Made by a program: the position numbers and the translations under genes. The notes under the pieces were generated by a model. The model had not been told where the DNA came from. It searched no databases and saw nothing but the letters and a program-made list of their open reading frames with translations. From assembly GCA_021818505.1 (NCBI GenBank), contig JAKADX010000018.1, positions 1 through 64,000 of the forward strand: a stretch of 64,000 nucleotides of DNA. The letters are read 5' to 3'. The stretch comes from Pseudomonadota bacterium. Lineage in GTDB: Bacteria; Pseudomonadota; Alphaproteobacteria; Acetobacterales; Acetobacteraceae. Every line of letters begins with the position of its first letter. Positions within the stretch are counted from its first letter, which is position 1. Shown piece by piece: positions 1 through 64,000 of this stretch.

Positions 1-228
1 CTGAAGCGTGTTTGCCGCCAGGTGAACGTCGAGATCGTACGTCGCTGTGACACCGGAAAGTTCGTGGTGCTGCCCAAGCGCTGGCTCGTCGAGCGCACCA
101 TCGGATGGCTGAACCGGTGCCGCCGGCCGAGCAAGGATTGGGAGTGCCTGAACCGCAACGCGCTCGCATTCCTGCACGGGGCGTCCGTGCGGAGAATGCT
201 GCGAAGCCTATGCCAAAGCCCCGAATGA
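1..228 (+). CDS. IS5-family transposase, C-terminal part (partial)
   Basis: This is the last 75 or so residues of a transposase whose start lies upstream of the window. The block V-E-R-T-I-G-W-L-N-R is typical of the DDE domain C-terminus in IS5-family enzymes, which cut and rejoin IS ends. The reading frame is open from base 1. It faces a second transposase fragment on the other strand (245-337), so at least one of the two elements is broken. Confidence 0.75.
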   Translation: MKRVCRQVNVEIVRRCDTGKFVVLPKRWLVERTIGWLNRCRRPSKDWECLNRNALAFLHGASVRRMLRSLCQSPE

Positions 229-244
229 TCTTGGACAGACTCCC
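1..244 (+). mobile_element. 3' fragment of an IS5-family insertion sequence
   Basis: This fragment enters from the left edge of the window. It carries the C-terminal part of a DDE transposase in frame 1, ending with a TGA at 226-228. The readable protein contains LPKRWLVERTIGWLNR, the conserved C-terminal block of IS5-group transposases that includes the catalytic glutamate region. Just after the stop, TTGGACAGACTCCC (231-244) resembles, in inverse orientation, the end at 404-420, so it is read as the right terminal repeat. The 5' part lies outside the window, so completeness cannot be judged. Confidence 0.8.
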
Positions 245-421
245 AGGCTTCACCAGGGCCCATTCCTCATCCGTCAGATCGCTCGGGTAACGCAAACCGC
301 TGCGGTCATAGCGGTCGCGGTTCTCCTCCGTCCACATCGGGCTGCTCCCGCGAATCGGCTCCGCCCATCACAGAATCACAACCGACTCAATGGACTCAAC
401 ATGTTCGTGGACAGACACTTA
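245..421 (-). mobile_element. 5' fragment of a second IS5-family element (left end plus transposase N-terminus)
   Basis: Reading leftwards from the end AAGTGTCTGTCCACGAA (complement of 404-420), an ATG at 337-335 opens a frame beginning MWTEENRDRYDRSGLRY and continuing into SDLTDEEWALVKP. This is the standard N-terminus of IS5-family (IS427-like) transposases. Homology stops near 245-250, exactly where the right end of the plus-strand fragment (231-244) begins. The element is therefore truncated, by insertion of, or recombination with, a related copy. Its left end cuts the sugar ABC ATPase gene and supplies that gene's stop codon. Confidence 0.75.
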
Positions 422-1572
422 GCGGGTGAACTCACCAAGGCGCGAGGCACTGATATTCGCTGCTACGTCGAGCAGCATTGCCAGGCCCTGGCCTTTGCGG
501 TCCTCCGTCACCAGGCCAATCCCCAGCGCGATCGCGCGAGCCGGCGACATCTTCGCATAGTATCGGCCATCGATCGACAGCGTGCCCGTGGCCATCGGCA
601 CGCCACCGAAGATCGCCTGTGCCAGTTCGGTGCGCCCGGCGCCGACCAATCCGGCCAGGCCGACGATCTCACCCGCGCGCAGCACGAGGCTCGCGCTGCG
701 GACGCGCCCTAGCACGCTGATCCCCTCGGCGCGCAGCACCTCCCTGCGCTCGCCAGCGGCGGGGCGCTTCGGCGGGAACAAGTGGGCCATGTCGCGGCCG
801 ACCATCATGCTGATCAGCCGATCGCGATCGACGTCGGCAACGGCATTCGTGCCGACGAGTTGGCCGTCATTCAGCACGCTGACGTTGTCGCAGATAGAAA
901 AAATCTCCCCCAGCCGGTGCCAGCAAGTGCAAGATATAGATGGTGGCAACGCCATCGCGCTGCAGCGCGTGCAGCCGCTCGGACAGCAGCGTCACCTCGC
1001 GACCGGAGATCACCGCGGTCGGCTCGGCAAGGATCAGCAACTTGACGTTGTGGACCAGCGCCTTGGCAATCGCCACCATCTGCTGGTCGGCGACGGTCAG
1101 GTCGCCCACGCGCCGCCGCGGGTCGAGCGCCGCGCCGAGGCGCCGGAGCACCTCGCGCGCGTCCTCCACCGTGCGGCGGTGGTCAACCATCCCTAGGCCG
1201 CCGCTGCGCTCGTGGCCGAGGAAGATGTTCTCGGCGACCGAGAGGTTCGGGAACAGCACCAGCTCCTGATAGATCACGTGGATATCGTGCCGCTTCGCCA
1301 CGCCGGGGGAGGCCCAGTGCACGATCTCGGCACCAAACTCGATCTGACCCTCGTCCGGCTGATACACGCCGGCGATGATCTTGGTCAGTGTCGATTCGCC
1401 CGCCCCGTTCTCGCCGACCAGCGCATGGATTTCGCCGGCGGCGACGGCAAGACTGACCCGGGACAGCGCCTGCACGCCGGGAAAGCTCTTCGAGACATGG
1501 CTGAGGGCAAGAATGGTTCCTGACCGACAGGTCGGTGGCCGACGAAGTGGCTGCTTCGCCGGCCGCGTCCGT
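419..1572 (-). pseudogene. sugar ABC transporter ATP-binding protein (RbsA-like), decayed
   Basis: The remnant belongs to the double-domain ATPases of ribose-type sugar importers, which have two ABC modules and about 500 residues. The first module is readable from about 1520 (S-H-V-S-K-S-F-P-G-V) down to about 930. The second continues in another frame from about 925 (R-L-G-E-I-F-S-I-C-D-N) to 419. Damage is multiple. Walker A reads GENGAGEST with Lys replaced by Glu, and Walker B reads LLILAEPTA with Asp replaced by Ala. About 10 extra bases near 917-930 shift the frame after I-Y-I. The C-terminal module is cut by the IS end, which provides the TAA at 421-419. No permease gene follows. Its start is not clear and may also be damaged. 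It lies just downstream of the binding-protein pseudogene. Confidence 0.85.
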
Positions 1573-2720
1573 CTAGTGCGGGTAGTCGATCTTGTACGTC
1601 GTCGGGTTGTAGCCCGGCCCCATGCCACCGGAGATCAGCATGTCGTCCGGCCCGTCGGGGACCACATGATCCTCGATATACATGTCCGGATGTGGGATGG
1701 ACGGCGTCTCGTCGCCGTGGGACAGCACGATGTTGGTCGGGATCGTGTAGATGCAGGGCACTGGCGCGCCGTTCAGCACCTGCAGTGCGACGTTCAACGA
1801 CACACCCATCATCGCCGGAGGGTAGTCGATGTCCAGCATCGGGACAAGGTATTTCAGCGACATCTTCAGCGGGCCGTTCAGGTCGGCGCTCGTGTGCATC
1901 GGGATTTCGCCCGTTTCCAGCCGGCTTCGACGAAAGCCTCGATGGAGCCGGGCACCTGCAGCCCATGCGCCGACCAGACCGCATCGATCTGGTGACCGTA
2001 TTTGGCGATCACCGCCTGCATTACCTGCTTGCCCTTCACGGGGCTCCAGTCGGAATAGACCGTGTCGAGGATCTTGATGCCGGGGTATTGGGCGAACACC
2101 TCGCGTGCCGGCCTCTCGCGGTTTTCCGACGGGCTGGAGCCAGCCTGGCCGCCGAGCATCACTACGTTTCCCTTGCCGTGCAGCTTCTCGACGATCCACT
2201 GCGCGAACAACCGGCCCATCATCGCATCCGAGGCGGTGACGAACGTCACGAAGTTGTCGGAGGCGATGCGGCGATCGACCATCACCACCGGGATGCCCTG
2301 CTTCATCACGCGCGACACCGCCGGATCGAGCGCCTGCTGCGTGTTGGCGCTGACGATCAGCAGGTCGATGCCCTGCGAAGCGAGATCCTGGATGTCGGCG
2401 ATCTGCTTGCTGTCGTCGTGGTTGGCGTTGGTGATGATCAGCTTCTTGATCACATCGGCATGGTCGTGCGCTGCTTTCTCAAGCGAATGCAAGCCGACGA
2501 CCCGCCACGAATCGCCATGGCCGGCATTGGAGAAGCCGCCTACGTAGGGCGGCTTTTTCTTGTACTTCGCGGTATCGTGGAAACAGACCGAGATCGCGGG
2601 GTTGAACAGGTAGGTGCGCGGTGCACCTTTGTAGCCCGGTTCATCCGCCCTGGTGGCGGCGGCGGAACCCAGGATCGCCAAGGCGCCGACGGCGCCACGC
2701 AGCAGCAGCTTCCTCAGCAT
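1573..2720 (-). pseudogene. periplasmic sugar-binding protein (RbsB/Peripla_BP_4-like), frameshifted
   Basis: The start at 2720 gives a signal peptide (M-L-R-K-L-L-L-R-G, hydrophobic core, A-A-T-R-A-D) followed by a type I periplasmic binding fold. Visible features are I-D-L-L-I-V-S-A-N-T near residue 117 and G-I-P-V-V-M-V-D-R-R near residue 143. The frame runs to about 1905 (V-E-A-G-W-K) and then shifts by one base. The remainder (T-G-E-I-P-M-H to the TAG at 1575-1573) is in a different frame. Joined, the product would be about 380 residues, long for the family but coherent. The frameshift is seen directly; it could in principle be a sequencing error, but the downstream ATPase gene is also broken. 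Confidence 0.8.
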
Positions 2721-2785
2721 GTTTCGTCACTGTTGCGTCAACGGCCGGATCGAACCCAGCGCCGGCCGTGCGAATGTGCGATGTC

Positions 2786-2801
2786 AGCAATCGCCATGCC
2801 A
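2786..2801 (-). promoter_or_regulatory. sigma-54 (-24/-12) promoter for the decayed sugar transporter
   Basis: The minus strand reads TGGCATG-GCGA-TTGCT, matching the TGGCAYR-N4-TTGCW consensus with GG and GC exactly 10 bases apart. Transcription would begin near 2774, about 54 bases before the binding-protein start at 2720. No copy of the TGAWACA-CC-TGTATCA palindrome was seen close upstream, so activation might come from the site at 4019-4034 or from an unrecognised one. Confidence 0.7.
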
Positions 2802-2812
2802 CGCATCGCGCG

Positions 2813-3883
2813 TCAGGGGATGATGCGCTCGCGGCGCAGACGGTCGAACAGGCGGGTCATCGCGGTCGATGTTTTCTGATAGTCTAGGAAACCCAGCTCA
2901 CGACTGCGGCTCATGTCGGTCAGGCATTCCTGCGTGCGGCCAAGGTCGGCATCGACGTGCCACCACGGCGCGATCGCTTCAACCTTGTTGGGACGCAGGC
3001 CATAGCGGGCGACAATGCGGTCCCAGTCCGGGCCGACATCAGCGAGGCTCTGCGCGAGCGGGCGCGTCTCGCCGGGATAGGGTGCCGCCGGCAGGTCGAA
3101 GTACTCGGCAATCTGGCGCCATAGTTTCTTCCAGCGGAACACGTCGCCGTTGACGACATTGAATGCCATGTTGGCGGCGTTCGGCTCGGTCGTTGACCAC
3201 ACCAGATGCCGCGCCAGAATGCGCGCGTCGGTCATGTCGGTCACGCCGGCATATTGCTGCGGCGAACCGGGGAACACGAACGGCCGACCGGTCTCCCTGC
3301 AGATCGAGGCATAGACGGCTAGCGACGTGCCGAGATTCATAGCGTTGCCGGGCGCGTAGCCGATGATCGTGTGCGGCCGCGCCACCGACCAGGTGAAGCC
3401 GTGCTCAGCCGCCAGGTCGAACAGGATGTCTTCCTGCGTGTAGTAGAAATTCGGACCGGGCACGCGCGGCTGGTCCTCGGTGAACGGCGTGTCGAGTTCG
3501 ACGGTGGCGTAGTTCTCGAAGCTGCCGAGATAGTGCTTCAACCCGGTCACCAGCGCCACGTGTCGCACCCCGCCACCGGCCACCGCTGCCAGCACGGCAT
3601 TGCGGAACATCGCGCCGTTCACGGCGCAACTTTCCACCTCGGTGGGCTGTCGTGCCCAGGTGCAGAAGAACACGTGGGTCGGGCGTCCCAGCCCGCTCAC
3701 CGCTTCGCGCGTCGCCGCGGCGTCCATCAGGTCGGCAGTTGCCCGGCGAACGACGCCGAGATCTTCGTGTGCGTGCCGCGACAGGCCCGTCACCGACCAG
3801 CCCGCCAGCGGGCCGATATGCTCGGCGAGGTTGCGGCCCACGATACCGCTGACCCCGACGATGAGTGCCGTCTTGTCCACCAT
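2813..3883 (-). CDS. PRISE-type SDR (progesterone 5-beta-reductase/iridoid synthase-like)
   Basis: A 356-residue atypical short-chain dehydrogenase. The N-terminal G-V-S-G-I-V-G (about residues 9-15) is the dinucleotide-binding turn. F-Y-Y-T-Q-E-D-I-L-F and S-V-A-R-P-H-T-I-I-G-Y-A-P-G-N-A-M-N are hallmarks of the PRISE family, which uses NADPH to reduce enones or related carbonyls. The start at 3883 follows a strong ribosome-binding site, GGGAGGAGAG. It is transcribed away from a shared control region (3884-4149) that holds a consensus sigma-54 promoter. The physiological substrate is unknown; bacterial members act on varied enones and none can be assigned here. The decayed sugar transporter lies downstream on the same strand. 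Confidence 0.8.
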   Translation of the reverse strand: MVDKTALIVGVSGIVGRNLAEHIGPLAGWSVTGLSRHAHEDLGVVRRATADLMDAAATREAVSGLGRPTHVFFCTWARQPTEVESCAVNGAMFRNAVLAAVAGGGVRHVALVTGLKHYLGSFENYATVELDTPFTEDQPRVPGPNFYYTQEDILFDLAAEHGFTWSVARPHTIIGYAPGNAMNLGTSLAVYASICRETGRPFVFPGSPQQYAGVTDMTDARILARHLVWSTTEPNAANMAFNVVNGDVFRWKKLWRQIAEYFDLPAAPYPGETRPLAQSLADVGPDWDRIVARYGLRPNKVEAIAPWWHVDADLGRTQECLTDMSRSRELGFLDYQKTSTAMTRLFDRLRRERIIP

Positions 3884-3941
3884 GTCTCTCCTCCCGGGCA
3901 CGAACGGCGGCGCGACCGACGGCGTGCCGCGCAGAGCCGAC

Positions 3942-3957
3942 AGCAACCGCCGTGCCA
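3942..3957 (-). promoter_or_regulatory. sigma-54 (-24/-12) promoter for the PRISE reductase
   Basis: The minus strand reads TGGCACG-GCGG-TTGCT, a full match to the sigma-54 consensus with GG-N10-GC spacing. The predicted start of transcription is near 3930, 47 bases before the coding start at 3883. The palindrome at 4019-4034 lies about 60 bases upstream, a normal position for an activator site. Confidence 0.85.
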
Positions 3958-4018
3958 CGGTAGCGCGGCGGTTGGCACCCGACGGCAGTGCTACACGAAG
4001 GCGACAGGCGTTACATTG

Positions 4019-4034
4019 TGAAACACCTGTATCA
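4019..4034. promoter_or_regulatory. candidate activator site (palindrome) shared by two divergent sigma-54 promoters
   Basis: TGAAACA-CC-TGTATCA is a 7-2-7 inverted repeat with one mismatch. It sits between the sigma-54 promoters at 3942-3957 (minus) and 4087-4102 (plus), about 61 and 52 bases from them. A perfect version of the same palindrome, with the same CC centre, sits between the other divergent sigma-54 pair at 12342-12357. The likely binder is the AcoR-type activator encoded at 9274-11274; that assignment is inference. Confidence 0.75.
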
Positions 4035-4086
4035 TGCGTGTCGCGCAGATGGTGTGTGGCGGCGGGGTGCATCCGTACCCGCGTCA

Positions 4087-4102
4087 TGGCATGACGGTTG
4101 CT
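4087..4102 (+). promoter_or_regulatory. sigma-54 (-24/-12) promoter for the M24-CobW-E1-VOC operon
   Basis: TGGCATG-ACGG-TTGCT matches the sigma-54 consensus with GG-N10-GC spacing. Transcription would start near 4113, 37 bases upstream of the ATG at 4150. The short leader contains a GC-rich hairpin (GCGGGCGCCGCCCGC) and the ribosome-binding site GGGAGAG. Confidence 0.85.
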
Positions 4103-4149
4103 GAGACTGGCCGCGAACGTACGCGGGCGCCGCCCGCTGGGAGAGCAGC

Positions 4150-5403
4150 ATGGAATACAGCGTCCGCCGCGCAACGGCGACCTACGGCACCATGACCAAG
4201 GACTGGGAAGCCGGCATCGACTACCGCAAGATGCACCAGGATCGCCTCGGCCGGGCGCAGGAGGCGATCCGCGCGGCTGGGCTGGGCGGCGTGCTTTGCT
4301 TCACCTTCGACAATATCCGCTACGTCACCTCGACGCATATCGGTGAATGGGGGCGCGACAAGTTCGATCGCTATGCGCTGTGTCCGGCCAGCGGCCCGGC
4401 GTTCCTGTGGGATCCCGCGCCGCCGGCCAAGCGCAAGTACAGCCCGTGGCTCGGCAAGAATCTCGGCGCGCCGGTATCCACGCTGCAAGGCGCGATCCCG
4501 CCCGGCTTTGGTATCGAGAACGAGTTCGCCCGCCAGGTGAAGGCGAAGATGGTCGAACTCGGCATCGCAAACGCGCCGCTCGGCATCGACCTGATGGAAC
4601 TGCCGATGCTGCGCGCGCTCGAGGCCGAGGGCATCGAGGTGGTGGACGGCCAGCAGGCGATGCTGGATGCGCGGGCAATCAAGACGGCCGAGGAGATCGA
4701 ACTGCTCAAGGTCGCTGCGGCGATGGTGGACGCAACCTATCTCGACGTGGCGCGCGCCATCCGACCCGGCACGCGCGAGAGCGATTTGGTGGCGATCGCT
4801 AATGATAAGCTGTACGCTTTGGGTTCGGAGCGCGTCGAGTGCGTCAATTCGGTGGCCGGCCCGCGCGGCGCGCCGCATTCGCACACCTTCTCCGACAGGA
4901 TCATCCAGCCGGGCGACATGATCTTTCTCGACATCATGCACTCGTTCAATGGCTACCGCACCTGCTACTATCGTACCTTCATCTGCGGCAAGCCCAACCG
5001 CCACCAGATCGAGGCGTACGAGCAGTGCTCGCAATGGGTGAACGCGGCGATCGAGGCGATCAAGCCGGGCGTGACGACTGACACCATCGCCTCCGCCTGG
5101 CCGAAAGCCGAGGAGTTCGGATACAGTAACGAGGATGAGGCGTTCCTGCTGCAGTTCGGCCACGGCATTGGATTGAGCCTGTGGGAACGTCCGATCATCT
5201 CGCGCCGCTACATGGGCAGCCAGTCGTTGATCAAGAAGGGCATGGTGTTTGCCGTCGAGTGCTGGAAAGGTGCCGCCGACGGTTCGGGTGCCGCACGTAT
5301 CGAGGAGGAAGTCGTTGTGACCGACGATGGCTGCGAGATCATCACCAACTTCCCGTCCGACCATCTGATCTCCTGCGGGTTGCCCGGCTGCGAGGTTTTT
5401 TGA
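4150..5403 (+). CDS. M24-fold (Xaa-Pro peptidase/creatinase-like) enzyme
   Basis: A 417-residue protein with a creatinase-type N-terminal domain (F-D-N-I-R-Y near residue 54) and a C-terminal pita-bread M24 domain from about residue 170. Metal-site elements seen are F-L-D-I (first Asp), F-G-H-G-I-G-L (His), F-A-V-E-C-W and R-I-E-E-E-V-V-V (Glu residues). The second Asp, expected in G-Y-x-x-D, is replaced by Cys in G-Y-R-T-C-Y-Y-R-T. This makes an ordinary two-metal aminopeptidase unlikely. M24 relatives that are not peptidases include creatinase and the DMSP lyase DddP. It is the first gene of a sigma-54-driven operon and is followed after 11 bases by a CobW-type GTPase that might serve metal delivery. 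Confidence 0.75.
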   Translation: MEYSVRRATATYGTMTKDWEAGIDYRKMHQDRLGRAQEAIRAAGLGGVLCFTFDNIRYVTSTHIGEWGRDKFDRYALCPASGPAFLWDPAPPAKRKYSPWLGKNLGAPVSTLQGAIPPGFGIENEFARQVKAKMVELGIANAPLGIDLMELPMLRALEAEGIEVVDGQQAMLDARAIKTAEEIELLKVAAAMVDATYLDVARAIRPGTRESDLVAIANDKLYALGSERVECVNSVAGPRGAPHSHTFSDRIIQPGDMIFLDIMHSFNGYRTCYYRTFICGKPNRHQIEAYEQCSQWVNAAIEAIKPGVTTDTIASAWPKAEEFGYSNEDEAFLLQFGHGIGLSLWERPIISRRYMGSQSLIKKGMVFAVECWKGAADGSGAARIEEEVVVTDDGCEIITNFPSDHLISCGLPGCEVF

Positions 5404-5414
5404 CGGGGCGGGCC

Positions 5415-6542
5415 ATGCCGATCTGGGTAACGGTCATCACCGGCTTCCTTGGTTCAGGGAAGACCACGCTCCTGAACGCGCTGCTCAAACAGCCGGACCT
5501 TGCCGATGTGGCGGTCATCGTCAACGAGTTTGGCGAAGTGGGCGTGGATTCCGACCTGATGACCGGCAGCGCGGAGACGATGGTGCAGCTTGCCAATGGC
5601 TGCCTGTGCTGCTCGGTCAAGGGCGAACTGATCGACACGTTCCGTGACCTGGCGATCCAGCGCCAGGCGGGCGTGCTGCCGCGCTTCGATCGGGTGGTGA
5701 TCGAGACCACCGGCATCGCCGATCCCGGCCCGGTGCTGCAGATCATCCTGACCAACCCCATGGTGCGCAACGCCTACGCCCTCGACGGGGTGGTCACGAC
5801 CGTCGATGCTGTCAACGGCCTTACCTCGCTCGCCAATTTCTCCGAGTCCGTGCGGCAGGTCGCGGTTGCTGACCGGCTCGTGCTGACCAAATGCGACTTG
5901 CCCGAGTCCGCGGAAACCCTGCCACCCCTGCACGCCGAGTTGCGCCGGATCAACCCCGCCGCGCCGGTCATTTCGGTGATCAGGGGGCGGATCGACGCGG
6001 CGGCGCTGCTCGGCACCGGTGTTCTCGATGCGCAGACGGGACGGCCAGCGCCCGACCGATGGATCAACCCAGATGCCTATGCCGCGACGCCGGACGCGCC
6101 GGCGACGGAGTTGGGGCAGGTTTTGCCGTCCGAAGCCGTCGCCGTAACTTACGCGCAGCAGCACCACGCGCATGAGGAGCACGGCCACAATCATGGCGAC
6201 GTGCAGAGCTTCTGCGTGACTCGCGATGACCCGATCCCGCTCGACACGCTGCGTCTTTTCCTCGACGCGATCGCGCGCGAGGCCGGCCCGGACCTGCTGC
6301 GCGTGAAAGGGCTGATCCGCACCGTGGAGCGGCCGGACACGCCGGCGGTGGTGCAGGGCGCGCAGCAGATCTTCCACTCGCTTGACTGGCTGGACGCCTG
6401 GCCGACGGCCGACCGGCGCAGCCGCATCGTGTTCATCACGCGCGGCATTCCGCGTATGCACATCGAAGATTCGCTCGCCCTGATCGAGCGCGTGGCGCGC
6501 CGCACCGCGCGGGCGGCGGGCCGTGGAGGACGACATGGCTAG
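5415..6542 (+). CDS. CobW/COG0523-family GTP-binding metallochaperone-like protein
   Basis: A 375-residue G3E GTPase. The P-loop G-F-L-G-S-G-K-T-T is at residues 9-17, the metal-binding C-L-C-C-S-V-K-G near residue 65, E-T-T-G-I-A-D-P-G-P near residue 97 and T-K-C-D near residue 158. A His-rich stretch (H-H-A-H-E-E-H-G-H-N-H) near residue 250 precedes the CobW C-terminal domain. Such proteins use GTP hydrolysis to load metals such as zinc into client enzymes. The client here could be the M24 protein encoded just upstream or the zinc-type alcohol dehydrogenase at 13559; this is inference from position. Its stop overlaps the start of the following E1 gene. Confidence 0.85.
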   Translation: MPIWVTVITGFLGSGKTTLLNALLKQPDLADVAVIVNEFGEVGVDSDLMTGSAETMVQLANGCLCCSVKGELIDTFRDLAIQRQAGVLPRFDRVVIETTGIADPGPVLQIILTNPMVRNAYALDGVVTTVDAVNGLTSLANFSESVRQVAVADRLVLTKCDLPESAETLPPLHAELRRINPAAPVISVIRGRIDAAALLGTGVLDAQTGRPAPDRWINPDAYAATPDAPATELGQVLPSEAVAVTYAQQHHAHEEHGHNHGDVQSFCVTRDDPIPLDTLRLFLDAIAREAGPDLLRVKGLIRTVERPDTPAVVQGAQQIFHSLDWLDAWPTADRRSRIVFITRGIPRMHIEDSLALIERVARRTARAAGRGGRHG

Positions 6543-8730
6543 AACGACACCGCTCGCCCCGATGGCGGCGTGGGAAGAGATCGAATCGACGCCGCAGGAC
6601 TGGGACGCGCTCGGCGCCGAGGCAGCGCTGCGCATGCACTCCCACCTGCACCTGATCCGTGCCTTCGAGGAGGCGGTGCTGCAGGTGAACCAGGACGGGC
6701 TGGTGCACGGCCCGGCGCATTCCAGCATCGGGCAGGAGGGCGGAGCAGTCGGCGCCATCGCCGCCTTGCGCGCGACTGATCAGATCAGCGGTTCGCACCG
6801 GGGCCATCACCAGTTCCTGGCGAAGACGCTGCGCTACGTCGATCCGCCGACGCACGATCCGCGGCGCGACGAATTGCCCGCCACGGTGCGCACGGTGCTG
6901 CGCCGGTCGCTGGCCGAGATCATGGGGCTGAGCGAAGGCTACTGCAAAGGCCGTGGCGGCTCGATGCACCTGCGCTGGGCGGAGGCCGGTGCCCTCGGCA
7001 CCAACGCGATCGTCGGCGGCGGCGTGCCGTTCGCCAACGGTGTCGCCTGGGCGCGCAAGCGGCGCGGCACCGGCGATGTCGTGTTCACGTTCTTCGGCGA
7101 CGGCGCGGTGAATATCGGCTCGGTGCCCGAGTCGATGAATCTCGCCGCGCTGTGGGATCTGCCGATCTGCTTCTTCATCGAGAACAACGGTTTCGCCGTC
7201 TCGACGACATTGCAGGAGGAAAGCCGCGAGACGCGCCTGTCGTCGCGCGGGCTTGCCTACGGCATTCCGTCGCTGCGCGTGGACGGCATGGATCCGCTCG
7301 CAGTCAAGCTGGCTGCCGAGCGCGCAACTGCGATCATGCGCGCGGGCCAGGGGCCGGTGATCATCGAGGCGATTCTGTATCGCTTCATGCACCACGGCGG
7401 CGGCACCGTCGGCAGCGCCTTCGGCTATCGCAGCAAGCAGGACGAGGAAGCCTGGCGCAAACGCGACCCGCTGCTGCTGATGGCCCGCGAGATGACGGCG
7501 CGCGGCTGGCTGACCGCAGAGGACGATGTGCGGCTGCAAACAATGGCGCGTGACGCGATGCGCGAGGTGGTCGAGTATCTGACCGAACCCGAAGGAAATC
7601 GCCGGAAGATCAGATCCCATCTCTGGCCCGACCCGAAATTCCGCGACGCCGGCCTGCGTGGCGACCTGAGCGAGTTCGCCGGCGCGCGCTACGAGGAACA
7701 GGCGACATTTCGGGGTGCGATGAGCGAGACCAAGTTCATTGACGTGGTCTCGCGCGTGATGCACCGGCGCATGGAGACCGACGAGCGCATCTTCTGCCTT
7801 GGCGAGGACATCCACCGGCTGCGCGGGGGCACCAACGGCGCGACGCGCGGCCTTGCCGAACGCTTCCCCGACCGCATCATCGGCACGCCGATCTCTGAAC
7901 TCGGCTTCTCAGGACTCGCTGGCGGGGTCGCGATGGAGGGCACCTACCGGCCGGTCGTCGAACTGATGTATCCTGATTTCTCGCTGGTGGCGGCCGACCA
8001 GTTGTTCAACCAGATCGCCAAGGCGCGCCACATGTTCGGCGGCGACACGCCGATGCCGTTGGTTCTGCGTACCAAATGCGCGCTCGGCAGCGGCTATGGC
8101 TCCCAGCACTCGATGGACCCGGCGGGGTTGTACGCGCAGTGGCCCGGCTGGCGCATCGTCGCGCCCAGCACACCGTTCGACTATGTCGGGCTGATGAACA
8201 GCGCGCTGCGCTGCCAGGATCCGGTGCTGGTGATCGAGCACGTGGACCTCTACGGCGCGACCGGCCTCGGCCCGGACAGCGATTTCGACTACTACATCCC
8301 CTTCGGACGCGCCCGCATCGCGCGTGCCGGCACGGCGATGACGGTGCTCACCTATCTGGCGATGACGCCGCTGGCGGTGGAGGCGGCGGAGAAGACCGGT
8401 ATCGACGCGGAGATCATCGACCTCCGCTCGCTCGATCGCGCCGGGCTGGATTGGGAAACGATCGGTGCCAGCATCCGCAAGACCAACAACGTCGTCGTGC
8501 TGGAGCAAGGGCCACTCACTGTGTCCTACGGCGCATTGCTGGCGGACGAAGTGCATCGCCGCTTCTTCGACTGGCTCGACCAGCCGGTGCGGCGAATCCA
8601 TGGCGGGGAGGCGGCGCCAGCGGTGTCGAAGGTGCTCGAACGCGCGGCTTTCGTCGGATTGCCGGAGATCATGGAGGGGTTGGCGGCCACCGTGGCCGAC
8701 CAGGGCGGACTGAAATGGGCGGCGCAATGA
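6535..8730 (+). CDS. fused E1 alpha-beta subunit of a TPP-dependent 2-oxoacid/acetoin-type dehydrogenase
   Basis: A 731-residue fusion. Residues of about 20-340 form the E1-alpha domain with the thiamine pyrophosphate motif G-D-G-A ... E-N-N-G-F-A (about residues 188-220). Residues of about 395-725 form the E1-beta transketolase-like domain (C-L-G-E-D-I-H, L-R-T-K-C-A-L-G-S-G-Y-G). E1 decarboxylates a 2-oxoacid or cleaves acetoin and passes the acyl group to a lipoyl E2. The start at 6535 follows GGAGGA and overlaps the upstream stop by 8 bases, so translation is coupled. No E2 or E3 gene is in the window. The nearby AcoR-type activator recalls acetoin operons, but the substrate is not settled. 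It ends in an ATGA overlap with the VOC gene. Confidence 0.85.
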   Translation: MARTTPLAPMAAWEEIESTPQDWDALGAEAALRMHSHLHLIRAFEEAVLQVNQDGLVHGPAHSSIGQEGGAVGAIAALRATDQISGSHRGHHQFLAKTLRYVDPPTHDPRRDELPATVRTVLRRSLAEIMGLSEGYCKGRGGSMHLRWAEAGALGTNAIVGGGVPFANGVAWARKRRGTGDVVFTFFGDGAVNIGSVPESMNLAALWDLPICFFIENNGFAVSTTLQEESRETRLSSRGLAYGIPSLRVDGMDPLAVKLAAERATAIMRAGQGPVIIEAILYRFMHHGGGTVGSAFGYRSKQDEEAWRKRDPLLLMAREMTARGWLTAEDDVRLQTMARDAMREVVEYLTEPEGNRRKIRSHLWPDPKFRDAGLRGDLSEFAGARYEEQATFRGAMSETKFIDVVSRVMHRRMETDERIFCLGEDIHRLRGGTNGATRGLAERFPDRIIGTPISELGFSGLAGGVAMEGTYRPVVELMYPDFSLVAADQLFNQIAKARHMFGGDTPMPLVLRTKCALGSGYGSQHSMDPAGLYAQWPGWRIVAPSTPFDYVGLMNSALRCQDPVLVIEHVDLYGATGLGPDSDFDYYIPFGRARIARAGTAMTVLTYLAMTPLAVEAAEKTGIDAEIIDLRSLDRAGLDWETIGASIRKTNNVVVLEQGPLTVSYGALLADEVHRRFFDWLDQPVRRIHGGEAAPAVSKVLERAAFVGLPEIMEGLAATVADQGGLKWAAQ

Positions 8731-9269
8731 CACAGCATGCACGCGGCTTGCCGGGACTGCGCGGCACGGACCATATCGGCTTCACGGTGCCGAACCTCGA
8801 CGAAGCGGTGGCGTTCTTTGTCGATGTCATCGGCTGCGAGCCGTTCTACGACCTCGGCCCGTTCCAGGCCGACGACGACTGGATGCGCACGCATCTCAAC
8901 GTGCATCCGCGCGCGGTGATGCGGCGGCTGAAGTTCCTGCGCTGTCGCAATGGCTCGAATTTCGAGATCTTCGAGTACCAATCACCAGAGCAGCGACGTG
9001 AGCCGCCGCGCAACAGCGATGTCGGCGGCCATCACCTCGGATTCTACGTGGACGATTTTGCCGCCGCGCTGGCGCATCTGCGCGCGCATGGCGTGCGCAT
9101 CCTCGGTGAGCCGACCGTGCGCACCGCCGGGCCGAGCGCGGGGCAGACCTGGGTGTATTTCCTCACACCCTGGGGGATGCAGATGGAACTGGTCAGCTAC
9201 CCCAACGGCAAAGGCTATGAGCGCGACACCGACCGCCGGCTCTGGCATCCGGCCCGGCCCGCGGAATAG
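8727..9269 (+). CDS. VOC-superfamily (glyoxalase/dioxygenase-fold) protein
   Basis: A 180-residue protein with two beta-alpha-beta-beta-beta units. Potential metal ligands of the fold are visible: His in G-T-D-H-I-G-F near residue 14, Glu in N-F-E-I-F-E-Y, His in G-G-H-H-L-G-F near residue 101 and Glu in Q-M-E-L-V-S-Y near residue 156. Such proteins act as lyases, epimerases or ring-cleaving dioxygenases. It overlaps the E1 stop by four bases (ATGA) and closes the operon that starts at 4150, so it probably handles an intermediate of the same pathway. It ends four bases before the convergent activator gene. Confidence 0.8.
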   Translation: MTQHARGLPGLRGTDHIGFTVPNLDEAVAFFVDVIGCEPFYDLGPFQADDDWMRTHLNVHPRAVMRRLKFLRCRNGSNFEIFEYQSPEQRREPPRNSDVGGHHLGFYVDDFAAALAHLRAHGVRILGEPTVRTAGPSAGQTWVYFLTPWGMQMELVSYPNGKGYERDTDRRLWHPARPAE

Positions 9270-9273
9270 CGGC

Positions 9274-11274
9274 TCAGTTCACCCGTACCGTCCGGCTGAT
9301 CCCGCTCTCCCGCATGCGCCGATAGACGGTGCAGCGCGATACGCCAAGCGCACGCGAGACCCGCGAGATGTTGCAGTTGTGTTCGAGCAGCGCGCGCCGA
9401 ATCGCGTCGATCTCGATTCCGTGAAGTGTCGTCGCACCAGGCGTGGTCTCTGCTTCGGGCATCGGGACGCGCGCCGGCGCCGATGTGATCGCGTGGCGCA
9501 TGCGCGCGGGAAAATGCTCGGGCCGGATGTCGGACTGCATGCACATGAGCGCCGCCATCTCCAGCACGTTTTCCAGCTCGCGGATATTGCCTGGCCAGTC
9601 GTAGCGATACAGGCAGTCCATCGCCTCCGCCGACAGCGTCAGCGCGCCTTTGTCCAGCTTTGACGCCGCGCGTGCCAGCAGCCGGCCAGCCAGCAGTTCG
9701 ATGTCGTGGCCGCGCGCGCGCAGCGGCGGCAGTGCCAACTCCATCACACTGAGCCGGAAGAACAGGTCGGAGCGGAAGCCGCCGGCCTGGCTCTTGGCAA
9801 ACAGATCCTCGTTGGTCGCCGCGATCACACGCACATCGACCGGCATCGGCGCATTGTCGCCCAGTCGCGTCACCACCCCGTCCTGCAGCACCCGCAGCAG
9901 CTTGGCCTGCAGATCGAGCGGCATCTGGCTGATTTCATCGAGGAACAGCGTGCCGCCGTCGGCCAGTTCGAACTTGCCGACCTGGCCGCCGCGACGCGCG
10001 CCGGTGAAGGCGCCGTCGCGATAGCCGAGCAGTTCCGCCTCGATGAGTTCGCGCGGCATGGCGGCGCAGTTCAGCGCCACGAACGGACCGGCGGCGCGGC
10101 GGCTGGCGTTGTGGATGCCCTGCGCCAGCAGCTCCTTGCCGGTGCCGGTCTCTCCGGTGATCAGCACGCGCGCGTCCTGCGCCGCGACCAGCCGGGCGAG
10201 CCGCAGCGTGGCGCGCAGGGCGGGATCGCTGCCGGCGATGTCATCGAGCGTGTAGCGTGCGGCGAGCCGCAATGCGCCGGCCTGCGCCTTGGAGGACTCG
10301 CGTCGGCTGAGACTGAGGATCGCACCCTGCGCGGCGTCATCATCATTTTCGCGAATGGTGAAGGACTTCACCATCACCTGACTGCGCTGGCCGCCGACGT
10401 CGCAGACCACCTCAAAGGCCTGCGCGACGGCGCGCGAGGCGATCAGGTCATCGAACCGCATGCCCGGCATCAGCGCCGTGATCTTCTGGCCGCCCAGCTT
10501 CGACTCCGTGCAACCCAACAGCCCGGCCGCACCGCGGCTCGCATAGAGGATGCGGCCGTCGGAGCTGATGGTCAGCAGCGGGTCGGCGACACGCCCGATC
10601 AATGAGCGGGCAATCCGCTCCGTGCGCGCGGCCTGTTCCTCGGCAAAGCGTTCGCGCAGCCGGTTCTGGATCGCTTCCGCCGCCGCGATCACCATGCCCA
10701 ATGTGTGCCGATGCACCTCGTGCGATTCGGCCGACAGCGTCACGGCGCCGAGGAACGTGCCGTCATGGTCGAACACCGGCGCGGAGGAGCAGGTCCAACT
10801 ATGATGGCGGCTGTTGTAGTGCTCTGCACCGAACAGCTGCATCGGCCTGCGCTCGATCATGGTCAGGCCGATCGAGTTGGTGCCGACGGCGATCTCGGAG
10901 CGGCAGCACCCCGGCACGAAATTATTGGCGTTGGCGCGCGCCAGCACGTCGGCATCGCCATAGGTCTGCAGCACGATGCCGTTGGCGTCAGTCAGCACCA
11001 GGATGAATCCGCTGTCGCGCACTGCCTGGGCCGGAAAGCCCATGATCGGTTCGGCGGCGTCGAGGTAGCGGCGTTGCTGTTGCAGCAATCGCCGCAGTTC
11101 GTGTTCGCGCAACTGCACCGGCACTTTCGGCCCGCGCGGGTTCAGACCGGCGGCGCGACAGCGCATCCACGAGCGTCCGATCTCGGGGCGGACGCAGTCG
11201 TGCGCGATCTCCGTCGTGGCACAGAAATGCTCCCACGCGCTGTAATGTCGCTCGAAGAGTGCGCTGTGAGACAT
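9274..11274 (-). CDS. sigma-54-dependent activator, AcoR type (GAF-PAS-AAA+-Fis HTH)
   Basis: A 666-residue enhancer-binding protein. A GAF-like sensor spans about residues 60-215, a PAS-like segment about 220-320, the AAA+ sigma-54 interaction domain about 340-580, and a Fis-type helix-turn-helix about 615-660 ([14 protein letters not shown]). Walker A is G-E-T-G-T-G-K-E and the sigma-54 contact loop G-A-F-T-G-A is intact. The start at 11274 is chosen because GGGGGAG lies just upstream; an alternative is at 11289. There is no response-regulator receiver domain, so it probably senses a small molecule. Five sigma-54 promoters and two matching palindromes lie within 8 kb, making this the obvious regulator of the cluster. 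Confidence 0.9.
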
Positions 11275-11429
11275 GCGATCTCCCCCCATCGGCGCATTAT
11301 TGGTGTTAAGGAGATGGTGGCGCCGCCTGGGGCGGCCGCAACCGGCTCACTTGCGCGCCTAACACTGACAATCCTGACACTAGCACCGGCCGGACGCACC
11401 GGCAAACACCGTCGTCGCGGATCGACTCG

Positions 11430-12224
11430 TCAGCCCAGACCTGTGACGATGCCGCCTTCCACACGCAGCGAGGCGCCGGTCGTGGCGCTGGCTGCATCCG
11501 AGCAGACATAGACCACCATGTTCGCTATTTCCTCGGTCGAAGCGAAGCGGCCGAGCAACGAAGTCGGGCGTGCGCCGACAAAGAAATCACGCTCCAGCTC
11601 CTTCGCCGACCGTCCAGTGCGCGCGGAGTCGGCGGCCAGCATGGCGTTGATGCCCTCGGTGGCGGTCGGGCCGGGCAGCACGCTGTTCACGGTCACGCCG
11701 CTGCCCGCCAGCTCGCGCGCGAGGCCCCGCGCCACTGCGATCTGCGCTGTCTTGGTGACGCCGTAATTGATCATCTCGACCGGAATCAGCAGACCGGACT
11801 CGCTGGAGATGAAGACGATCCGGCCCCAGCCGCGGTGTCGCATCCCCGGGCCATAGGCCCGCGCGAGCCGGACGCCGGAGAGCACGTTGAAGGCGTAGAA
11901 ATCCATCCAATCCGCATCGCTGGTCTCGAAGAATCCCTTGCGCTCGTATTTGCCGACATTGTTGACCAGGATATCGACCTCGGGGTGGCGCGCCACGAGT
12001 GACGCGGCGCCGGCCTCGCTGACCACGTCGGCGGCGCAAGCCTCGGCACTGGCAGCCGGCACGGCGGCGCGCAACCGCGTCAGCGCGTCCACAACCCCGG
12101 CCTCGGTGCGCCCGTTCACGATCACGTGTGCGCCCTCCCGCGCCAGACCGACCGCGGTTGCGAAGCCGATGCCCGTCGTGGAGCCGGTGACCAGCGCCCG
12201 GCGGCCGGCGATTTTCAGGTCCAT
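11430..12224 (-). CDS. short-chain dehydrogenase/reductase (classical SDR)
   Basis: A 264-residue NAD(P)-dependent oxidoreductase. It has the cofactor motif T-G-S-T-T-G-I-G near residue 14, N-N-V-G near residue 89, a catalytic Ser (F-I-S-S-E-S) near residue 140 and Y-G-V-T-K near residue 154. The start at 12224 has the ribosome-binding site GGGAGAG; an upstream in-frame ATG at 12278 overlaps the sigma-54 promoter and is rejected. It is transcribed from the minus-strand member of a divergent sigma-54 pair, with the activator gene following on the same strand after 155 bases. The substrate is unknown. Confidence 0.85.
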   Translation of the reverse strand: MDLKIAGRRALVTGSTTGIGFATAVGLAREGAHVIVNGRTEAGVVDALTRLRAAVPAASAEACAADVVSEAGAASLVARHPEVDILVNNVGKYERKGFFETSDADWMDFYAFNVLSGVRLARAYGPGMRHRGWGRIVFISSESGLLIPVEMINYGVTKTAQIAVARGLARELAGSGVTVNSVLPGPTATEGINAMLAADSARTGRSAKELERDFFVGARPTSLLGRFASTEEIANMVVYVCSDAASATTGASLRVEGGIVTGLG

Positions 12225-12261
12225 CGCGCACTCTCCCGGACAATCCCCTTCGGCTCGGGGT

Positions 12262-12277
12262 CGCAAGCCCCATGCCA
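12262..12277 (-). promoter_or_regulatory. sigma-54 (-24/-12) promoter for the SDR gene
   Basis: The minus strand reads TGGCATG-GGGC-TTGCG with GG-N10-GC spacing. The predicted start of transcription is near 12250, 26 bases before the coding start at 12224. The perfect palindrome at 12342-12357 lies about 65 bases upstream. Confidence 0.75.
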
Positions 12278-12341
12278 CGCGCTCGCTGCAACTCGGCCCG
12301 TCTCACCAAGCGAAGCGCCCGGCGGGAAAGCTCCGATCGCT

Positions 12342-12357
12342 TGATACACCTGTATCA
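12342..12357. promoter_or_regulatory. candidate activator site (perfect palindrome) between divergent sigma-54 promoters
   Basis: TGATACA-CC-TGTATCA is a perfect 7-2-7 inverted repeat. It stands 64 bases from the minus-strand sigma-54 promoter (12262-12277) and 61 bases from the plus-strand one (12419-12434), so it is almost exactly central. The second copy in the window, at 4019-4034, differs in one base and has the same arrangement. Confidence 0.8.
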
Positions 12358-12418
12358 TCAGCAAACAGCCAGCGACGGCCATTGGTCGATACGACCGAGA
12401 TCGTCGGGTCTAACCTGG

Positions 12419-12434
12419 TGGCATGTCGCTTGCT
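12419..12434 (+). promoter_or_regulatory. sigma-54 (-24/-12) promoter for the Gfo/Idh-ADH-SDR operon
   Basis: TGGCATG-TCGC-TTGCT matches the sigma-54 consensus with GG-N10-GC spacing. Transcription would start near 12445, about 95 bases before the ATG at 12540. An ATG at 12423 lies inside this promoter and so cannot be the translation start of a transcript made from it. Confidence 0.85.
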
Positions 12435-12539
12435 GCCCCGCCGCCAAGCCTCACAACATACGCCTCGTCGGTGGCCGGAGTCCCGCTGCGGCACCAGGCC
12501 GCGACGGACGAGGGGCATGACGCGAAGGGAGCGGAACGG

Positions 12540-13541
12540 ATGATCGGCGTGGCAATGGTCGGGCTGGGCTGGTGGGGCCGCAAGATGAGCGGGTTGGTGC
12601 ATACTCGTTCGCGCACCATGCGCCTCGTCCGCGCGGTCGAGCCGGACCACAACGCCGCAGCGCCGTTCGCGCGCGACCTCGGCGTGCCGCTGTCGGCCGA
12701 CTATGCCGAGGCGCTGGCCGATCCGGCCGTGACGGCGGTGATCCTGGCGACGCCGCACGCGCTGCATGTAGGCCAGATCGCGGCGGCGGTGGCGGCCGGC
12801 AAGCACGTGTTCTGCGAGAAGCCGCTGGCGCTGACCCGCGCCGAGGCGGAGCGGGCGGTGCGGCTCTGTGCGCAGGCCGGGCTGGTGCTCGGCATGGGGC
12901 ATGAGCGCCGCTTCGACCCCCCGATCGCGTCGCTGCTGGCGGACGCGGCCGCCGGCCGCCTCGGCACGCTGCTGCAGGTCGAGGGGCAGTTCAGCCACGA
13001 CCGTTTTCTCGCCCTCAGCCCCGACAACTGGCGCCTGCACCCCGAGCACGCGCCGGCCGCCGGCATGACCGCGACCGGCATCCACCTGACCGACCTCGCG
13101 GTGAAGCTGCTCGGCCCGGCGAAGGAGGTCCTGGTCACCTGCGAGCAGCGCGCCTCGTCCATGCCGTCGGGGGATACGCTGAGCGCCTATGCGCGCTTCG
13201 CCGGCGGCGGCACGGCCTATATCTCGGCCAGCCTGGCGATGCCGTTCGTCTCCCGCTTCGCTGTCTATGGCACGCATGGCTGGATCGAGGTGCGCGACAA
13301 AGCGCATGTCGAATCGCCGGCCGGCTGGGTGGTGACGCGCGCGATGCGGAATGGCCCGATCACCGTCGAGGAGGTGCCGCCGGCCGAGCCGGTGCTCTCC
13401 AACCTCGACGCATTTGCGCGCGCCGTCGCCGGTGAGGCACCATATCCGATCACCGGCGCGGAGATGATCGCCAACATCGCGCTGCTGGAGGCGATCGTCG
13501 CCGGAGCCACATCGCGCCGCCTGGAACAGGTGGCGGCGTAG
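12540..13541 (+). CDS. Gfo/Idh/MocA-family oxidoreductase
   Basis: A 333-residue protein with an N-terminal Rossmann fold (V-G-L-G-W-W-G near residue 7) and the family motif C-E-K-P-L-A near residue 95 that contacts the nicotinamide. The C-terminal alpha/beta substrate domain includes T-G-I-H-L-T-D near residue 180. These enzymes oxidise or reduce hydroxyl groups of sugars, inositols and related polyols with NAD(P). The start at 12540 has the purine-rich GAAGGGAGCGGAAC upstream. It heads a three-gene operon driven by the sigma-54 promoter at 12419, followed after 17 bases by an alcohol dehydrogenase. Confidence 0.85.
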   Translation: MIGVAMVGLGWWGRKMSGLVHTRSRTMRLVRAVEPDHNAAAPFARDLGVPLSADYAEALADPAVTAVILATPHALHVGQIAAAVAAGKHVFCEKPLALTRAEAERAVRLCAQAGLVLGMGHERRFDPPIASLLADAAAGRLGTLLQVEGQFSHDRFLALSPDNWRLHPEHAPAAGMTATGIHLTDLAVKLLGPAKEVLVTCEQRASSMPSGDTLSAYARFAGGGTAYISASLAMPFVSRFAVYGTHGWIEVRDKAHVESPAGWVVTRAMRNGPITVEEVPPAEPVLSNLDAFARAVAGEAPYPITGAEMIANIALLEAIVAGATSRRLEQVAA

Positions 13542-13558
13542 CAAAGGGAGGCTGTTCG

Positions 13559-14557
13559 ATGAAGGCCCTGGTGTTCGAGGCACCCAACCAGCCCGCCATC
13601 CACGACCTGCCGCAACCGACGATCGACGACACGCAGGTGCTGATCCGGACGCGTGCCGTCGGCATCTGCCATTCCGACTACGAACTTCTGTATGGCCGCT
13701 ACATCATCCCGATCAGCTATCCCGTCACGCCCGGACACGAATGGGTGGGCGAAGTGGTCGAGGTCGGCCGATCGGTCAAAGGCTTCCGGCCGGGCGAGCG
13801 GGTGGTGGGCGAGTGCGTGGTGCGGCTGCCGGATCGCGTGCATCATTTCGGCTTCTCGCTCGACGGGGCCGACCGCGAATACTTCGCGGCACGACCGGAG
13901 TGGCTGCACAAGCTGCCCGACACGCTGCCCGACGCGACCGGCTCGATGGTCGAGCCGTTCACCTGCGGCTACTACGCCATCCGCAACATCGGCGGCACCG
14001 ATGCCAGCCAGACCGTCGTGATCTCCGGCGGCGGCACGATCGGCCTCGTCACCGCCGCGGCGGCGATCGGGATGCGCGCGCGCGTCATCGTCATCGACCC
14101 GATCGCGCACCGGCGCGAGGCGGCGCTGCGCCTGGGCTGCGCCGCCGCGATCGACCCGCTGGCGGAGGACGCGGTCGCGCGGGTCGAGGACCTCACCGGG
14201 GGCGCGCGCGCCGATCTGGTGGTGGAGGCGTCGGGGCATGACAGTTCGCTCGGCACCGTGTTCGACCTCGCGCGCCAGGACGGGCGCGTGGCGATGGTCG
14301 GCATCAATATCGGCCGGCGCATTCCCTCCCATCTTGGCAACATCCAGATGCGCAACCTGACGGTGAAGGGCAGCATCGGCTCGCCCGGCGTGTGGCCGGA
14401 CGCGATCCGCTTCCTCGAACAGACACGCATCGACCTCTCGCCGATCCAGACGCACGAATTCCCGCTCACCGATGCGGTCAACGCCTTCGCGCTCGGCAAA
14501 CAGGCCGATCAGTGCATCAAGGTCACGTTGCACAACACGGCGGAGACGGTCCGATGA
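13559..14557 (+). CDS. zinc-type alcohol/polyol dehydrogenase (MDR family)
   Basis: A 332-residue medium-chain dehydrogenase. Catalytic zinc motifs are G-I-C-H-S-D near residue 37 and P-G-H-E-W-V-G-E near residue 59; the cofactor turn is S-G-G-G-T-I-G near residue 157. The usual four-Cys structural-zinc lobe after residue 90 is absent: only one Cys is present there (G-E-C-V-V). Overall layout resembles sorbitol, idonate or threonine dehydrogenases, oxidising a secondary alcohol with NAD(P). It is the second gene of the operon and is translationally coupled to the following SDR by ATGA. Confidence 0.85.
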   Translation: MKALVFEAPNQPAIHDLPQPTIDDTQVLIRTRAVGICHSDYELLYGRYIIPISYPVTPGHEWVGEVVEVGRSVKGFRPGERVVGECVVRLPDRVHHFGFSLDGADREYFAARPEWLHKLPDTLPDATGSMVEPFTCGYYAIRNIGGTDASQTVVISGGGTIGLVTAAAAIGMRARVIVIDPIAHRREAALRLGCAAAIDPLAEDAVARVEDLTGGARADLVVEASGHDSSLGTVFDLARQDGRVAMVGINIGRRIPSHLGNIQMRNLTVKGSIGSPGVWPDAIRFLEQTRIDLSPIQTHEFPLTDAVNAFALGKQADQCIKVTLHNTAETVR

Positions 14558-15339
14558 GCCGCCTCGCGGGCAAGGTCGCCGTTGTCACCGGCGGCGCGCA
14601 GGGCATCGGCGAGGGCATCGTGCGGCGGCTGGCGGGGGAAGGGGCGCGCGTCGCGGTCGCCGACATGAATGCGGCGAAGGCCGACGCCGTGGCGCAGGCG
14701 CTGCGCGCGGCGGGACACGAGGCGATCGCGGTCGCGGTGGACGTGGCCGAGCGCGCGCAGGTCAAAGCGATGATCGCGCAGACGGTCGCGGCCTTCGGCG
14801 GCATCGACATCCTGTTCAACAACGCCGGCTTCAACAAGCCGCTGCCGTTCTTCGACGCCGACGAGAGCAACTTCAACGCCATCATGCGCGTCAACGCGCT
14901 CGCCGTGCTGATCGGGATGCAGGAAGCCGGCCGGCAGATGATCGCGCAGGGGCGCGGCGGGAAGATCATCAACACTGCCTCGATCGCCGGCCGCCAGGGC
15001 TATCCCGAGTTCGCGCCCTATTGCGCCAGCAAGGCCGCGGTGATCTCGCTGACCCAGGCCGGCGCGCGGGAGCTTGCGAAGCACAGGATCACCGTCAACG
15101 CCTTCGCCCCCGGCGTCGTGGTCACACCGCTGTGGGACGGGCTGGAGCAGGACATGCTCGACAAGGGCGTGATCCAGCGCAAGGGTGAGTTCATCGAAAG
15201 CTTCTCGTCCGGCATTCTGATCGGCCGTCCGTCCCAGCCCGACGACCTCGCCGGCATGGCGGCGTTCCTCGCCTCTGCCGATGCCGACTGCATCACCGGC
15301 CAGGTCATCATGTCCGACGGCGGGATGGTGTTGGTCTGA
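14554..15339 (+). CDS. short-chain dehydrogenase/reductase (classical SDR)
   Basis: A 261-residue NAD(P)-dependent enzyme with T-G-G-A-Q-G-I-G near residue 12, N-N-A-G near residue 89, a catalytic Ser in N-T-A-S-I-A-G and Y-C-A-S-K near residue 155. Sequence style resembles acetoin/butanediol and polyol dehydrogenases, but the family is too broad to assign a substrate. It overlaps the upstream gene by four bases. It is the third dehydrogenase in one operon, which suggests serial oxidation of a polyhydroxylated or diol substrate. Confidence 0.85.
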   Translation: MSRLAGKVAVVTGGAQGIGEGIVRRLAGEGARVAVADMNAAKADAVAQALRAAGHEAIAVAVDVAERAQVKAMIAQTVAAFGGIDILFNNAGFNKPLPFFDADESNFNAIMRVNALAVLIGMQEAGRQMIAQGRGGKIINTASIAGRQGYPEFAPYCASKAAVISLTQAGARELAKHRITVNAFAPGVVVTPLWDGLEQDMLDKGVIQRKGEFIESFSSGILIGRPSQPDDLAGMAAFLASADADCITGQVIMSDGGMVLV

Positions 15340-15364
15340 CCGTCGGCGCGCCGCAGCGGGGGCC

Positions 15365-16543
15365 TCAGAACCGCGCGGTCCCCGGCTCCATCCCCAGCAG
15401 CACCCGCCCGGCCGCCTCCAGGTTGCGCTGGGCAAAGGCGATATGCTGACCCGCCGCCATCACGTCGCGCTGGCGGCGGGCGAACGGCCCGGCCTCCGGC
15501 AGTGCCGCGCCGCCGGCCGCCTCGTACATCAGCGCCGTCGCCTGCTTGGCGGCCTGCACCGCGTTCCAGCACGCCAGGCGCACCAGCGCGCGCTCGCGCA
15601 GCGTCGCTTTGCCGCCGGCCGAGACGCTCGCCCACAGCGCCTCCACCGCCTCGAACAGAAAGGCGCGCGCGCCGCGCAGCAGCGCCTCGGCACGCGCGAC
15701 ATCGGCCTGCACGCCGGGCAGATCACGCAGCAGGCCGGCGGTGCCCATCGGGCGCTTGGCGCCGGCAAGCTGAGTCAGCGCGTCGATGGCGGCGCGGGCG
15801 ATGCCCAGCGGCACCGGCGTGATGCCGATGGTGAAGGCGGCGACGAAGGGCAATGCGAACAGCGGGCCGGGCAGGCGCGGCGTCAACTCGAAGCCGGGCA
15901 TCGGCACGATGTGGTCCGCCGGCACGAAGACGTCGGTCATCTCGAAGTCATGACTGCCGGTGGCGCGCAGGCCGCCGGTGTTCCAGGTGTCGTGGATGCG
16001 CACCTCGCCCGTCGGCACCACGACCGCGCAGAACAGCGGCGCCCCCGTCGCGTCGCGCACCGGCGCGCCCTGTTCGTGTTGCACGCACATCGCGAAGATG
16101 CCGGTGCTGTGGCGGATGAAGCTGCCGTAGGACCAGCGTCCGTTCACCCGCCAGCCGCCGTCCGCGCGCACCACCTGGCCCGTCGGGTTGACGCTGCCGG
16201 CCAACCCGGTCCTGCCCGGCCCGAAGAACGCCTCCGCCGCGCCCTCCTCCATCGCCCCAGCGATCCGCCCGCCGCTCGCCGCGATGGCGGCGCACCAGCC
16301 GGTCGCGCCATCGTGATAAGCCACCGCCTCGATCACGCGGATGTAATCGGCCGGCGACAGCTCAGCTCCGCCCAGATCGCGCGGCAGCCACAGCCGCAGC
16401 AACCCGCTGTGCCGCAAAGCCTCGGCCAGCGCCGGCGGCAGGTCGCGGGCAATGGCAAGCTCGTCCTGGTGTCGCTCGACCACCGGGGCCAGCGCCGCCG
16501 CCGCGCCGAGCAGGGTCGCGACCTGATCTGCCACCACGGTCAT
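15365..16543 (-). CDS. acyl-CoA-dehydrogenase-fold flavoprotein (HsaA/HpaB-like group)
   Basis: A 392-residue protein with an N-terminal helical domain, a middle beta domain (W-R-V-N-G-R-W-S-Y-G-S near residue 137) and a helical C-terminal domain of the type 2 class. The motif pattern is closer to flavin-dependent monooxygenase components such as HsaA than to true fatty acyl-CoA dehydrogenases. No flavin reductase partner is in the window. The start at 16543 is the ATG nearest the conserved start of homology; an ATG further upstream at 16612 is possible. It faces the SDR operon, ending 25 bases from it. Confidence 0.65.
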   Translation of the reverse strand: MTVVADQVATLLGAAAALAPVVERHQDELAIARDLPPALAEALRHSGLLRLWLPRDLGGAELSPADYIRVIEAVAYHDGATGWCAAIAASGGRIAGAMEEGAAEAFFGPGRTGLAGSVNPTGQVVRADGGWRVNGRWSYGSFIRHSTGIFAMCVQHEQGAPVRDATGAPLFCAVVVPTGEVRIHDTWNTGGLRATGSHDFEMTDVFVPADHIVPMPGFELTPRLPGPLFALPFVAAFTIGITPVPLGIARAAIDALTQLAGAKRPMGTAGLLRDLPGVQADVARAEALLRGARAFLFEAVEALWASVSAGGKATLRERALVRLACWNAVQAAKQATALMYEAAGGAALPEAGPFARRQRDVMAAGQHIAFAQRNLEAAGRVLLGMEPGTARF

Positions 16544-16629
16544 GCTTCCATGCCTTTGCCGCATTCCGGCCACGCCATCGTCAATCCCAATTCCCTTATG
16601 GCCTGGTGACACTGCGACGGAGCGACGTC

Positions 16630-16725
16630 ATGCTGCGTGCCGGACTGCTGGCGATGCTGTTCCTGCTGGTCTGGATCCTGCTGGTCGGCCATCAGGATTT
16701 CGCTGGCGTCACGGCGCTGTTCTAG
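16630..16725 (+). CDS. possible 31-residue single-span membrane peptide
   Basis: An ATG at 16630 preceded by CGGAG opens a frame of 31 residues made almost entirely of a hydrophobic segment (L-L-A-M-L-F-L-L-V-W-I-L-L-V-G) followed by a short polar tail, H-Q-D-F-A-G-V-T-A-L-F. The composition is that of a single transmembrane helix. Its stop overlaps the convergent amidase stop. It lies on the plus strand between two minus-strand genes. There is no homology evidence. Confidence 0.35.
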   Translation: MLRAGLLAMLFLLVWILLVGHQDFAGVTALF

Positions 16726-18137
16726 GCGGTCGCGAGCAGGGCATGCAGCGAAGCGGCCGCTGCCAGCACGCCCCCGTCGTCGCCGCGCCGGCCGATCACC
16801 TGCAACCCGACCGGCATCCCGTCGGCGCCCGCGCCGCACGGCACCACGGAGGCCGGCGCCTGCGCCAGGTTGACCGGGTAGCTGAATCCCGCCCACTCGG
16901 TCCAGCGATGCAGGCCGGAGCCTGGCGGCACTTCCGCCCCCGCCGCGAAGGCGGTCAGCGCCACTGCCGGGGAGAGCATCACGTCATGCGCCGCCAGCAG
17001 GCGGTCAAACGCCGCGCCGAACGTCACCCGCCGCCCCTGTGCCGCGATCAGATCAGGGGCCGATAGCCGCGCGCCGTCCTCGGCCACCTCCCGCAGCCCC
17101 GGCTCGATCAGGTGCAGCGCCTCGGCCGGCACGGCGCGCAGCCGCGCCGCGGCGCCGCTGTGCCAGTGCAGCCGGAACAGATCGAACAGGTCCTCCTCCG
17201 GCAGCGCCACGCGCGCCACCACCGCGCCCGCGTCGGCAACGCGGTCGAGCACCCGGGCGAACACGTCCCGCACGTCTGGCGCCACCGTCCCGCGCGGCGG
17301 CGTGTCCCACACCGCAACCCGCAGCCCGCGCAGCGCGCGCGGGACGAGCGGCGTGACCGAGGGCAGCGGCCAGGGCGACTGGTTCCAGTCGCGCAGGTCG
17401 CGTCCCGACATCGCCTGCAGCATCAGCGCCGCATCGGCGACGCTGCGCGTGATCGGGCCGAGATGCGCGACGGTGCCGAACGGGCTGGCGGGATAGGCCG
17501 GCACGCGGCCGAAGGTCGGCTTGTGCCCGACCACGCCGCAGAACCCCACCGGAATGCGGATCGACCCACCGCCATCCGTGCCCAGATGCAGCACCCCCGC
17601 GCCGCACGCCGCCGCCACCGCCGCCCCGCCGGAGGAACCGCCGGGCGTGCGGGACGCGTCCCACGGGTTGCGCGTGATGCCGGTCAGCGCACTGTCCGTC
17701 ACCGCCTTCCACCCGAGTTCCGGCGTCGTGGTCAGCCCCAGCAGCACCGCGCCCGCGGCGCGCAGCAGCGCCACCACCGGCGCGTCCTCCTGCGCGTTGA
17801 CGCCGGGCAGGGCGCGCGTGCCGTAGCGCACGGTCCAGCCGCGCACCCAGACGATGTCCTTGATGGTGACGGGAATGCCGTCGAGCGGGCCGAGCGCCTC
17901 GCCCCGCTGCCAGCGTGCCTCCGAGCCCTGCGCCGCCGCCAGTGCGCCCTCGGGATCGAGATGACTGAAGGCGTTGAAGCGTGGCTGGATCGCCTCCGCC
18001 CGCGCCAGCGCCGCCTGTGTCGCTTCCACCGGAGAGAGCGAGCGGTCGGCATACCGCCGCGTCAGGGTCGCGGCATCGAGGCGGCACAGTTCGGGCGCGT
18101 CGGCCAGCGGCGACGGTCGGGCGGCACTGTCGGTCAT
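16722..18137 (-). CDS. amidase signature-family enzyme
   Basis: A 471-residue amidase. The Ser-cisSer-Lys triad is visible: Lys in P-V-T-I-K-D near residue 90, and the two Ser residues in the Gly/Ser-rich G-G-S-S-G-G-A-A-V near residue 167 and in G-T-D-G-G-G-S-I-R near residue 188. These enzymes hydrolyse amide bonds. The length fits stand-alone amidases, and no gatB or gatC is adjacent, so a role in Glu-tRNA amidation is unlikely. It ends the minus-strand series that begins at 23831, 7 bases after the acyl-CoA dehydrogenase gene. Confidence 0.85.
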   Translation of the reverse strand: MTDSAARPSPLADAPELCRLDAATLTRRYADRSLSPVEATQAALARAEAIQPRFNAFSHLDPEGALAAAQGSEARWQRGEALGPLDGIPVTIKDIVWVRGWTVRYGTRALPGVNAQEDAPVVALLRAAGAVLLGLTTTPELGWKAVTDSALTGITRNPWDASRTPGGSSGGAAVAAACGAGVLHLGTDGGGSIRIPVGFCGVVGHKPTFGRVPAYPASPFGTVAHLGPITRSVADAALMLQAMSGRDLRDWNQSPWPLPSVTPLVPRALRGLRVAVWDTPPRGTVAPDVRDVFARVLDRVADAGAVVARVALPEEDLFDLFRLHWHSGAAARLRAVPAEALHLIEPGLREVAEDGARLSAPDLIAAQGRRVTFGAAFDRLLAAHDVMLSPAVALTAFAAGAEVPPGSGLHRWTEWAGFSYPVNLAQAPASVVPCGAGADGMPVGLQVIGRRGDDGGVLAAAASLHALLATA

Positions 18138-18144
18138 GGCTTCC

Positions 18145-19935
18145 TCAGAACGCGGCGTCGTCCAACGCCATCATCGCAGCTTTGCCCGACTTGATCGCCG
18201 CGTAAAGCCCGCCGGCCTGCGGCAGGACGCGCTCCATGTAGAACCGCGCCGTCGTTAGCTTGGCGGCATAGAATCCGGCGTCGCTGTTCGCCGCCGGCAG
18301 TTTCTCCGCCGCCAGCACCGCCATGCGCGCCCACATGAAGCCCAGCGCCACCAGCCCGAACAGCCGCAGATACTCGCTCGCCGCCGCGCCGGCCTCCTCG
18401 GCGTCGCCCAGACCCTTCGACGCGATATGCGCGGTCGCAAGCTGCAAGGCGCCGAACGCCTTGCCCAGCCCCTGCACCATCGCGCCAAACTGCGGATGCT
18501 GCGCGTTCGCTTCGATGAAGTCGCTGACCGGATGGAAGAAGCCGCGCAGCAGCCGCCCGGAGTGCTGCGGCAGCTTGCGCCCGACCAGATCGAGCGCCTG
18601 CACGCCGTTGGTGCCCTCGTAGATCATCGCGATGCGGGCGTCGCGCGCATACTGCTCCATGCCGTGATCGCGGATGTAGCCGTGGCCGCCGAACACCTGC
18701 ATGCCAAGATTCGTGGCCTCGAAGCCCAGATCGCTGAACAGCGCCTTCACCACCGGCGTCATCAGCGCCGTGAAGTCCGCCGCGCGCTGCCGCGCGTCCT
18801 GGTCGCCCGCGCGCTCCATCTCATCGAGGCTGCGCGCCACCCAGCCGGCCAGCGCGCGGCAGCCCTCCGCATACGCGCGCATGGTCAGCAGCATTCGCCG
18901 CACGTCGGGATGCACGATGATGGGATCGGCGGGTTTGTCGGGATGCTTGGCTCCCGCGAGCGACCGGCCTTGCAGCCGCTCGCGCGCATACGCGACCGCC
19001 CCCTGATAGCTCGCCTCCGCGAGCCCCAGCCCCTGCACGCCGACCGACAGGCGTTCGCTGTTCATCATCGTGAACATCGCCGCCATGCCCTTGTGCTTCT
19101 GCCCGACCAGCCAGCCGGTCGCGTTCTCGAAACTCAGCTGGCACGTCGCCGATGCCTTGATGCCCATCTTGTGTTCGATGGCGGTGCAGACGACGCCGTT
19201 GCGTTCTCCCGGCCGTCCATCCGCGGCCGGAAGGAATTTCGGGACGAGAAAAAGGCTGATCCCCTTGATGCCCGCCGGCGCATCGGGCAGTCGCGCCAGC
19301 ACGAGATGGATTATGTTCTCGGTCAGATCGTGCTCGCCGCCCGTGATGAAGATCTTCGAGCCGGTGATGCGATAGCTGCCGTCCTCCTGCGGCACCGCGC
19401 GCGTGCGCAGCAGGCCGAGATCGGTGCCGCAATGCGCTTCCGTCAGGCACATCGTCCCCGCCCAGGTGCCATCGACCATCTTCGGGAGGAAGCGTTGCTT
19501 CAGGTCCTCGCTGCCGTGGCTCGCGATCGCCTGATACGCGCCGAACGCGAGGCCGGGATAGGTGCCGAACGCAAGGTTGGACGAGCAGATCATCTCCTCG
19601 ACCGCCTTGTTTACGCTGTGCGGCAATCCCTGCCCGCCATAGCGAGGATCGCAGGCGATCGCCGTCCAGCCGCCGTCGCGGAAGGCACGGTACGCCTCGG
19701 CGAAGCCCTTCGGCGTGCGCACCACGCCGTTTTCCAGCCGGCATCCTTCCTCATCGCCGCTGGCGTTCAACGGTGCCAGCACTTCCTCGCAGACCTTCGC
19801 TGCTTCTTCGAGGATGCTGTCGATCAGCTCGGGCGATACTTCCTCCAGCCCGTTCAGGGCAGAGAGCGAGGCGCTGTCGTGCAACTCGTGCAGCACGAAG
19901 CGCATGTCGCGAAGCGGCGCCTTGTAGGTTTGCAT
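18145..19935 (-). CDS. long acyl-CoA dehydrogenase (FadE/DmdC-like)
   Basis: A 596-residue FAD-dependent enzyme that introduces the 2,3-double bond into acyl-CoA. It shows the N-terminal extension of this subgroup, the flavin-binding segment C-L-T-E-A-H-C-G-T-D near residue 162, I-T-G-S-K-I-F-I-T-G-G near residue 188, and the catalytic glutamate region I-Y-E-G-T-N-G-V-Q near residue 430. The extended C-terminal domain is typical of the about 600-residue class that includes methylmercaptopropionyl-CoA dehydrogenase DmdC and many FadE proteins. Substrate chain type is not resolved. It follows the HAD/hydratase gene by 17 bases in one operon. Confidence 0.85.
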   Translation of the reverse strand: MQTYKAPLRDMRFVLHELHDSASLSALNGLEEVSPELIDSILEEAAKVCEEVLAPLNASGDEEGCRLENGVVRTPKGFAEAYRAFRDGGWTAIACDPRYGGQGLPHSVNKAVEEMICSSNLAFGTYPGLAFGAYQAIASHGSEDLKQRFLPKMVDGTWAGTMCLTEAHCGTDLGLLRTRAVPQEDGSYRITGSKIFITGGEHDLTENIIHLVLARLPDAPAGIKGISLFLVPKFLPAADGRPGERNGVVCTAIEHKMGIKASATCQLSFENATGWLVGQKHKGMAAMFTMMNSERLSVGVQGLGLAEASYQGAVAYARERLQGRSLAGAKHPDKPADPIIVHPDVRRMLLTMRAYAEGCRALAGWVARSLDEMERAGDQDARQRAADFTALMTPVVKALFSDLGFEATNLGMQVFGGHGYIRDHGMEQYARDARIAMIYEGTNGVQALDLVGRKLPQHSGRLLRGFFHPVSDFIEANAQHPQFGAMVQGLGKAFGALQLATAHIASKGLGDAEEAGAAASEYLRLFGLVALGFMWARMAVLAAEKLPAANSDAGFYAAKLTTARFYMERVLPQAGGLYAAIKSGKAAMMALDDAAF

Positions 19936-19952
19936 GATGCCTTGCCTTATCG

Positions 19953-22277
19953 CTAGTTCCGCAGCGGCTTGCCTGTCTCCAGCGTGTGCTCGATGCGCGC
20001 CAGTGTCGGTGCTGTGCGCACCAGCCGCATGAACGCGGCGCGTTCGAGGTCGAGCAGTTGCTGCTCGCTCACCACGTCGATGATGTCGGCGGGCCCACCG
20101 GTCACCACCTCTGCCAGCGCATCGGCGACGGTCAGATCATGCGCGGTGGCAAGGCCGCGGCGGAAGAAGCCGCGCGCCGCACCATTGAAGCCGACGCGGC
20201 CGGCGATGCCCGGCAGCACATACTCCGGCGGCGTCGGCGGGACGTAGCCCTCGACCATGCGCAGCGCTCGCGCCTTGGCATCCGCGAGCAAGCGGGTGCG
20301 GTTCATCGTGACGCCGTCGGTCTCGCGCAGGAACTTGTAGTCCATTGCCTCGTGCGCCGATTTCGACACCGTGGCGGTGCTGACGGTCTCGAACACCTTG
20401 GCGGCCGCCGGCACCGGCCCGCGCGGCAGCTTCTTGTCCGCGCGCCAACGCGCCAGCATCTCGCCGTTGCCGCCCCAGCCGGGGATCAGCCCGACGCCGC
20501 ATTCCACCAGTCCGATATAGCTCTCGGCATGGGCCTGCACCGCATCGGCGTGCAGCACGATCTCGCAGCCGCCGCCCAGCGCCATGCCGGATGGTGCCGC
20601 GACCACCGGGAACGGCGCGTATTTCATCGCCTTCAGCGCCTGCTGGCCGGCGGCGACGGATTTCTCGATCTCGCTCCACGCCGCGATATTGGCGGCAAAC
20701 AGCGCCAGCCCGATATTGGCGCCGAGGGAGAAGTTCTCACCCTCGTTGTAGATCACCAGAGCCTTGAACCGCTGCTTCACCGTGGCGATCGTCTCGACCA
20801 GCAGCCCGATGATCTGATCGTCGAGCGAATTGCTTTTCGACGTGAACTCGAAGCACGCCACGCCGTCGCCGATGTCCCACAGCGCGGCGGAGGCATTCTT
20901 GAGCACCGGCTTGCCCGCGCGCTTGATATCCTCCAGCAGCAGCACGCCCACGGGCCGGACCACGTCATGGTACGCGCCATCGAGGCCGAGATATTGCAAC
21001 CGGCCGCTCTCGACGCGGTAGAAGGTCTTGCCGACCGACTCCTCAAGGAACTTCGGCACCGTCATGCCGGCGGCGTGCAGACGCTCCACCAGCCATGCCG
21101 TGCCCAGCCGGTCGATCAGCTCGAACGGGCCCTCTTTCCAGTTGTAGCCGAGCCGCATCGCCTCATCGACCGCGACGACCGAGTCGGCCGCCTGCGGCAG
21201 CAGCGACGCGGCATAGGCGAGCGTTGATGCCAGCACGCGGAACGCATAAGCGCCGACCCGGCCCGGAGCGGTCAGCAACGCACGCAGATCGCGTCCCGCC
21301 GCCTTGACCTCGGGCAGATCGGCCTTGTGCTCCGGCCGGTACTCGCCGGTGGCAAGGTCGATCGCCTCCTTGCTGCGGTGCGGGCCGTGTTTCTTCATCC
21401 GGTAGAAGCCGCCTTTGCCCTTGCGGCCCGTGTAGCCCTCGGCGATCAGGCGCGCGATCAGCGGGATCTCTCGGTCGATCGCGTGAAACGCATCGTCCTT
21501 CGGCAGCGCGCGCCGCATCGAGGCGTTGACCTGCGGGCCGATATCGAGTCCGACCAGGTCGATCAGCCCGAACACGCCGGTTTTCGGGAATCCCATCGGC
21601 CGGCCGATGATCGCGTCCGCTTCCTCGACGGTCATGCCGAGATCGAACGCTTCCACCGTCGCGCGCTGAATCCAGTAGATGCCGAGCCGGTTGGCGATGA
21701 AACCGGGACTGTCGGCGCAGCGCACCACGCTCTTGCCCATGGCCAGATCGGCGAAGCGGGCCACCGCATCGACGATGGCGGGGTCCGTCTCCGGCCCGGC
21801 GACGATTTCCAGCAGCCGCATGTAGCGTGGCGGGTTGAAGAAATGCGTGATCAGGAAATCGCGGCGGAACGCCTCGCTCATGCCCGCCGTCAACATGCGC
21901 AACGGGATCGTCGAGGTGTTGGAACTGACCGCCGTACCGGGCCGCCGCACGCCCTCCAGCTTGCGGTACAGCGCCTGCTTGACCTCCGGCTTCTCCAGCA
22001 CCGCCTCGACGATCCAGTCGCAGTCGGAAAGTTTGTGCAGGTCGTCCTCGATATTGCCGGTCTCGACCAGCTTCGCGGCCCGCTTGTGCATGAACGCGGC
22101 CGGCTCGGTTTTCAGCAGCCGGGCAACAGCACCTTCGGCGAGCGCGCTGCGGTTCGCCGCGCCCTCGGGCACGATGTCGAGCAGCACCACGGGCACGCCG
22201 GCATTGGCCACCTGGGCGGCGATGCCGGCGCCCATCGTGCCGGCGCCGATCACGCCGACCTTGCGGATCGCCGGCAT
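19953..22277 (-). CDS. bifunctional 3-hydroxyacyl-CoA dehydrogenase/enoyl-CoA hydratase
   Basis: A 774-residue fusion with the dehydrogenase first. The NAD-binding G-V-I-G-A-G-T-M-G-A-G is at residues 8-18 and the His-containing T-H-F-F-N-P-P-R-Y near residue 146. The crotonase domain follows in the C-terminal 350 residues (S-L-G-A-N-I-G-L oxyanion-type segment and G-M-A-L-G-G-G-C-E-I). This order is the reverse of E. coli FadB and matches FadN-type proteins. It carries out hydration and NAD-linked oxidation in beta-oxidation. Its ATG overlaps the thiolase stop (TGATG), giving a coupled thiolase-dehydrogenase pair. Confidence 0.9.
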   Translation of the reverse strand: MPAIRKVGVIGAGTMGAGIAAQVANAGVPVVLLDIVPEGAANRSALAEGAVARLLKTEPAAFMHKRAAKLVETGNIEDDLHKLSDCDWIVEAVLEKPEVKQALYRKLEGVRRPGTAVSSNTSTIPLRMLTAGMSEAFRRDFLITHFFNPPRYMRLLEIVAGPETDPAIVDAVARFADLAMGKSVVRCADSPGFIANRLGIYWIQRATVEAFDLGMTVEEADAIIGRPMGFPKTGVFGLIDLVGLDIGPQVNASMRRALPKDDAFHAIDREIPLIARLIAEGYTGRKGKGGFYRMKKHGPHRSKEAIDLATGEYRPEHKADLPEVKAAGRDLRALLTAPGRVGAYAFRVLASTLAYAASLLPQAADSVVAVDEAMRLGYNWKEGPFELIDRLGTAWLVERLHAAGMTVPKFLEESVGKTFYRVESGRLQYLGLDGAYHDVVRPVGVLLLEDIKRAGKPVLKNASAALWDIGDGVACFEFTSKSNSLDDQIIGLLVETIATVKQRFKALVIYNEGENFSLGANIGLALFAANIAAWSEIEKSVAAGQQALKAMKYAPFPVVAAPSGMALGGGCEIVLHADAVQAHAESYIGLVECGVGLIPGWGGNGEMLARWRADKKLPRGPVPAAAKVFETVSTATVSKSAHEAMDYKFLRETDGVTMNRTRLLADAKARALRMVEGYVPPTPPEYVLPGIAGRVGFNGAARGFFRRGLATAHDLTVADALAEVVTGGPADIIDVVSEQQLLDLERAAFMRLVRTAPTLARIEHTLETGKPLRN

Positions 22278-23407
22278 CACACGCGCTCCAGCAGGGTCGC
22301 GATGCCCTGGCCGCCGCCGATGCACTGCGTGGCCAGCGCGTACCGTCCGCCCTCGCGATGCAGCAGGCTCGCCGCCTTGCCGGTGATGCGCGCGCCGGTG
22401 GCGCCGAGTGGATGGCCGAGCGCGATGGCGCCGCCGTCGATGTTCAGCGTCTCGTCGCGAATGCGCAGGTCGTGCGCACAGGCCAGCGCCTGCGACGCGA
22501 AGGCCTCGTTCAGTTCGACGACGTCGATCGCCTCCATCGCGACCCCGCTGCGCGCCAGCACCTTCTTCGTCGCCACCACCGGGCCGATGCCCATGATCTC
22601 CGGCGAACACCCGCCGACCGCGACACTTTTCACGCGCGCCAGCGGCGTGAGGCCGGTACGCTCGGCGTAGGCCTCGCTGCACACCAGCACCGCCGCCGCG
22701 CCGTCGGTCAGTGGCGAGGATGTGCCCGCCGTCACGGTGCCGTCCTTGTCGAACGCGGGCTTCAGCCCGGCCAGCACGTCGGCCGTGGTGTCGGGACGGA
22801 TGCAGCCGTCGCTATCGACGGTCTTGCCGTTGACCTTGATCGGCACGATCTCGCCGGCGAGTTTCCCGGCGGCCTGCGCGGCGCTGGCGCGCGCATGGCT
22901 GCGGACCGCGAACGCCTCCTGCTGCGCGCGCGTGATCTGCCATTTGCGCGCGACGTTCTCGGCCGTGTCGCCCATGCTGATATACGCGCTCTTCTCGACC
23001 AGCACGGGATTGAGCAGCGGGTTGAAGCCGGACATCGGCACGCGCGACATGCTTTCGACGCCCGCGCAGACGAACACCTCGCCGGCGCCGAGCTGGATCT
23101 GTCCCGCGGCGATATGCACCGACTGCATCGAGGAGCCACAGAAGCGATTGACCGTCATCCCCGCGACCGTCAGTGGCAGATCGGCGAGCAGTCCCACCAG
23201 CCGCCCGACATTCAGCCCCTGCTCGCCCTCGGGGAACGCGCAGCCGAGGATCAGGTCCTCGATATCCTCCGGCCGCACGCGGGTCCGTTCGATCAGCGCG
23301 CGCACCACCTGCGCGGCGAGGTCGTCGGGGCGCACGCGCGCGAGGTCGCCCTTGGTGGCGAAATGGAACGGCGAGCGGGCGTAACCCGCGATGACGACAT
23401 TGGTCAT
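22277..23407 (-). CDS. acetyl-CoA C-acyltransferase (thiolase)
   Basis: A 376-residue thiolase that cleaves 3-ketoacyl-CoA with CoA. The nucleophilic Cys is in N-R-F-C-G-S-S near residue 90, the His in G-G-A-I-A-L-G-H-P-L-G near residue 335 and the second Cys in Q-C-I-G-G-G near residue 365. It is co-transcribed with the MerR regulator upstream (19-base gap) and the dehydrogenase/hydratase downstream, so it is the thiolytic step of a regulated fatty or branched acyl degradation operon. Confidence 0.9.
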   Translation of the reverse strand: MTNVVIAGYARSPFHFATKGDLARVRPDDLAAQVVRALIERTRVRPEDIEDLILGCAFPEGEQGLNVGRLVGLLADLPLTVAGMTVNRFCGSSMQSVHIAAGQIQLGAGEVFVCAGVESMSRVPMSGFNPLLNPVLVEKSAYISMGDTAENVARKWQITRAQQEAFAVRSHARASAAQAAGKLAGEIVPIKVNGKTVDSDGCIRPDTTADVLAGLKPAFDKDGTVTAGTSSPLTDGAAAVLVCSEAYAERTGLTPLARVKSVAVGGCSPEIMGIGPVVATKKVLARSGVAMEAIDVVELNEAFASQALACAHDLRIRDETLNIDGGAIALGHPLGATGARITGKAASLLHREGGRYALATQCIGGGQGIATLLERV

Positions 23408-23426
23408 GCGCTCTCTCTCCTCGGGG

Positions 23427-23831
23427 TCAATCGGCGGCGCGCGTCTCGGCCGCGCGATGTTCGGCCAGCGCGCGTTCGGCCTGCGCGCGGATGTCGCTCA
23501 GTTCGGTGATCGACTGCTCCAGGGCCTCGCGCTGCTGCTGCAACTGCTCCAGCCGCGCGCTGACGGCGGCGAGCAGGTGGCGCAACTGGGCCTGCTTGGT
23601 GATGTCGGCGTCATAGAGGTCGAGATACTCGCGGATTTCGGCCAGCGAGAAGCCGAGCCGCTTGCCGCGTTGGATCAGGATCATCCGCGCGCGGTCGCGC
23701 TGGGTATAGACGCGCGTGGTGCCGGCGCGGCGCGGCGCGATCAGCCCCTTGTCCTCATAGAACCGCACCGCCCGCGGCGTCAGGCCGAGGTCGCGGGCCA
23801 GTTCGGTCACCGTGTAGAGCCGGTCGGTCAT
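23427..23831 (-). CDS. MerR-family regulator of the beta-oxidation operon (LiuR/AtuR-like)
   Basis: A 134-residue regulator. The winged helix-turn-helix is at residues 1-70 (Y-T-V-T-E-L-A, T-P-R-A-V-R-F-Y-E-D-K-G-L). A dimerisation coiled coil spans about residues 80-130. No metal-binding Cys is present, as in the MerR proteins that govern acyl-CoA catabolism and sense an acyl-CoA. The start at 23831 is preferred over an ATG 12 bases upstream on homology of the N-terminus. It is the first gene of its operon, with a candidate operator at 23855-23870. Confidence 0.8.
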   Translation of the reverse strand: MTDRLYTVTELARDLGLTPRAVRFYEDKGLIAPRRAGTTRVYTQRDRARMILIQRGKRLGFSLAEIREYLDLYDADITKQAQLRHLLAAVSARLEQLQQQREALEQSITELSDIRAQAERALAEHRAAETRAAD

Positions 23832-23854
23832 GCGCGGTCCCATGCGGTCGAGGG

Positions 23855-23870
23855 CTTACCTATACGTCAA
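23855..23870. promoter_or_regulatory. candidate LiuR-type operator upstream of the MerR gene
   Basis: The minus strand reads TTGACGTATAGGTAAG, an imperfect palindrome close to the LiuR-family pattern TTTACGTnnACGTAAA known from proteobacterial branched-chain degradation regulons. Its TTGACG could also serve as a -35 element for the operon. It lies 24 bases before the MerR coding start, a typical autoregulatory position. Confidence 0.45.
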
Positions 23871-23953
23871 CCAGATGACGCGCAAGACCCATTCGGTCGA
23901 CGTCCGGCCGTGTCGCATTGCCCGCCACAACGGCCCATGCTACCGCGCCGGCC

Positions 23954-24631
23954 ATGCTCAAGCCCTTGCTGCGGCGGCCGGCCCTGCAATCGCTGCTGGC
24001 CGCGCTGCTCGGCCGCTACCTCGCCCTCGCGCTGCGCACCACGCGCTGGACGATCCATGGCCTGGAGAACATCGCGCCGCATCTTGCCGGCGCCCCGGCC
24101 ATCGTCGCGTTCTGGCACGAGCGGCTGCCGCTGATGCCGGCCCTGTGGCGGCAGGCGCGGCGGGACGGGCCGCGCGCGCATATCCTGGTCAGCCGCCATA
24201 GCGACGGGCGGCTGATCGGCGACCTGATGCGCCGCTTCAGGGTCGAGGTCGTGCACGGCTCGACCGCGCGCAATGGGGACGACCGCGGGGGCGCGGCGGC
24301 GTTGCGGGCGCTGCTGCGCCAGCTTGCCGCCGGCGAGCATGTCGTGATCACCCCCGACGGCCCGCGCGGCCCGCGGCGGCAGGCGGCGGCGGGGGTGGCG
24401 CAGCTTGCCGCGGTCTCCGGCGTGCCGGTGCTGCCCTGTGCCGCGCAGACCTCGCGCCGGAGGGTGCTGGCGTCGTGGGACCGCATGGTGCTGCCGCTGC
24501 CGTTTGGCCGCGGCGTCATCGTCTGCCGACCCGCGATCCGCGTCGGACGGCGCGACGCCGCCGCCGCGTTGCAGACCATTGCCGCCGCGCTGACGGCAGC
24601 GGCGGACGAGGCCGACCTGCTCTGCCCATGA
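23954..24631 (+). CDS. DUF374 lysophospholipid acyltransferase-like protein
   Basis: A 225-residue inner-membrane acyltransferase-fold protein with a hydrophobic N-terminus. F-W-H-E-R near residue 57 is the H-x-E-form acyltransferase box, and V-I-T-P-D-G-P-R-G-P-R near residue 133 is a hallmark of the DUF374 family, found next to lipid A genes in alphaproteobacteria. The start at 23954 was chosen over a GC-rich upstream extension. It begins an operon of five genes joined by one- to four-base overlaps (waaA, lpxK, lpxL-like and gph-like follow). Confidence 0.8.
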   Translation: MLKPLLRRPALQSLLAALLGRYLALALRTTRWTIHGLENIAPHLAGAPAIVAFWHERLPLMPALWRQARRDGPRAHILVSRHSDGRLIGDLMRRFRVEVVHGSTARNGDDRGGAAALRALLRQLAAGEHVVITPDGPRGPRRQAAAGVAQLAAVSGVPVLPCAAQTSRRRVLASWDRMVLPLPFGRGVIVCRPAIRVGRRDAAAALQTIAAALTAAADEADLLCP

Positions 24632-25890
24632 TCGGCCCCCTCTATGGCGGCGTGGCCACGCTCGCCGCCCCCGCGCTGCGTCTGCTGCTGGCGCGGCGGG
24701 CGCGGCGCGGCAAGGAGGTGCCGGCGCGCCTCGCCGAGCGGCGCGGCCTTTCCGCGCTGCCGCGCCCGCCGGGGCGGCTGCTGTGGCTGCACGCGGCGAG
24801 CGTGGGCGAGACGGTCTCGGTGCTGCCGGTGCTGGAGGCGTTCGCCGTCGCGGCGCCGGATGCCTCGGTGCTGTTCACCACGGGAACCGTCACCTCGGCC
24901 GAGCTGCTGGCGCGGCGGGTGCCGGGCGGGCGGGTGCTGCACCAGTTCGTGCCGCTGGACGTGCCGCGCTGGGTGGGGCGTTTCCTCGACCACTGGCAGC
25001 CCGACGCGGCGGCGTTCGTGGAGAGCGAGATCTGGCCCAACCTGCTCGCGGCGTGCCGCGCGCGGCAGATCCCGCTGATGCTGGTGAACGCGCGCCTCTC
25101 GGCACGCAGCTTCGCCCGCTGGCGGCGCGCGGGCGGCTTCGCGCGATCGCTGTTCGGCGGCTTCGCGCAGGTGCAGGCGCAGTCGGCGGCGGATGCCGGG
25201 CGGCTGCGCGCGCTTGGCGCCGGCACCGTCAGCGCGCCCGGCAACCTGAAATTCGCTGCCCCGCCGTTGCCGGTGGACCCGGCCGGCCTCGCCGCGTTGC
25301 GCGCGGCGCTCGCCGGCCGCCCGGTCTGGCTCGCCGCCAGCACCCATCCGGGGGAGGAGGCGCTGATCGGCGCGGTGCATCGCGCCCTGGCCCCGCGCCT
25401 TCCCGGCCTGCTGACCGTGATCGTCCCGCGCCATCCGGCGCGCGGGCCGGAGATTGCCGCGTCGCTGACGGGGCTGGCGGTGACGCGGCGCGCGGCCGGG
25501 GAGGGGCCGCCGGCGGAGGGCGGCGTTTGGATCGCCGACACGCTCGGCGAGCTTGGCCTGTTCTATGCCGCGATCGGGCTGGCCTTCGTCGGCGGCAGCC
25601 TGGTGGCGCATGGCGGACAGAACGTGCTGGAGCCGGCGCGGCTCGGCTGCGCCATCGCGGTCGGGCCGCACGTCGCCAACTTCGCCGAGCCGGTCGCGGT
25701 CCTGGCCGCTGCCGGCGGGATCGCGCAGGTCGCCGACGCCGCCGCGCTTGCCGACTGGGTCGCGGCGATGCTGGCGGACGCGCCGCGACGGACCGCGATG
25801 GCCGACGCAGCCCGCCGGGTTGCCACGCGCGATGCCGACCTGCCGCATCAGGTCGCGGCGGCGCTGGCCGCGCTGCTGCCCCCCACCTGA
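24628..25890 (+). CDS. waaA: 3-deoxy-D-manno-octulosonic acid transferase
   Basis: A 420-residue GT30-family enzyme that adds Kdo from CMP-Kdo to lipid IVA at the inner membrane. H-A-A-S-V-G-E near residue 54 contains the catalytic Glu. F-V-E-S-E-I-W-P-N-L near residue 132 and V-G-G-S-L-V-A-H-G-G-Q-N-V-L-E-P near residue 322 are the nucleotide-sugar-binding signatures. An N-terminal hydrophobic helix anchors it. It overlaps the previous gene by ATGA and lpxK by one base (TGATG). Confidence 0.93.
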   Translation: MIGPLYGGVATLAAPALRLLLARRARRGKEVPARLAERRGLSALPRPPGRLLWLHAASVGETVSVLPVLEAFAVAAPDASVLFTTGTVTSAELLARRVPGGRVLHQFVPLDVPRWVGRFLDHWQPDAAAFVESEIWPNLLAACRARQIPLMLVNARLSARSFARWRRAGGFARSLFGGFAQVQAQSAADAGRLRALGAGTVSAPGNLKFAAPPLPVDPAGLAALRAALAGRPVWLAASTHPGEEALIGAVHRALAPRLPGLLTVIVPRHPARGPEIAASLTGLAVTRRAAGEGPPAEGGVWIADTLGELGLFYAAIGLAFVGGSLVAHGGQNVLEPARLGCAIAVGPHVANFAEPVAVLAAAGGIAQVADAAALADWVAAMLADAPRRTAMADAARRVATRDADLPHQVAAALAALLPPT

Positions 25891-26840
25891 TGCGCGCGCC
25901 GGACTTCTGGCGGCACGACGGCGTGCTCCCCGCCGTGCTCGCGCCGGCAGCCGCGCTGTGGGCCGCCGCGACGGCGCGGCGGGTGGCGCGGCCGGGGTGG
26001 CGGGCGCCGGCGCGGGTGATCTGCTGCGGCAACGCGACCGTCGGCGGGACCGGCAAGACCACGCTGGCGCTGGACCTCGGCGCGCGACTGCGGCGGCGCG
26101 GGGTCGCGGCGGCGTTCCTGACGCGCGGTTATGGCGGGCGCGCGCGGGGCGTGCTGCGCGTCGATCCGGCGCGGCATGATGCCGCGCTGGTGGGCGACGA
26201 GGCGCTGCTGCTGGCCGCCGTTGCCCCCACCTATGTCGCCGCCGACCGGGCCGAGGGCGCCCGCGCCGCGATCGCGGAGGGGGCCGCGGTGCTGGTGATG
26301 GATGACGGGTTGCAGAACCCGACGCTCGCCAAGGACCTTTCGCTTCTCGTGGTGGACGGTGCGGTGGGGTTCGGGAACGACCGCGTGCTGCCGGCCGGGC
26401 CGCTGCGTGAGCCACTCGTCGCCGCCGCCGCGCGCTGCCGGGCGGTGGTGCTGATCGGGGAGGATGCGCGTGGAGCCGCGGCCCGGCTGCCGCCGGCCCT
26501 GCCGGTGCTGCGCGCAGCCCTGGCGCCGGACGGGGCGATACCGGCGGGCCAGCGCGTGCTCGCCTTCGCCGGCATCGGGCGGCCGGACAAGTTCTTCGAC
26601 CTGCTTGCGGCCTCCGGCGTGGAGGTGGCCGCGCGCCGCCCGTTCCCCGACCACCACCGTTTCACCGAGGCAGAACTGCGCGCGCTGCTCGCCGAGGCGG
26701 CGCGGCTGGACGCGCTGGCGGTCACGACGCCCAAGGACGCGGTGCGCCTCGCGCCCCACCATCGCACCCGGGTTGCCGTATCGGGCGTGCGCCTGGTCTG
26801 GCAGGACGAGGCGGAGATCGAACGGTTGCTCGACGCATGA
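25890..26840 (+). CDS. lpxK: tetraacyldisaccharide 4'-kinase
   Basis: A 316-residue kinase that phosphorylates the 4' position of the lipid A disaccharide. The P-loop is G-N-A-T-V-G-G-T-G-K-T-T near residues 48-59, preceded by the N-terminal membrane-associated segment, with T-R-G-Y-G-G near residue 79 and M-D-D-G-L-Q-N near residue 138, both conserved in LpxK. It is coupled to waaA upstream and to an LpxL-type acyltransferase downstream by overlapping start and stop codons. Confidence 0.93.
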   Translation: MRAPDFWRHDGVLPAVLAPAAALWAAATARRVARPGWRAPARVICCGNATVGGTGKTTLALDLGARLRRRGVAAAFLTRGYGGRARGVLRVDPARHDAALVGDEALLLAAVAPTYVAADRAEGARAAIAEGAAVLVMDDGLQNPTLAKDLSLLVVDGAVGFGNDRVLPAGPLREPLVAAAARCRAVVLIGEDARGAAARLPPALPVLRAALAPDGAIPAGQRVLAFAGIGRPDKFFDLLAASGVEVAARRPFPDHHRFTEAELRALLAEAARLDALAVTTPKDAVRLAPHHRTRVAVSGVRLVWQDEAEIERLLDA

Positions 26841-27730
26841 TGCGCGCGGTCGTCCAACGGCTGGAGGCGGGGCTGGTCCGGCTCGTTCTGGCGGGGCTGC
26901 GCGCGCTCGGGCCGGTGGCGGCGTCGGACGCGGCAGCAGCGGTGGCGCGCGGCATCGGACCGCTGCTGCCGGTCTCGCGCGTCGCCGACGCCAATCTGCG
27001 GCTCGCGCTGCCGGAACTGGACGCGCCGGCGCGGGCCCGCGTGGTGCGCGGCGTGTGGGACAACCTTGGCCGCACCATCGGCGAACTTGCCAATCTCGAC
27101 CGGCTGCGTCGCAGCGCCGAAGGGCCGGGGTGGGAGATCGCGGGCGAGGCGCCGGTGCAGGCGATCGTGGCGGCGGGAGGGCCGGCGGTCATCGTCTCGG
27201 GCCATCTCGCGAACTGGGAGCTGCTGACGCCGGTGGGGGCGCAATGCGGGCTGCGCGTCGGCGGGTTCTACCGCGCCGCCGGCAACCCTTATGTGGATCG
27301 CATCATCGGCGCGTACCGCAGCCGCGCCATGCCGGGCGTGCCGCTGTTCGCCAAGGGCGCGGCGGGCGGGCGGGCGGCGTTCGCGCATCTGAAATCCGGC
27401 GGCGTGCTCGGCATCCTTGCCGATCAGAAGCTCAATGACGGCATCGCGGCGACGCTGTTCGGCCACCGCGCGATGACGGCGCAGGCGGCGGCGACCTTCG
27501 CGCTGCGGTTCCGCTGCCCGCTGCTGCCGGCGTATGTGGTGCGCCTCGGCCCGGCGCGGCTGCGCATCGTCGTCGAGCCGCCGCTCACGCTGCCCGACAG
27601 CGGCGACCGCGACGCCGATATCCTGGCGCTCACCGAGGCGATCAACCGGCGCCTGGAATCCTGGGTGCGGGAACGTCCGGAGTCGTGGCTGTGGCTGCAC
27701 CGGCGCTGGCCGAAGGAGATGTATGAATGA
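26837..27730 (+). CDS. LpxL/HtrB-family lipid A acyltransferase
   Basis: A 297-residue membrane acyltransferase that adds a secondary acyl chain to Kdo-lipid A. The H-x4-E catalytic motif is in S-G-H-L-A-N-W-E near residue 117. A short hydrophobic N-terminal segment precedes the catalytic domain. It overlaps lpxK and the next gene by four bases each. Which secondary position it acylates cannot be told from sequence alone. Confidence 0.88.
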   Translation: MMRAVVQRLEAGLVRLVLAGLRALGPVAASDAAAAVARGIGPLLPVSRVADANLRLALPELDAPARARVVRGVWDNLGRTIGELANLDRLRRSAEGPGWEIAGEAPVQAIVAAGGPAVIVSGHLANWELLTPVGAQCGLRVGGFYRAAGNPYVDRIIGAYRSRAMPGVPLFAKGAAGGRAAFAHLKSGGVLGILADQKLNDGIAATLFGHRAMTAQAAATFALRFRCPLLPAYVVRLGPARLRIVVEPPLTLPDSGDRDADILALTEAINRRLESWVRERPESWLWLHRRWPKEMYE

Positions 27731-28404
27731 CCGATGCCGCCGCGCTGTTCGACCTGGACGGCACGCTGGTCGAATCCGGCCCCGGCATCACGGCGGCGGT
27801 GCGCCGCGCCATGGCCGCACTCGGCCACGACATCGACCCGGAGGAGGACCTGTCCTGGGTGGTTGGCCCGCCGCTGGCGGACGTGTTCGCCCGCCTGCTG
27901 ATCCCGCGCCGACAGACCGCGCGCATCGCGGAAGCGATGGAGCTGTACCGTGCCGAATATCATGCAGGGGCGGTGTACGAGTCGCCGTTCTTCCCCGGCA
28001 TCGCCGCGGCACTCGCGGCGTTCCGCGCAGCCGGCTGGACGCTGTTCGTCGCCACCTCCAAGCCGCGCGACGTGGCGCGCGCGATCCTGGCGCATGAGCA
28101 GCGCGACGCGGCGTTCCGCGACATCTACGGTGCCATCGACGATGTGACGCTGGCGCACAAGCCCGACCTGCTCGCCCACATCCTTGAGCGCGAGGCGCTC
28201 GATGCGCGGCGCACCGTGATGATCGGCGACCGCAGCTTCGATGTCGCCGGCGCGCATGCCAACGATGTGCGCGCGGTCGGCGTGCTGTGGGGCTATGGCG
28301 GGGCGGCGGAACTCGAACGTGCCGGCGCCGACGCCATCGCCGGCAACCCCGCCGAGTTGCTGGACCGTGCGAGCGCGCTGCTTCACAGCGGCAGCGCGCC
28401 CTGA
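27727..28404 (+). CDS. gph: HAD-superfamily phosphatase, phosphoglycolate phosphatase-like
   Basis: A 225-residue haloacid dehalogenase-type hydrolase. Motif I is F-D-L-D-G-T-L near residue 8 with the nucleophilic Asp, motif II is in V-A-T-S-K-P near residue 106, and motif IV is M-I-G-D-R-S-F-D near residue 163. The layout fits Gph, which removes 2-phosphoglycolate, but related nucleotidases share it. It is the last gene of the lipid A operon, and its 3' end overlaps the convergent xseA gene by 22 bases. Confidence 0.75.
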   Translation: MTDAAALFDLDGTLVESGPGITAAVRRAMAALGHDIDPEEDLSWVVGPPLADVFARLLIPRRQTARIAEAMELYRAEYHAGAVYESPFFPGIAAALAAFRAAGWTLFVATSKPRDVARAILAHEQRDAAFRDIYGAIDDVTLAHKPDLLAHILEREALDARRTVMIGDRSFDVAGAHANDVRAVGVLWGYGGAAELERAGADAIAGNPAELLDRASALLHSGSAP

Positions 28405-29807
28405 CGCCGATCGCCGCGCGCGGCGGTCGCCTGCACGTCGCCATCGGCGAATTCGATGCGCAGCGCGGCCCCCGGCTTGACGGATGCAGCCGTCGTCAGC
28501 GGATGGCCGGCGGCGTCGAACACGGCGGCGTAGCCGCGCGCCAGCACCGCGTGGTGCGAGACGGACTCGAGCCGTGCCGCCAACCCCTCCAGCCGCGCCC
28601 GCCCCTCCCGCAGCGCCGCGCGCAGCGGCGCGTCGGTCAGGCGCGGCAGGGTGCGCACGGCGATCGCGCGGCGCAGCGCCGCGTGCTGGCGGGTCGCGAG
28701 CAGATCGAGTGTCGCCCGCCGCGCGGCGAGTAGCGCGGTCGGTGCAGTCAGGTGCCGCTCCACATCGACCAGCCGCGCGCGGCGCTGCCGCACCAGGTTG
28801 GGCAGCGCGAGAGCGAGCCGCGCCGCGCGGTCATCCAGCCGCTGCCGCGCGGTGCCGAGCAGCGAGGCGAGGTCGGGCAGGCCGCGCTCGGCCCGCTGCA
28901 GGCGCAGGCGTCGTTCCTGCACGATGCGGTTGGTGGCACCGGACAGCCGCGCCGCCTTGTGCTGCAGGTCGGCGAGCAGGTCGGCGCGTGACGGCACCGC
29001 GAGTTCCGCCGCCGCCGTCGGGGTCGCGGCGCGGCGGTCGGCGGCGTGGTCGATCAGCGTCGTGTCGGTCTCATGCCCCACCGCCGAGATCAGCGGGATC
29101 GTGCAGGCGGCGGCGGCGCGCACCACCGCCTCGTCATTGAAGGCCATCAGGTCTTCCAGGCTGCCGCCGCCGCGCGCGACGATCAGCACGTCGGGGCGCG
29201 GGATCGGCCCGCCCGGCGGCAGCGCCGAGAACCCGTCGATGGCCGCGGCGATGCGCGCCGCCGCACCCTCGCCCTGCACCGGCACCGGCCAGAGCAGGAT
29301 GCGGCGCGGGAAGCGGCGGAGAATGGTGGTGCGGATGTCCTGGATCACCGCCCCCTGCGGGCTGGTGATGACGCCCACCACGGCGGGCAGCAGCGGCAGC
29401 GCGCGCTTGCGCTCGGCCGCGAACAGCCCCTCGGCGGCCAGTTTCAGCCGCAGCGCCTCCACCCGCGCCAGCAGCGCCCCGGCGCCGGCATAGTCGAGCC
29501 GATCGACGATGAGCTGATATTCGCTGCGTTCACCGTAGGCGGAGAGCTTTCCCGTCGCGATCACCTCCACCCCGTCCTCGGGTGCGAGGCCGAGGCGGGG
29601 GACGGCGAACTTCCACACCACCGCCTTGATCTTCGCGCCTTCGTCCTTCAGCGCGAAATAGATGTGGCCGGAGGAGTAGCGCTTCAGTTCGGTGATCTCC
29701 CCGCGCACGCGCACGCGGCCGAAATTGCCCTCCAGCGTGCGCTTCACTGCGCCGGAGAGTTCCGAGACGGTGTATTCGGGGATGTTGCTCGCGACAGGCT
29801 CGGTCAT
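28383..29807 (-). CDS. xseA: exodeoxyribonuclease VII large subunit
   Basis: A 474-residue protein with an N-terminal OB fold (V-R-V-R-G-E-I-T-E-L-K near residue 30), then the catalytic domain with V-I-T-S-P-Q-G-A-V-I-Q-D near residue 148, A-R-G-G-G-S-L-E-D-L near residue 212 and S-A-V-G-H-E-T-D-T-T near residue 245, and a long C-terminal coiled coil. It degrades single-stranded DNA with XseB, which is not in the window. The start at 29807 matches the usual N-terminus; an ATG 99 bases upstream gives a proline-rich extension. Confidence 0.92.
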   Translation of the reverse strand: MTEPVASNIPEYTVSELSGAVKRTLEGNFGRVRVRGEITELKRYSSGHIYFALKDEGAKIKAVVWKFAVPRLGLAPEDGVEVIATGKLSAYGERSEYQLIVDRLDYAGAGALLARVEALRLKLAAEGLFAAERKRALPLLPAVVGVITSPQGAVIQDIRTTILRRFPRRILLWPVPVQGEGAAARIAAAIDGFSALPPGGPIPRPDVLIVARGGGSLEDLMAFNDEAVVRAAAACTIPLISAVGHETDTTLIDHAADRRAATPTAAAELAVPSRADLLADLQHKAARLSGATNRIVQERRLRLQRAERGLPDLASLLGTARQRLDDRAARLALALPNLVRQRRARLVDVERHLTAPTALLAARRATLDLLATRQHAALRRAIAVRTLPRLTDAPLRAALREGRARLEGLAARLESVSHHAVLARGYAAVFDAAGHPLTTAASVKPGAALRIEFADGDVQATAARGDRRQGALPL

Positions 29808-29919
29808 GGCGGGAGGGTATGGCAGCGGCGGGGGCCGGGCGCCACTGGGCGGGGCGGGTGTGGTTGCTTGGCGGCTCCCGCCCGGGCGGCCGAAGTTTTT
29901 GCCCATACGATTCCGATAT

Positions 29920-29950
29920 CGTCATGGCCGGGCTTGACCCGGCCATGACG
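29920..29950. repeat. palindromic REP-like element
   Basis: CGTCATGGCCGGG (29920-29932), then CTTGA, then its exact complement CCCGGCCATGACG (29938-29950), form a 13-bp perfect stem. Sequences of this form are dispersed in many alphaproteobacterial genomes. It lies in the intergenic space upstream of xseA and has no T-run, so it is a repeat and not a clear terminator. Confidence 0.7.
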
Positions 29951-30031
29951 GGCAGACATTCGGGCGCCGTCGCGGTGGTGCGCGAACGTTGTCGAAACGG
30001 AACGACATGGGCGTGCGCGAGCTGCTTCCCC

Positions 30032-30604
30032 TTACGCCCGATTCGGCGCGAAGCCGTCGCGCGGGGGAAGCCGAGGCGGCAGAGGCCGCGCTGCCCGGCT
30101 GGGTGGCGGCGTACCGGGCGGGTTGGCGGGAGGCTCCGGTTCGGCCGGCGGGTTGCGCCGCGGCTTCAGGCCGGGTGGCGGACGGACCCCCAGCATCCAG
30201 CAGAGGGAGCGCAGGGGGCGCCCGACCTGCGGCGCGGCGGCGATGAAGTCCGCCATCTCCGGCTCGGCCAGCAGGTAGCGCAACTGCGAGGCCGCCGCGG
30301 GCGCCTCCGGCACCAGCCGCATCAGCCAGGCGCGGCCCTGCGGCAGCGGGCGTGGCCGGGTGGGCCGCGTCGGCCTCGCCGCCGGCTGCCGGCGGATCAC
30401 GGTCCGGCGCCGCAGCTTGCCCGCCTGCAGGCGAGCGGCGATGGCGGTGAGGCGGTGCGCGATGCGGCGCAGCCGCGCGCAGATCAGGATGATCAGTGGC
30501 CCCGCCAGCCGACGCCCGGCGATCTGCGCGGCCGCGCTGCGGCACAGCAGGTCGATGATGCCGGCGATACGGTCGGCCGGAGCGGGGGGAGCGGTGGGGC
30601 GCAC
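30032..30604 (-). CDS. hypothetical Arg/Pro-rich protein
   Basis: A 190-residue protein. The N-terminal third is helical and moderately hydrophobic (R-L-A-G-P-L-I-I-L-I-C-A-R). A basic and Pro/Arg-rich linker follows, then a better-defined segment (W-L-M-R-L-V-P-E-A, L-L-A-E-P-E-M-A-D-F-I-A-A-A-P) before a Pro-rich tail. No known domain is recognised. The block with L-R-Y-L-L-A-E-P-E-M is not random in composition and argues for a real gene. Other frames in this region are less convincing. Confidence 0.55.
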   Translation of the reverse strand: MRPTAPPAPADRIAGIIDLLCRSAAAQIAGRRLAGPLIILICARLRRIAHRLTAIAARLQAGKLRRRTVIRRQPAARPTRPTRPRPLPQGRAWLMRLVPEAPAAASQLRYLLAEPEMADFIAAAPQVGRPLRSLCWMLGVRPPPGLKPRRNPPAEPEPPANPPGTPPPSRAARPLPPRLPPRDGFAPNRA

Positions 30605-30926
30605 GACAGAGAGACTAACACAACCGGCGGTGGGGTGGGCAAGTGCGATCTGCTACCCGGCGAAAGGAGCGTGCGATGCGGAGGGGGACCGACGCAGCCG
30701 CGAGGAACCGCTTACGATTTTCATTCGATATGGTACAAATGCAAATAGAAATCAGCGAAACATTCGCAGAGACCGGTCATGCGCCTTCGACTTTTGGTAG
30801 AGGAATTGGTAGCTCATAAATCAACAGAAGTAATGCAGAAGGCCAACGTCTTGCCGGGTCCGCGGGCGGCGGATAGGTTGCCGTCCGGACGGGGGACAGC
30901 GTTTTTCGCGTGAGGGATTCCCGGCA
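30605..30926. other. intergenic region with lowered GC
   Basis: This 322-base gap upstream of the sulfatase-like gene contains an AT-richer part (about 30710-30840) that stands out from its surroundings. No open frame with coding character, no terminator and no clear promoter could be identified. It may carry the promoter of the gene at 30927 and marks the left edge of an accessory stretch. Confidence 0.5.
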
Positions 30927-32681
30927 ATGAACCGACGAGAATTGGCTATCGTGACCGCCAAGGCGGCGCTTGCCTCCGCGATCGGCGGGGCGGCGATCCT
31001 GGGTGGAGCGCAGGCGCAGACAGACGATGCTGGTCCTCGCGCCGCAGTGCCAAGAGCGAAGCAGCCCAACATCGTCTTCATTTTCACCGACCAGGAGCGG
31101 TATCTGCGAAGCCTGCCGCCCGGCCTCAGCCTGCCGGGCCGCGAGCGCCTCCAGCGGGCAGGGGTTACGTTCCACAACCATTATTGCCCGGCCGCGATGT
31201 GCACGTCGTCGCGCGCGGTGCTGCTGACCGGGCTGCAGGTCCCGAACAACCGCATGTTCGACAACTGCGACGTGCCGTGGGTGAGGGATCTTTCGACCGA
31301 CATCCCCACGATCGGCCACATGCTGCGCAAGGCCGGATACTACACGGCCTACAAAGGCAAATGGCATCTCAGCCGCAAGTTCGAGGTCGTGGACAGGCTC
31401 GATCGCCTCAATGAGCAGATGGACAAGTATGGTTTCAGCGATTTCCATTCGCCCGGCGATATCATGGCCCACGACCGCGGCGGGTATGAGTTCGATCACC
31501 TGATCACGGGCACCGCCGTCACCTGGCTGCGTCGCAAGGGGCAGCCGTTGTCGGATGCGGGCAAACCGTGGTGCCTCTTCGTCAGCCTCATCAATCCGCA
31601 CGACATCATGTATTTCAATACCGACCTGCCGGGAACGAAGGTGCAGGACACCGGCGTGCTGTTCATGCACGCCGCGCGGGCCCCCGACAACGCGCTGTAT
31701 GACGCACAGTGGGACATGCCGGTCGCCGACAGCCTGCGGCAGCCCTTCGACGAACCCGGACGGCCGAAGGCGCACGGCGAGTTCGAGAACATGTGGAGGT
31801 ATGTGCTCGGCCGCATTCCGCCCGAGGAAGATCGCTGGCGGCGCTTCAACAACTTTTACATCAACAGCATCCGTTCCGTCGACATGCAGGTCGAGTCCAT
31901 TCTGAAGGAGCTTGCGGCGCTTCGCCTCTCCGATCACACCATCGTCGTCTTCACCTCCGATCATGGCGAAATGGCGGGCGCGCACGGTCTGCGCGGCAAA
32001 GGCCCCTTTGCCTATGAGCAGAACATCCATCTGCCGCTTCATGTCGTCCACCCGGACGTGAAGGGCGGTCAGGATTGCCGCGCGCTCACCGGACATATCG
32101 ACCTGGTGCCCAGCCTGCTCGCCATGGCCGGCGTCGATGCAACGCGGCGCGCGGACTTCGCGGGTGCGGACCTGCCTGGAAAGGACCTCACGCCGCTGTT
32201 CACGAACCCCGCCGCCGCCGATCTTCATGCCGCGCGCGAGGGCGTGCTGTACACCTACAGCTGTCTGGCAACCAACGACAGCGGCATCTATCGCATCGCC
32301 GCGGAGGCCAAGGCCGCGGGGAAGCGCCCGGCGCTGGCGGTGCTGAAGGAACGCTATGTTCCCGACCTGCACAAGCGCGGCAGCGTGCGCACGGTCTTCG
32401 ACGGCCGCTACAAGTTCAGCCGCTATTTCGCACCGCTGGACCACAACCGACCGACCACGATCGATCAGCTGTACCAGTGGAACGATGTCGAGCTGTTCGA
32501 TCTCCAGGCCGACCCTGCCGAGATGCACAACCTCGCTGTCGCGAAGGCGGAAAATCAGGACCTGATTATGGCGATGAATGCAAAGCTCGATGCGTTGATT
32601 GCGGCGGAGATCGGGGTGGATGACGGACACGAGCTGCCGGACATTCCGCTCGTATCCTGGACGATTGATAGGGTGAGCTAG
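30927..32681 (+). CDS. sulfatase/phosphonate monoester hydrolase-like enzyme with atypical active-site motif
   Basis: A 584-residue member of the alkaline phosphatase superfamily. A twin-arginine-like signal (M-N-R-R-E-L-A-I-V) suggests export. Metal-binding segments are I-F-T-D-Q-E-R near residue 53 and F-T-S-D-H-G-E near residue 342. The formylglycine site, normally C-x-P-x-R, reads C-T-S-S-R-A-V-L-L-T-G near residue 92, with Ser in place of Pro. The D-Q pair in place of D-D recalls phosphonate monoester hydrolases. It could cleave sulfate or phosphate esters. Whether the Cys is converted to formylglycine is open. It stands alone with no maturase beside it. Confidence 0.8.
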   Translation: MNRRELAIVTAKAALASAIGGAAILGGAQAQTDDAGPRAAVPRAKQPNIVFIFTDQERYLRSLPPGLSLPGRERLQRAGVTFHNHYCPAAMCTSSRAVLLTGLQVPNNRMFDNCDVPWVRDLSTDIPTIGHMLRKAGYYTAYKGKWHLSRKFEVVDRLDRLNEQMDKYGFSDFHSPGDIMAHDRGGYEFDHLITGTAVTWLRRKGQPLSDAGKPWCLFVSLINPHDIMYFNTDLPGTKVQDTGVLFMHAARAPDNALYDAQWDMPVADSLRQPFDEPGRPKAHGEFENMWRYVLGRIPPEEDRWRRFNNFYINSIRSVDMQVESILKELAALRLSDHTIVVFTSDHGEMAGAHGLRGKGPFAYEQNIHLPLHVVHPDVKGGQDCRALTGHIDLVPSLLAMAGVDATRRADFAGADLPGKDLTPLFTNPAAADLHAAREGVLYTYSCLATNDSGIYRIAAEAKAAGKRPALAVLKERYVPDLHKRGSVRTVFDGRYKFSRYFAPLDHNRPTTIDQLYQWNDVELFDLQADPAEMHNLAVAKAENQDLIMAMNAKLDALIAAEIGVDDGHELPDIPLVSWTIDRVS

Positions 32682-32910
32682 GATTGACCTGGGGAATTTT
32701 GATGCGGATGGCGCAACGGTCGATCTCTGTCGGAAGTTGATTGCTGCCGAGGAATTGGGCCAGTGCGGCGAACATTTCATCCGTTCGTCATGGCAACCAT
32801 AGCATGGTTCGGCAATGGGCGCATCCAAGTGTTTGGGCAAATGATTGCAGTTGCGTCCTTGGCGTGCAATACGCTATCGCAAGAAATCGCAGCGCTGCGG
32901 GAAGCAAGTC

Positions 32911-34116
32911 GTGCCAGAGAATCTTCTTCGCGAGACATGGGCAACCCAACTCGACCCGACAGAGCTGTGCCTGGTTCTCCGGGAGCGCATGGGTGACACG
33001 GGACAGTTTGACGGGCGATCCGATGTGCTCTACCTGCCGCAGGCGCGCGAGAAGTGCCGCGTCTCTCTGAGGTATAAGAATGCGGAAATAGTCGCTGTCG
33101 AACCTGGGGCGGCATTCGACCACGCGGAGTGGGAGCAGATTTGCGCGGAAATTGAGGGGTCCATTCTAAGCGGCCCCCGAAAAGTGGGCAGAGCGCTCAG
33201 CTTCAACAGCCACCGTGTCGAAGGCTGGTGGCGTGGTGCGCAGTCGGGAGTGCAAATCCTTCGGCCGCCGGATGACGCGCCGCGCGCGCCATTTGAGATG
33301 GCGGATCATCCGTTCATCCTTGAATTTCCGATCCAGGAAGCGAGCCTATGGTCTGTTACGAGTCATCGCTGGATTCGCGAGCACCATCGGCTGACGTTGC
33401 TGCTCAACCTCCTGCTCGTCGGCGCAACTCGCTTCCTACCGGCTCAGCAAAGACACTATTGGGCCAACGTCCGACACGACGGTGTGGAAATCAAATGGGT
33501 GCAAGAATACTACTCTGTGAATTTTGGGGAAGTGATTGCCAGCGAGCTTTCGCGCCCAACCGGGGGCGAGCTTGAGGAGGTAGCCTCAGAGGAATACTAC
33601 AAAGCCGTCGGTCACGATGGGTCGGGCCTACGCGTGCCGGATGACCTCGACGAGTCGATTTGCCGATATCGAAGCCTCTCACCGGCCCTGCGAGCCAAGT
33701 TTGACCGCGCGACTTACTGGATGAACATGGCGTTACGTCAGGGGTATGATTCGATGTCCGCTTCTTTCGCATCGCTGGTGTCGTCAGCCGAAGCCCTCAC
33801 TGCCAAGAGCACCAAGCACAGTGTTTATTGTGAGGAATGCAACAAGAGCATCTCGCATGATGCGCCCGGTGCAACTGAGAAATTCCGGGCGTTTTTCGAG
33901 AAGTATGCACCAGGCGCGGGCCTGCAAGCCCGCCGCAGCAAAATGTACAAGGTGCGCTCGAACATTCTTCACGGAAGCGACCTCATGCAGCTGGATCTGG
34001 GTGGCGTCCTTGTTTTCGGCTTACCTTGGTGGAACGAGCGGGAACTGTACAACGAGCTTTGGAGCCTGCTGCGGATCGCCGCACGGAACTGGTTGCGGAA
34101 CCCGCCTGCAGAATGA
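32911..34116 (+). CDS. HEPN-domain protein (ApeA-like), hypothetical
   Basis: A protein of about 401 residues. The C-terminal part holds an R-x4-H motif (R-S-N-I-L-H-G-S near residue 356), the signature of HEPN RNases, preceded by a small Cys pair C-E-E-C near residue 308. The N-terminal 200 residues are an unrecognised beta-rich domain resembling the arrangement of ApeA-type proteins, some of which are phage-defence factors. The start is uncertain: GTG at 32911 has GGGAAGC upstream, while an ATG at 32845 gives a poor-looking extension. Base composition is less GC-rich than the neighbours, which suggests acquisition. It has no obvious operon partner. Confidence 0.6.
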   Translation: MPENLLRETWATQLDPTELCLVLRERMGDTGQFDGRSDVLYLPQAREKCRVSLRYKNAEIVAVEPGAAFDHAEWEQICAEIEGSILSGPRKVGRALSFNSHRVEGWWRGAQSGVQILRPPDDAPRAPFEMADHPFILEFPIQEASLWSVTSHRWIREHHRLTLLLNLLLVGATRFLPAQQRHYWANVRHDGVEIKWVQEYYSVNFGEVIASELSRPTGGELEEVASEEYYKAVGHDGSGLRVPDDLDESICRYRSLSPALRAKFDRATYWMNMALRQGYDSMSASFASLVSSAEALTAKSTKHSVYCEECNKSISHDAPGATEKFRAFFEKYAPGAGLQARRSKMYKVRSNILHGSDLMQLDLGGVLVFGLPWWNERELYNELWSLLRIAARNWLRNPPAE

Positions 34117-34334
34117 CGATAGAAGTTGTGCTTGCTCCCAATTCGATATGTTGAGTTTGCCCCAAAAATCAGCGCGTAGCCACGCGCCGACGCAACCCAC
34201 AGCCGCACGGCAAAGGGCATGCAGCCCACAATCGGACCGCGCAGGTGGCGCAGTGGAGCCGAATGTACGCAACGCCATCCTACGCATGAGCGAAAGTAAT
34301 TGACATCCGAATGACATGCGTCCATGCCCCGCGC

Positions 34335-34565
34335 ATGGGCACCATGGTCCAAATCCGCAATGTCCCCGAGGCGTTGCGCCGGCAGCTCAAGGCGCGTGCC
34401 GCCCTGGCCGGCATGTCGCTGTCCGACTATCTGCTCGGCGAAATTCGTCAGGTGGCGGAACGGCCGACGATCGAGGAATTGCGGGCGCGCTTGCGCAGCC
34501 GCACCGAAACGGCCCCCGCCATCCCGCCGGCCGACGCGGTTCGCGCCGAGCGGGGCCGGATGTGA
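34335..34565 (+). CDS. FitA/VapB-like antitoxin (ribbon-helix-helix)
   Basis: A 76-residue protein with the N-terminal ribbon-helix-helix segment V-Q-I-R-N-V-P-E-A-L, R-R-Q-L-K-A-R-A-A-L and S-L-S-D-Y-L-L, typical of antitoxins paired with PIN-domain toxins. The acidic and Pro-rich C-terminus would neutralise the toxin. The start could be 34335 or 34344. Its stop overlaps a GTG by four bases exactly as in intact FitAB/VapBC pairs, but the toxin gene that follows is only a stump. Confidence 0.75.
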   Translation: MGTMVQIRNVPEALRRQLKARAALAGMSLSDYLLGEIRQVAERPTIEELRARLRSRTETAPAIPPADAVRAERGRM

Positions 34566-34663
34566 TCGTCGTCCACAGCCGCCGGCCGTCGCGCGCGGAT
34601 CGAACTGGTATGATGCCGGCCGGGCGCCGTGTGCCGATTGGCGCCCCCGCCCCCGGCTGCTAG
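34562..34663 (+). pseudogene. stump of a PIN-domain toxin gene
   Basis: The GTG at 34562 overlaps the antitoxin stop and opens V-I-V-V-H-S, which matches the start of VapC/FitB toxins (M-I-V-V-D-A-S) with the first catalytic Asp replaced by His. Similarity ends within about six codons, and the frame stops at 34663 after 33 residues, with no PIN domain. The rest of the toxin has been lost. Confidence 0.5.
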
Positions 34664-34699
34664 CCTGCGGTCGGAAACGGCCCGTGGCAGGGGACAGCG

Positions 34700-35323
34700 A
34701 TGGCGACGAACAAGTGGCAGATCAGCGGCCAGTACATGGAAAGCTGCACCTGCGACTATCTGTGTCCCTGCATCTATACCAACCCGCAAGGAGCGGCGAC
34801 GGGGGATCAGTGCACGGCGCTGATGGCCTATCGCATCGATCGCGGGCATTTCGGCGACGTGGCGCTGGACGGGCTGTGTTTTGCATTCGTGATCCGCTCC
34901 GGCCGCGTCATGGCCGACGGCAACTGGATCTTTGCCTGCGTGGTGGATGAGCGGGCGGATGCGGCGCAGCGCGCGGCGCTGGCGGCGATCGCGAGCGGGG
35001 AGGCGGGCGGGACGCCTTCGGTGTTGCGCGACAATCTGGTGGGCGATTTCCGCGGCGTCGTGTTCAGGCCGATCGCGTTCTCGATCGACGCGCTGAAACG
35101 CGCGGTGGAAATCACCGACGTGCTCGCCTTCGCGATCGAGGGCGTGGAGTCGCGCAGCGCCAAGGGCGAGCCGATCTTCATCGACAACACCGCGCATCCG
35201 GCGAACAAGCGGCTGGCGCTGGCGCGGGCGCGGGAGATGCACCTGCACGGGTTCGGCCTCGATGCCGATCTGGTCGGGCGGGGGAACAACGGGCATTTCG
35301 CGCCGTTCGCCTGGGCGGCGTAG
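34700..35323 (+). CDS. DUF1326-family protein
   Basis: A 207-residue protein with the Cys-rich N-terminal motif E-S-C-T-C-D-Y-L-C-P-C near residue 14 that defines the DUF1326 family, and a C-terminal segment of mixed beta strands. The four Cys suggest a metal or redox role, but no function is established. GGGGACAGCG precedes the ATG. It faces cmk, ending six bases from it. Confidence 0.8.
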   Translation: MATNKWQISGQYMESCTCDYLCPCIYTNPQGAATGDQCTALMAYRIDRGHFGDVALDGLCFAFVIRSGRVMADGNWIFACVVDERADAAQRAALAAIASGEAGGTPSVLRDNLVGDFRGVVFRPIAFSIDALKRAVEITDVLAFAIEGVESRSAKGEPIFIDNTAHPANKRLALARAREMHLHGFGLDADLVGRGNNGHFAPFAWAA

Positions 35324-35329
35324 GGGCGT

Positions 35330-35974
35330 TCAGCCCGGCGGCACGATCCCGCGCCGCTCGCGCAGCAAGGCGAGGGCGCGCGCCTCGGTCGCGTCGGCGT
35401 CAAGCTCGGTGGTGTCGAGCAGCAGCGCGTCCGCCGCCTGACGCAGCGGGGCGGCGGCGCGGGCGGCGTCCTGGGCGTCGCGCTGGCGCACCTGCGCCGT
35501 CACCTCCGCCAGATCGGCGGCGAGGCCGCGGCCGGCGAGTTCGCGCCAGCGGCGCAGGCCGCGCGCCTCCGCGCTCGCGGTGACGAACAGTTTTGCGGGC
35601 GCGTCGGGGAAGACGATGGTGCCGATGTCGCGCCCGTCCAGCACCGCGCCGCGGGCGCGGCCGAAATCACGCTGGAAATCCAGCAGCGCCGCGCGCACCG
35701 CCGGGATCGAGGCGACGGAGGCCGCCGCCGCGTCGGCCTCCGGCCCGCGCAGGTCGGCCCGCGCGAGGTCCTCGGGGCGCAGCGCCCGCGCCGCCGCCTC
35801 GGCGGTCGCGGGGTCGGCCGGGTCGCCGTGCGCGTCCAGCACGCGCCGGCCGGTGGCGCGATAGAGCAGGCCGGTGTCGAGATGCGGCAGCCCAAAACGC
35901 GCGGCGAGTCGCTTGGCCAGCGTGCCCTTGCCGGCCGCGGCCGGGCCGTCGATGGCGATGATCAGGGGCGTCAC
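35330..35974 (-). CDS. cmk: cytidylate kinase
   Basis: A 214-residue kinase that phosphorylates CMP and dCMP. The P-loop G-P-A-A-A-G-K-G-T is near residues 10-18, the substrate segment L-D-T-G-L-L-Y-R near residue 33 and D-G-R-D-I-G-T near residue 123. It overlaps aroA by four bases, as commonly in alphaproteobacteria, where rpsA often follows directly. Here rpsA is 18 kb away. Confidence 0.93.
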
Positions 35975-37323
35975 GCCGCCAGCAGCGCCGGTGCGCCCTC
36001 GCCGGCCGCCGCGTTCATCAGATCGACGAAACCGGGAAAGCTGGTGTCGATGAAGCTGGCGTCATCGACCTGGACCGGCTGATCCGCCGCCAGCCCGAGC
36101 ACCAGCGCGCTCATCGCCAGCCGGTGGTCCATGTGCGTGGTGACGAGGCCCCCGCCGGGCGGGGCGCGGCCGGTGCCGTGCACGATCAGGTCGTCGCCCT
36201 CGATGGCGACGTGCACGCCGTTGGCGGCCAGCAGCGCGGCGGTGGCGGCGAGGCGGTCGCTCTCCTTGACGCGCAACTCGTGCAGGCCGCGCATCCGCGT
36301 GGTGCCCTCGGCACAGGCCGCCGCGACGGCGAGGATGGGGAACTCGTCGATCATGCTGGGCGCGCGGGCGGGCGGCACCTCGACGCCGCGGAGCGCGGCG
36401 TGCGTGACCAGCAGGTCGCCGACCGGCTCGCCGGCGGCGATGCGCTGGTTCTCGACGGTCAGCGTGGCACCCATCTCGCGCAGGGTGGCGAACAGGCCGG
36501 TGCGCAGCGGGTTGAGGCCGACGCCGGCGATGCGCAGGTGCGAACCGGGGACCAGCAGCGCGGCGACGATCGGGAAGGCGGCGGAGGACGGGTCACCCGG
36601 CACGGTCACGTCGGCGCCGAACAGGTCCGGCTGGCCGCGCAGAGTGATGATGCGGCCGGCGCCGGCCTCCGCCACCGAGACCTCGGCGCCGAAATGGCGC
36701 AGCATGTTCTCCGAGTGGTCGCGCGTCGCCTCCGGCTCCTCGACGCGGGTGATGCCGGGGGCATTGAGGCCGCAGAGCAGCACGGCGCTTTTCACCTGCG
36801 CCGAGGCGACCGGCAGGCGGTAGTCGAGCGGCAGGGCATCGCGCGCGCCCTCGATCGCGAGCGGCAGCCGCCCGCCCTCGCGCGCGGCGAAGCGGGCGCC
36901 GCAGGCGGTCAGCGGGTCGATGACGCGGCGCATCGGGCGGCGGCGCAGGCTGGCGTCGCCGGTGATCACCGCGAACATCGGGTGGCTGGCCAGGATCCCG
37001 GCGAGCAGGCGCGCGGCGGTGCCGGAATTGCCCATGTCGAGCACGTCGGCCGGCTCCTCCAGCCCGCCGATGCCGCGGCCGGCGACGTGCCAGGCGCCGG
37101 GGGCGTCGCGCACCACCTCGGCCCCGAGCGCGCGCATGGCGGCGGCGGTGCGCAGCACGTCCTCGCCCTCCAGCAGCCCGGCGATGCGGGTCCGCCCGAC
37201 TGCGAGCGCGCCGAACATCAGCGCGCGGTGCGAGATGGACTTGTCGCCCGGCACGGCGAGCGTGCCGGACAGCGCGGCGGCGGGACGGCGGGCGCGCAGC
37301 GGTCGGAGGGCGGCGTCGGTCAT
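35971..37323 (-). CDS. aroA: 3-phosphoshikimate 1-carboxyvinyltransferase (EPSP synthase, class II-like)
   Basis: A 450-residue shikimate-pathway enzyme. Motifs G-D-K-S-I-S-H-R near residue 25, G-L-L-E-G-E-D-V near residue 47, G-N-S-G-T-A-A-R near residue 96, A-S-A-Q-V-K-S-A near residue 171 and [10 protein letters not shown] near residue 195 place it with the class II alphaproteobacterial enzymes rather than the E. coli type. Its stop overlaps the cmk start. The start at 37323 fits the usual N-terminus. Confidence 0.93.
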
Positions 37324-37427
37324 GGCGCGCGCGCTTAGCACGCGGCCCCGGCGTTTGACAGGCAGCCTTTCCGGTGGCATGGGGCGCGCCCTTCCGACCC
37401 CTCCTGCGCGTGCTTTGCGAGGCATCG

Positions 37428-37763
37428 ATGGCCAAGCCCGAACTCGGCACCAAACGCGTCTGCGTCTCCTGCGGCGCGCGGTTCTATGACCTGACGAAGC
37501 AGCCGGCGGTGTGCCCGAAATGCGGCACCGAGCAGCCGGCCGAGCAGCCGCGCCCGCGCCGCACCGGCGGCAACGTGCTGGACGAGAAGCGCCGCGCCAA
37601 GATCGTCCCCGTGCCCGGCATCGAGGACACCGATGTCGAGGTCGAGGGGCCGGAGGAGGAGGTCGAGGAGGACGTGCTCGAGGATGCCTCCGACCTCGAG
37701 GACACCGGCGACGGCATCGCGGACGTGGACGTGGAGCCGGAAGCGGGCGAAGAGGAGCGTTAG
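37428..37763 (+). CDS. TIGR02300/FYDLN-acid family zinc-ribbon protein
   Basis: A 111-residue protein. The N-terminal half holds two Cys pairs, C-V-S-C near residue 11 and C-P-K-C near residue 29, with the family motif F-Y-D-L between them, forming a small zinc ribbon. The C-terminal half is extremely acidic (runs of Glu and Asp). The family is conserved in alphaproteobacteria next to aroA, as here, where it is divergent from aroA. Function is unknown. Confidence 0.85.
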
Positions 37764-37879
37764 CGGCCCGGTCGCGGGGTCGTGACCACCCTGGCGCAAG
37801 CTTAACGCCGCGGCGGTTTGGCCGCCGCCACCACCCCACCCATGTCGCCTGTCACGGGTGTCAGAGGCGGAGGGTGGTC

Positions 37880-38314
37880 ATGCAGATATCCGACGTGCTC
37901 GCGGCCAAGGGCCGGCGTGTGGCGACGCTGCTGCCGACCGACACGGTCGAGCGCGCGGTGCGGCTGCTGGCCGAATGGCGCATCGGCGCGGTGGTGATCG
38001 AGGACCAGTGGCAGAAGCTCGCCGGGGTCTTCTCCGAGCGCGACCTGGTGCGGCTGCTGGCGCAGGACGGGCCGGACGTGATGCAGCGCCCGTTGCAGGG
38101 CGTGATGAGCCACAACGTCATCACCTGCCACGCCGAGGACAAGATCGACGACATCCTGCGGCTGATGACGATCAACAAGGTGCGCCACGTGCCGGTGACG
38201 GAGAACGGCCGGCTGGCCGGCATCGTCAGCATCGGCGACCTGGTGTACCATCGGCTGTCCGAGAAGCAGCAGGAGGCGGAGGTACTGCTGGAGATTGCGC
38301 GGATGCGCGCCTGA
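37880..38314 (+). CDS. CBS-domain pair protein
   Basis: A 144-residue protein made of two CBS motifs, residues of about 5-65 (V-E-R-A-V-R-L-L, V-F-S-E-R-D-L) and 75-135 (I-D-D-I-L-R-L-M, I-V-S-I-G-D-L-V). Such tandem pairs bind adenine nucleotides and act as regulatory modules. No fused catalytic domain is present. GGAGGG lies just upstream of the ATG at 37880. Confidence 0.85.
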   Translation: MQISDVLAAKGRRVATLLPTDTVERAVRLLAEWRIGAVVIEDQWQKLAGVFSERDLVRLLAQDGPDVMQRPLQGVMSHNVITCHAEDKIDDILRLMTINKVRHVPVTENGRLAGIVSIGDLVYHRLSEKQQEAEVLLEIARMRA

Positions 38315-38380
38315 TCGACGACCGCCGGCAGGTTGGTCGTCATCCCCGTGCGCCGGCGCGTCGTCGCCCGCGGGCCGGCA

Positions 38381-38998
38381 TCACCGTCCGTCGTGCCGCA
38401 TCGTGCCCCGGACACCGTCCGCGACCCGTGCCGCGAACGCCTCGACGGCGCGCGTCATCGCGGCCACGATCGCGGCATCGCCGGGGCCAGCGACCGGCTC
38501 CGTCAGGGCGACCCGCTCTCCGGCCAGCGTGGTGCGGCCGGCGCCGTCGAGCACGCGCCAGCGTGCGACGAGGATGACGGAACCGTCGGCACGCGGCTCG
38601 AAGCTCTCGACGTCGGCCAGGACCAGCCGCGCGGGCCGCTCGGGTTCCTCGATGGCGGCGACGTTGAAGCCCGGCAGCTGGCGCGCCAGATCCAGCGTCA
38701 GCGCGCGCGTGACGCCGACCGAGAGGCGCTCGCCCCAACGGCCGGTCGGGCTGGGCGCCATTTCGTTGGTGGACTTGCGAACCAGGATATCGGTCATATC
38801 GAGGTAGTCCGGCACCCGCACCGGCCTCACCTCGACAAGCGGTCGGCCGGCCAGCGGCTCGACGCTCGCGCTGGCGGGCGCGGGCGTGCCGAGCACATAA
38901 GTGACGTGAGGCGGGCCGGCCGTGCCGCAGGCGGCCAGGACCGCGGCGACCGCGGCCAGCGCGGCGATGACCGGCGTGGTCCGCAGCGCTTTGCTCAT
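38381..38998 (-). CDS. ABC-type transport auxiliary lipoprotein (PqiC/DUF330 family)
   Basis: A 205-residue outer-membrane-type lipoprotein. The signal sequence ends in the lipobox L-A-A-C at about residue 24, followed by Y-V-L-G and V-E-V-R-P-V-R-V-P-D-Y-L typical of the DUF330/PqiC family. It is the last gene of the Mla/Mce operon (permease, ATPase, MCE protein, lipoprotein) and overlaps the MCE gene by four bases. It probably provides the outer-membrane end of a lipid conduit. Confidence 0.85.
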   Translation of the reverse strand: MSKALRTTPVIAALAAVAAVLAACGTAGPPHVTYVLGTPAPASASVEPLAGRPLVEVRPVRVPDYLDMTDILVRKSTNEMAPSPTGRWGERLSVGVTRALTLDLARQLPGFNVAAIEEPERPARLVLADVESFEPRADGSVILVARWRVLDGAGRTTLAGERVALTEPVAGPGDAAIVAAMTRAVEAFAARVADGVRGTMRHDGR

Positions 38999-39963
38999 GG
39001 TGCCCGCGTGCCCCTCAGCAGGACGCTCGGATCGCGTTCGAGGGCGCGCGCGAAGCCGCGCAGCGAGCCGGCGCTTGCGGCCAGATCGCGCGCCGCCGCC
39101 TGAAGATCGTCGCGGAATTGCGCGCGCGGCCCTGTCAGGCCGTCGAGCGAGGCGAGCACCGCCTCGGCATGCCTGGTCGCCCGATCGGTCGTCTGCAAAA
39201 TGCGGCGGAGGTCGGCGCTGCGGTCGTCAAGCTGTACGCGCGCGTCCGCGGTCAGCGCATCCAGCCCTTGCAGCGACCGCGACGCATCGGACTGGACCTG
39301 GGCGACCGCCTGATCGGTCGTATTGAGCGTGCGGGTCGCGGTGTCGAGCGCGAGGCCGGTCTTCTCCAGCAGCGGACCAAGTGCCGCGTCGATGTGCTCG
39401 GCCAGACGCTCCGCAGTCGCAAGAAATCGTCCGGCGTTTTGAATCAAATCCGGCAACGGCAACTCGGCAAGTCGCATCCGCAGGCGTTCGAGGTCGGAGG
39501 GCAGCGACGGGATCTGCGGCAAGCCGCCGGTGTCTGCCGCGACCTGCACGGCCGGCGTGCCGGGGCGGATGTCCAGATCGACCTGAAGCTGGCCGGTGAC
39601 GAAACTTTGCAGGTTGAGTTGCGCCCGCAGCCCGGACGCCACGAGCCGCTCAAGGCTGACCTTCTCGCCCTGCGCGACATCCATCGTTACCCGATCGGGC
39701 AGGAGTTCGATGGTCACAGGGATGCGGGCGCGGCCGGAGGCGGAGAGTTCCAGCGCCACCCGCTTGACGGAACCGACGCGAACGCCGCGGAATGTCACCG
39801 GCGCACCGATGTCGAGGCCGGCCACCGATCCTTCAAAGAAAATGACGGCGTGCGCGGTCGGCTCGAGCAGGCGCGAGCCGCCGAAAAACAGGATGGCGGC
39901 AACGGCGATCGCCAGCCCGCCAAGGACGAAGCCACCGACGATCGCGGGTCTAGCGGCGGCCAT
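38995..39963 (-). CDS. mlaD: MCE-domain lipid-binding protein (MlaD-like)
   Basis: A 322-residue protein with an N-terminal membrane anchor (G-G-F-V-L-G-G-L-A-I-A-V-A-A-I-L-F-F), a MCE domain at about residues 38-120 (V-T-F-R-G-V-R-V-G-S-V) and a long helical C-terminal region. MCE proteins form hexameric tunnels for phospholipids between the membranes. Its start lies within the end of the ATPase gene, so the operon is tightly coupled. Confidence 0.88.
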   Translation of the reverse strand: MAAARPAIVGGFVLGGLAIAVAAILFFGGSRLLEPTAHAVIFFEGSVAGLDIGAPVTFRGVRVGSVKRVALELSASGRARIPVTIELLPDRVTMDVAQGEKVSLERLVASGLRAQLNLQSFVTGQLQVDLDIRPGTPAVQVAADTGGLPQIPSLPSDLERLRMRLAELPLPDLIQNAGRFLATAERLAEHIDAALGPLLEKTGLALDTATRTLNTTDQAVAQVQSDASRSLQGLDALTADARVQLDDRSADLRRILQTTDRATRHAEAVLASLDGLTGPRAQFRDDLQAAARDLAASAGSLRGFARALERDPSVLLRGTRAP

Positions 39964-40747
39964 GCGGGTCCTCCATCGCGGTGAGCTGCTCGGGTCGGGC
40001 GCGGGTCATGAACGCGCGCACCGTCGGGTGATCGCAGCCCTCGCGCAGGGCGCCGGGGGAACCATGCGCGATCGCCGTCCGCGTCTCGGCGTCGAGGAAC
40101 ACGCCGTCGTCGCAGATGGCGAACAGGCTGGGCAACTCGTGGCTGACCACGACGATCGTGGCGCCGAGGCCGTCGCGCAGCTCCAGGATCAGGTCGTCGA
40201 GCCGCTTCGAGGTGATCGGGTCCAGCCCCGCCGACGGCTCATCGAACAACAGGATGTCCGGGTCGAGGGCCAGTGCGCGGGCGAGACCGGCACGCTTGCG
40301 CATTCCGCCCGAAAGCTCGGACGGCATCCGCTCGCCGGCCGCGCCGAGGCCGACCAGCGACAGTTTGAGCCGCGCCAATGCGTCGATCGAGGCGGAGTCG
40401 AGCTGCGTGAACATCTGCAGCGGCAGGACGACGTTCTCCGCCACCGTCATGGATGTCCAGAGCGCACCGTTCTGGAACAGAACGCCGAAGCGGCGGCTGA
40501 TCTCGGTCCTATGCGCCTCGGTCGCTGCCCAGTAGTCCTCGCCGTCCACCAGGATCGTCCCGGCGGCGGGGCGAAGCAGTCCGATGATGGCGCGCAGCAC
40601 CGTGCTCTTGCCGCAGCCGCTGCCGCCCATGATCGCGAAGATCGAGCCGCGGCGGACGGAAAACGAAAGCTCGCGCAGGATCACCCGCGTGCCGAATGCC
40701 AGCGTCAGGCCGTGGACATTGAGGCGATCGTCCTGCGCGCCGCTCAT
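39950..40747 (-). CDS. mlaF: Mla-type ABC transporter ATP-binding protein
   Basis: A 265-residue ATPase. Walker A is G-G-S-G-C-G-K-S-T near residue 42, the signature L-S-G-G-M-R-K-R-A near residue 143, Walker B I-L-L-F-D-E-P-S-A near residue 163 and the switch His in V-V-S-H-E near residue 202. L-S-G-G-M-R-K-R is characteristic of MlaF-type ATPases. The start at 40747 is six bases past the permease stop; an ATG at 40768 is also possible. Confidence 0.9.
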   Translation of the reverse strand: MSGAQDDRLNVHGLTLAFGTRVILRELSFSVRRGSIFAIMGGSGCGKSTVLRAIIGLLRPAAGTILVDGEDYWAATEAHRTEISRRFGVLFQNGALWTSMTVAENVVLPLQMFTQLDSASIDALARLKLSLVGLGAAGERMPSELSGGMRKRAGLARALALDPDILLFDEPSAGLDPITSKRLDDLILELRDGLGATIVVVSHELPSLFAICDDGVFLDAETRTAIAHGSPGALREGCDHPTVRAFMTRARPEQLTAMEDPHGRR

Positions 40748-40751
40748 GTCG

Positions 40752-41906
40752 TCAGATGCCCAGCGCATTGGCGCAGACCGCGAAGACGGCGTCGAGCGCG
40801 ATCACGCCGATGATGCCGGCGACCACCGCACTCGTCGCGGCGCGGCCGACATCGGCGGCGCTGCGTCCTGCCCGCAGGCCGATATGACAGCCGGCCAGCG
40901 CCACCAGCGCGCCGAACGCGACGCTTTTCGCCAGCCCCAGCGCGAACTGCGTGCCGGCGATGGCCCGCCGCGTCTCCTCGATATAGGCGGTGGTGGTCAG
41001 GTCGAGGACCGAGGCGCTGACAACAAGGCCGCCGAGCAGGCCGACGACGCAGGCGTACAGGTAGAGCAGCGGCAACATAGCGACCAATGCGATGATCCTG
41101 GGCAGCACCAGATAGTCGAACACCGGGATGCCGAGTGCTTTCAGGGCGTCGATTTCCTCGTTGCCCTGCATGGTGGCAAGCTGCGCCGCATAGGCCCCAC
41201 CGGTGCGCCCGGCGAGAACGATCGCGGTCATCATCACCGCCATCTCGCGCACCATGGCGATGCCCACCAGGTCGGCGACAAAGATCTCCGCTCCGAAGCG
41301 ACGCAACTGCACGGCGCCCACGAACGCGAGGATGCCGCCGACGAGCGCATTGACGATGGCCACGATGCCGAGCGCGCCGGCGCCGGCCTCACGCATCGAC
41401 TGCAGTACATCCACGCCGCGCGTCCAGACCCGCCGGCCGAGCAGGGCGGCCAGGCTGCGCAACACGGTCTCGCCGATCAGGGCGACGGCGGCGACGGCGC
41501 CAGCCCAGTTGGCAATGCTCCGGCGGCCGACACGCGTGAGAAGCGGATCGCCGTTGGGTGCGGCCGGTGTGGCGGCGGACGGACCCGCCTCCGCGGCAAG
41601 CGCGAGCAGCCGGCGCGCGGCCTCGGGCAGGCCGGTGTCGTCGAGTTCCATCGCCGGCTCCGCCGTGGCGGCCCCGGCCCGGCGCAACGCGTGGAGAAAG
41701 GCGACAAGGGCGCTGTCCCACCGGCCGAGTTCGCCGGTCTCGAAACGCAGCCGCGCGGCGCCACCGGCCTCCGCAATCACGCGTTGCACGGTGGCGGCAT
41801 CGCGCAGGCCGGTCTCCTGCGCGATCCAGTCGCCGGTCAAGTGCAAGACCACATCCGTGCCTCGCCGCGCCATCCACCAGGCGGGAGGGACCGGCGGGGG
41901 TGTCAC
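40752..41906 (-). CDS. mlaE: Mla-type ABC transporter permease with N-terminal STAS-like region
   Basis: A protein of about 384 residues. The first 110 or so resemble a STAS-like domain (V-V-L-H-L-T-G-D-W) and the rest is a five-helix MlaE permease with the family segments G-A-Q-L-A-T-M-Q-style near residue 258 (A-A-Q-L-A-T-M-Q-G-N-E-E-I-D-A-L). The start is uncertain: GTG at 41906 has GGAGCG upstream, and alternatives are ATG at 41876 and 41957. It is the first gene of the operon, followed by mlaF, mlaD and a PqiC-type lipoprotein, a set that moves phospholipids and maintains outer-membrane asymmetry. Confidence 0.85.
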   Translation of the reverse strand: MTPPPVPPAWWMARRGTDVVLHLTGDWIAQETGLRDAATVQRVIAEAGGAARLRFETGELGRWDSALVAFLHALRRAGAATAEPAMELDDTGLPEAARRLLALAAEAGPSAATPAAPNGDPLLTRVGRRSIANWAGAVAAVALIGETVLRSLAALLGRRVWTRGVDVLQSMREAGAGALGIVAIVNALVGGILAFVGAVQLRRFGAEIFVADLVGIAMVREMAVMMTAIVLAGRTGGAYAAQLATMQGNEEIDALKALGIPVFDYLVLPRIIALVAMLPLLYLYACVVGLLGGLVVSASVLDLTTTAYIEETRRAIAGTQFALGLAKSVAFGALVALAGCHIGLRAGRSAADVGRAATSAVVAGIIGVIALDAVFAVCANALGI

Positions 41907-42152
41907 ACCGTTGCGCTCCAGCCGTGAGCGACAGCGCCGCGCCGTCGCCCACTGCACGATCGCGGCTGCCGCCTGGGCTCCTGCGCAGATGCGGCGGGTG
42001 CCGGATTGCCGATCAAAGCGTTCTCCGATCGCCAGGATCAGCGGAGGCTCCGCCTGATCCCGAGAGACATCGTCAACGCTTTCAAACCGAGTGCGGCGGC
42101 AATCTCAAATAAGTAACGCGCGATATCGTGGCGGCGGCCGGCCGGCAGGCGT

Positions 42153-42962
42153 TCACACCTCCATCTCCACGCAGACCGGCACGTGGTCCGACCCCACCGG
42201 CCAGTCCCGCGCGTCCTTGAGCACCGTCTGGCTCCGCAGCGCGTCTTTCAGGTCCGGACTGACCCAGACATGGTCCAGCCGCCGCCCGCGGTCGGAGGCG
42301 CGCCAGTCGCGGTTGCGGTAGGACCACCACGTGAACAGCTTCTGGTCCTCCGGCACGAAATGCCGCACCGCGTCGATGAAGCTTGTGCGCTGCCAGGCCA
42401 GCAGCCCCGCCGTCTCGGGCGGCGTGTGGCTGACCACCGTGAGCAACTGCTTGTGGCTCCAGACATCATGCTCCAACGGCGCGATGTTGAGGTCGCCGAC
42501 CAGCACGGTGCGCGCGAGCGGCGGACGGGCGGCGAACCAGTGTGTCGCCTCGGCGACGAAATCGAGCTTGTGGGCGTATTTCGGGTTCTCGATCCGGTCG
42601 GGGACGTCGCCGCCGGCGGGGACGTAGAAATCATGCAGCTCCACCGGGCCGGATTTCACGTCGAGCGTCACCGCGATGTGCCGGCAGTCGCCGCGCGCGC
42701 ACCAGTCGGGCGCGATGTCGAGCGGGGCGAGGGGGATGCGCGAGAGGATGGCGACCCCATTATAGCCCTTCATCCCTCGCCGCGCGACGAACGGATAGCC
42801 GAGCGCCGGCGGCCCCTCGGCCGGGAACAGCTCGTCCGGCACCTTGGTTTCCTGCAGGCAGATCACGTCCGGGTCGAGCGCCTCGGCCAGCCGTGACAGC
42901 AGCGGCAGGCGCAGCCGCAGCGAGTTGATGTTCCAGGTGGCGATGCGCAGCTTCTGGGTCAT
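42153..42962 (-). CDS. xthA: exodeoxyribonuclease III
   Basis: A 269-residue AP endonuclease/3'-5' exonuclease of base excision repair. Catalytic motifs are W-N-I-N-S-L near residue 10, L-Q-E-T-K near residue 36, G-D-L-N-I-A-P near residue 150 and the final S-D-H-V-P-V near residue 258. Length and motifs match bacterial XthA. It is a single-gene unit. Confidence 0.93.
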   Translation of the reverse strand: MTQKLRIATWNINSLRLRLPLLSRLAEALDPDVICLQETKVPDELFPAEGPPALGYPFVARRGMKGYNGVAILSRIPLAPLDIAPDWCARGDCRHIAVTLDVKSGPVELHDFYVPAGGDVPDRIENPKYAHKLDFVAEATHWFAARPPLARTVLVGDLNIAPLEHDVWSHKQLLTVVSHTPPETAGLLAWQRTSFIDAVRHFVPEDQKLFTWWSYRNRDWRASDRGRRLDHVWVSPDLKDALRSQTVLKDARDWPVGSDHVPVCVEMEV

Positions 42963-43060
42963 GCCGGAGCCATGACGAGGCCGCCGCCGCCGCGCAAGCC
43001 CTTGCGCCGTGCGCCCGACCTCGCCATCACGAAGGCCGCACGCAAGGGGGAGATGGCGGG

Positions 43061-44173
43061 ATGAGGCGCAGGGATGTAACGCGGGCGCTGGCTGCGCTCA
43101 CCGTCGCGGCGGCGCTGCCGGCGCGGGCGCAGGACGCGCCGGTGCGGGTCGGGCTGGTCGCGATCCTCTCGGGTCCCAACGCCGCCTACGGCACCGCCAT
43201 CCGCGCCGGGGTGGAGCTGGCGCTGGACCAGGTGAACACGAAAGGCAAGCGCATCGCGCTGACGGTGGCCGATTCCGGGGGCACCAAGGACGGGGCGATC
43301 AACGCCGCGCGCATCCTGATCGGCCGCGACAAGGTCGCCGCCATCATCGGGCCGACGCTGTCCAACGAGATGTTCGCGATGGGGCCGGTCACCAACGGGC
43401 GCGGCATCCCGACCATCGGCACCTCGACCACCGCCAACGGCATCACCGATATCGGCCCCTTTATCTTCCGCACCGCGCTGCCGGAGGCGGACGTGATCCC
43501 GGTGACGATGAAGAAGGCGGTTTCGCGTGGCGTGAAGACGATCGCGCTGATGTATGCGAACGACGACGCCTTCTCGAAATCCGGGTTCGAGGTGATGCAG
43601 TCGGCGGCGACCGCGGCAGGGCTGAAGATTCTCACGACCGAGAGTTTCGGCAGCAAGGATACGGACTTTTCCGCACAGCTCACCAAGATCAAGGCGCTGA
43701 AGCCCGATGCGGTCGGCATTTCCGCGCTTGTCGAGCCGGTGTCGGGCGTGCTGCTGCAGGCGCGGCAACTGGGCTTCGGGACGGAGACACTGTTCATCGG
43801 CGGCAACGGCTCGAACTCGCCCAAGCTTGGCCAGATCGCGGGTGCGGCGGCGGACGGGCTGATCGTCGGCAGCCCGTGGTTCATCGGCAAACCCGATCCG
43901 GCGAATCAGGCGTTCGTCGCGGCGTTCCGCGCCAAGTACAACCGCGACCCGGATCAGTTCGCGGCCCAGGCCTACGACACGCTGTTCATCCTCGCCGCCG
44001 CCATTGCCCATGCCGGCAACGCCGACCCCGAGCGCATCCGCAACGGCCTGCTGCGCACCGATTACACCGGCGTGATGGGGCCGTTCCGCTTCGACGCGAA
44101 GCGCAACCCGGCCTCGGCGGAGGGTGTCGTGGTGCTGGAGATGCACGGCGGCACGTTCCGCATTGCGCCGTAG
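43061..44173 (+). CDS. branched-chain amino acid-type ABC transporter substrate-binding protein
   Basis: A 370-residue periplasmic binding protein of the Peripla_BP_6 type. A twin-Arg-like signal (M-R-R-R-D-V-T-R-A-L-A-A, cleaved near A-R-A-Q) precedes the two-lobed domain with V-G-L-V-A-I-L-S-G-P-N-A-A-Y-G near residue 32. It starts a complete five-gene importer (binding protein, LivH, LivM, LivG, LivF). Ligand identity is uncertain, since this family also takes aromatic acids, urea and amides. Confidence 0.88.
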   Translation: MRRRDVTRALAALTVAAALPARAQDAPVRVGLVAILSGPNAAYGTAIRAGVELALDQVNTKGKRIALTVADSGGTKDGAINAARILIGRDKVAAIIGPTLSNEMFAMGPVTNGRGIPTIGTSTTANGITDIGPFIFRTALPEADVIPVTMKKAVSRGVKTIALMYANDDAFSKSGFEVMQSAATAAGLKILTTESFGSKDTDFSAQLTKIKALKPDAVGISALVEPVSGVLLQARQLGFGTETLFIGGNGSNSPKLGQIAGAAADGLIVGSPWFIGKPDPANQAFVAAFRAKYNRDPDQFAAQAYDTLFILAAAIAHAGNADPERIRNGLLRTDYTGVMGPFRFDAKRNPASAEGVVVLEMHGGTFRIAP

Positions 44174-44200
44174 CAGCGGGCGACGTTGATGCGTGCGGCA

Positions 44201-44305
44201 CCCTCACCCCGGCCCTCTCCCGCAAGCGGGAGAGGGAGAAGCGAGGTGCCTTCCTGCGCTCTCTCCCGCTCGCGGGAGAGGGTGGCGCGCAGCGCCGGGT
44301 GAGGG
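44201..44305. repeat. nested palindromic repeat inside the liv operon
   Basis: Two hairpins lie side by side: CCCTCTCCCGC-AA-GCGGGAGAGGG (44213-44236) and CTCTCCCGC-TC-GCGGGAGAG (44261-44280). Both are enclosed by an outer pair, CCCTCACCC (44201-44209) and GGGTGAGGG (44297-44305). This fits the dispersed palindromic repeats found in many proteobacteria. It ends five bases before the livH start, so it can affect translation or message stability between the binding protein and permease genes. Confidence 0.75.
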
Positions 44306-44309
44306 GGCG

Positions 44310-45188
44310 ATGCTCCCCCAGCAGCTTGTCAACGGCGTGCTGCTCGGCGCGACCTATGCGCTGTTCGCGCTCGGCTTCACGCTCATGTTCGGCGTGCTGC
44401 GCGTCATCAACCTGACCTACGGGTTCTATTTCACCGCCGGAGCGTTCGTGGCGTGGTTCGTGACGCGTGCGGGCGGCGGGCTGTGGCTGGCCTTGCCGGC
44501 GGCGGCGCTGGCCTCGGGTGTCATCGCGGTCGTGGTGGACGCGCTGCTGCTGACGCGGCTGCGGCGGGCGCGGGCGGACGAACTGGCCTCCCTGATGGTC
44601 ACCCTCGGCGCGGTGCTGGCGCTGTATGCCGCGCTGGCCGCGCTGCTCGGCCCGGACATCCGCCGCCTGCCGCCGGCCGTGCTGGGCAACGAGGCGATCT
44701 CGCTCGACGGCGTGCGGGTGACACAGGCGCAACTGCTCATCCTCGGTGCCTCGGTGGTGCTGGCGGGCGGACTGGTGTGGCTGGTGCGGTTTTCCCGCCT
44801 TGGGCTGGCCATTCGCGCGGTCGCCGAAAATCCCGACGCGGCGGGGCTCATGGGCATCGACACCGCCCGCGTGGCGGCGCTGGTGTCGTTTGTCTCCGGC
44901 ACGCTGGCCGGGGCGGGCGGCGTGCTGATCGGGCTCGCCTTCAACGCCATCCACCCGTACATGGGCGAAGCGATGATGCTGCGTGGCTTCGTCGTCGTCA
45001 TCCTCGGCGGGCTGGGCGACATCTTCGGCGCGCTTGTGGCCGGCCTGCTGCTCGGTGTGATCGAGGTGCTGACCGCCGGCTATCTCGCCTCCGGTCTGAA
45101 GGAGGCGGTGGCCTTCGCGATCCTGGTGCTGGTGCTGTGGACGCGCCCCGCCGGCCTGTTCGGCCGCCCGGTCGCGCGGCGCGTGTGA
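44310..45188 (+). CDS. livH: branched-chain amino acid-type ABC transporter permease LivH
   Basis: A 292-residue inner-membrane permease with about eight hydrophobic segments, beginning L-V-N-G-V-L-L-G-A-T-Y-A-L-F-A-L-G and containing the cytoplasmic coupling segment R-A-V-A-E-N-P-D-A-A near residue 170. Its stop overlaps the livM GTG start (GTGA). The upstream palindromic repeat stands where a ribosome-binding site would lie; GAGGGGG just before the ATG is contributed by the repeat. Confidence 0.9.
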   Translation: MLPQQLVNGVLLGATYALFALGFTLMFGVLRVINLTYGFYFTAGAFVAWFVTRAGGGLWLALPAAALASGVIAVVVDALLLTRLRRARADELASLMVTLGAVLALYAALAALLGPDIRRLPPAVLGNEAISLDGVRVTQAQLLILGASVVLAGGLVWLVRFSRLGLAIRAVAENPDAAGLMGIDTARVAALVSFVSGTLAGAGGVLIGLAFNAIHPYMGEAMMLRGFVVVILGGLGDIFGALVAGLLLGVIEVLTAGYLASGLKEAVAFAILVLVLWTRPAGLFGRPVARRV

Positions 45189-46033
45189 GCGTGCCGCCCT
45201 GGCTCTCGGACCTGTTCTGGACTTACCAGAACGTCGTCGTGTCGCTCGGCGTCAACGGGCTGCTCGCGCTGTCGATGTATGTGGTGCTGGCGGCGGGGCA
45301 GCTCTCGCTCGGGCAGGCGGCGTTCATGGGCCTGGGTGCCTATGCCTCCGCGCTGCTGACGCTGCGGCTGCACGCGCCGTTCTGGGCGGTGCTGCCGGCG
45401 GCGATGCTGGTGCCGGTCGCGTTCGCGCTGCTGGTCGGCGGGCCGACGCTGCGGCTCGCCGGCGTGTATCTCGCCATCGCCACGATCGGGCTCGGCGAAG
45501 TGCTGCGCGCCGTCTATCTCAACGTCGATGCACTGGGCGGCGCGCTCGGCCTGTCGGGCATTCCGGAGGCGGCGCCGCTGTGGCTGATCTACGCGCTGCT
45601 GGCCGCGGCGCTGCTGGTGTTCTGGCGGATCGGCCGCAGCCGCGTCGGGCGCGCGATGGAGGCGATGCGCAGCGACGAGACGGCGGCGCTGGCGATGGGC
45701 GTGAACGTGCGCCGCTATCGGCTGGCGACACTGGTCGCCTCGGCGGCGCTGGCGGGTCTGGCCGGCGCGCTGTCGGCGCATTCCACCGACTTCATCGGCC
45801 CAAACGATTACGGGTTCGAGCCGGCGGTAAGCATCCTGTCCTTCGCGCTGCTCGGCGGCATCGGCTCGCCGATTGCGCCGGTCGTGGGCGCGGTGGTGCT
45901 GACGCTGCTGCCGGAGTTGATGCGCGGGTTCGCGGAGCTGCGGCTGATCCTGAACGGCGTGGTGATCGTGCTCGCCGTGCTGTTCCTGCCGCGCGGGCTG
46001 GTGGCGTGGCGGATGCGCAGGCGCGCGGCATGA
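45185..46033 (+). CDS. livM: branched-chain amino acid-type ABC transporter permease LivM
   Basis: A 282-residue permease with many hydrophobic helices and the conserved cytoplasmic segment M-E-A-M-R-S-D-E-T-A-A near residue 157. The GTG at 45185 overlaps the livH stop by four bases and is the only start consistent with operon coupling. It pairs with LivH to form the membrane channel and ends in an ATGA overlap with livG. Confidence 0.9.
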   Translation: MSVPPWLSDLFWTYQNVVVSLGVNGLLALSMYVVLAAGQLSLGQAAFMGLGAYASALLTLRLHAPFWAVLPAAMLVPVAFALLVGGPTLRLAGVYLAIATIGLGEVLRAVYLNVDALGGALGLSGIPEAAPLWLIYALLAAALLVFWRIGRSRVGRAMEAMRSDETAALAMGVNVRRYRLATLVASAALAGLAGALSAHSTDFIGPNDYGFEPAVSILSFALLGGIGSPIAPVVGAVVLTLLPELMRGFAELRLILNGVVIVLAVLFLPRGLVAWRMRRRAA

Positions 46034-46821
46034 CGCTGCTGGCGCTGCGGGGGCTCTCGCGCCGCTATGCCGGGCTGACCGCGGTCGATCGCGTCGATCT
46101 GGATGTGCCGGCGCAGGGCGTTCACGCCGTCATCGGTCCCAACGGTGCGGGCAAGACCACGCTGTTCAACTTGATTTCCGGCCTCGTCGCGCCGAGTGCC
46201 GGCACGATCGCGCTCGACGGGCGCGATGTGACGCGGTTGGCTGCCGATGCGCGGGCGCGGCTGGGACTGGCGCGCACCTTCCAGGCCGTGCGGCTGTTCG
46301 CCGACATGACGGTGCTGGAGAATGCGCTCACCGGCCTGCATCCGCGCCTGCGATCCTCGCTCGCCGCGATCGTGCTGCGCACGCGCGGCTTTCGTCGCGA
46401 GGAGCGCAACGCGGTGGCCCGCGCACGCGACGCGCTCGCGATGGTCGGGCTGGAGCGGCGGGGGGGCGAACGGGCCGCCGCGCTGTCCTATGGCGAGGCG
46501 CGGCGGCTGGAGATCGCGCGCGCGATGGCCGGCGCGCCGCGGCTGCTGCTGCTCGACGAGCCCGCCGCAGGGCTCAATCCGGCCGAGACGGTGACCCTGG
46601 GCACGCTGGTGCGCAGCATCGTGGACGCCGGCACGACGGTGCTGCTGGTCGAGCACGACATGAAATTCGTCATGGGCCTGTCCGACAGCGTGACCGTGCT
46701 GAACTTCGGCCGCCGCATCTTCCACGGCACGCCGGCCGAGGCGCGCGCCGACCCGGCGGTGATCGAGGCCTATCTCGGCGCCAAAGTCGCGGCCCGCCTG
46801 CAAGGCTCCGCGCACGCATGA
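46030..46821 (+). CDS. livG: branched-chain amino acid-type ABC transporter ATP-binding protein LivG
   Basis: A 263-residue ATPase with Walker A G-P-N-G-A-G-K-T-T near residue 36, signature L-S-Y-G-E-A-R-R-L near residue 152, Walker B L-L-L-L-D-E-P-A-A near residue 172 and V-E-H-D-M near residue 205. The S-Y-G-E signature is the usual LivG variant of S-G-G-Q. It is translated in overlap with livM and livF. Confidence 0.92.
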   Translation: MTLLALRGLSRRYAGLTAVDRVDLDVPAQGVHAVIGPNGAGKTTLFNLISGLVAPSAGTIALDGRDVTRLAADARARLGLARTFQAVRLFADMTVLENALTGLHPRLRSSLAAIVLRTRGFRREERNAVARARDALAMVGLERRGGERAAALSYGEARRLEIARAMAGAPRLLLLDEPAAGLNPAETVTLGTLVRSIVDAGTTVLLVEHDMKFVMGLSDSVTVLNFGRRIFHGTPAEARADPAVIEAYLGAKVAARLQGSAHA

Positions 46822-47528
46822 GCGCGCTGGAGGTCAGCGGGCTGTCCGTTGCCTACGGTCCGACCGAGGCGCTGCGCGGCGTCGATTTGCGCGTCGCCGA
46901 GGGCGAGACGGTGTGCCTGCTGGGGGCGAACGGTGCGGGAAAGACGACGACGCTGCGCGCGCTGTCTGGGCAGGTGCGTCCGCGCGCCGGGAGCATCCGC
47001 CTGGACGGCGCCGAAATCACGGGGATGCGTCCGCACCGCATCGCCGCGCTCGGCCTGATCCAGGTGCCGGAGGGGCGGCAGGTATTCGCTGCGCTGACGG
47101 TCGCGGAGAATCTGACGCTGGGGGCATGGACGTTGCGCGACCCGACGGAGGCGGCGCGACGGCGCGAGCGCGTGCTGGCGCGCTTTCCGCGCCTGCGCGA
47201 GCGGCTGGGCCAGGCCGCGGGCGCGCTGTCAGGGGGCGAGCAGCAGATGCTGGCGATCGGCCGCGCGCTGATGGCCGGGCCGAAACTGCTGCTGCTGGAC
47301 GAGCCGAGCATGGGTCTCGCGCCGCGCATCGTGGAAGAGATTTTCGCTGTGATCGCCGAACTCAAGGCGGACGGCGTGACGCTGCTGCTGGTCGAACAGA
47401 ACGCCTCGGCGGCGCTGGAGGTGTCCGACCGCGCCTATGTCCTGGAGCACGGCCGCATCACGCTATCGGGCCCGGCATGGAAAGTGGCGAGCGATCCGGC
47501 AGTGGTGGCGGCGTATCTGGGGGGATAA
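46818..47528 (+). CDS. livF: branched-chain amino acid-type ABC transporter ATP-binding protein LivF
   Basis: A 236-residue ATPase with Walker A G-A-N-G-A-G-K-T-T near residue 36, signature L-S-G-G-E-Q-Q-M near residue 136, Walker B L-L-L-L-D-E-P-S-M and V-E-Q-N-A near residue 193. The final gene of the operon. No clear terminator follows in the 95 bases before the next, convergent, gene. Confidence 0.92.
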   Translation: MSALEVSGLSVAYGPTEALRGVDLRVAEGETVCLLGANGAGKTTTLRALSGQVRPRAGSIRLDGAEITGMRPHRIAALGLIQVPEGRQVFAALTVAENLTLGAWTLRDPTEAARRRERVLARFPRLRERLGQAAGALSGGEQQMLAIGRALMAGPKLLLLDEPSMGLAPRIVEEIFAVIAELKADGVTLLLVEQNASAALEVSDRAYVLEHGRITLSGPAWKVASDPAVVAAYLGG

Positions 47529-47623
47529 GGGGCGGAGAGAGACCGTTTGTCGAAACCATGCACGCTCGTCACGACCATTGGTCAGGATCGTGACGACACG
47601 TCAGGCACCGGCAGCGCACGACG

Positions 47624-47836
47624 CTACGCCGCCGGCCACCATCGTCGCAGCGCAACCAGCGCCCAGATCGCCTCCACGACGCCGAATGGCCACGCCCCTT
47701 GCAGGAAGCCGTAGGCCGAGCCGAGCGCGCAGGCGCCCGCGAAGCCCAGGATGAACCAGCGGCTGCGCTGTTCCAGCGCGTAGCAGACCAGCATCGCCGT
47801 GACCGCGAACAGGCCGAACGCCGTCAGCGCGTCCAT
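47624..47836 (-). CDS. small membrane protein of unknown function
   Basis: A 70-residue protein with two to three hydrophobic segments (A-F-G-L-F-A-V-T-A-M-L-V-C-Y-A-L and W-F-I-L-G-F-A-G-A-C-A-L-G-S-A-Y-G-F-L). It is on the same strand and just downstream of cobT. No family is recognised with certainty. Composition and placement are coherent with a real gene. Confidence 0.6.
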   Translation of the reverse strand: MDALTAFGLFAVTAMLVCYALEQRSRWFILGFAGACALGSAYGFLQGAWPFGVVEAIWALVALRRWWPAA

Positions 47837-47856
47837 CGCAGCGGGGGGCCCCGCGG

Positions 47857-49734
47857 CTATGCCACCAGCGGCGCCCGCTCCGCCGCCGCGCGGGCCCAGG
47901 CCAGGGCCTCATCCTCATCGAACAGTTCGGTCAGCTTCTTCATCATCGTGCCGCCGAGTTCCTCGGCATCGACGATGGTGACGGCGCGGCGGTAGTAGCG
48001 CGTCACGTCGTGGCCGATGCCGATCGCGATCAGCTCCACCGTGTCGCGCGCTTCGATGTCCCGGATCACCTCGCGCAGGTGTCGCTCCAGATAGTTGCCG
48101 GGATTGACCGACAGCGTGCTGTCATCGACCGGCGCGCCGTCGGAGATCACCATCAGGATGCGCCGGTTCTCCGGCCGCACCAGCAGGCGCCGGTACGCCC
48201 ACAGCAGCGCCTCGCCGTCGATGTTCTCCTTGAGCAGCCCCTCGCGCAGCATCAGGCCGAGATTCTTGCGCGCGCGCCGCCACGGCGCGTCGGCGGCCTT
48301 GTAGATGATGTGGCGCAGGTCGTTCAGCCGGCCGGGATTGCGCGGCTTGCCGTCGGCGACCCAACGTTCGCGCGACTGCCCGCCCTTCCACGCGCGGGTG
48401 GTGAAGCCGAGCACCTCGACCTTGACCGCGCAGCGTTCCAGCGTGCGTGCCAGGATGTCGCCGCACATCGCCGCGACCGTGATCGGCCGCCCGCGCATGG
48501 AGCCGGAATTGTCGATCAGCAGCGTGACGACGGTGTCGCGGAATTCGGTGTCGCGTTCGCGCTTGTAGGACAGCGCCTGCAAGGGATTGACCACCACGCG
48601 CGCCAGCCTGCCCGCGTCCAGCAGTCCTTCCTCAAGGTCGAAATCCCACGCGCGCTGCTGCTGCGCGAGCAGCCGCCGTTGCAGGCGGTTGGCGAGTTTC
48701 GCGACCACGCCTTGCAGGTGCTGCAACTGCTGGTCGAGCTGCTGGCGCAACCGCGTCAGTTCGTCGGCATCGACCAGATCCTCGGCGGCGATCTCCTCGT
48801 CGAAGCTGCGGGTATAGGCGCGATATCCCGACTCGGCGTCGCCCGTCGGCTTGTCGCGGCGCGGCTGCGGGCCGCTCGGCTGGTCCTCGCCCTGCGCCGC
48901 GCCTGCTTCGTCTTCCGTGCCCTCGCTCTCGTCCTCGGCGGCGGACTCGCCTTCCATCTCCTCGGGCTGCGCGCCGAGCGTGCTCTCGGTCTCGCTGCTG
49001 CTGTCGCCCTTGCTTTCCTGGTCGGCGTCCTGTGGTCCGGACTGGTCGGCACCGGCCTCGTTCTGGTCGCCCTGCTCCGGTTCGGCATCCGCTTCTGCCT
49101 CGGCCAGGTCCAGCGCGGCCAGCAGCCTGCGCGCGGCGCGGGCGAACGCCGCCTGGTTGTCCTGCGCCCGTGCCATCTCGTCGAGCGCGCTCTCCGCCGA
49201 CTCGCCCAGCGTGTCGCGCCACTGGTCGAGCACGCGAGCGGCCGCCTCCGGCGCGTGTTCGCCGGACATGCGTTCGCGTGCCAGCAGCGACAACGCCGCC
49301 GCCACCGGCAACTGCTCGCGCTTCGTCATGCGGTCGTAGCCTTCGACCTCGCAAGTTTCCGCCAGATGCGCGCGCAAATTGGCGGCAACGCCCGCCATGT
49401 GGCGCGCGCCGACCACTTCCACCCGCGCCTGCTCCAGAGCGTCATAGGCGTCGCGCGCGTCGCGCGCCGCCGGCATCCGGGCGGCATGGACGGCGTCGTC
49501 GTGATGGCGCAGGCGCAACGCGAGGCTGTCGGCCACGCCGCGCAGCCGCGCCATCTCGGCCGGCGGCAGCGAGCGCGTGGGCAGCGGCAGGCGCGCTCGC
49601 TTGCCGCTCAGTCCCGAGGGGCCGGGCTGGAACGCCACCTGCACCTCGTTGCTCTGCGCCATCGCGCGCACCGCGCCGGCGGTGGCACGCTTGAATTCTT
49701 CGGTGCGGGGGCTGTCTTTGGCCGGAGTTGCCAT
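47857..49734 (-). CDS. cobT: cobaltochelatase subunit CobT
   Basis: A 625-residue subunit of the aerobic cobaltochelatase that inserts cobalt into hydrogenobyrinic acid a,c-diamide with CobN and CobS. An N-terminal helical domain is followed by a highly acidic linker (about residues 205-300) and a C-terminal von Willebrand A domain whose metal site reads L-L-I-D-N-S-G-S-M near residue 412. The start at 49734 matches the family; an ATG at 49839 would overlap cobS. It follows cobS by eight bases. CobN is not in the window. Confidence 0.92.
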
Positions 49735-49742
49735 CGCTGCCG

Positions 49743-50759
49743 TTACGCGATCTTCCGCATCAGCGCGCCGGTCGGGATCTCCTCGTTGAAGCAGCGCTGG
49801 TAGTATTCGGCGACCGTGGCACGTTCCGCCTCGTCGCACTTGTTGAGGAACGTCAGGCGGAAGGCAAAGCCCACGTCGCCGAAGATGCGTGCGTTCTCCG
49901 CCCAGGTGATGACGGTGCGCGGCGACATCACGGTGGAGATATCGCCGTTGATGAAGCCGGCGCGCGTCAGGTCGGCCAGCGCCACCATGCTCTCGATGCG
50001 CTTCTTGGCCGCCTTGTCGTTCGCATCGATGCCGAGCTTGGACATCACGATCTCGGTTTCCTGACCGTGCGGCAGGTAGTTCAGGGTGGCGACGATGTTC
50101 CAGCGGTCCATCTGGCCCTGGTTGATCTGCTGCGTGCCGTGATAGAGGCCCGTGGTGTCGCCCAGCCCGACCGTGTTCGAGGTGGAGAACAGCCGGAACG
50201 CGGGATGCGGGCGGATCACGCGGTTCTGGTCGAGCAGCGTCAGCTTGCCCTCGACCTCCAGCACGCGCTGGATGACGAACATCACGTCGGGCCGGCCGGC
50301 GTCATACTCGTCGAACACCAGCGCGCAGGGATGCTGCAACGCCCAGGGCAGCAGCCCCTCGCGGAATTCCGTGACCTGCTTGCCGTCCTTCAGCACGATC
50401 GCATCCTTGCCGATCAGGTCGATACGACTGATGTGGCTGTCGAGATTGACGCGCACGCAGGGCCAGTTCAGCCGCGCCGCGACCTGCTCGATATGCGTCG
50501 ATTTGCCGGTGCCGTGATACCCCTGGATCATCACGCGGCGGTTGAAGGCAAATCCGGCCAGGATCGCCAGCGTGGTCTCGCGGTCGAAGCGGTAGGCGGG
50601 GTCGATGTCGGGGACGTGCTCGGTCCGTTCGGAGAATGCCGGCACTTGCATGTCGGTCTGCACGCCGAACGCCTCGCGGGCATCGACGGTGGTGTCGGGC
50701 ACGTTGATCGCCGAGGTCGGCACGGCGCGGCTGTCGGGCACGGCGGCAAGCTTGTTCAT
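49743..50759 (-). CDS. cobS: cobaltochelatase subunit CobS
   Basis: A 338-residue AAA+ ATPase that forms a chaperone-like ring with CobT. Walker A is G-Y-H-G-T-G-K-S-T near residue 86, and Walker B A-L-V-F-D-E-Y-D near residue 148. Conservation is high throughout. It is the first of the two cobaltochelatase genes on this strand, with a J-domain gene upstream on the same strand. Confidence 0.94.
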
Positions 50760-50854
50760 AGGCCGGAAGTCCTGTGGTTCGCCGGGGCGCAGATTACGCC
50801 CCGGTCGCGGTCATGGGTAGGTAAGCCGACGCAGCGCAGGTCGGCGGCGGCGCG

Positions 50855-51457
50855 TCAGCCGGCTGCGGCGAGCGGCGGCGCGTGCGCAAGCCGTCCACGC
50901 AGCGTCGCATAGGCGAGGTTGATCGTCTTCAGCCGCTCCTCGGCCGCCCGGTCGCCGTTATTGGCGTCCGGGTGGTGCTGCTTGGCGAGCTGCTTATAGC
51001 GGGTCTTGAGGTCGGCCATCGTCACCGGCCAGACGAGCCCCAGGGTCGCCAGCGGCTCGCGCAATTCCGCCGGCGCGGCCGTCTCGGCCTGGCGTTCCCG
51101 CTCCCGCCGGCGCTTTTCGCCCAGCCCGGCATTGAGCACGTGCAGCGGGTCGCGGCGGATCGCCTCGTCCAGCCGCGCGCCGAGGTGGCCGAGCGGCCAG
51201 GTCGGGCGCTGCCAGTGCGTGTCGGCGCGCATCTCCGCCTCGATCTGCGCGGGGGTCATGCCCTTGTAGAAATCCCAGGCAGCGTTGTAGCCGCGCACGT
51301 GTTCCAGGCAGAACCACCAGTACTCGCGCAGCGAGTGGCGGGATTTCGGTGCCCGGTACTCGCCGGCCGCTCCGCACCCGGGAACGTCGCAGCACCGGCC
51401 CGGCGCGTCCGGGTCCGGCGCGTAGGCCCGGGGTCGCGGCGGCGTACGGCGGTTCAT
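50855..51457 (-). CDS. J-domain (DnaJ-like) protein with C-terminal J domain
   Basis: A 200-residue protein. The N-terminal part has a Cys/His cluster (C-C-D-V-P-G-C-G, F-C-L-E-H) and the C-terminal part a J domain (residues of about 140-195) with H-H-P-D-A-N-N-G containing the HPD motif needed to stimulate Hsp70. This inverted layout is common next to cobST in alphaproteobacteria. The client is unknown. Confidence 0.85.
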   Translation of the reverse strand: MNRRTPPRPRAYAPDPDAPGRCCDVPGCGAAGEYRAPKSRHSLREYWWFCLEHVRGYNAAWDFYKGMTPAQIEAEMRADTHWQRPTWPLGHLGARLDEAIRRDPLHVLNAGLGEKRRRERERQAETAAPAELREPLATLGLVWPVTMADLKTRYKQLAKQHHPDANNGDRAAEERLKTINLAYATLRGRLAHAPPLAAAG

Positions 51458-51524
51458 CGTGCCCGATATGTGCGGCCTCCCGACCCGTTTGCAAAGGGGG
51501 ATTCGCCGGCGTCATAAGGGGGTC

Positions 51525-51830
51525 ATGACCCAGGACCGCGCCGATCGCATTGCCGCCTTGCTGACCGCCCGTTTCGCGCCCACGGTGCTGCGCATCACTG
51601 ACGACAGCGCCCGTCACGCCGGCCATGCCGGGGCCGCGCCCGGTGGGCAGACCCACTATTCGGTGCTGCTGGTCTCCGATGCCTTCCGCGGCATGAACCG
51701 CGTCGTCCGCTCGCGTGCCGTGCATGAGGCGCTGGCCGCCGAGTTCGCCGGCGGGCTGCACGCCCTGGCGCTGACCCTGCGCACGCCGGAGGAGGCTCAG
51801 TCCGCCGCCACGGGCGCCGCGCCAGTGTAG
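51525..51830 (+). CDS. bolA: BolA-family protein
   Basis: A 101-residue BolA-fold protein with the conserved R-I-A-A-L-L, V-L-L-V-S-D-A-F-R-G-M and S-R-A-V-H-E-A-L segments. BolA proteins pair with monothiol glutaredoxins in iron-sulfur handling and stress response. The start at 51525 follows AAGGGGG. Its 3' end overlaps the convergent DUF2889 gene by 34 bases. Confidence 0.85.
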   Translation: MTQDRADRIAALLTARFAPTVLRITDDSARHAGHAGAAPGGQTHYSVLLVSDAFRGMNRVVRSRAVHEALAAEFAGGLHALALTLRTPEEAQSAATGAAPV

Positions 51831-52354
51831 AGGTGCGGCCAGCGCCGGCGCACCACCGGGCCGTCGGCGGCAAAGGCATGGCAGGAATTGAGCATCCGCG
51901 CCGCCATCTTCTGCTCGTCGATCGGGCGGGCGCGTTGGCCGAACAGCGTCTGGATCACGACCGTTCCCATCTGCTGCACCAGTTCGCGGATATGCGTGCA
52001 GCCGGCGGGACCGCCGAGCCGCGCCATTGCCTCGCGCACGAAGCCGGGGCCGATCCGCAGCCCGGCGAGCGAGGCGAAACTCACGGCCCCACCACCGCAA
52101 ACCGCGTACGGCCCGGCTTCGGTCTCCGCCTCGGCGGCGTGGATCGTCATGTCCTCATCGACCGTCAGGCGCAGGCGCATCCGGTGCAGCGGCTCGCCGG
52201 GTTCGGCCGTACGGTGCTCCAGCTTCAGCGTGTAGGTCTTGGTGTCCGCGAGTTCTGCCTCGATGTCGAACAGCCCGTCGTCGCGGCGATAGCCGTCGAT
52301 GGTGATGGCGCGGCGGTGCAGCCGCTGGCGCGGGGCGGGCTCGCTCAGGGGCAT
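51797..52354 (-). CDS. DUF2889-family protein
   Basis: A 185-residue protein of the DUF2889 family. It starts L-H-R-R-A-I-T-I-D-G-Y-R-R-D-D-G-L-F-D-I-E-A near residue 12, and has M-R-L-R-L-T-V-D-E-D-M-T-I near residue 60 and G-C-T-H-I-R-E-L near residue 117. No biochemical role is known. The start at 52354 is taken at the ATG nearest this conserved block; 52417 is possible. Confidence 0.7.
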   Translation of the reverse strand: MPLSEPAPRQRLHRRAITIDGYRRDDGLFDIEAELADTKTYTLKLEHRTAEPGEPLHRMRLRLTVDEDMTIHAAEAETEAGPYAVCGGGAVSFASLAGLRIGPGFVREAMARLGGPAGCTHIRELVQQMGTVVIQTLFGQRARPIDEQKMAARMLNSCHAFAADGPVVRRRWPHLYTGAAPVAAD

Positions 52355-52413
52355 CTCGTGCGGTCTCCGGCGTTGCTGCGCTGCGGCGGATATGGCGGGG
52401 GCCGCAACGGCCA

Positions 52414-53703
52414 TCAAGGCTTCGGGTTGCGATCCCCGGCCAGCGCCCGCCAGCCGATGTCGCGGCGCCAGAACCCGTCCGGCCAGTGGATCGCCGCGAC
52501 CGCGCGGTATGCCGCATCGTGCGCCGCCGCAAGATCGGGGCCGGAGCCGCAGACCGTCAGCACCCGCCCGCCCGAGGACACAAGTTGCCCGTCCCGCATC
52601 TCGGTGCCGGCATGGAACACGAGCGCGCCGGGCACCGCCTCCGCCGCGCGCAGGTCGCCGATCGGCGTATGGCGCGCGTAGGTGCCCGGATAGCCGCGCG
52701 CGGCCATCACCACCGCGAGTGTTGCATCCGGCTTCCAGCGCAGGTCGAAATCGCGCAGTTCGCCGTCGCAGGCCGCCAGCAGCGCCGGCAGCAGGTCAGA
52801 GTGCAGGCGCGGCAGCAGGCACTGCGCCTCCGGATCGCCGAGGCGGGCGTTGAATTCGATCAGCTTCGGCCCGTCCGCGGTCAGGATCAGCCCGGCATAG
52901 AGGATGCCGCGGAATGGCGTGCCCTGCCGCGCCAGTTCGGCCAGCGCCGGGCGGATGATCCGGTCCATGCCGGCCTGTTGAAGCGCCGGCGTCAGCGCCG
53001 GCGGCGGCGAGTAGGCGCCCATGCCGCCCGTGTTGGGGCCGGTATCGCCCTCGCCGGCGCGCTTATGGTCCTGTGCCGCGCCGAACGGGATCGCGTGCGT
53101 GCCGTCGCACAGCGCGAACAGGCTGGCCTCCTCGCCGAACAGGCATTCCTCGATCACCACCGTCTCACCGGCCTCGCCCAGCGTGTGGGCCTGCATGAAG
53201 TCGGCAATCGCTGCCTCCGCCTCCGCGACCGAGGCGGCGACGACCACGCCCTTGCCGGCGGCCAGGCCGTCCGCCTTGACCACGATCGGGGCGCCGCGCC
53301 GGCGCACGAAGTCGCGCGCGGCGGTCGCGTCGCTGAAGCGTTCCCAACGCGCGGTCGGAATCCCGGCCGCGTCGCAGACCGATTTCGCGAAGCTCTTGCT
53401 GCCCTCCAGACGCGCCGCGGCGGCCGAAGGTCCGCAGCAGGCGATGCCGGCCAGCCCCAGCGCATCGGCCAGCCCCGCGACCAGCGGCGCCTCCGGCCCC
53501 GGCACCACGAGATCGACGGCATTCTCCCGCGCAAACGTGACCAGCGCGGCCACGTCCTGCACGCCGATCGGCACGTTCCGCGCCACCTGCGCCGTGCCGG
53601 GATTCCCTGGCGCGCACCAGAGGGTCGTCAGCAGCGGGCTGGCCGCGAGCGCCCAGCATAGCGCGTGCTCCCGCCCGCCGGCACCGACCACCAGGACCCG
53701 CAT
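52414..53703 (-). CDS. purD: phosphoribosylamine-glycine ligase
   Basis: A 429-residue ATP-grasp enzyme making glycinamide ribonucleotide in purine synthesis. N-terminal V-V-G-A-G-G-R-E-H-A near residue 5, P-G-P-E-A-P-L-V near residue 75, K-A-D-G-L-A-A-G-K-G-V near residue 142 and H-K-R-A-G-E-G-D near residue 214 are diagnostic. AAAGGG precedes the ATG at 53703. It is divergent from rpsA. Confidence 0.94.
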   Translation of the reverse strand: MRVLVVGAGGREHALCWALAASPLLTTLWCAPGNPGTAQVARNVPIGVQDVAALVTFARENAVDLVVPGPEAPLVAGLADALGLAGIACCGPSAAAARLEGSKSFAKSVCDAAGIPTARWERFSDATAARDFVRRRGAPIVVKADGLAAGKGVVVAASVAEAEAAIADFMQAHTLGEAGETVVIEECLFGEEASLFALCDGTHAIPFGAAQDHKRAGEGDTGPNTGGMGAYSPPPALTPALQQAGMDRIIRPALAELARQGTPFRGILYAGLILTADGPKLIEFNARLGDPEAQCLLPRLHSDLLPALLAACDGELRDFDLRWKPDATLAVVMAARGYPGTYARHTPIGDLRAAEAVPGALVFHAGTEMRDGQLVSSGGRVLTVCGSGPDLAAAHDAAYRAVAAIHWPDGFWRRDIGWRALAGDRNPKP

Positions 53704-54049
53704 CCCTTTGCTCCGTCGCGTCGCATTCCGCGCCGCCTGGCCCCAGCGGCCGGGCGCGACGCACGCCCTTGTCCCGCAGGCGGGCGACGGAGGGAAGCGG
53801 CGTTTGCGCGCGCCGCGCAGACAACCAGGCGGGTCCCTTGACTCTGTGGCGGGTCTGTTCATCTATGCGCGGCGTGGGCGCTTCTCCATTGCCCGCCCGG
53901 GGGCGCGGCGCGGTCAGCGCCACTGTCCCGGCCACCGATCAACCCGGCCTGCGCGTCCCGCGCGGGCAAGTCGTGCTTCAAGCGAAGCGCGCAGGCAGCA
54001 TGGCCGCGGCGTCCGCGCCCGGCCACCCAACAGGACGCAAACGAACCAC
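53704..54049. other. divergent control region between purD and rpsA
   Basis: This 346-base gap holds the start regions of two housekeeping genes. A possible rpsA promoter is noted separately at 53838-53867. No good Shine-Dalgarno sequence stands in the last 20 bases before the rpsA ATG, which is usual for rpsA leaders in proteobacteria, where S1 controls its own translation. No small gene is convincing. Confidence 0.5.
53838..53867 (+). promoter_or_regulatory. possible vegetative promoter of rpsA
   Basis: TTGACT (53838-53843) followed after 18 bases by TCTATG (53862-53867) gives a strong -35 and a weak -10 about 180 bases upstream of the rpsA start. Only the -35 is close to consensus. Confidence 0.35.
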
Positions 54050-55783
54050 ATGGCATCCGCCGTCGTCGCCCAGGCTCAGTCACCCGCCCACCCTGCCACC
54101 GAGGATTTCGCCGCCCTGCTCGACCAGACGCTGGGCCGCGATTCCGGCTTCGAGGGCTCCGTCGTCACCGGGCGCGTCGTCCGGCTCACCGAGGAGTTCG
54201 CGATCGTCGATGTCGGCCTGAAGAGCGAAGGGCGCGTGGCGCTCAAGGAATTCGGCCCGCCCGGCACGCGGCCGGAGGTCAAGCCCGGCGATCACATCGA
54301 ACTCTATGTCGAGCGCTACGAGGACCGTGACGGTTCGATCGTGCTGTCGCGTGAGAAGGCGCGGCGCGAGGAAGCCTGGACCAACCTGGAAAAGGCGTTC
54401 GAGACCCAGCAGCGCGTCAACGGCACGATCTATGGCCGCGTCAAGGGCGGCTTCACCGTCGATCTCGGCGGCGCCGTCGCCTTCCTGCCCGGCTCTCAGG
54501 TCGATATTCGGCCGGTGCGCGATGTCGGGCCGCTGATGGGTACGCCGCAGCCGTTCCAGATCCTCAAGATGGACCGCGCCCGCGGCAACATCGTCGTCTC
54601 CCGCCGCGCGGTGCTGGAGGAGACGCGGGCCGAGCAGCGCAGCGAGCTGATCCAGGGCCTCAAGGAAGGCATGATCCTCGACGGCGTGGTCAAGAACATC
54701 ACCGACTACGGCGCCTTCGTGGATCTTGGCGGCGTCGATGGCCTGCTGCACGTCACCGACATCGCCTGGCGGCGCATCAACCACCCCTCCGAGGCGCTGC
54801 AGATCGGCCAGCAGGTCAAGGTGCAGGTGATCCGCTTCAACCCGGAGACCCAGCGCATCAGCCTCGGCATGAAGCAGCTTGAGGCCGATCCGTGGGAGGG
54901 CGTGGCGGCGAAATATCCGCCGGGCGCCAAATTCTCCGGCCGCGTCACCAACATCACCGACTACGGCGCCTTCGTGGAGCTGGAACCGGGGGTCGAGGGC
55001 CTGGTCCACGTCTCGGAGATGTCCTGGACCAAGAAGAACGTGCATCCCGGCAAGATCGTCGCCACCAGCCAGGAGGTGGAGGTGATGGTGCTGGATGTGG
55101 ACTCCAGCAAGCGGCGCATCTCGCTCGGGCTCAAGCAGGTGCAGCGCAACCCGTGGGAGCAGTTCGTCGACGAGCATCCGATCGGCTCGGTGGTCGAGGG
55201 CGAGATCCGCAACATCACCGAGTTCGGCCTGTTCGTCGGTCTCTCGCCCGACATCGACGGCATGGTGCATATGTCCGACCTGTCGTGGGACGAGCCGGGC
55301 GAACTGGTCATGGCCAAGTACGAGAAAGGCCAGCACGTCAAGGCGAAGGTGCTCGACGTCGATGTCGAGAAGGAGCGCATCAGCCTCGGCATCAAGCAGC
55401 TTCAGGACGATCCGGCCGCGACCGTGCTGGATCGCGTGCACAAGGGCCAGATCGTCACCTGCGTTGTCACCGCAGTGCAGAACAACGGCATCGAGGTGAA
55501 GGTCGACGACGTGCTCAGCGGCTTCATCCGCCGCGCCGAACTGGCCCGCGACAAGTCCGACCAGCGCCCCGACCGCTTCGCGGTGGGCGAGAAGGTCGAT
55601 GCCAAGATCATCGCCATCGACCGCGCGGCGCGTAAGCTGTCGCTGACCATCAAGGGCAAGGAGGTCGAGGAGGACAAGCAGGCGATCGCCGAATACGGCA
55701 CCTCCGACAGCGGCGCCTCGCTCGGCGACATCCTTGGTGCCGCGATCCGCCGGCGCAACCAGCAGGCGCAGCAGGAGCCGTGA
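54050..55783 (+). CDS. rpsA: 30S ribosomal protein S1
   Basis: A 577-residue protein with six S1/OB-fold repeats, starting near residues 36, 122, 208, 295, 382 and 467. The middle repeats show the classic I-T-D-Y-G-A-F-V-x-L pattern. S1 binds mRNA leaders and helps start translation. The start at 54050 gives the expected N-terminus. In many relatives it follows cmk directly; here it stands alone with its own leader. A strong hairpin with a T-run lies 44-77 bases after its stop. Confidence 0.95.
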   Translation: MASAVVAQAQSPAHPATEDFAALLDQTLGRDSGFEGSVVTGRVVRLTEEFAIVDVGLKSEGRVALKEFGPPGTRPEVKPGDHIELYVERYEDRDGSIVLSREKARREEAWTNLEKAFETQQRVNGTIYGRVKGGFTVDLGGAVAFLPGSQVDIRPVRDVGPLMGTPQPFQILKMDRARGNIVVSRRAVLEETRAEQRSELIQGLKEGMILDGVVKNITDYGAFVDLGGVDGLLHVTDIAWRRINHPSEALQIGQQVKVQVIRFNPETQRISLGMKQLEADPWEGVAAKYPPGAKFSGRVTNITDYGAFVELEPGVEGLVHVSEMSWTKKNVHPGKIVATSQEVEVMVLDVDSSKRRISLGLKQVQRNPWEQFVDEHPIGSVVEGEIRNITEFGLFVGLSPDIDGMVHMSDLSWDEPGELVMAKYEKGQHVKAKVLDVDVEKERISLGIKQLQDDPAATVLDRVHKGQIVTCVVTAVQNNGIEVKVDDVLSGFIRRAELARDKSDQRPDRFAVGEKVDAKIIAIDRAARKLSLTIKGKEVEEDKQAIAEYGTSDSGASLGDILGAAIRRRNQQAQQEP

Positions 55784-55799
55784 GCGGCCGGCCCGCGCG

Positions 55800-56723
55800 A
55801 TGAGCGTGGAAACCGATCTTCTGCTGGACAGGCGGCGCCTCAAGCGCCGCCTGTCTTTTTGGCGCGGCTTCGCGGTCGTGGCGGTGCTGGCCGCCGGGCT
55901 CGCGGTCTTCGCCCGCTTCGGCGGCATCGAGCGGGCGCATGTCGCACGCATCTCGGTCAGCGGCCTGATCATCGAGGACCGCGCCTTCACCCGCAAAATC
56001 CGCGCGCTGGCAAGCGACGACCACGTCAAGGCGGTGCTCGTCGTGATCAACAGCCCCGGCGGCAGCGTCGCCGGCGGCCAGACGCTGCACGACGCGATCG
56101 CCCGGGTGGCCGACAAGAAGCCGGTCGTCGCCGTGATGGGGGCGCTCGCCGCTTCCGCCGGCTACATGGTGGCGTTGCCGGCGGCGCGCATCTTCGCGCG
56201 CGGCGCGACGCTGACCGGTTCGATCGGGGTGATCTTGCAGACCGGCGAGGTCGGCGACCTGCTCCAGCGCATCGGAGTCAGCACGACGACCCTGGTCTCC
56301 GGCCCGCTCAAGGACCAGCCGAGCCTGACCCGGCCGCTTTCCCCGGAGGGGCGCGAGGTGCTGCAGGGGCTGGTCATGGATATGTACGACCAATTCGTTG
56401 CCATGGTGGCGGAGGGGCGGCACATGGACCCCGCCCGGGTGCGCGAACTCGGCGACGGGCGCGCCTATACCGGCCGGCAGGCGCTCAAGCTCGGCCTGAT
56501 CGACGCGATCGGCGGAGAGCCGGAGGCGCGGGACTGGCTCGCCGGGCGGGGGGTGCCGAAATCGCTGCCGGTCGAGGATGTCGAAAGCGAATCGCTGACC
56601 GCCCGCGCGATCGGCGCGAGCCTTGGACCATTGCTGCAGTCGCTCATGAAAACTCTTGCGGTCCAAGGGGTTAGGCTTGACGGGGCGTGGGCGATTTGGC
56701 AGCCTGCGGCACCGGGCGAGTAG
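55800..56723 (+). CDS. sppA: signal peptide peptidase SppA, short form
   Basis: A 307-residue membrane-bound serine protease that degrades cleaved signal peptides. A transmembrane helix spans about residues 21-40 ([14 protein letters not shown]). The catalytic Ser is in L-A-A-S-A-G-Y-M near residue 120 and the Lys in G-P-L-K-D-Q-P-S near residue 170. It matches the 36 kDa type with one protease domain. Codons 10-21 coincide with an intrinsic terminator (55827-55860), so expression may depend on read-through. Confidence 0.88.
55827..55860 (+). terminator. intrinsic terminator downstream of rpsA, embedded in the sppA 5' coding region
   Basis: GACAGGCGGCGC (55827-55838), a CTCAA loop and GCGCCGCCTGTC (55844-55855) make a perfect 12-bp GC-rich stem followed at once by TTTTT. 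This is a textbook Rho-independent terminator 44 bases past the rpsA stop. It lies 27-60 bases inside the sppA reading frame, where it encodes the [12 protein letters not shown] segment before the membrane helix. Confidence 0.75.
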
Positions 56724-56734
56724 TGTTAGGCACC

Positions 56735-57052
56735 ATGACCAAATCGGAGCTGATCGCCGATCTGTCGGCCGCGAACCCGCATCTGCTGGGCCGCGATGTC
56801 GAGGTGATTGTGGCGACGATCTTCAACGAGATCACCGCGGCGCTGGCGCGCGGGGAACGGGTGGAGCTGCGCGGCTTCGGCGCCTTCACCGTCAAGCGCC
56901 GTGACGCCCGCACCGGCCGCAACCCGCGCACCGGAGAGCCGGTGGCCGTGGACGAAAAGGCGGTACCTTTCTTCAAGGCCGGCAAGGAACTGCGCGAGCG
57001 CGTGAACCGCGCCCGGGCGTCGCGCAACGCCGGCGCGCCAGTGGCGGCCTGA
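56735..57052 (+). CDS. ihfB: integration host factor beta subunit
   Basis: A 105-residue DNA-bending protein of the HU/IHF family. T-K-S-E-L-I starts the protein, R-G-F-G-A-F-T-V-K is near residue 46, and the DNA-inserting arm carries R-N-P-R-T-G near residue 62. The position after rpsA and sppA is the standard one for the beta subunit. A few extra residues extend the C-terminus. Confidence 0.93.
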
Positions 57053-57057
57053 GCGCC

Positions 57058-57369
57058 GTGCTGCGCATCATTGTCGCGGCACCGCTGCTGCTGATCCTGG
57101 TGCTGTTCGCGCTGTCGAACCCCGGCCCCGTGGCGTTCCGGCTGTGGCCGACCGACCTGTCGGTGGAGCTGCCCCTGTCGCTGGCGGTGCTGGGTGCGAT
57201 GGCCGTCGCATTCATCGCCGGTGCGCTGGTGCTGTGGTTCAGCGCCCTCGCCGCACGGCGGCGGGCGCGGCGGGCGGAGCACGCGGCGCGGTTGCTGGAG
57301 GCGCAGGTGGCCGAGCTGAAGGCGCGCCTCGCCCCGCCGGTGCCGGGGCCGTTGGTGCCGACCGCCTAG
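57058..57369 (+). CDS. lapA: LapA-domain (DUF1049) membrane protein
   Basis: A 103-residue protein starting with GTG. Two transmembrane segments (A-P-L-L-L-I-L-V-L-F-A-L-S-N and S-L-A-V-L-G-A-M-A-V-A-F-I-A-G-A-L-V-L-W-F) are followed by a coiled-coil tail. N-P-G-P-V near residue 21 is typical of the family. In E. coli the homologue helps assemble lipopolysaccharide with LapB. It is five bases from ihfB and 18 from pyrF. Confidence 0.85.
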   Translation: MLRIIVAAPLLLILVLFALSNPGPVAFRLWPTDLSVELPLSLAVLGAMAVAFIAGALVLWFSALAARRRARRAEHAARLLEAQVAELKARLAPPVPGPLVPTA

Positions 57370-57387
57370 TTGCAGCAGGTGCCCTGA

Positions 57388-58089
57388 ATGACCGGCGGCC
57401 GGCGCGTCGGGCTGATCGCCGCCCTCGACACGCCGGACCTGGCACAGGCGCAGCGCTGGGCGGCGGCCGTCGTGCCGCCCTGCGGCATGGTCAAGCTCGG
57501 GCTTGAGTTCTTTGCCGCCAACGGGCCGGCGGGGGTGCGGGCGCTCGGCGCGCTTCCGGTGTTCTTGGACCTCAAGCTGCACGACATCCCCAACACGGTG
57601 GCGGGTGCGGTACGGGCGGTCCTGCCGCTCCGCCCCCGCCTGCTCACGCTGCATGCCGCGGGCGGGGAGGCGATGCTGGCGGCGGCGTGCGCGGCGGCCG
57701 CAACGGCGGGGGAGGGGCGGCCGCGATTGCTCGCGGTGACGGTGCTGACCAGCCTGGACGCAACCGCGCTGCGCACCACCGGGGTCGCGGAGCCGCCGGC
57801 GGCGCAGGTGCTGCGGCTGGCACGGCTGGCGCTGGCGGCTGGCTGCGATGGGCTGGTCTGCGCGCCGACGGAGGTCGTGATGCTCCGTGCCGCCCTCGGC
57901 CCGACGCCGCTGCTGGTGGTGCCCGGCATCCGCCCGGCTGGCGGCGGGGCGGACGACCAGGCGCGCACGGCCGGCCCACGCGCGGCGGCCGAGGCCGGGG
58001 CGGACTGGCTGGTGGTCGGGCGGCCGATCACGCAGGCCGAAGACCCGCATGCGGCGGCCGCGGCGATCGCGGCGGAGATCGGCGCGTGA
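57388..58089 (+). CDS. pyrF: orotidine 5'-phosphate decarboxylase
   Basis: A 233-residue TIM-barrel enzyme of UMP synthesis. The catalytic D-x-K-x-x-D block is [10 protein letters not shown] near residue 56; A-A-L-D-T-P near residue 11 and P-G-I-R-P near residue 180 bind the substrate. It overlaps trpF by four bases (GTGA). Confidence 0.93.
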
Positions 58090-58709
58090 TCCGGGTCAAG
58101 GTCTGCGGTATCGCCTCGGCCGAGGGGTTCGATGCCGCCGTGGCGGCAGGCGCGGACTGGATCGGCTTCGTGTTCTTCCCCGCGTCGCCCCGCGCCGTCA
58201 CGCCGGCGCAGGCGGCGGCTTTGTCCGCGCGGCACGCGGGCGGACCCAGGCGCGTCGGGCTGTTCGTCGCACCGCGGGACGACGACGTGGCATCGGCGCT
58301 CGCGGCGCTCCCGCTCGACGTGCTGCAGCTCTATGTGGATGCACCGCGCGCCGCGGCGCTGCGGGCGCGATTCGGCGTGCCGGTCTGGCGCGCCGTCGGA
58401 GTTGCATCGCCCGCCGACCTGCCGAGCGAGGCGCAGGGCGCGGACGGCTTCGTGATCGAGCCGAAGCCGCCGCCGGGTGCCACGCGGCCGGGCGGCAACG
58501 CGATGGCGCTGGACTGGTCGCTGACCAACGGCTGGCGCGCGCCCGCGCTCTGGCTGCTCGCCGGCGGGCTGACGGCGGAGAACGTCGCCGCCGCGATCCG
58601 TGCCTCGGGTGCGACGGCGGTGGATGTCTCCTCGGGCGTGGAGCGGGCGCGCGGGGCGAAAGATGCCGGCCTGATCGCGGCTTTCGTCGCCGCCGCACGG
58701 GCGGCGTGA
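58086..58709 (+). CDS. trpF: phosphoribosylanthranilate isomerase
   Basis: A 207-residue TIM-barrel enzyme of tryptophan synthesis. The N-terminal V-K-V-C-G-I carries the catalytic Cys, and V-D-V-S-S-G-V-E near residue 180 is the conserved phosphate-binding end. The GTG start overlaps the pyrF stop. trpB and trpA, often next in alphaproteobacteria, do not follow; a LuxR gene on the other strand comes instead. Confidence 0.92.
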
Positions 58710-58721
58710 CGGCGATCCCGG

Positions 58722-59834
58722 CTAGTGCGGCTGCAGAACGGCGACCAGCTCCGCGCGGCTGTGAACGTCCAGCTTGGTGAAGATGTTGCGCAGATGCGTT
58801 GTGGTGGTGGCGGGACTGACGCCCATCGCGTCGGCGAAATCCTTGCGGGCGGGGTCGCGCGCGAGCAGCAGGCAGAACCACTTCTCCTGCCCGGTGAGCG
58901 GCAATTCCTCGACGCGCCGCCACGCGGCGAGTGTGCGCGGCACGCGCTGCTTGATAGTGATCGCGACGTGGCGTGTCGGCTCGGTGCCGTCGGTCGGCTC
59001 CAGCCAGTAGGCGCGCAGGATGAATTCGCCCCAGGGGTTCCGCCTGTGCAGCAGCGGCGGCTGCCCTGCCTCGCCGGACGCGACGTCGAGGAGGCATTTG
59101 CACAGGCGCGCGAGGTCCGGCACCGGCCCCCTCGTGTTGGGCCAGGTCGGGTGACGCGACTGGCTCGGGTCAAGGGCCAGCGCCAGCAGATGCCGCCCCC
59201 GGTCGCTGGCGTGCTGCACGCGGCCATCGGGCGTCGCCAGCAACAGGCCGTGGTCACCGTCATCGACGAAGGACGGCGCGATATCGGGCGCGCGCGCCAT
59301 GCCGTGCGCGATGAATCCGGCGATCGATTCGAGCAGCCTGTAGTCGCCCGGCGCGAACGGCGGATCGTGCGCGGCCCGGCCGACGCACAGCGATCCCAGC
59401 GGGCGGCCCGCCTGCCGAATGCGCAGCGCGATCATGTCGTGCCTGCCGGACGGCTTCATCACGACGTTGTACAGGTCACTGCGGAAATACGCCCGAGGTT
59501 CGACCTTCACCACCTGCTGGAGATAGTTCACCGCGTCCCTGGTCAGCGGTGCCCGGTGCGTCTCCGCGACCGACCGCACGAGCGTGCTTTCCCCTTTGTA
59601 GTGAAATTCCTTCAGATAGTGCTCGACCGATGAAACCGGCTCATCCGGACTGTAGGTTTTGACAGGGGCGAAATCCGGCCCGATCCAGCGGAAATAGCTG
59701 GCGGGCGAGGGGATGACGGCGCACACCTCGCGCAGCAGTTGCGGCACCATGATTTCCCCGCCCAGGCCGAGGCAGCACAGGCTGCGGATGCGGGCGAGCG
59801 CACGGTGGGTCGCGCGTCTGTCCGGTCGTGACAT
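58722..59834 (-). CDS. LuxR-family transcriptional regulator
   Basis: A 370-residue regulator. A sensor region of two loosely defined parts (GAF/PAS-like, L-E-S-I-A-G-F-I-A-H-G-M near residue 165 and G-L-L-L-A-T-P-D-G-R-V near residue 195) precedes a C-terminal LuxR helix-turn-helix (L-T-G-Q-E-K-W-F-C-L-L-L-A and S-P-A-T-T-T-T-H-L-R-N-I-F-T-K-L). No receiver domain or acyl-homoserine-lactone-binding signature is seen. The start at 59834 is preferred over 59909. Targets are unknown; the SulP transporter gene lies upstream on the same strand. Confidence 0.8.
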   Translation of the reverse strand: MSRPDRRATHRALARIRSLCCLGLGGEIMVPQLLREVCAVIPSPASYFRWIGPDFAPVKTYSPDEPVSSVEHYLKEFHYKGESTLVRSVAETHRAPLTRDAVNYLQQVVKVEPRAYFRSDLYNVVMKPSGRHDMIALRIRQAGRPLGSLCVGRAAHDPPFAPGDYRLLESIAGFIAHGMARAPDIAPSFVDDGDHGLLLATPDGRVQHASDRGRHLLALALDPSQSRHPTWPNTRGPVPDLARLCKCLLDVASGEAGQPPLLHRRNPWGEFILRAYWLEPTDGTEPTRHVAITIKQRVPRTLAAWRRVEELPLTGQEKWFCLLLARDPARKDFADAMGVSPATTTTHLRNIFTKLDVHSRAELVAVLQPH

Positions 59835-60013
59835 TCGGGATACTCTCCGACGAAGGCTTGTCCTGAAGGTTCGTCGCCCATGCGTCGGAAGGGCTGCCAC
59901 TGCGGACACAAGCCCGTGTCATCCGTCCGTCGGCGCCGGATCAAGGAAAAGCGGGCACCCGACAAGGGACCGCCGTCATGCACCGCTGCGCTCTGCTCGC
60001 TTGTGCTGAAACA

Positions 60014-61732
60014 TTATGCGCAAGGCAACGAACTTGCCCGACCCGAGTCGTCCCGCACCATGGCGGCCCGGGCGGCCGCGACGGCCTCGTGCAGCGTCGA
60101 GAACATCCGCGCCGCGCCGATCGCGGGCGTGATGCGGTGGCGATCCATGTCGGCGCGCAGATCGGGGCTGACGCGGGCGAAGGCGACGCGGATGCCTCTC
60201 GCCGCGAGTTCGTCCAGCAGGTCGCGCAACGCGCTCGCCGCCGAGTAGTCGATATCCGCGATCGCGCCGGCCTCGACGATGAACCAGCGCACCGGCGCCG
60301 GCGCGCTCGCGGTGAGGGTGCGCACCTCCTCAGCGAAGCGGTTGATGTTGGCATAGAACAGGTCGGCGGCGAAGTGATAGATCAGCAGTCCCGGCTCGGT
60401 CTGCATGCCCGGCGCCGCCGGCGTTGGTACCCAGCGTCCCGCCGCGTCCTCCGTCAGCACCATGTTGCGCGGATGGTAGCTGTGCCTTACGTGGCGCAGC
60501 AGCGAGAGCGTGACCGCCAGCAGCACGCCAAGCTCGATGCCGAGCACCACAACGGCCGTCGCCGTCGCAAGCGCAAGGCGGTACTCACCTGGACTCTCGC
60601 GCCGGATGTCGCGCAGCGCCTTCAGGTCGAGCATTCCGGTCGCGATCGTGAACACGATCGCCGCCAGTACGCAGCGCGGCAGGAACTGCAGCGGCCAGGT
60701 CAGCAAGAGCAGCACCAGCAGCGCCATGACCGCGAAGGCCAGTTGCGTGATCTGGCTGTGTCCGCCAGCCCGCTCGGCCATCGCGGTCTGCGTCGGGCTG
60801 CCGTTGACGACGAAGGCGCCGCTGATCCCGGCGGCGGCATTCGCGGCCGCGAGACCGAGCAGGTCCGCATCCTCATCGACCTCCTCGCGCGCGCGCGCCG
60901 CGAAGGCGCGTGAGGTGGCGGCACTCTGTGCCACGATCACGACGAGGCAGGACGCCGCGATCGGCAGCAGCGCGAGCGTCTGGTTCCACGTCACCTTCGG
61001 CAGCCCTATCGCCGGCACGCCCCCCGCCACTGCGCCGATGGTGGCGATGCCGTGGCCGGCGAAGCCGAACGCTGCACTTGCCGCGATCGTCGCCGCGACC
61101 GCCAGCAAGGATACCGGCAGGCGCGGCGCGAAGCGGCGGCCGAACAGGATGCCGGCAACCACCACCGCTGACAGCAGCAGCGTCGGGACATGCACCTGCG
61201 ACAGGTCGCGCGCGACCTCCCACGCCTGGGCGGGCGTCGCGTGCGCGCTCACCGCCTCGCCCAGCATGTCGCCCAGCATGGCGATGCCGACCTGCACGCC
61301 GACCCCGGTCAGGAAGCCGACCAGCACCGTGCGCGAGAGGAAGTCGGCCAGGAAGCCGAGGCGAAACAGCCGCGCCAGCAGCAGCAACCCCGCCGTCAGC
61401 AGCGCCACCGTCTGCGCCAGCGCGACATACTCGCTGCTGCCGGGCGCAGCCATCTGCGCCAGCGCGGCCGAGAAGATCGCCGCGGTTGCGGAATCGGCGG
61501 CCACGACCAGATGGCGCGAGGAGCCGAAGATCGCGAACAGCACGGGCGGGAGCAGCACGGTGTAGAGCCCGGTGACGACCGGCATCCCGGCGATGCGGGC
61601 ATAGCCGAGCACCTGCGGGACGTTCATGGAGGCAAGCGTCACCCCCGCCCATGCGTCGCGCACCGCCCCGGCACGGCTGGACGGTCGAACTCCCCCGAAC
61701 AGGGCGAGCGGCATGGCGGTCCATCCTTGCAT
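60014..61732 (-). CDS. SulP-family anion transporter with STAS domain
   Basis: A 572-residue membrane protein with 10-14 hydrophobic helices (about residues 25-415) and a C-terminal cytoplasmic STAS domain (about 440-555, with I-D-Y-S-A-A-S-A-L-R-D-L). SulP proteins carry sulfate, bicarbonate or dicarboxylates; the substrate is not evident. The start at 61732 or 61714; AAGGATGG, within the first codons, favours the inner one. GC-rich upstream codons extend the frame to 62713 but run through the MarR-GNAT gene and are rejected. Confidence 0.85.
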   Translation of the reverse strand: MQGWTAMPLALFGGVRPSSRAGAVRDAWAGVTLASMNVPQVLGYARIAGMPVVTGLYTVLLPPVLFAIFGSSRHLVVAADSATAAIFSAALAQMAAPGSSEYVALAQTVALLTAGLLLLARLFRLGFLADFLSRTVLVGFLTGVGVQVGIAMLGDMLGEAVSAHATPAQAWEVARDLSQVHVPTLLLSAVVVAGILFGRRFAPRLPVSLLAVAATIAASAAFGFAGHGIATIGAVAGGVPAIGLPKVTWNQTLALLPIAASCLVVIVAQSAATSRAFAARAREEVDEDADLLGLAAANAAAGISGAFVVNGSPTQTAMAERAGGHSQITQLAFAVMALLVLLLLTWPLQFLPRCVLAAIVFTIATGMLDLKALRDIRRESPGEYRLALATATAVVVLGIELGVLLAVTLSLLRHVRHSYHPRNMVLTEDAAGRWVPTPAAPGMQTEPGLLIYHFAADLFYANINRFAEEVRTLTASAPAPVRWFIVEAGAIADIDYSAASALRDLLDELAARGIRVAFARVSPDLRADMDRHRITPAIGAARMFSTLHEAVAAARAAMVRDDSGRASSLPCA

Positions 61733-61782
61733 CGGATCGCCGGCAGTCTGCGGTATCCCGGCCCGGCTGTCGAAGGGCGGAT

Positions 61783-62706
61783 CTAGAGCGCGCGCTCCCA
61801 GTTCTGGCCGACCAGATCGTGGCCGAAGCTGTGGTGCCGCTCCTCCGCCGTCAGCGTGAAACCCGCGGCCTGGTAGATGCGGCGGGCGGATACCAGGATA
61901 TCGTTGGTCCACAGCATGATCCGCGCGTAGCCGGCGGCGCGGGCGAAGCCGATGCACTCGTCCACCAGCCGTGCTCCGATCCCCTGGCCGCGGGCGGAGG
62001 GTTCGACATAGAGCAGGCGCAGTTGCGCCACCTCGTCTGACTTGCGCACCACGAACACCGAGCCGACGATCTCGTCCGCGCGCTCGGCGACCCAGCAGCG
62101 TTCGCGCGCGGCGTCGAAATTCTCGACAAAGCGCGAGACGATGCCGGCGATCAGCGCCTCGTAGCTCGCGTCCCAGCCGTATTCGCGCGCGTACAGCACC
62201 GCCTGGCGATGCACGATCCAGCCCATGTCGCCCGGCACCGGCGCGCGCAGCGTCCAGGGCACGGCCGGCGCCGTCCGCCCGCCATCCAGCAGCGCCTCCG
62301 CTTCGCCCAGCGCGGCGGCAAGCCGGCCGCGCGCGGGTGCGGAGAGCGGGGCAAGCAGGGCGCCGATCTGGGCGCGCGAGCCGGCGTCCAGGGCCGCGAA
62401 GGCGTCGCGGCCGGCCGGGGTCAGGGACAGCAGGCTGGCGCGTCGGTCGGCCGGCGACGGCGCGCGATGCAGCAGCCCCCGCGCCTCCAGCCCGCGCAGC
62501 AGGCGGCTGAGGAAGCCCTGGTCCATCCCGAGTTCGGCGGCGAGTCCCACCGCCGTCGCGCCGTCGCGCTGGCCAAGTTCGTAGAGCACGCGGCCCTCGG
62601 GCAGCGAGAACGGACTGTCCAGCAGCCCATCCCGCAACAGACCGATCCGCCGCGTGTAGAAGCGGCTGAAGCGGCGCACGGCGGCGATCGTCGCGGCGTC
62701 GGTCAT
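61783..62706 (-). CDS. MarR-GNAT fusion: winged-helix regulator with N-acetyltransferase
   Basis: A 307-residue fusion. Residues of about 1-145 form a MarR-type winged helix (F-S-L-P-E-G-R-V-L-Y-E-L, M-D-Q-G-F-L-S-R-L-L-R-G-L). Residues of about 150-305 form a GNAT acetyltransferase whose acetyl-CoA loop is A-R-G-Q-G-I-G-A-R-L near residue 243. Such fusions are known; their targets are mostly undefined. The start at 62706 fits the MarR N-terminus. Confidence 0.88.
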   Translation of the reverse strand: MTDAATIAAVRRFSRFYTRRIGLLRDGLLDSPFSLPEGRVLYELGQRDGATAVGLAAELGMDQGFLSRLLRGLEARGLLHRAPSPADRRASLLSLTPAGRDAFAALDAGSRAQIGALLAPLSAPARGRLAAALGEAEALLDGGRTAPAVPWTLRAPVPGDMGWIVHRQAVLYAREYGWDASYEALIAGIVSRFVENFDAARERCWVAERADEIVGSVFVVRKSDEVAQLRLLYVEPSARGQGIGARLVDECIGFARAAGYARIMLWTNDILVSARRIYQAAGFTLTAEERHHSFGHDLVGQNWERAL

Positions 62707-62824
62707 GACGCAAGCGTCACGCAGATGCTTGATGGAGTCAACTAAATTCGCGACCTTGTGCGGCGCATTGCGCGCGCCGGGACAGGGTGCGATCAACCGG
62801 TCAACGGAGACAGGGAGGGCGCGC

Positions 62825-63706
62825 GTGGACGACCGGGTGATCGCTTTCATCGGCCTCGGCCAGATGGGCCTGCCGATGACGCGCCGGCTGCGCGGCGCCG
62901 GGTTCGAGGTGCGCGGCGCGGACCTGTCGGCGGCGGCGCGCGACGCGTTCGTGGCCGATGGCGGCCAGGCTTTCGCCTCGCCCATGGAGGCAGCGAACGG
63001 CTCGGGCGTGCTCATCACCATGCTGCCCGACGCGACGGTGGTGCGCGACGCGCTCCTGGGCGCCGGCAACGCCGCCGCCGCTCTGGCGCCGGGCGCGCTG
63101 GTGATCGACATGAGTTCCTCGGCGCCGATGGCCACGCGGCGTCTGGGCGCGGACCTCGCCGCGCGCGGCCTGACGCTGATCGACGCGCCGGTCTCCGGCG
63201 GCGTGAAGCGCGCCGTCGTCGGCACGCTCGCGATCATGGCGGGCGGCGAGGCGGCGGCGATCGAACGCGCCCGGCCGGTCCTGCTGGCGATGGGCCAGTC
63301 GATCTTCTCGACCGGCCCGCTCGGTTCCGGCCACGCCATGAAGGCGCTCAACAACTACGTCTCGGCGGCCGGACTGGCGGCGGCGTGCGAGGCGCTGATC
63401 GTCGGGCGGCATTTCGGCATCGCGCCGGAAACCATCGTCGATGTGCTGAACGCCTCGACGGGTCGCAACAATTCGACCGAGGTGAAGCTCAAGCCGTTCG
63501 TTCTCTCCGGCAGCTTCGCGTCGGGTTTCTCGATGGCGCTGATGGCCAAGGACCTGCGCACCGCCGCCGACCTCGCGGCGACGCTGGGCGACGACGTCCC
63601 CGGCATCGCCGACGCCGCGGCGCTGTGGGAGCAGGCGGCCGCCGCGCTCGGCAAGGGCGCGGACCACACCGAGATTTTCCGGTTTCTGGCGGAAGCGTCC
63701 GCGTAG
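62825..63706 (+). CDS. NAD(P)-dependent beta-hydroxyacid dehydrogenase (3-hydroxyisobutyrate/tartronate semialdehyde type)
   Basis: A 293-residue oxidoreductase. F-I-G-L-G-Q-M-G-L-P-M at residues 8-18 is the cofactor turn, D-A-P-V-S-G-G near residue 121 the substrate-binding motif, and the catalytic Lys is in A-M-K-A-L-N-N near residue 172. GTG at 62825 has GGGAGGG upstream. The family reduces or oxidises 3-hydroxyisobutyrate, tartronate semialdehyde or related acids; the specific one is not resolved. It faces tadA, five bases apart. Confidence 0.85.
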   Translation: MDDRVIAFIGLGQMGLPMTRRLRGAGFEVRGADLSAAARDAFVADGGQAFASPMEAANGSGVLITMLPDATVVRDALLGAGNAAAALAPGALVIDMSSSAPMATRRLGADLAARGLTLIDAPVSGGVKRAVVGTLAIMAGGEAAAIERARPVLLAMGQSIFSTGPLGSGHAMKALNNYVSAAGLAAACEALIVGRHFGIAPETIVDVLNASTGRNNSTEVKLKPFVLSGSFASGFSMALMAKDLRTAADLAATLGDDVPGIADAAALWEQAAAALGKGADHTEIFRFLAEASA

Positions 63707-63710
63707 CCGG

Positions 63711-64000
63711 TCAGCGCCGCGCCGCGAAGAAATCGCGCAGCAACGCCGCCGCCTCGCCCTCGCGCACGCCGCCGACGATCTCCGGCCGGTGCAGGCAGGT
63801 CGCCGCGTCGAACACGCGCGCGCCATGCTCCACCCCGCCGCCTTTGGGGTCATAGGCGCCGAAGATCAGCCGGCGGACGCGGAACAGGCTGATCGCGGCG
63901 GCGCACATCGGGCACGGCTCCAGCGTCACCACCAGGTCGCAGCCGGGCAGGCGCGGCGCGCCGAGCCGCCTTGCCGCCGCGCGCAGGGCCAGCAGTTCGG
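63711..64000 (-). CDS. tadA: tRNA-specific adenosine deaminase, C-terminal part (partial)
   Basis: The gene runs off the right edge; the visible part begins with E-L-L-A-L-R (the Glu of the H-A-E zinc/proton-shuttle motif is at the border). It includes the zinc-binding P-C-P-M-C with T-L-E before it and F-G-A-Y-D-P-K-G-G typical of TadA. TadA converts A34 to inosine in tRNA-Arg. About 95 residues of an expected 150 are visible. Confidence 0.88.
   Translation of the reverse strand, partial: ELLALRAAARRLGAPRLPGCDLVVTLEPCPMCAAAISLFRVRRLIFGAYDPKGGGVEHGARVFDAATCLHRPEIVGGVREGEAAALLRDFFAARR

Follow-up and report, generated by a model that had tools for sequence, protein, structure and literature searches.

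A perfect palindrome between divergent sigma-54 promoters is best read as an AcoR-type UAS with its own half-site

Our analysis of a 64-kb stretch of DNA (the window; 70% GC, within a 4.44-Mb genome) shows a perfect palindrome, TGATACA-CC-TGTATCA, which from its sequence and setting is best read as an AcoR-type UAS with a half-site of its own. It is very probably the UAS from which the AcoR-like sigma-54 activator encoded nearby switches on genes in both directions. We assign it to this activator because the only two sites in the genome within one mismatch of the palindrome flank the activator gene, because dyads of the same 7-2-7 class precede sigma-54 promoters at other AcoR-like loci, and because an AcoR site reported for Bacillus thuringiensis has a matching inner geometry. 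An earlier note on this DNA had proposed that the palindrome and its first copy form a probable operator of the AcoR-type protein; uniqueness, flanking position, recurrence of the dyad and the B. thuringiensis geometry all argue for that proposal.

The palindrome, which we call UAS2 (TGATACACCTGTATCA, 12342-12357), lies in the intergenic stretch 12225-12539 between an SDR oxidoreductase gene and a Gfo/Idh/MocA oxidoreductase gene. The earlier note had described it as perfect and as lying 61-64 bases from both promoters, and both statements hold: all 7 of 7 arm pairs are complementary, and the re-measured gaps are 64 bases to the leftward sigma-54 site and 61 bases to the rightward one. The sigma-54 (-24/-12) consensus is taken as TGGCAYG-N4-TTGC with GG/GC spacing, and the last C of TTGC is counted as -12, which is the rule used to predict transcription starts. 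By this rule, the leftward element (TGGCATGGGGCTTGC, 12263-12277, minus strand) has a predicted start near 12251 and the rightward element (TGGCATGTCGCTTGC, 12419-12433, plus strand) has one near 12445. The dyad centre is thus 98.5 and 95.5 bases from the leftward and rightward predicted starts, respectively. The elements match the consensus with its GG/GC spacing, and rpoN, which encodes sigma-54, is present in the genome. By eye, a small perfect palindrome, GGTCG-ATA-CGACC (12384-12396), can also be seen between UAS2 and the rightward promoter.

The second copy, UAS1 (TGAAACA-CC-TGTATCA, TGAAACACCTGTATCA, 4019-4034), pairs at 6 of 7 arm positions and, as the earlier note held, likewise lies between a divergent sigma-54 pair. 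The element to its left (TGGCACGGCGGTTGC, 3943-3957, minus strand) is 61 bases away and the one to its right (TGGCATGACGGTTGC, 4087-4101, plus strand) 52 bases away, so that the centre of this dyad is 95.5 bases from the leftward predicted start and 86.5 from the rightward one. We found no second dyad at either UAS1 or UAS2, and no good IHF site: judged against the consensus, there is only one match with 1 mismatch, overlapping UAS2, and one with 2 mismatches.

Could such a palindrome be a product of chance, without function between two genes? Perfect 7-2-7 palindromes are not enriched in this GC-rich window (12 observed versus 14.6 in 60 shuffles), so palindromy by itself is not evidence. What is unusual is the AT-rich sequence of UAS2, its second copy and its position. 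UAS2 is the window's only perfect 7-2-7 palindrome with at least 8 of 14 A/T positions (0.28 expected), and TGATACANNTGTATCA with up to 3 mismatches is matched 3 times in the window versus 0.23 expected. Across the whole 4.44-Mb genome, only 12342-12357 and 4019-4034 come within 1 mismatch of the palindrome, and both lie between divergent sigma-54 pairs that flank the regulator gene; 2 mismatches add two further genome sites, and the backward control pattern gives none. With an AT-rich sequence, a second copy at a matching place and no other near-match in the genome, we regard chance as an extremely improbable explanation. A further match at 50515-50530, which differs at 2 positions, falls within long open reading frames and was set aside as due to chance; the nearest sigma-54-like match to it is at 50697-50711, with 2 mismatches.

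The sigma-54 elements themselves stand out from background. Exact matches to TGGCAYG-N4-TTGC number 5 in the window versus 0.09 in 100 dinucleotide shuffles (maximum 1), and 5 of the genome's 14 fall within 2787-12433. Because the backward control is matched 6 times genome-wide, isolated exact matches elsewhere may be due to chance; five in 9.7 kb are not. All 4 of the genome's TGGCATG-type matches are inside the cluster.

The rightward promoter also bears on the start of the Gfo/Idh gene, which the earlier note had placed at 12540 on the ground that the earlier ATG at 12423 is within the promoter. That ATG indeed lies inside the rightward promoter element, upstream of the message's predicted start near 12445. 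The sole other in-frame ATG, GTG or TTG codon before 12540, GTG 12471, has no ribosome-binding site by eye. ATG 12540 is preceded by AAGGGAG, and the Rossmann domain starts at residue 2 of the resulting protein, both of which favor 12540 as the start.

The putative binder of UAS1 and UAS2 is encoded between them, at 9274-11289 on the minus strand. Its protein has a GAF domain, a weak PAS match, a sigma-54 AAA+ domain in which the GAFTGA motif is read in the translation, an AAA lid and an HTH_8 match, which together give the AcoR-type enhancer-binding architecture of GAF, sigma-54 AAA+ with GAFTGA, and Fis-type HTH. No curated equivalog model scores above its cut-off among the best 25 of the 29 models listed. 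The closest NCBIfam model is DhaR, the activator of the dihydroxyacetone kinase operon, which aligns over residues 29-665 and reaches 382.4 bits versus a cut-off of 551. The DhaR system serves dihydroxyacetone kinase, whereas no such family is found among the ten cluster proteins scanned in the window.

A different, unlinked regulator might own the palindrome, for example as a repressor of both promoters, with the AcoR-like protein binding elsewhere or needing no such site. The activator's AAA+ part matches four other places in the genome, none of them on this contig, and dyads with an ACA-N2-TGT core occur in other families: in the available text of PMC7253601, a CopY-type operator is given as TACANNTGTA, which is contained in the 12342 site. 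However, the TACANNTGTA core is interrupted in the first copy (AACANNTGTA), the AcoR-like gene sits between the two sites, which have no other match within 1 mismatch in the genome, and dyads of this class are found again at further AcoR-like loci. In addition, a site some 95 bases ahead of each predicted start would fit an enhancer better than a blocking operator. We therefore consider an unlinked regulator distinctly improbable. A CopY/BlaI operator in particular was rejected, as the genome has no PF03965 match at E ≤ 0.001, a search in which controls were matched in 7 of 14 genomes.

The assignment to the AcoR-like activator draws further on other genomes, in which we scanned for the paired pattern TGNNACA-N2-TGTNNCA-N45-75-TGGCAYG-N4-TTGC (385 genomes in the class sample and 397 in the family sample, with at least 4 common to both). 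The pattern is found at all four expected places in the window's own genome. Elsewhere it appears in 2 of 384 class genomes (G642 and G629) and in 1 of 396 family genomes (G1133); the backward control has none among the matches listed. Each of these three genomes has an AcoR-like gene within 3.5 kb of the pattern. G642 and G629 have one match each, TGCGACA-NN-TGTCGCA before an E1-alpha dehydrogenase gene, with the AcoR-like gene either 3.3 kb farther along or immediately adjacent and divergent. The G1133 match, TGTTACATATGTTGCA, has an AcoR-like gene on one side and, on the other, a divergent gene that by eye is aldehyde-dehydrogenase-like; with 5 pairs out of 7, its dyad falls short of the stricter requirement of at least 6.

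As a yardstick we used plasmid loci found by tblastn with the G629 AcoR-like protein, of which 17 of 141 records were chosen for spread. Eleven were chosen first, and six were added after 4 of the 11 showed the dyad; L193 only extends L184. An ACA-N2-TGT dyad with at least 6 of 7 pairs is present 52-100 bases upstream of a sigma-54 site at 8 of the 17 AcoR-like loci, a count to be read with the fact that the query protein itself comes from a locus found by the motif. Shuffled dyads gave 0 near the real sigma-54 sites of these loci in 100 runs. The eight loci (L182, L189, L190, L191, L195, L196, L197 and L200) amount to five lineages, because L190, L191, L195 and L196, whose regulators are 84-93% identical, are one lineage. 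The L182 dyad stands before an annotated acetoin dehydrogenase operon and those of L190, L196, L197 and L200 before an annotated 2,3-butanediol dehydrogenase gene, while the records of L189, L191 and L195 are without usable annotation. Similar dyads precede E1-alpha genes in L180 and L181.

At the other 9 of the 17 plasmid AcoR-like loci, a dyad paired with a sigma-54 site is absent. Paracoccus pantotrophus was scored among these, since all that precedes the sigma-54 site of its acetoin operon is a form with 5 of 7 pairs (CGCGACAGGTGTTGCA). Likewise, none of 20 other AcoR-like homologues (19 from the family and 1 from the phylum, 34-40% identical) carries such a dyad within as much as 1.5 kb of flanking sequence. 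The window regulator scores 209-294 bits against ten dyad-bearing regulators versus 290-353 bits against 19 of the 20 dyad-less homologues, with L143 aligned over 316 residues only. Judged by these scores, it is somewhat nearer in sequence to dyad-less homologues than to dyad-bearing ones. By eye, other dyads stand upstream of sigma-54 sites at L128, L129, L131 and L135 (for example, TGTCC..GGACA and CTGTCC..GGTACAG). Because several dyad-less relatives carry such other dyads, operators of AcoR-like proteins seem to fall into more than one class, and the sequences suggest a second such class.

At the thresholds applied, samples of 299 family, 385 class and 398 phylum genomes yielded no close orthologue for footprinting. 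Beside its own genome, the regulator is matched in 17 of 298 family genomes at E ≤ 1e-90 (34-40% identity), in none of 384 class genomes at E ≤ 1e-110 and in a single one of 397 phylum genomes at E ≤ 1e-105. There is no plasmid match at 1e-100, and none in the other 4 genomes of the genus at 1e-90.

None of the other AcoR-like loci in our comparison has the half-site TGATACA. When the bare palindrome was searched in genome contigs, it was matched at at least 118 loci in many phyla; among the matches listed, 12 of 118 have a sigma-54-like site with up to 2 mismatches within 250 bases. The site is exact only at L014, from a Hyphomicrobium MAG, which among the matches listed is the sole other place where the half-site stands before an exact sigma-54 site. 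Here (7057-7227), TGATACATCTGTATCA lies 140 bases upstream of a sigma-54 site that precedes a PQQ-dehydrogenase-like gene (named by eye). This locus, picked after the fact, gives weak support to the reading of the palindrome as an AcoR-type UAS. The two best AcoR-like genes of the same MAG have no dyad match with up to 4 mismatches in their flanks.

Comparison with known AcoR sites points the same way. For B. thuringiensis AcoR, the site GACAAAACGAGACAGATGTCTCATTTTGTC is reported (Peng et al., 2020, cited through the available text of PMC12648084), and its inner dyad, cGAGACA-GA-TGTCTCA, has the same 7-2-7 geometry with an ACA-N2-TGT core as UAS2. Like the window, the Bacillus acetoin system combines a GAF-type sigma-54 activator with a sigma-54 promoter, according to the available parts of PMC12648084, PMC4428206 and PMC10018347. 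In Bacillus the site extends over a 30-base palindrome that includes a second, outer box pair, and its target is the acetoin operon, as far as the available text of PMC10018347 describes them, whereas the window has the inner dyad only, with half-site TGATACA, and different genes. Other AcoR sites are reported without the 7-2-7 form in the same partial text of PMC12648084, namely CAGTTTGAGAC (after Ali et al., 2001) and ACGACACAGTTCGCGAA (by EMSA), and the Clostridiales AcoR motif is described in the available text of PMC6615313 as distinct from the common TGT-N10-12-ACA kind.

The Proteobacterial acetoin, 2,3-butanediol and E1-alpha dyads are similar in form to UAS2, with examples such as TGCAACA-CC-TGTTGCA, TGTGACA-CC-TGTCACG and TGCGACA-NN-TGTCGCA before sigma-54 sites. 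The difference lies in half-site positions 3-4, which are AT or AA in the window and CA, CG, TG or CC at the acetoin, 2,3-butanediol and E1-alpha loci, and the genes served also differ between the window and these loci. The window's sites thus have the 7-2-7 dyad, the ACA-N2-TGT core and the location upstream of sigma-54 sites that mark an AcoR-type UAS, a class in which some AcoR-like loci and reported sites are without the dyad.

The genes around the two sites suggest a catabolic cluster of four units. To the left of UAS1 is the gene for a PRISE-like Rossmann-fold protein (2813-3913, minus strand), and to the right, on the plus strand, are those for an M24 metallopeptidase-family protein (4150-5403), a CobW-type GTPase (5415-6542, start by eye within ORF 5181-6542), a fused E1 alpha-beta protein (6523-8730) and a glyoxalase/VOC family protein (8736-9269). 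The M24, CobW and fused E1 genes lie in one unit (4150-8730), and the M24 protein has a paralogue at 50% identity on contig C55. To the left of UAS2 is the SDR oxidoreductase gene (11430-12224, minus strand), perhaps with the activator gene in the same unit, and to the right, on the plus strand, are the Gfo/Idh/MocA gene (12540-13541), a zinc alcohol dehydrogenase family gene (13559-14557) and a second SDR gene (14554-15339), whose start was set by eye and overlaps the preceding stop.

The fused E1 resembles the E1 subunits of dehydrogenases that act on pyruvate and other 2-oxoacids. Nevertheless, the cluster does not have the composition of an acetoin (aco) regulon, in that the fused E1 comes with no lipoyl/E2 domain among the ten cluster proteins scanned. 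For this reason, acetoin is not the obvious inducer, and 'AcoR-type' applies here to architecture and operator and does not imply acetoin as inducer.

It could be that the palindrome effectively serves one promoter, the other sigma-54 element being inactive or under another activator. The leftward element has no W after TTGC, a lone dyad might accommodate only one hexamer at once, and another sigma-54 element in the cluster stands without a dyad. Weighed against these points are the near-equal spacing (98.5 and 95.5 bases at UAS2, and a similar 95.5 and 86.5 at UAS1) and the presence on each side of a metabolic gene at a suitable distance, and we judge service to a single promoter to be quite unlikely.

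The element without a dyad is a fifth exact sigma-54 match (TGGCATGGCGATTGC, 2787-2801, minus strand), additional to the four in the earlier note; no dyad was found near it. It lies upstream of a decayed ABC-importer operon (1-2720, minus strand) encoding a Peripla_BP_4 binding protein and an ABC ATPase, 66 bases from the start of the binding-protein gene. Both genes contain frame breaks, while the sigma-54 element is intact. The Walker A motif of the ATPase reads GENGAGEST and its Walker B motif LILAEP, so that the usual Walker A lysine and Walker B aspartate are replaced. A transposase-like stretch (RYPSDLTDEEWALVKP, named by eye) lies at the contig edge. The fifth promoter may be a relic, or may formerly have been reached from UAS1.

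Taken together, these observations support a model in which the AcoR-like activator would bind TGATACA-CC-TGTATCA through its Fis-type HTH, with its GAF domain presumably sensing a pathway metabolite. The bound activator would then loop to sigma-54 RNA polymerase waiting at either promoter, which ATP hydrolysis by the AAA+ domain would open, and it would work likewise from UAS1 at 4019-4034. In this way, one activator and two shared enhancers could switch on all four divergent units together, and the inducer would be a substrate of this cluster rather than acetoin. Positive autoregulation through the leftward UAS2 promoter, a possibility absent from the earlier note, is plausible, because the leftward unit runs through the SDR gene toward the activator gene and because the 140-base gap between these two genes has no sigma-70 promoter or terminator match, as judged by the E. 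coli consensus only. From the same arrangement, the SDR gene is possibly co-transcribed with the activator gene.

That this is a known sort of bacterial switch, ordinary in kind and distinguished by its own recognition sequence, is well supported. A bolder picture, which we think unlikely, is of a laterally acquired catabolic cluster with its own TGATACA dialect, in which a self-feeding activator with a ligand other than acetoin would drive up to five sigma-54 promoters from two single-dyad enhancers, the fifth from UAS1 about 1.2 kb away.

On the AcoR-type reading, a regulator and gene cluster that had no name become a defined regulon whose DNA code can be tested. More broadly, the comparison suggests that a subset of Proteobacterial AcoR-like activators share an enhancer grammar, TGNNACA-N2-TGTNNCA, in which positions 3-4 vary between regulons. 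If this is true, target prediction would be possible in other genomes, and the clean divergent promoter pair would offer a model for how one enhancer serves two promoters.
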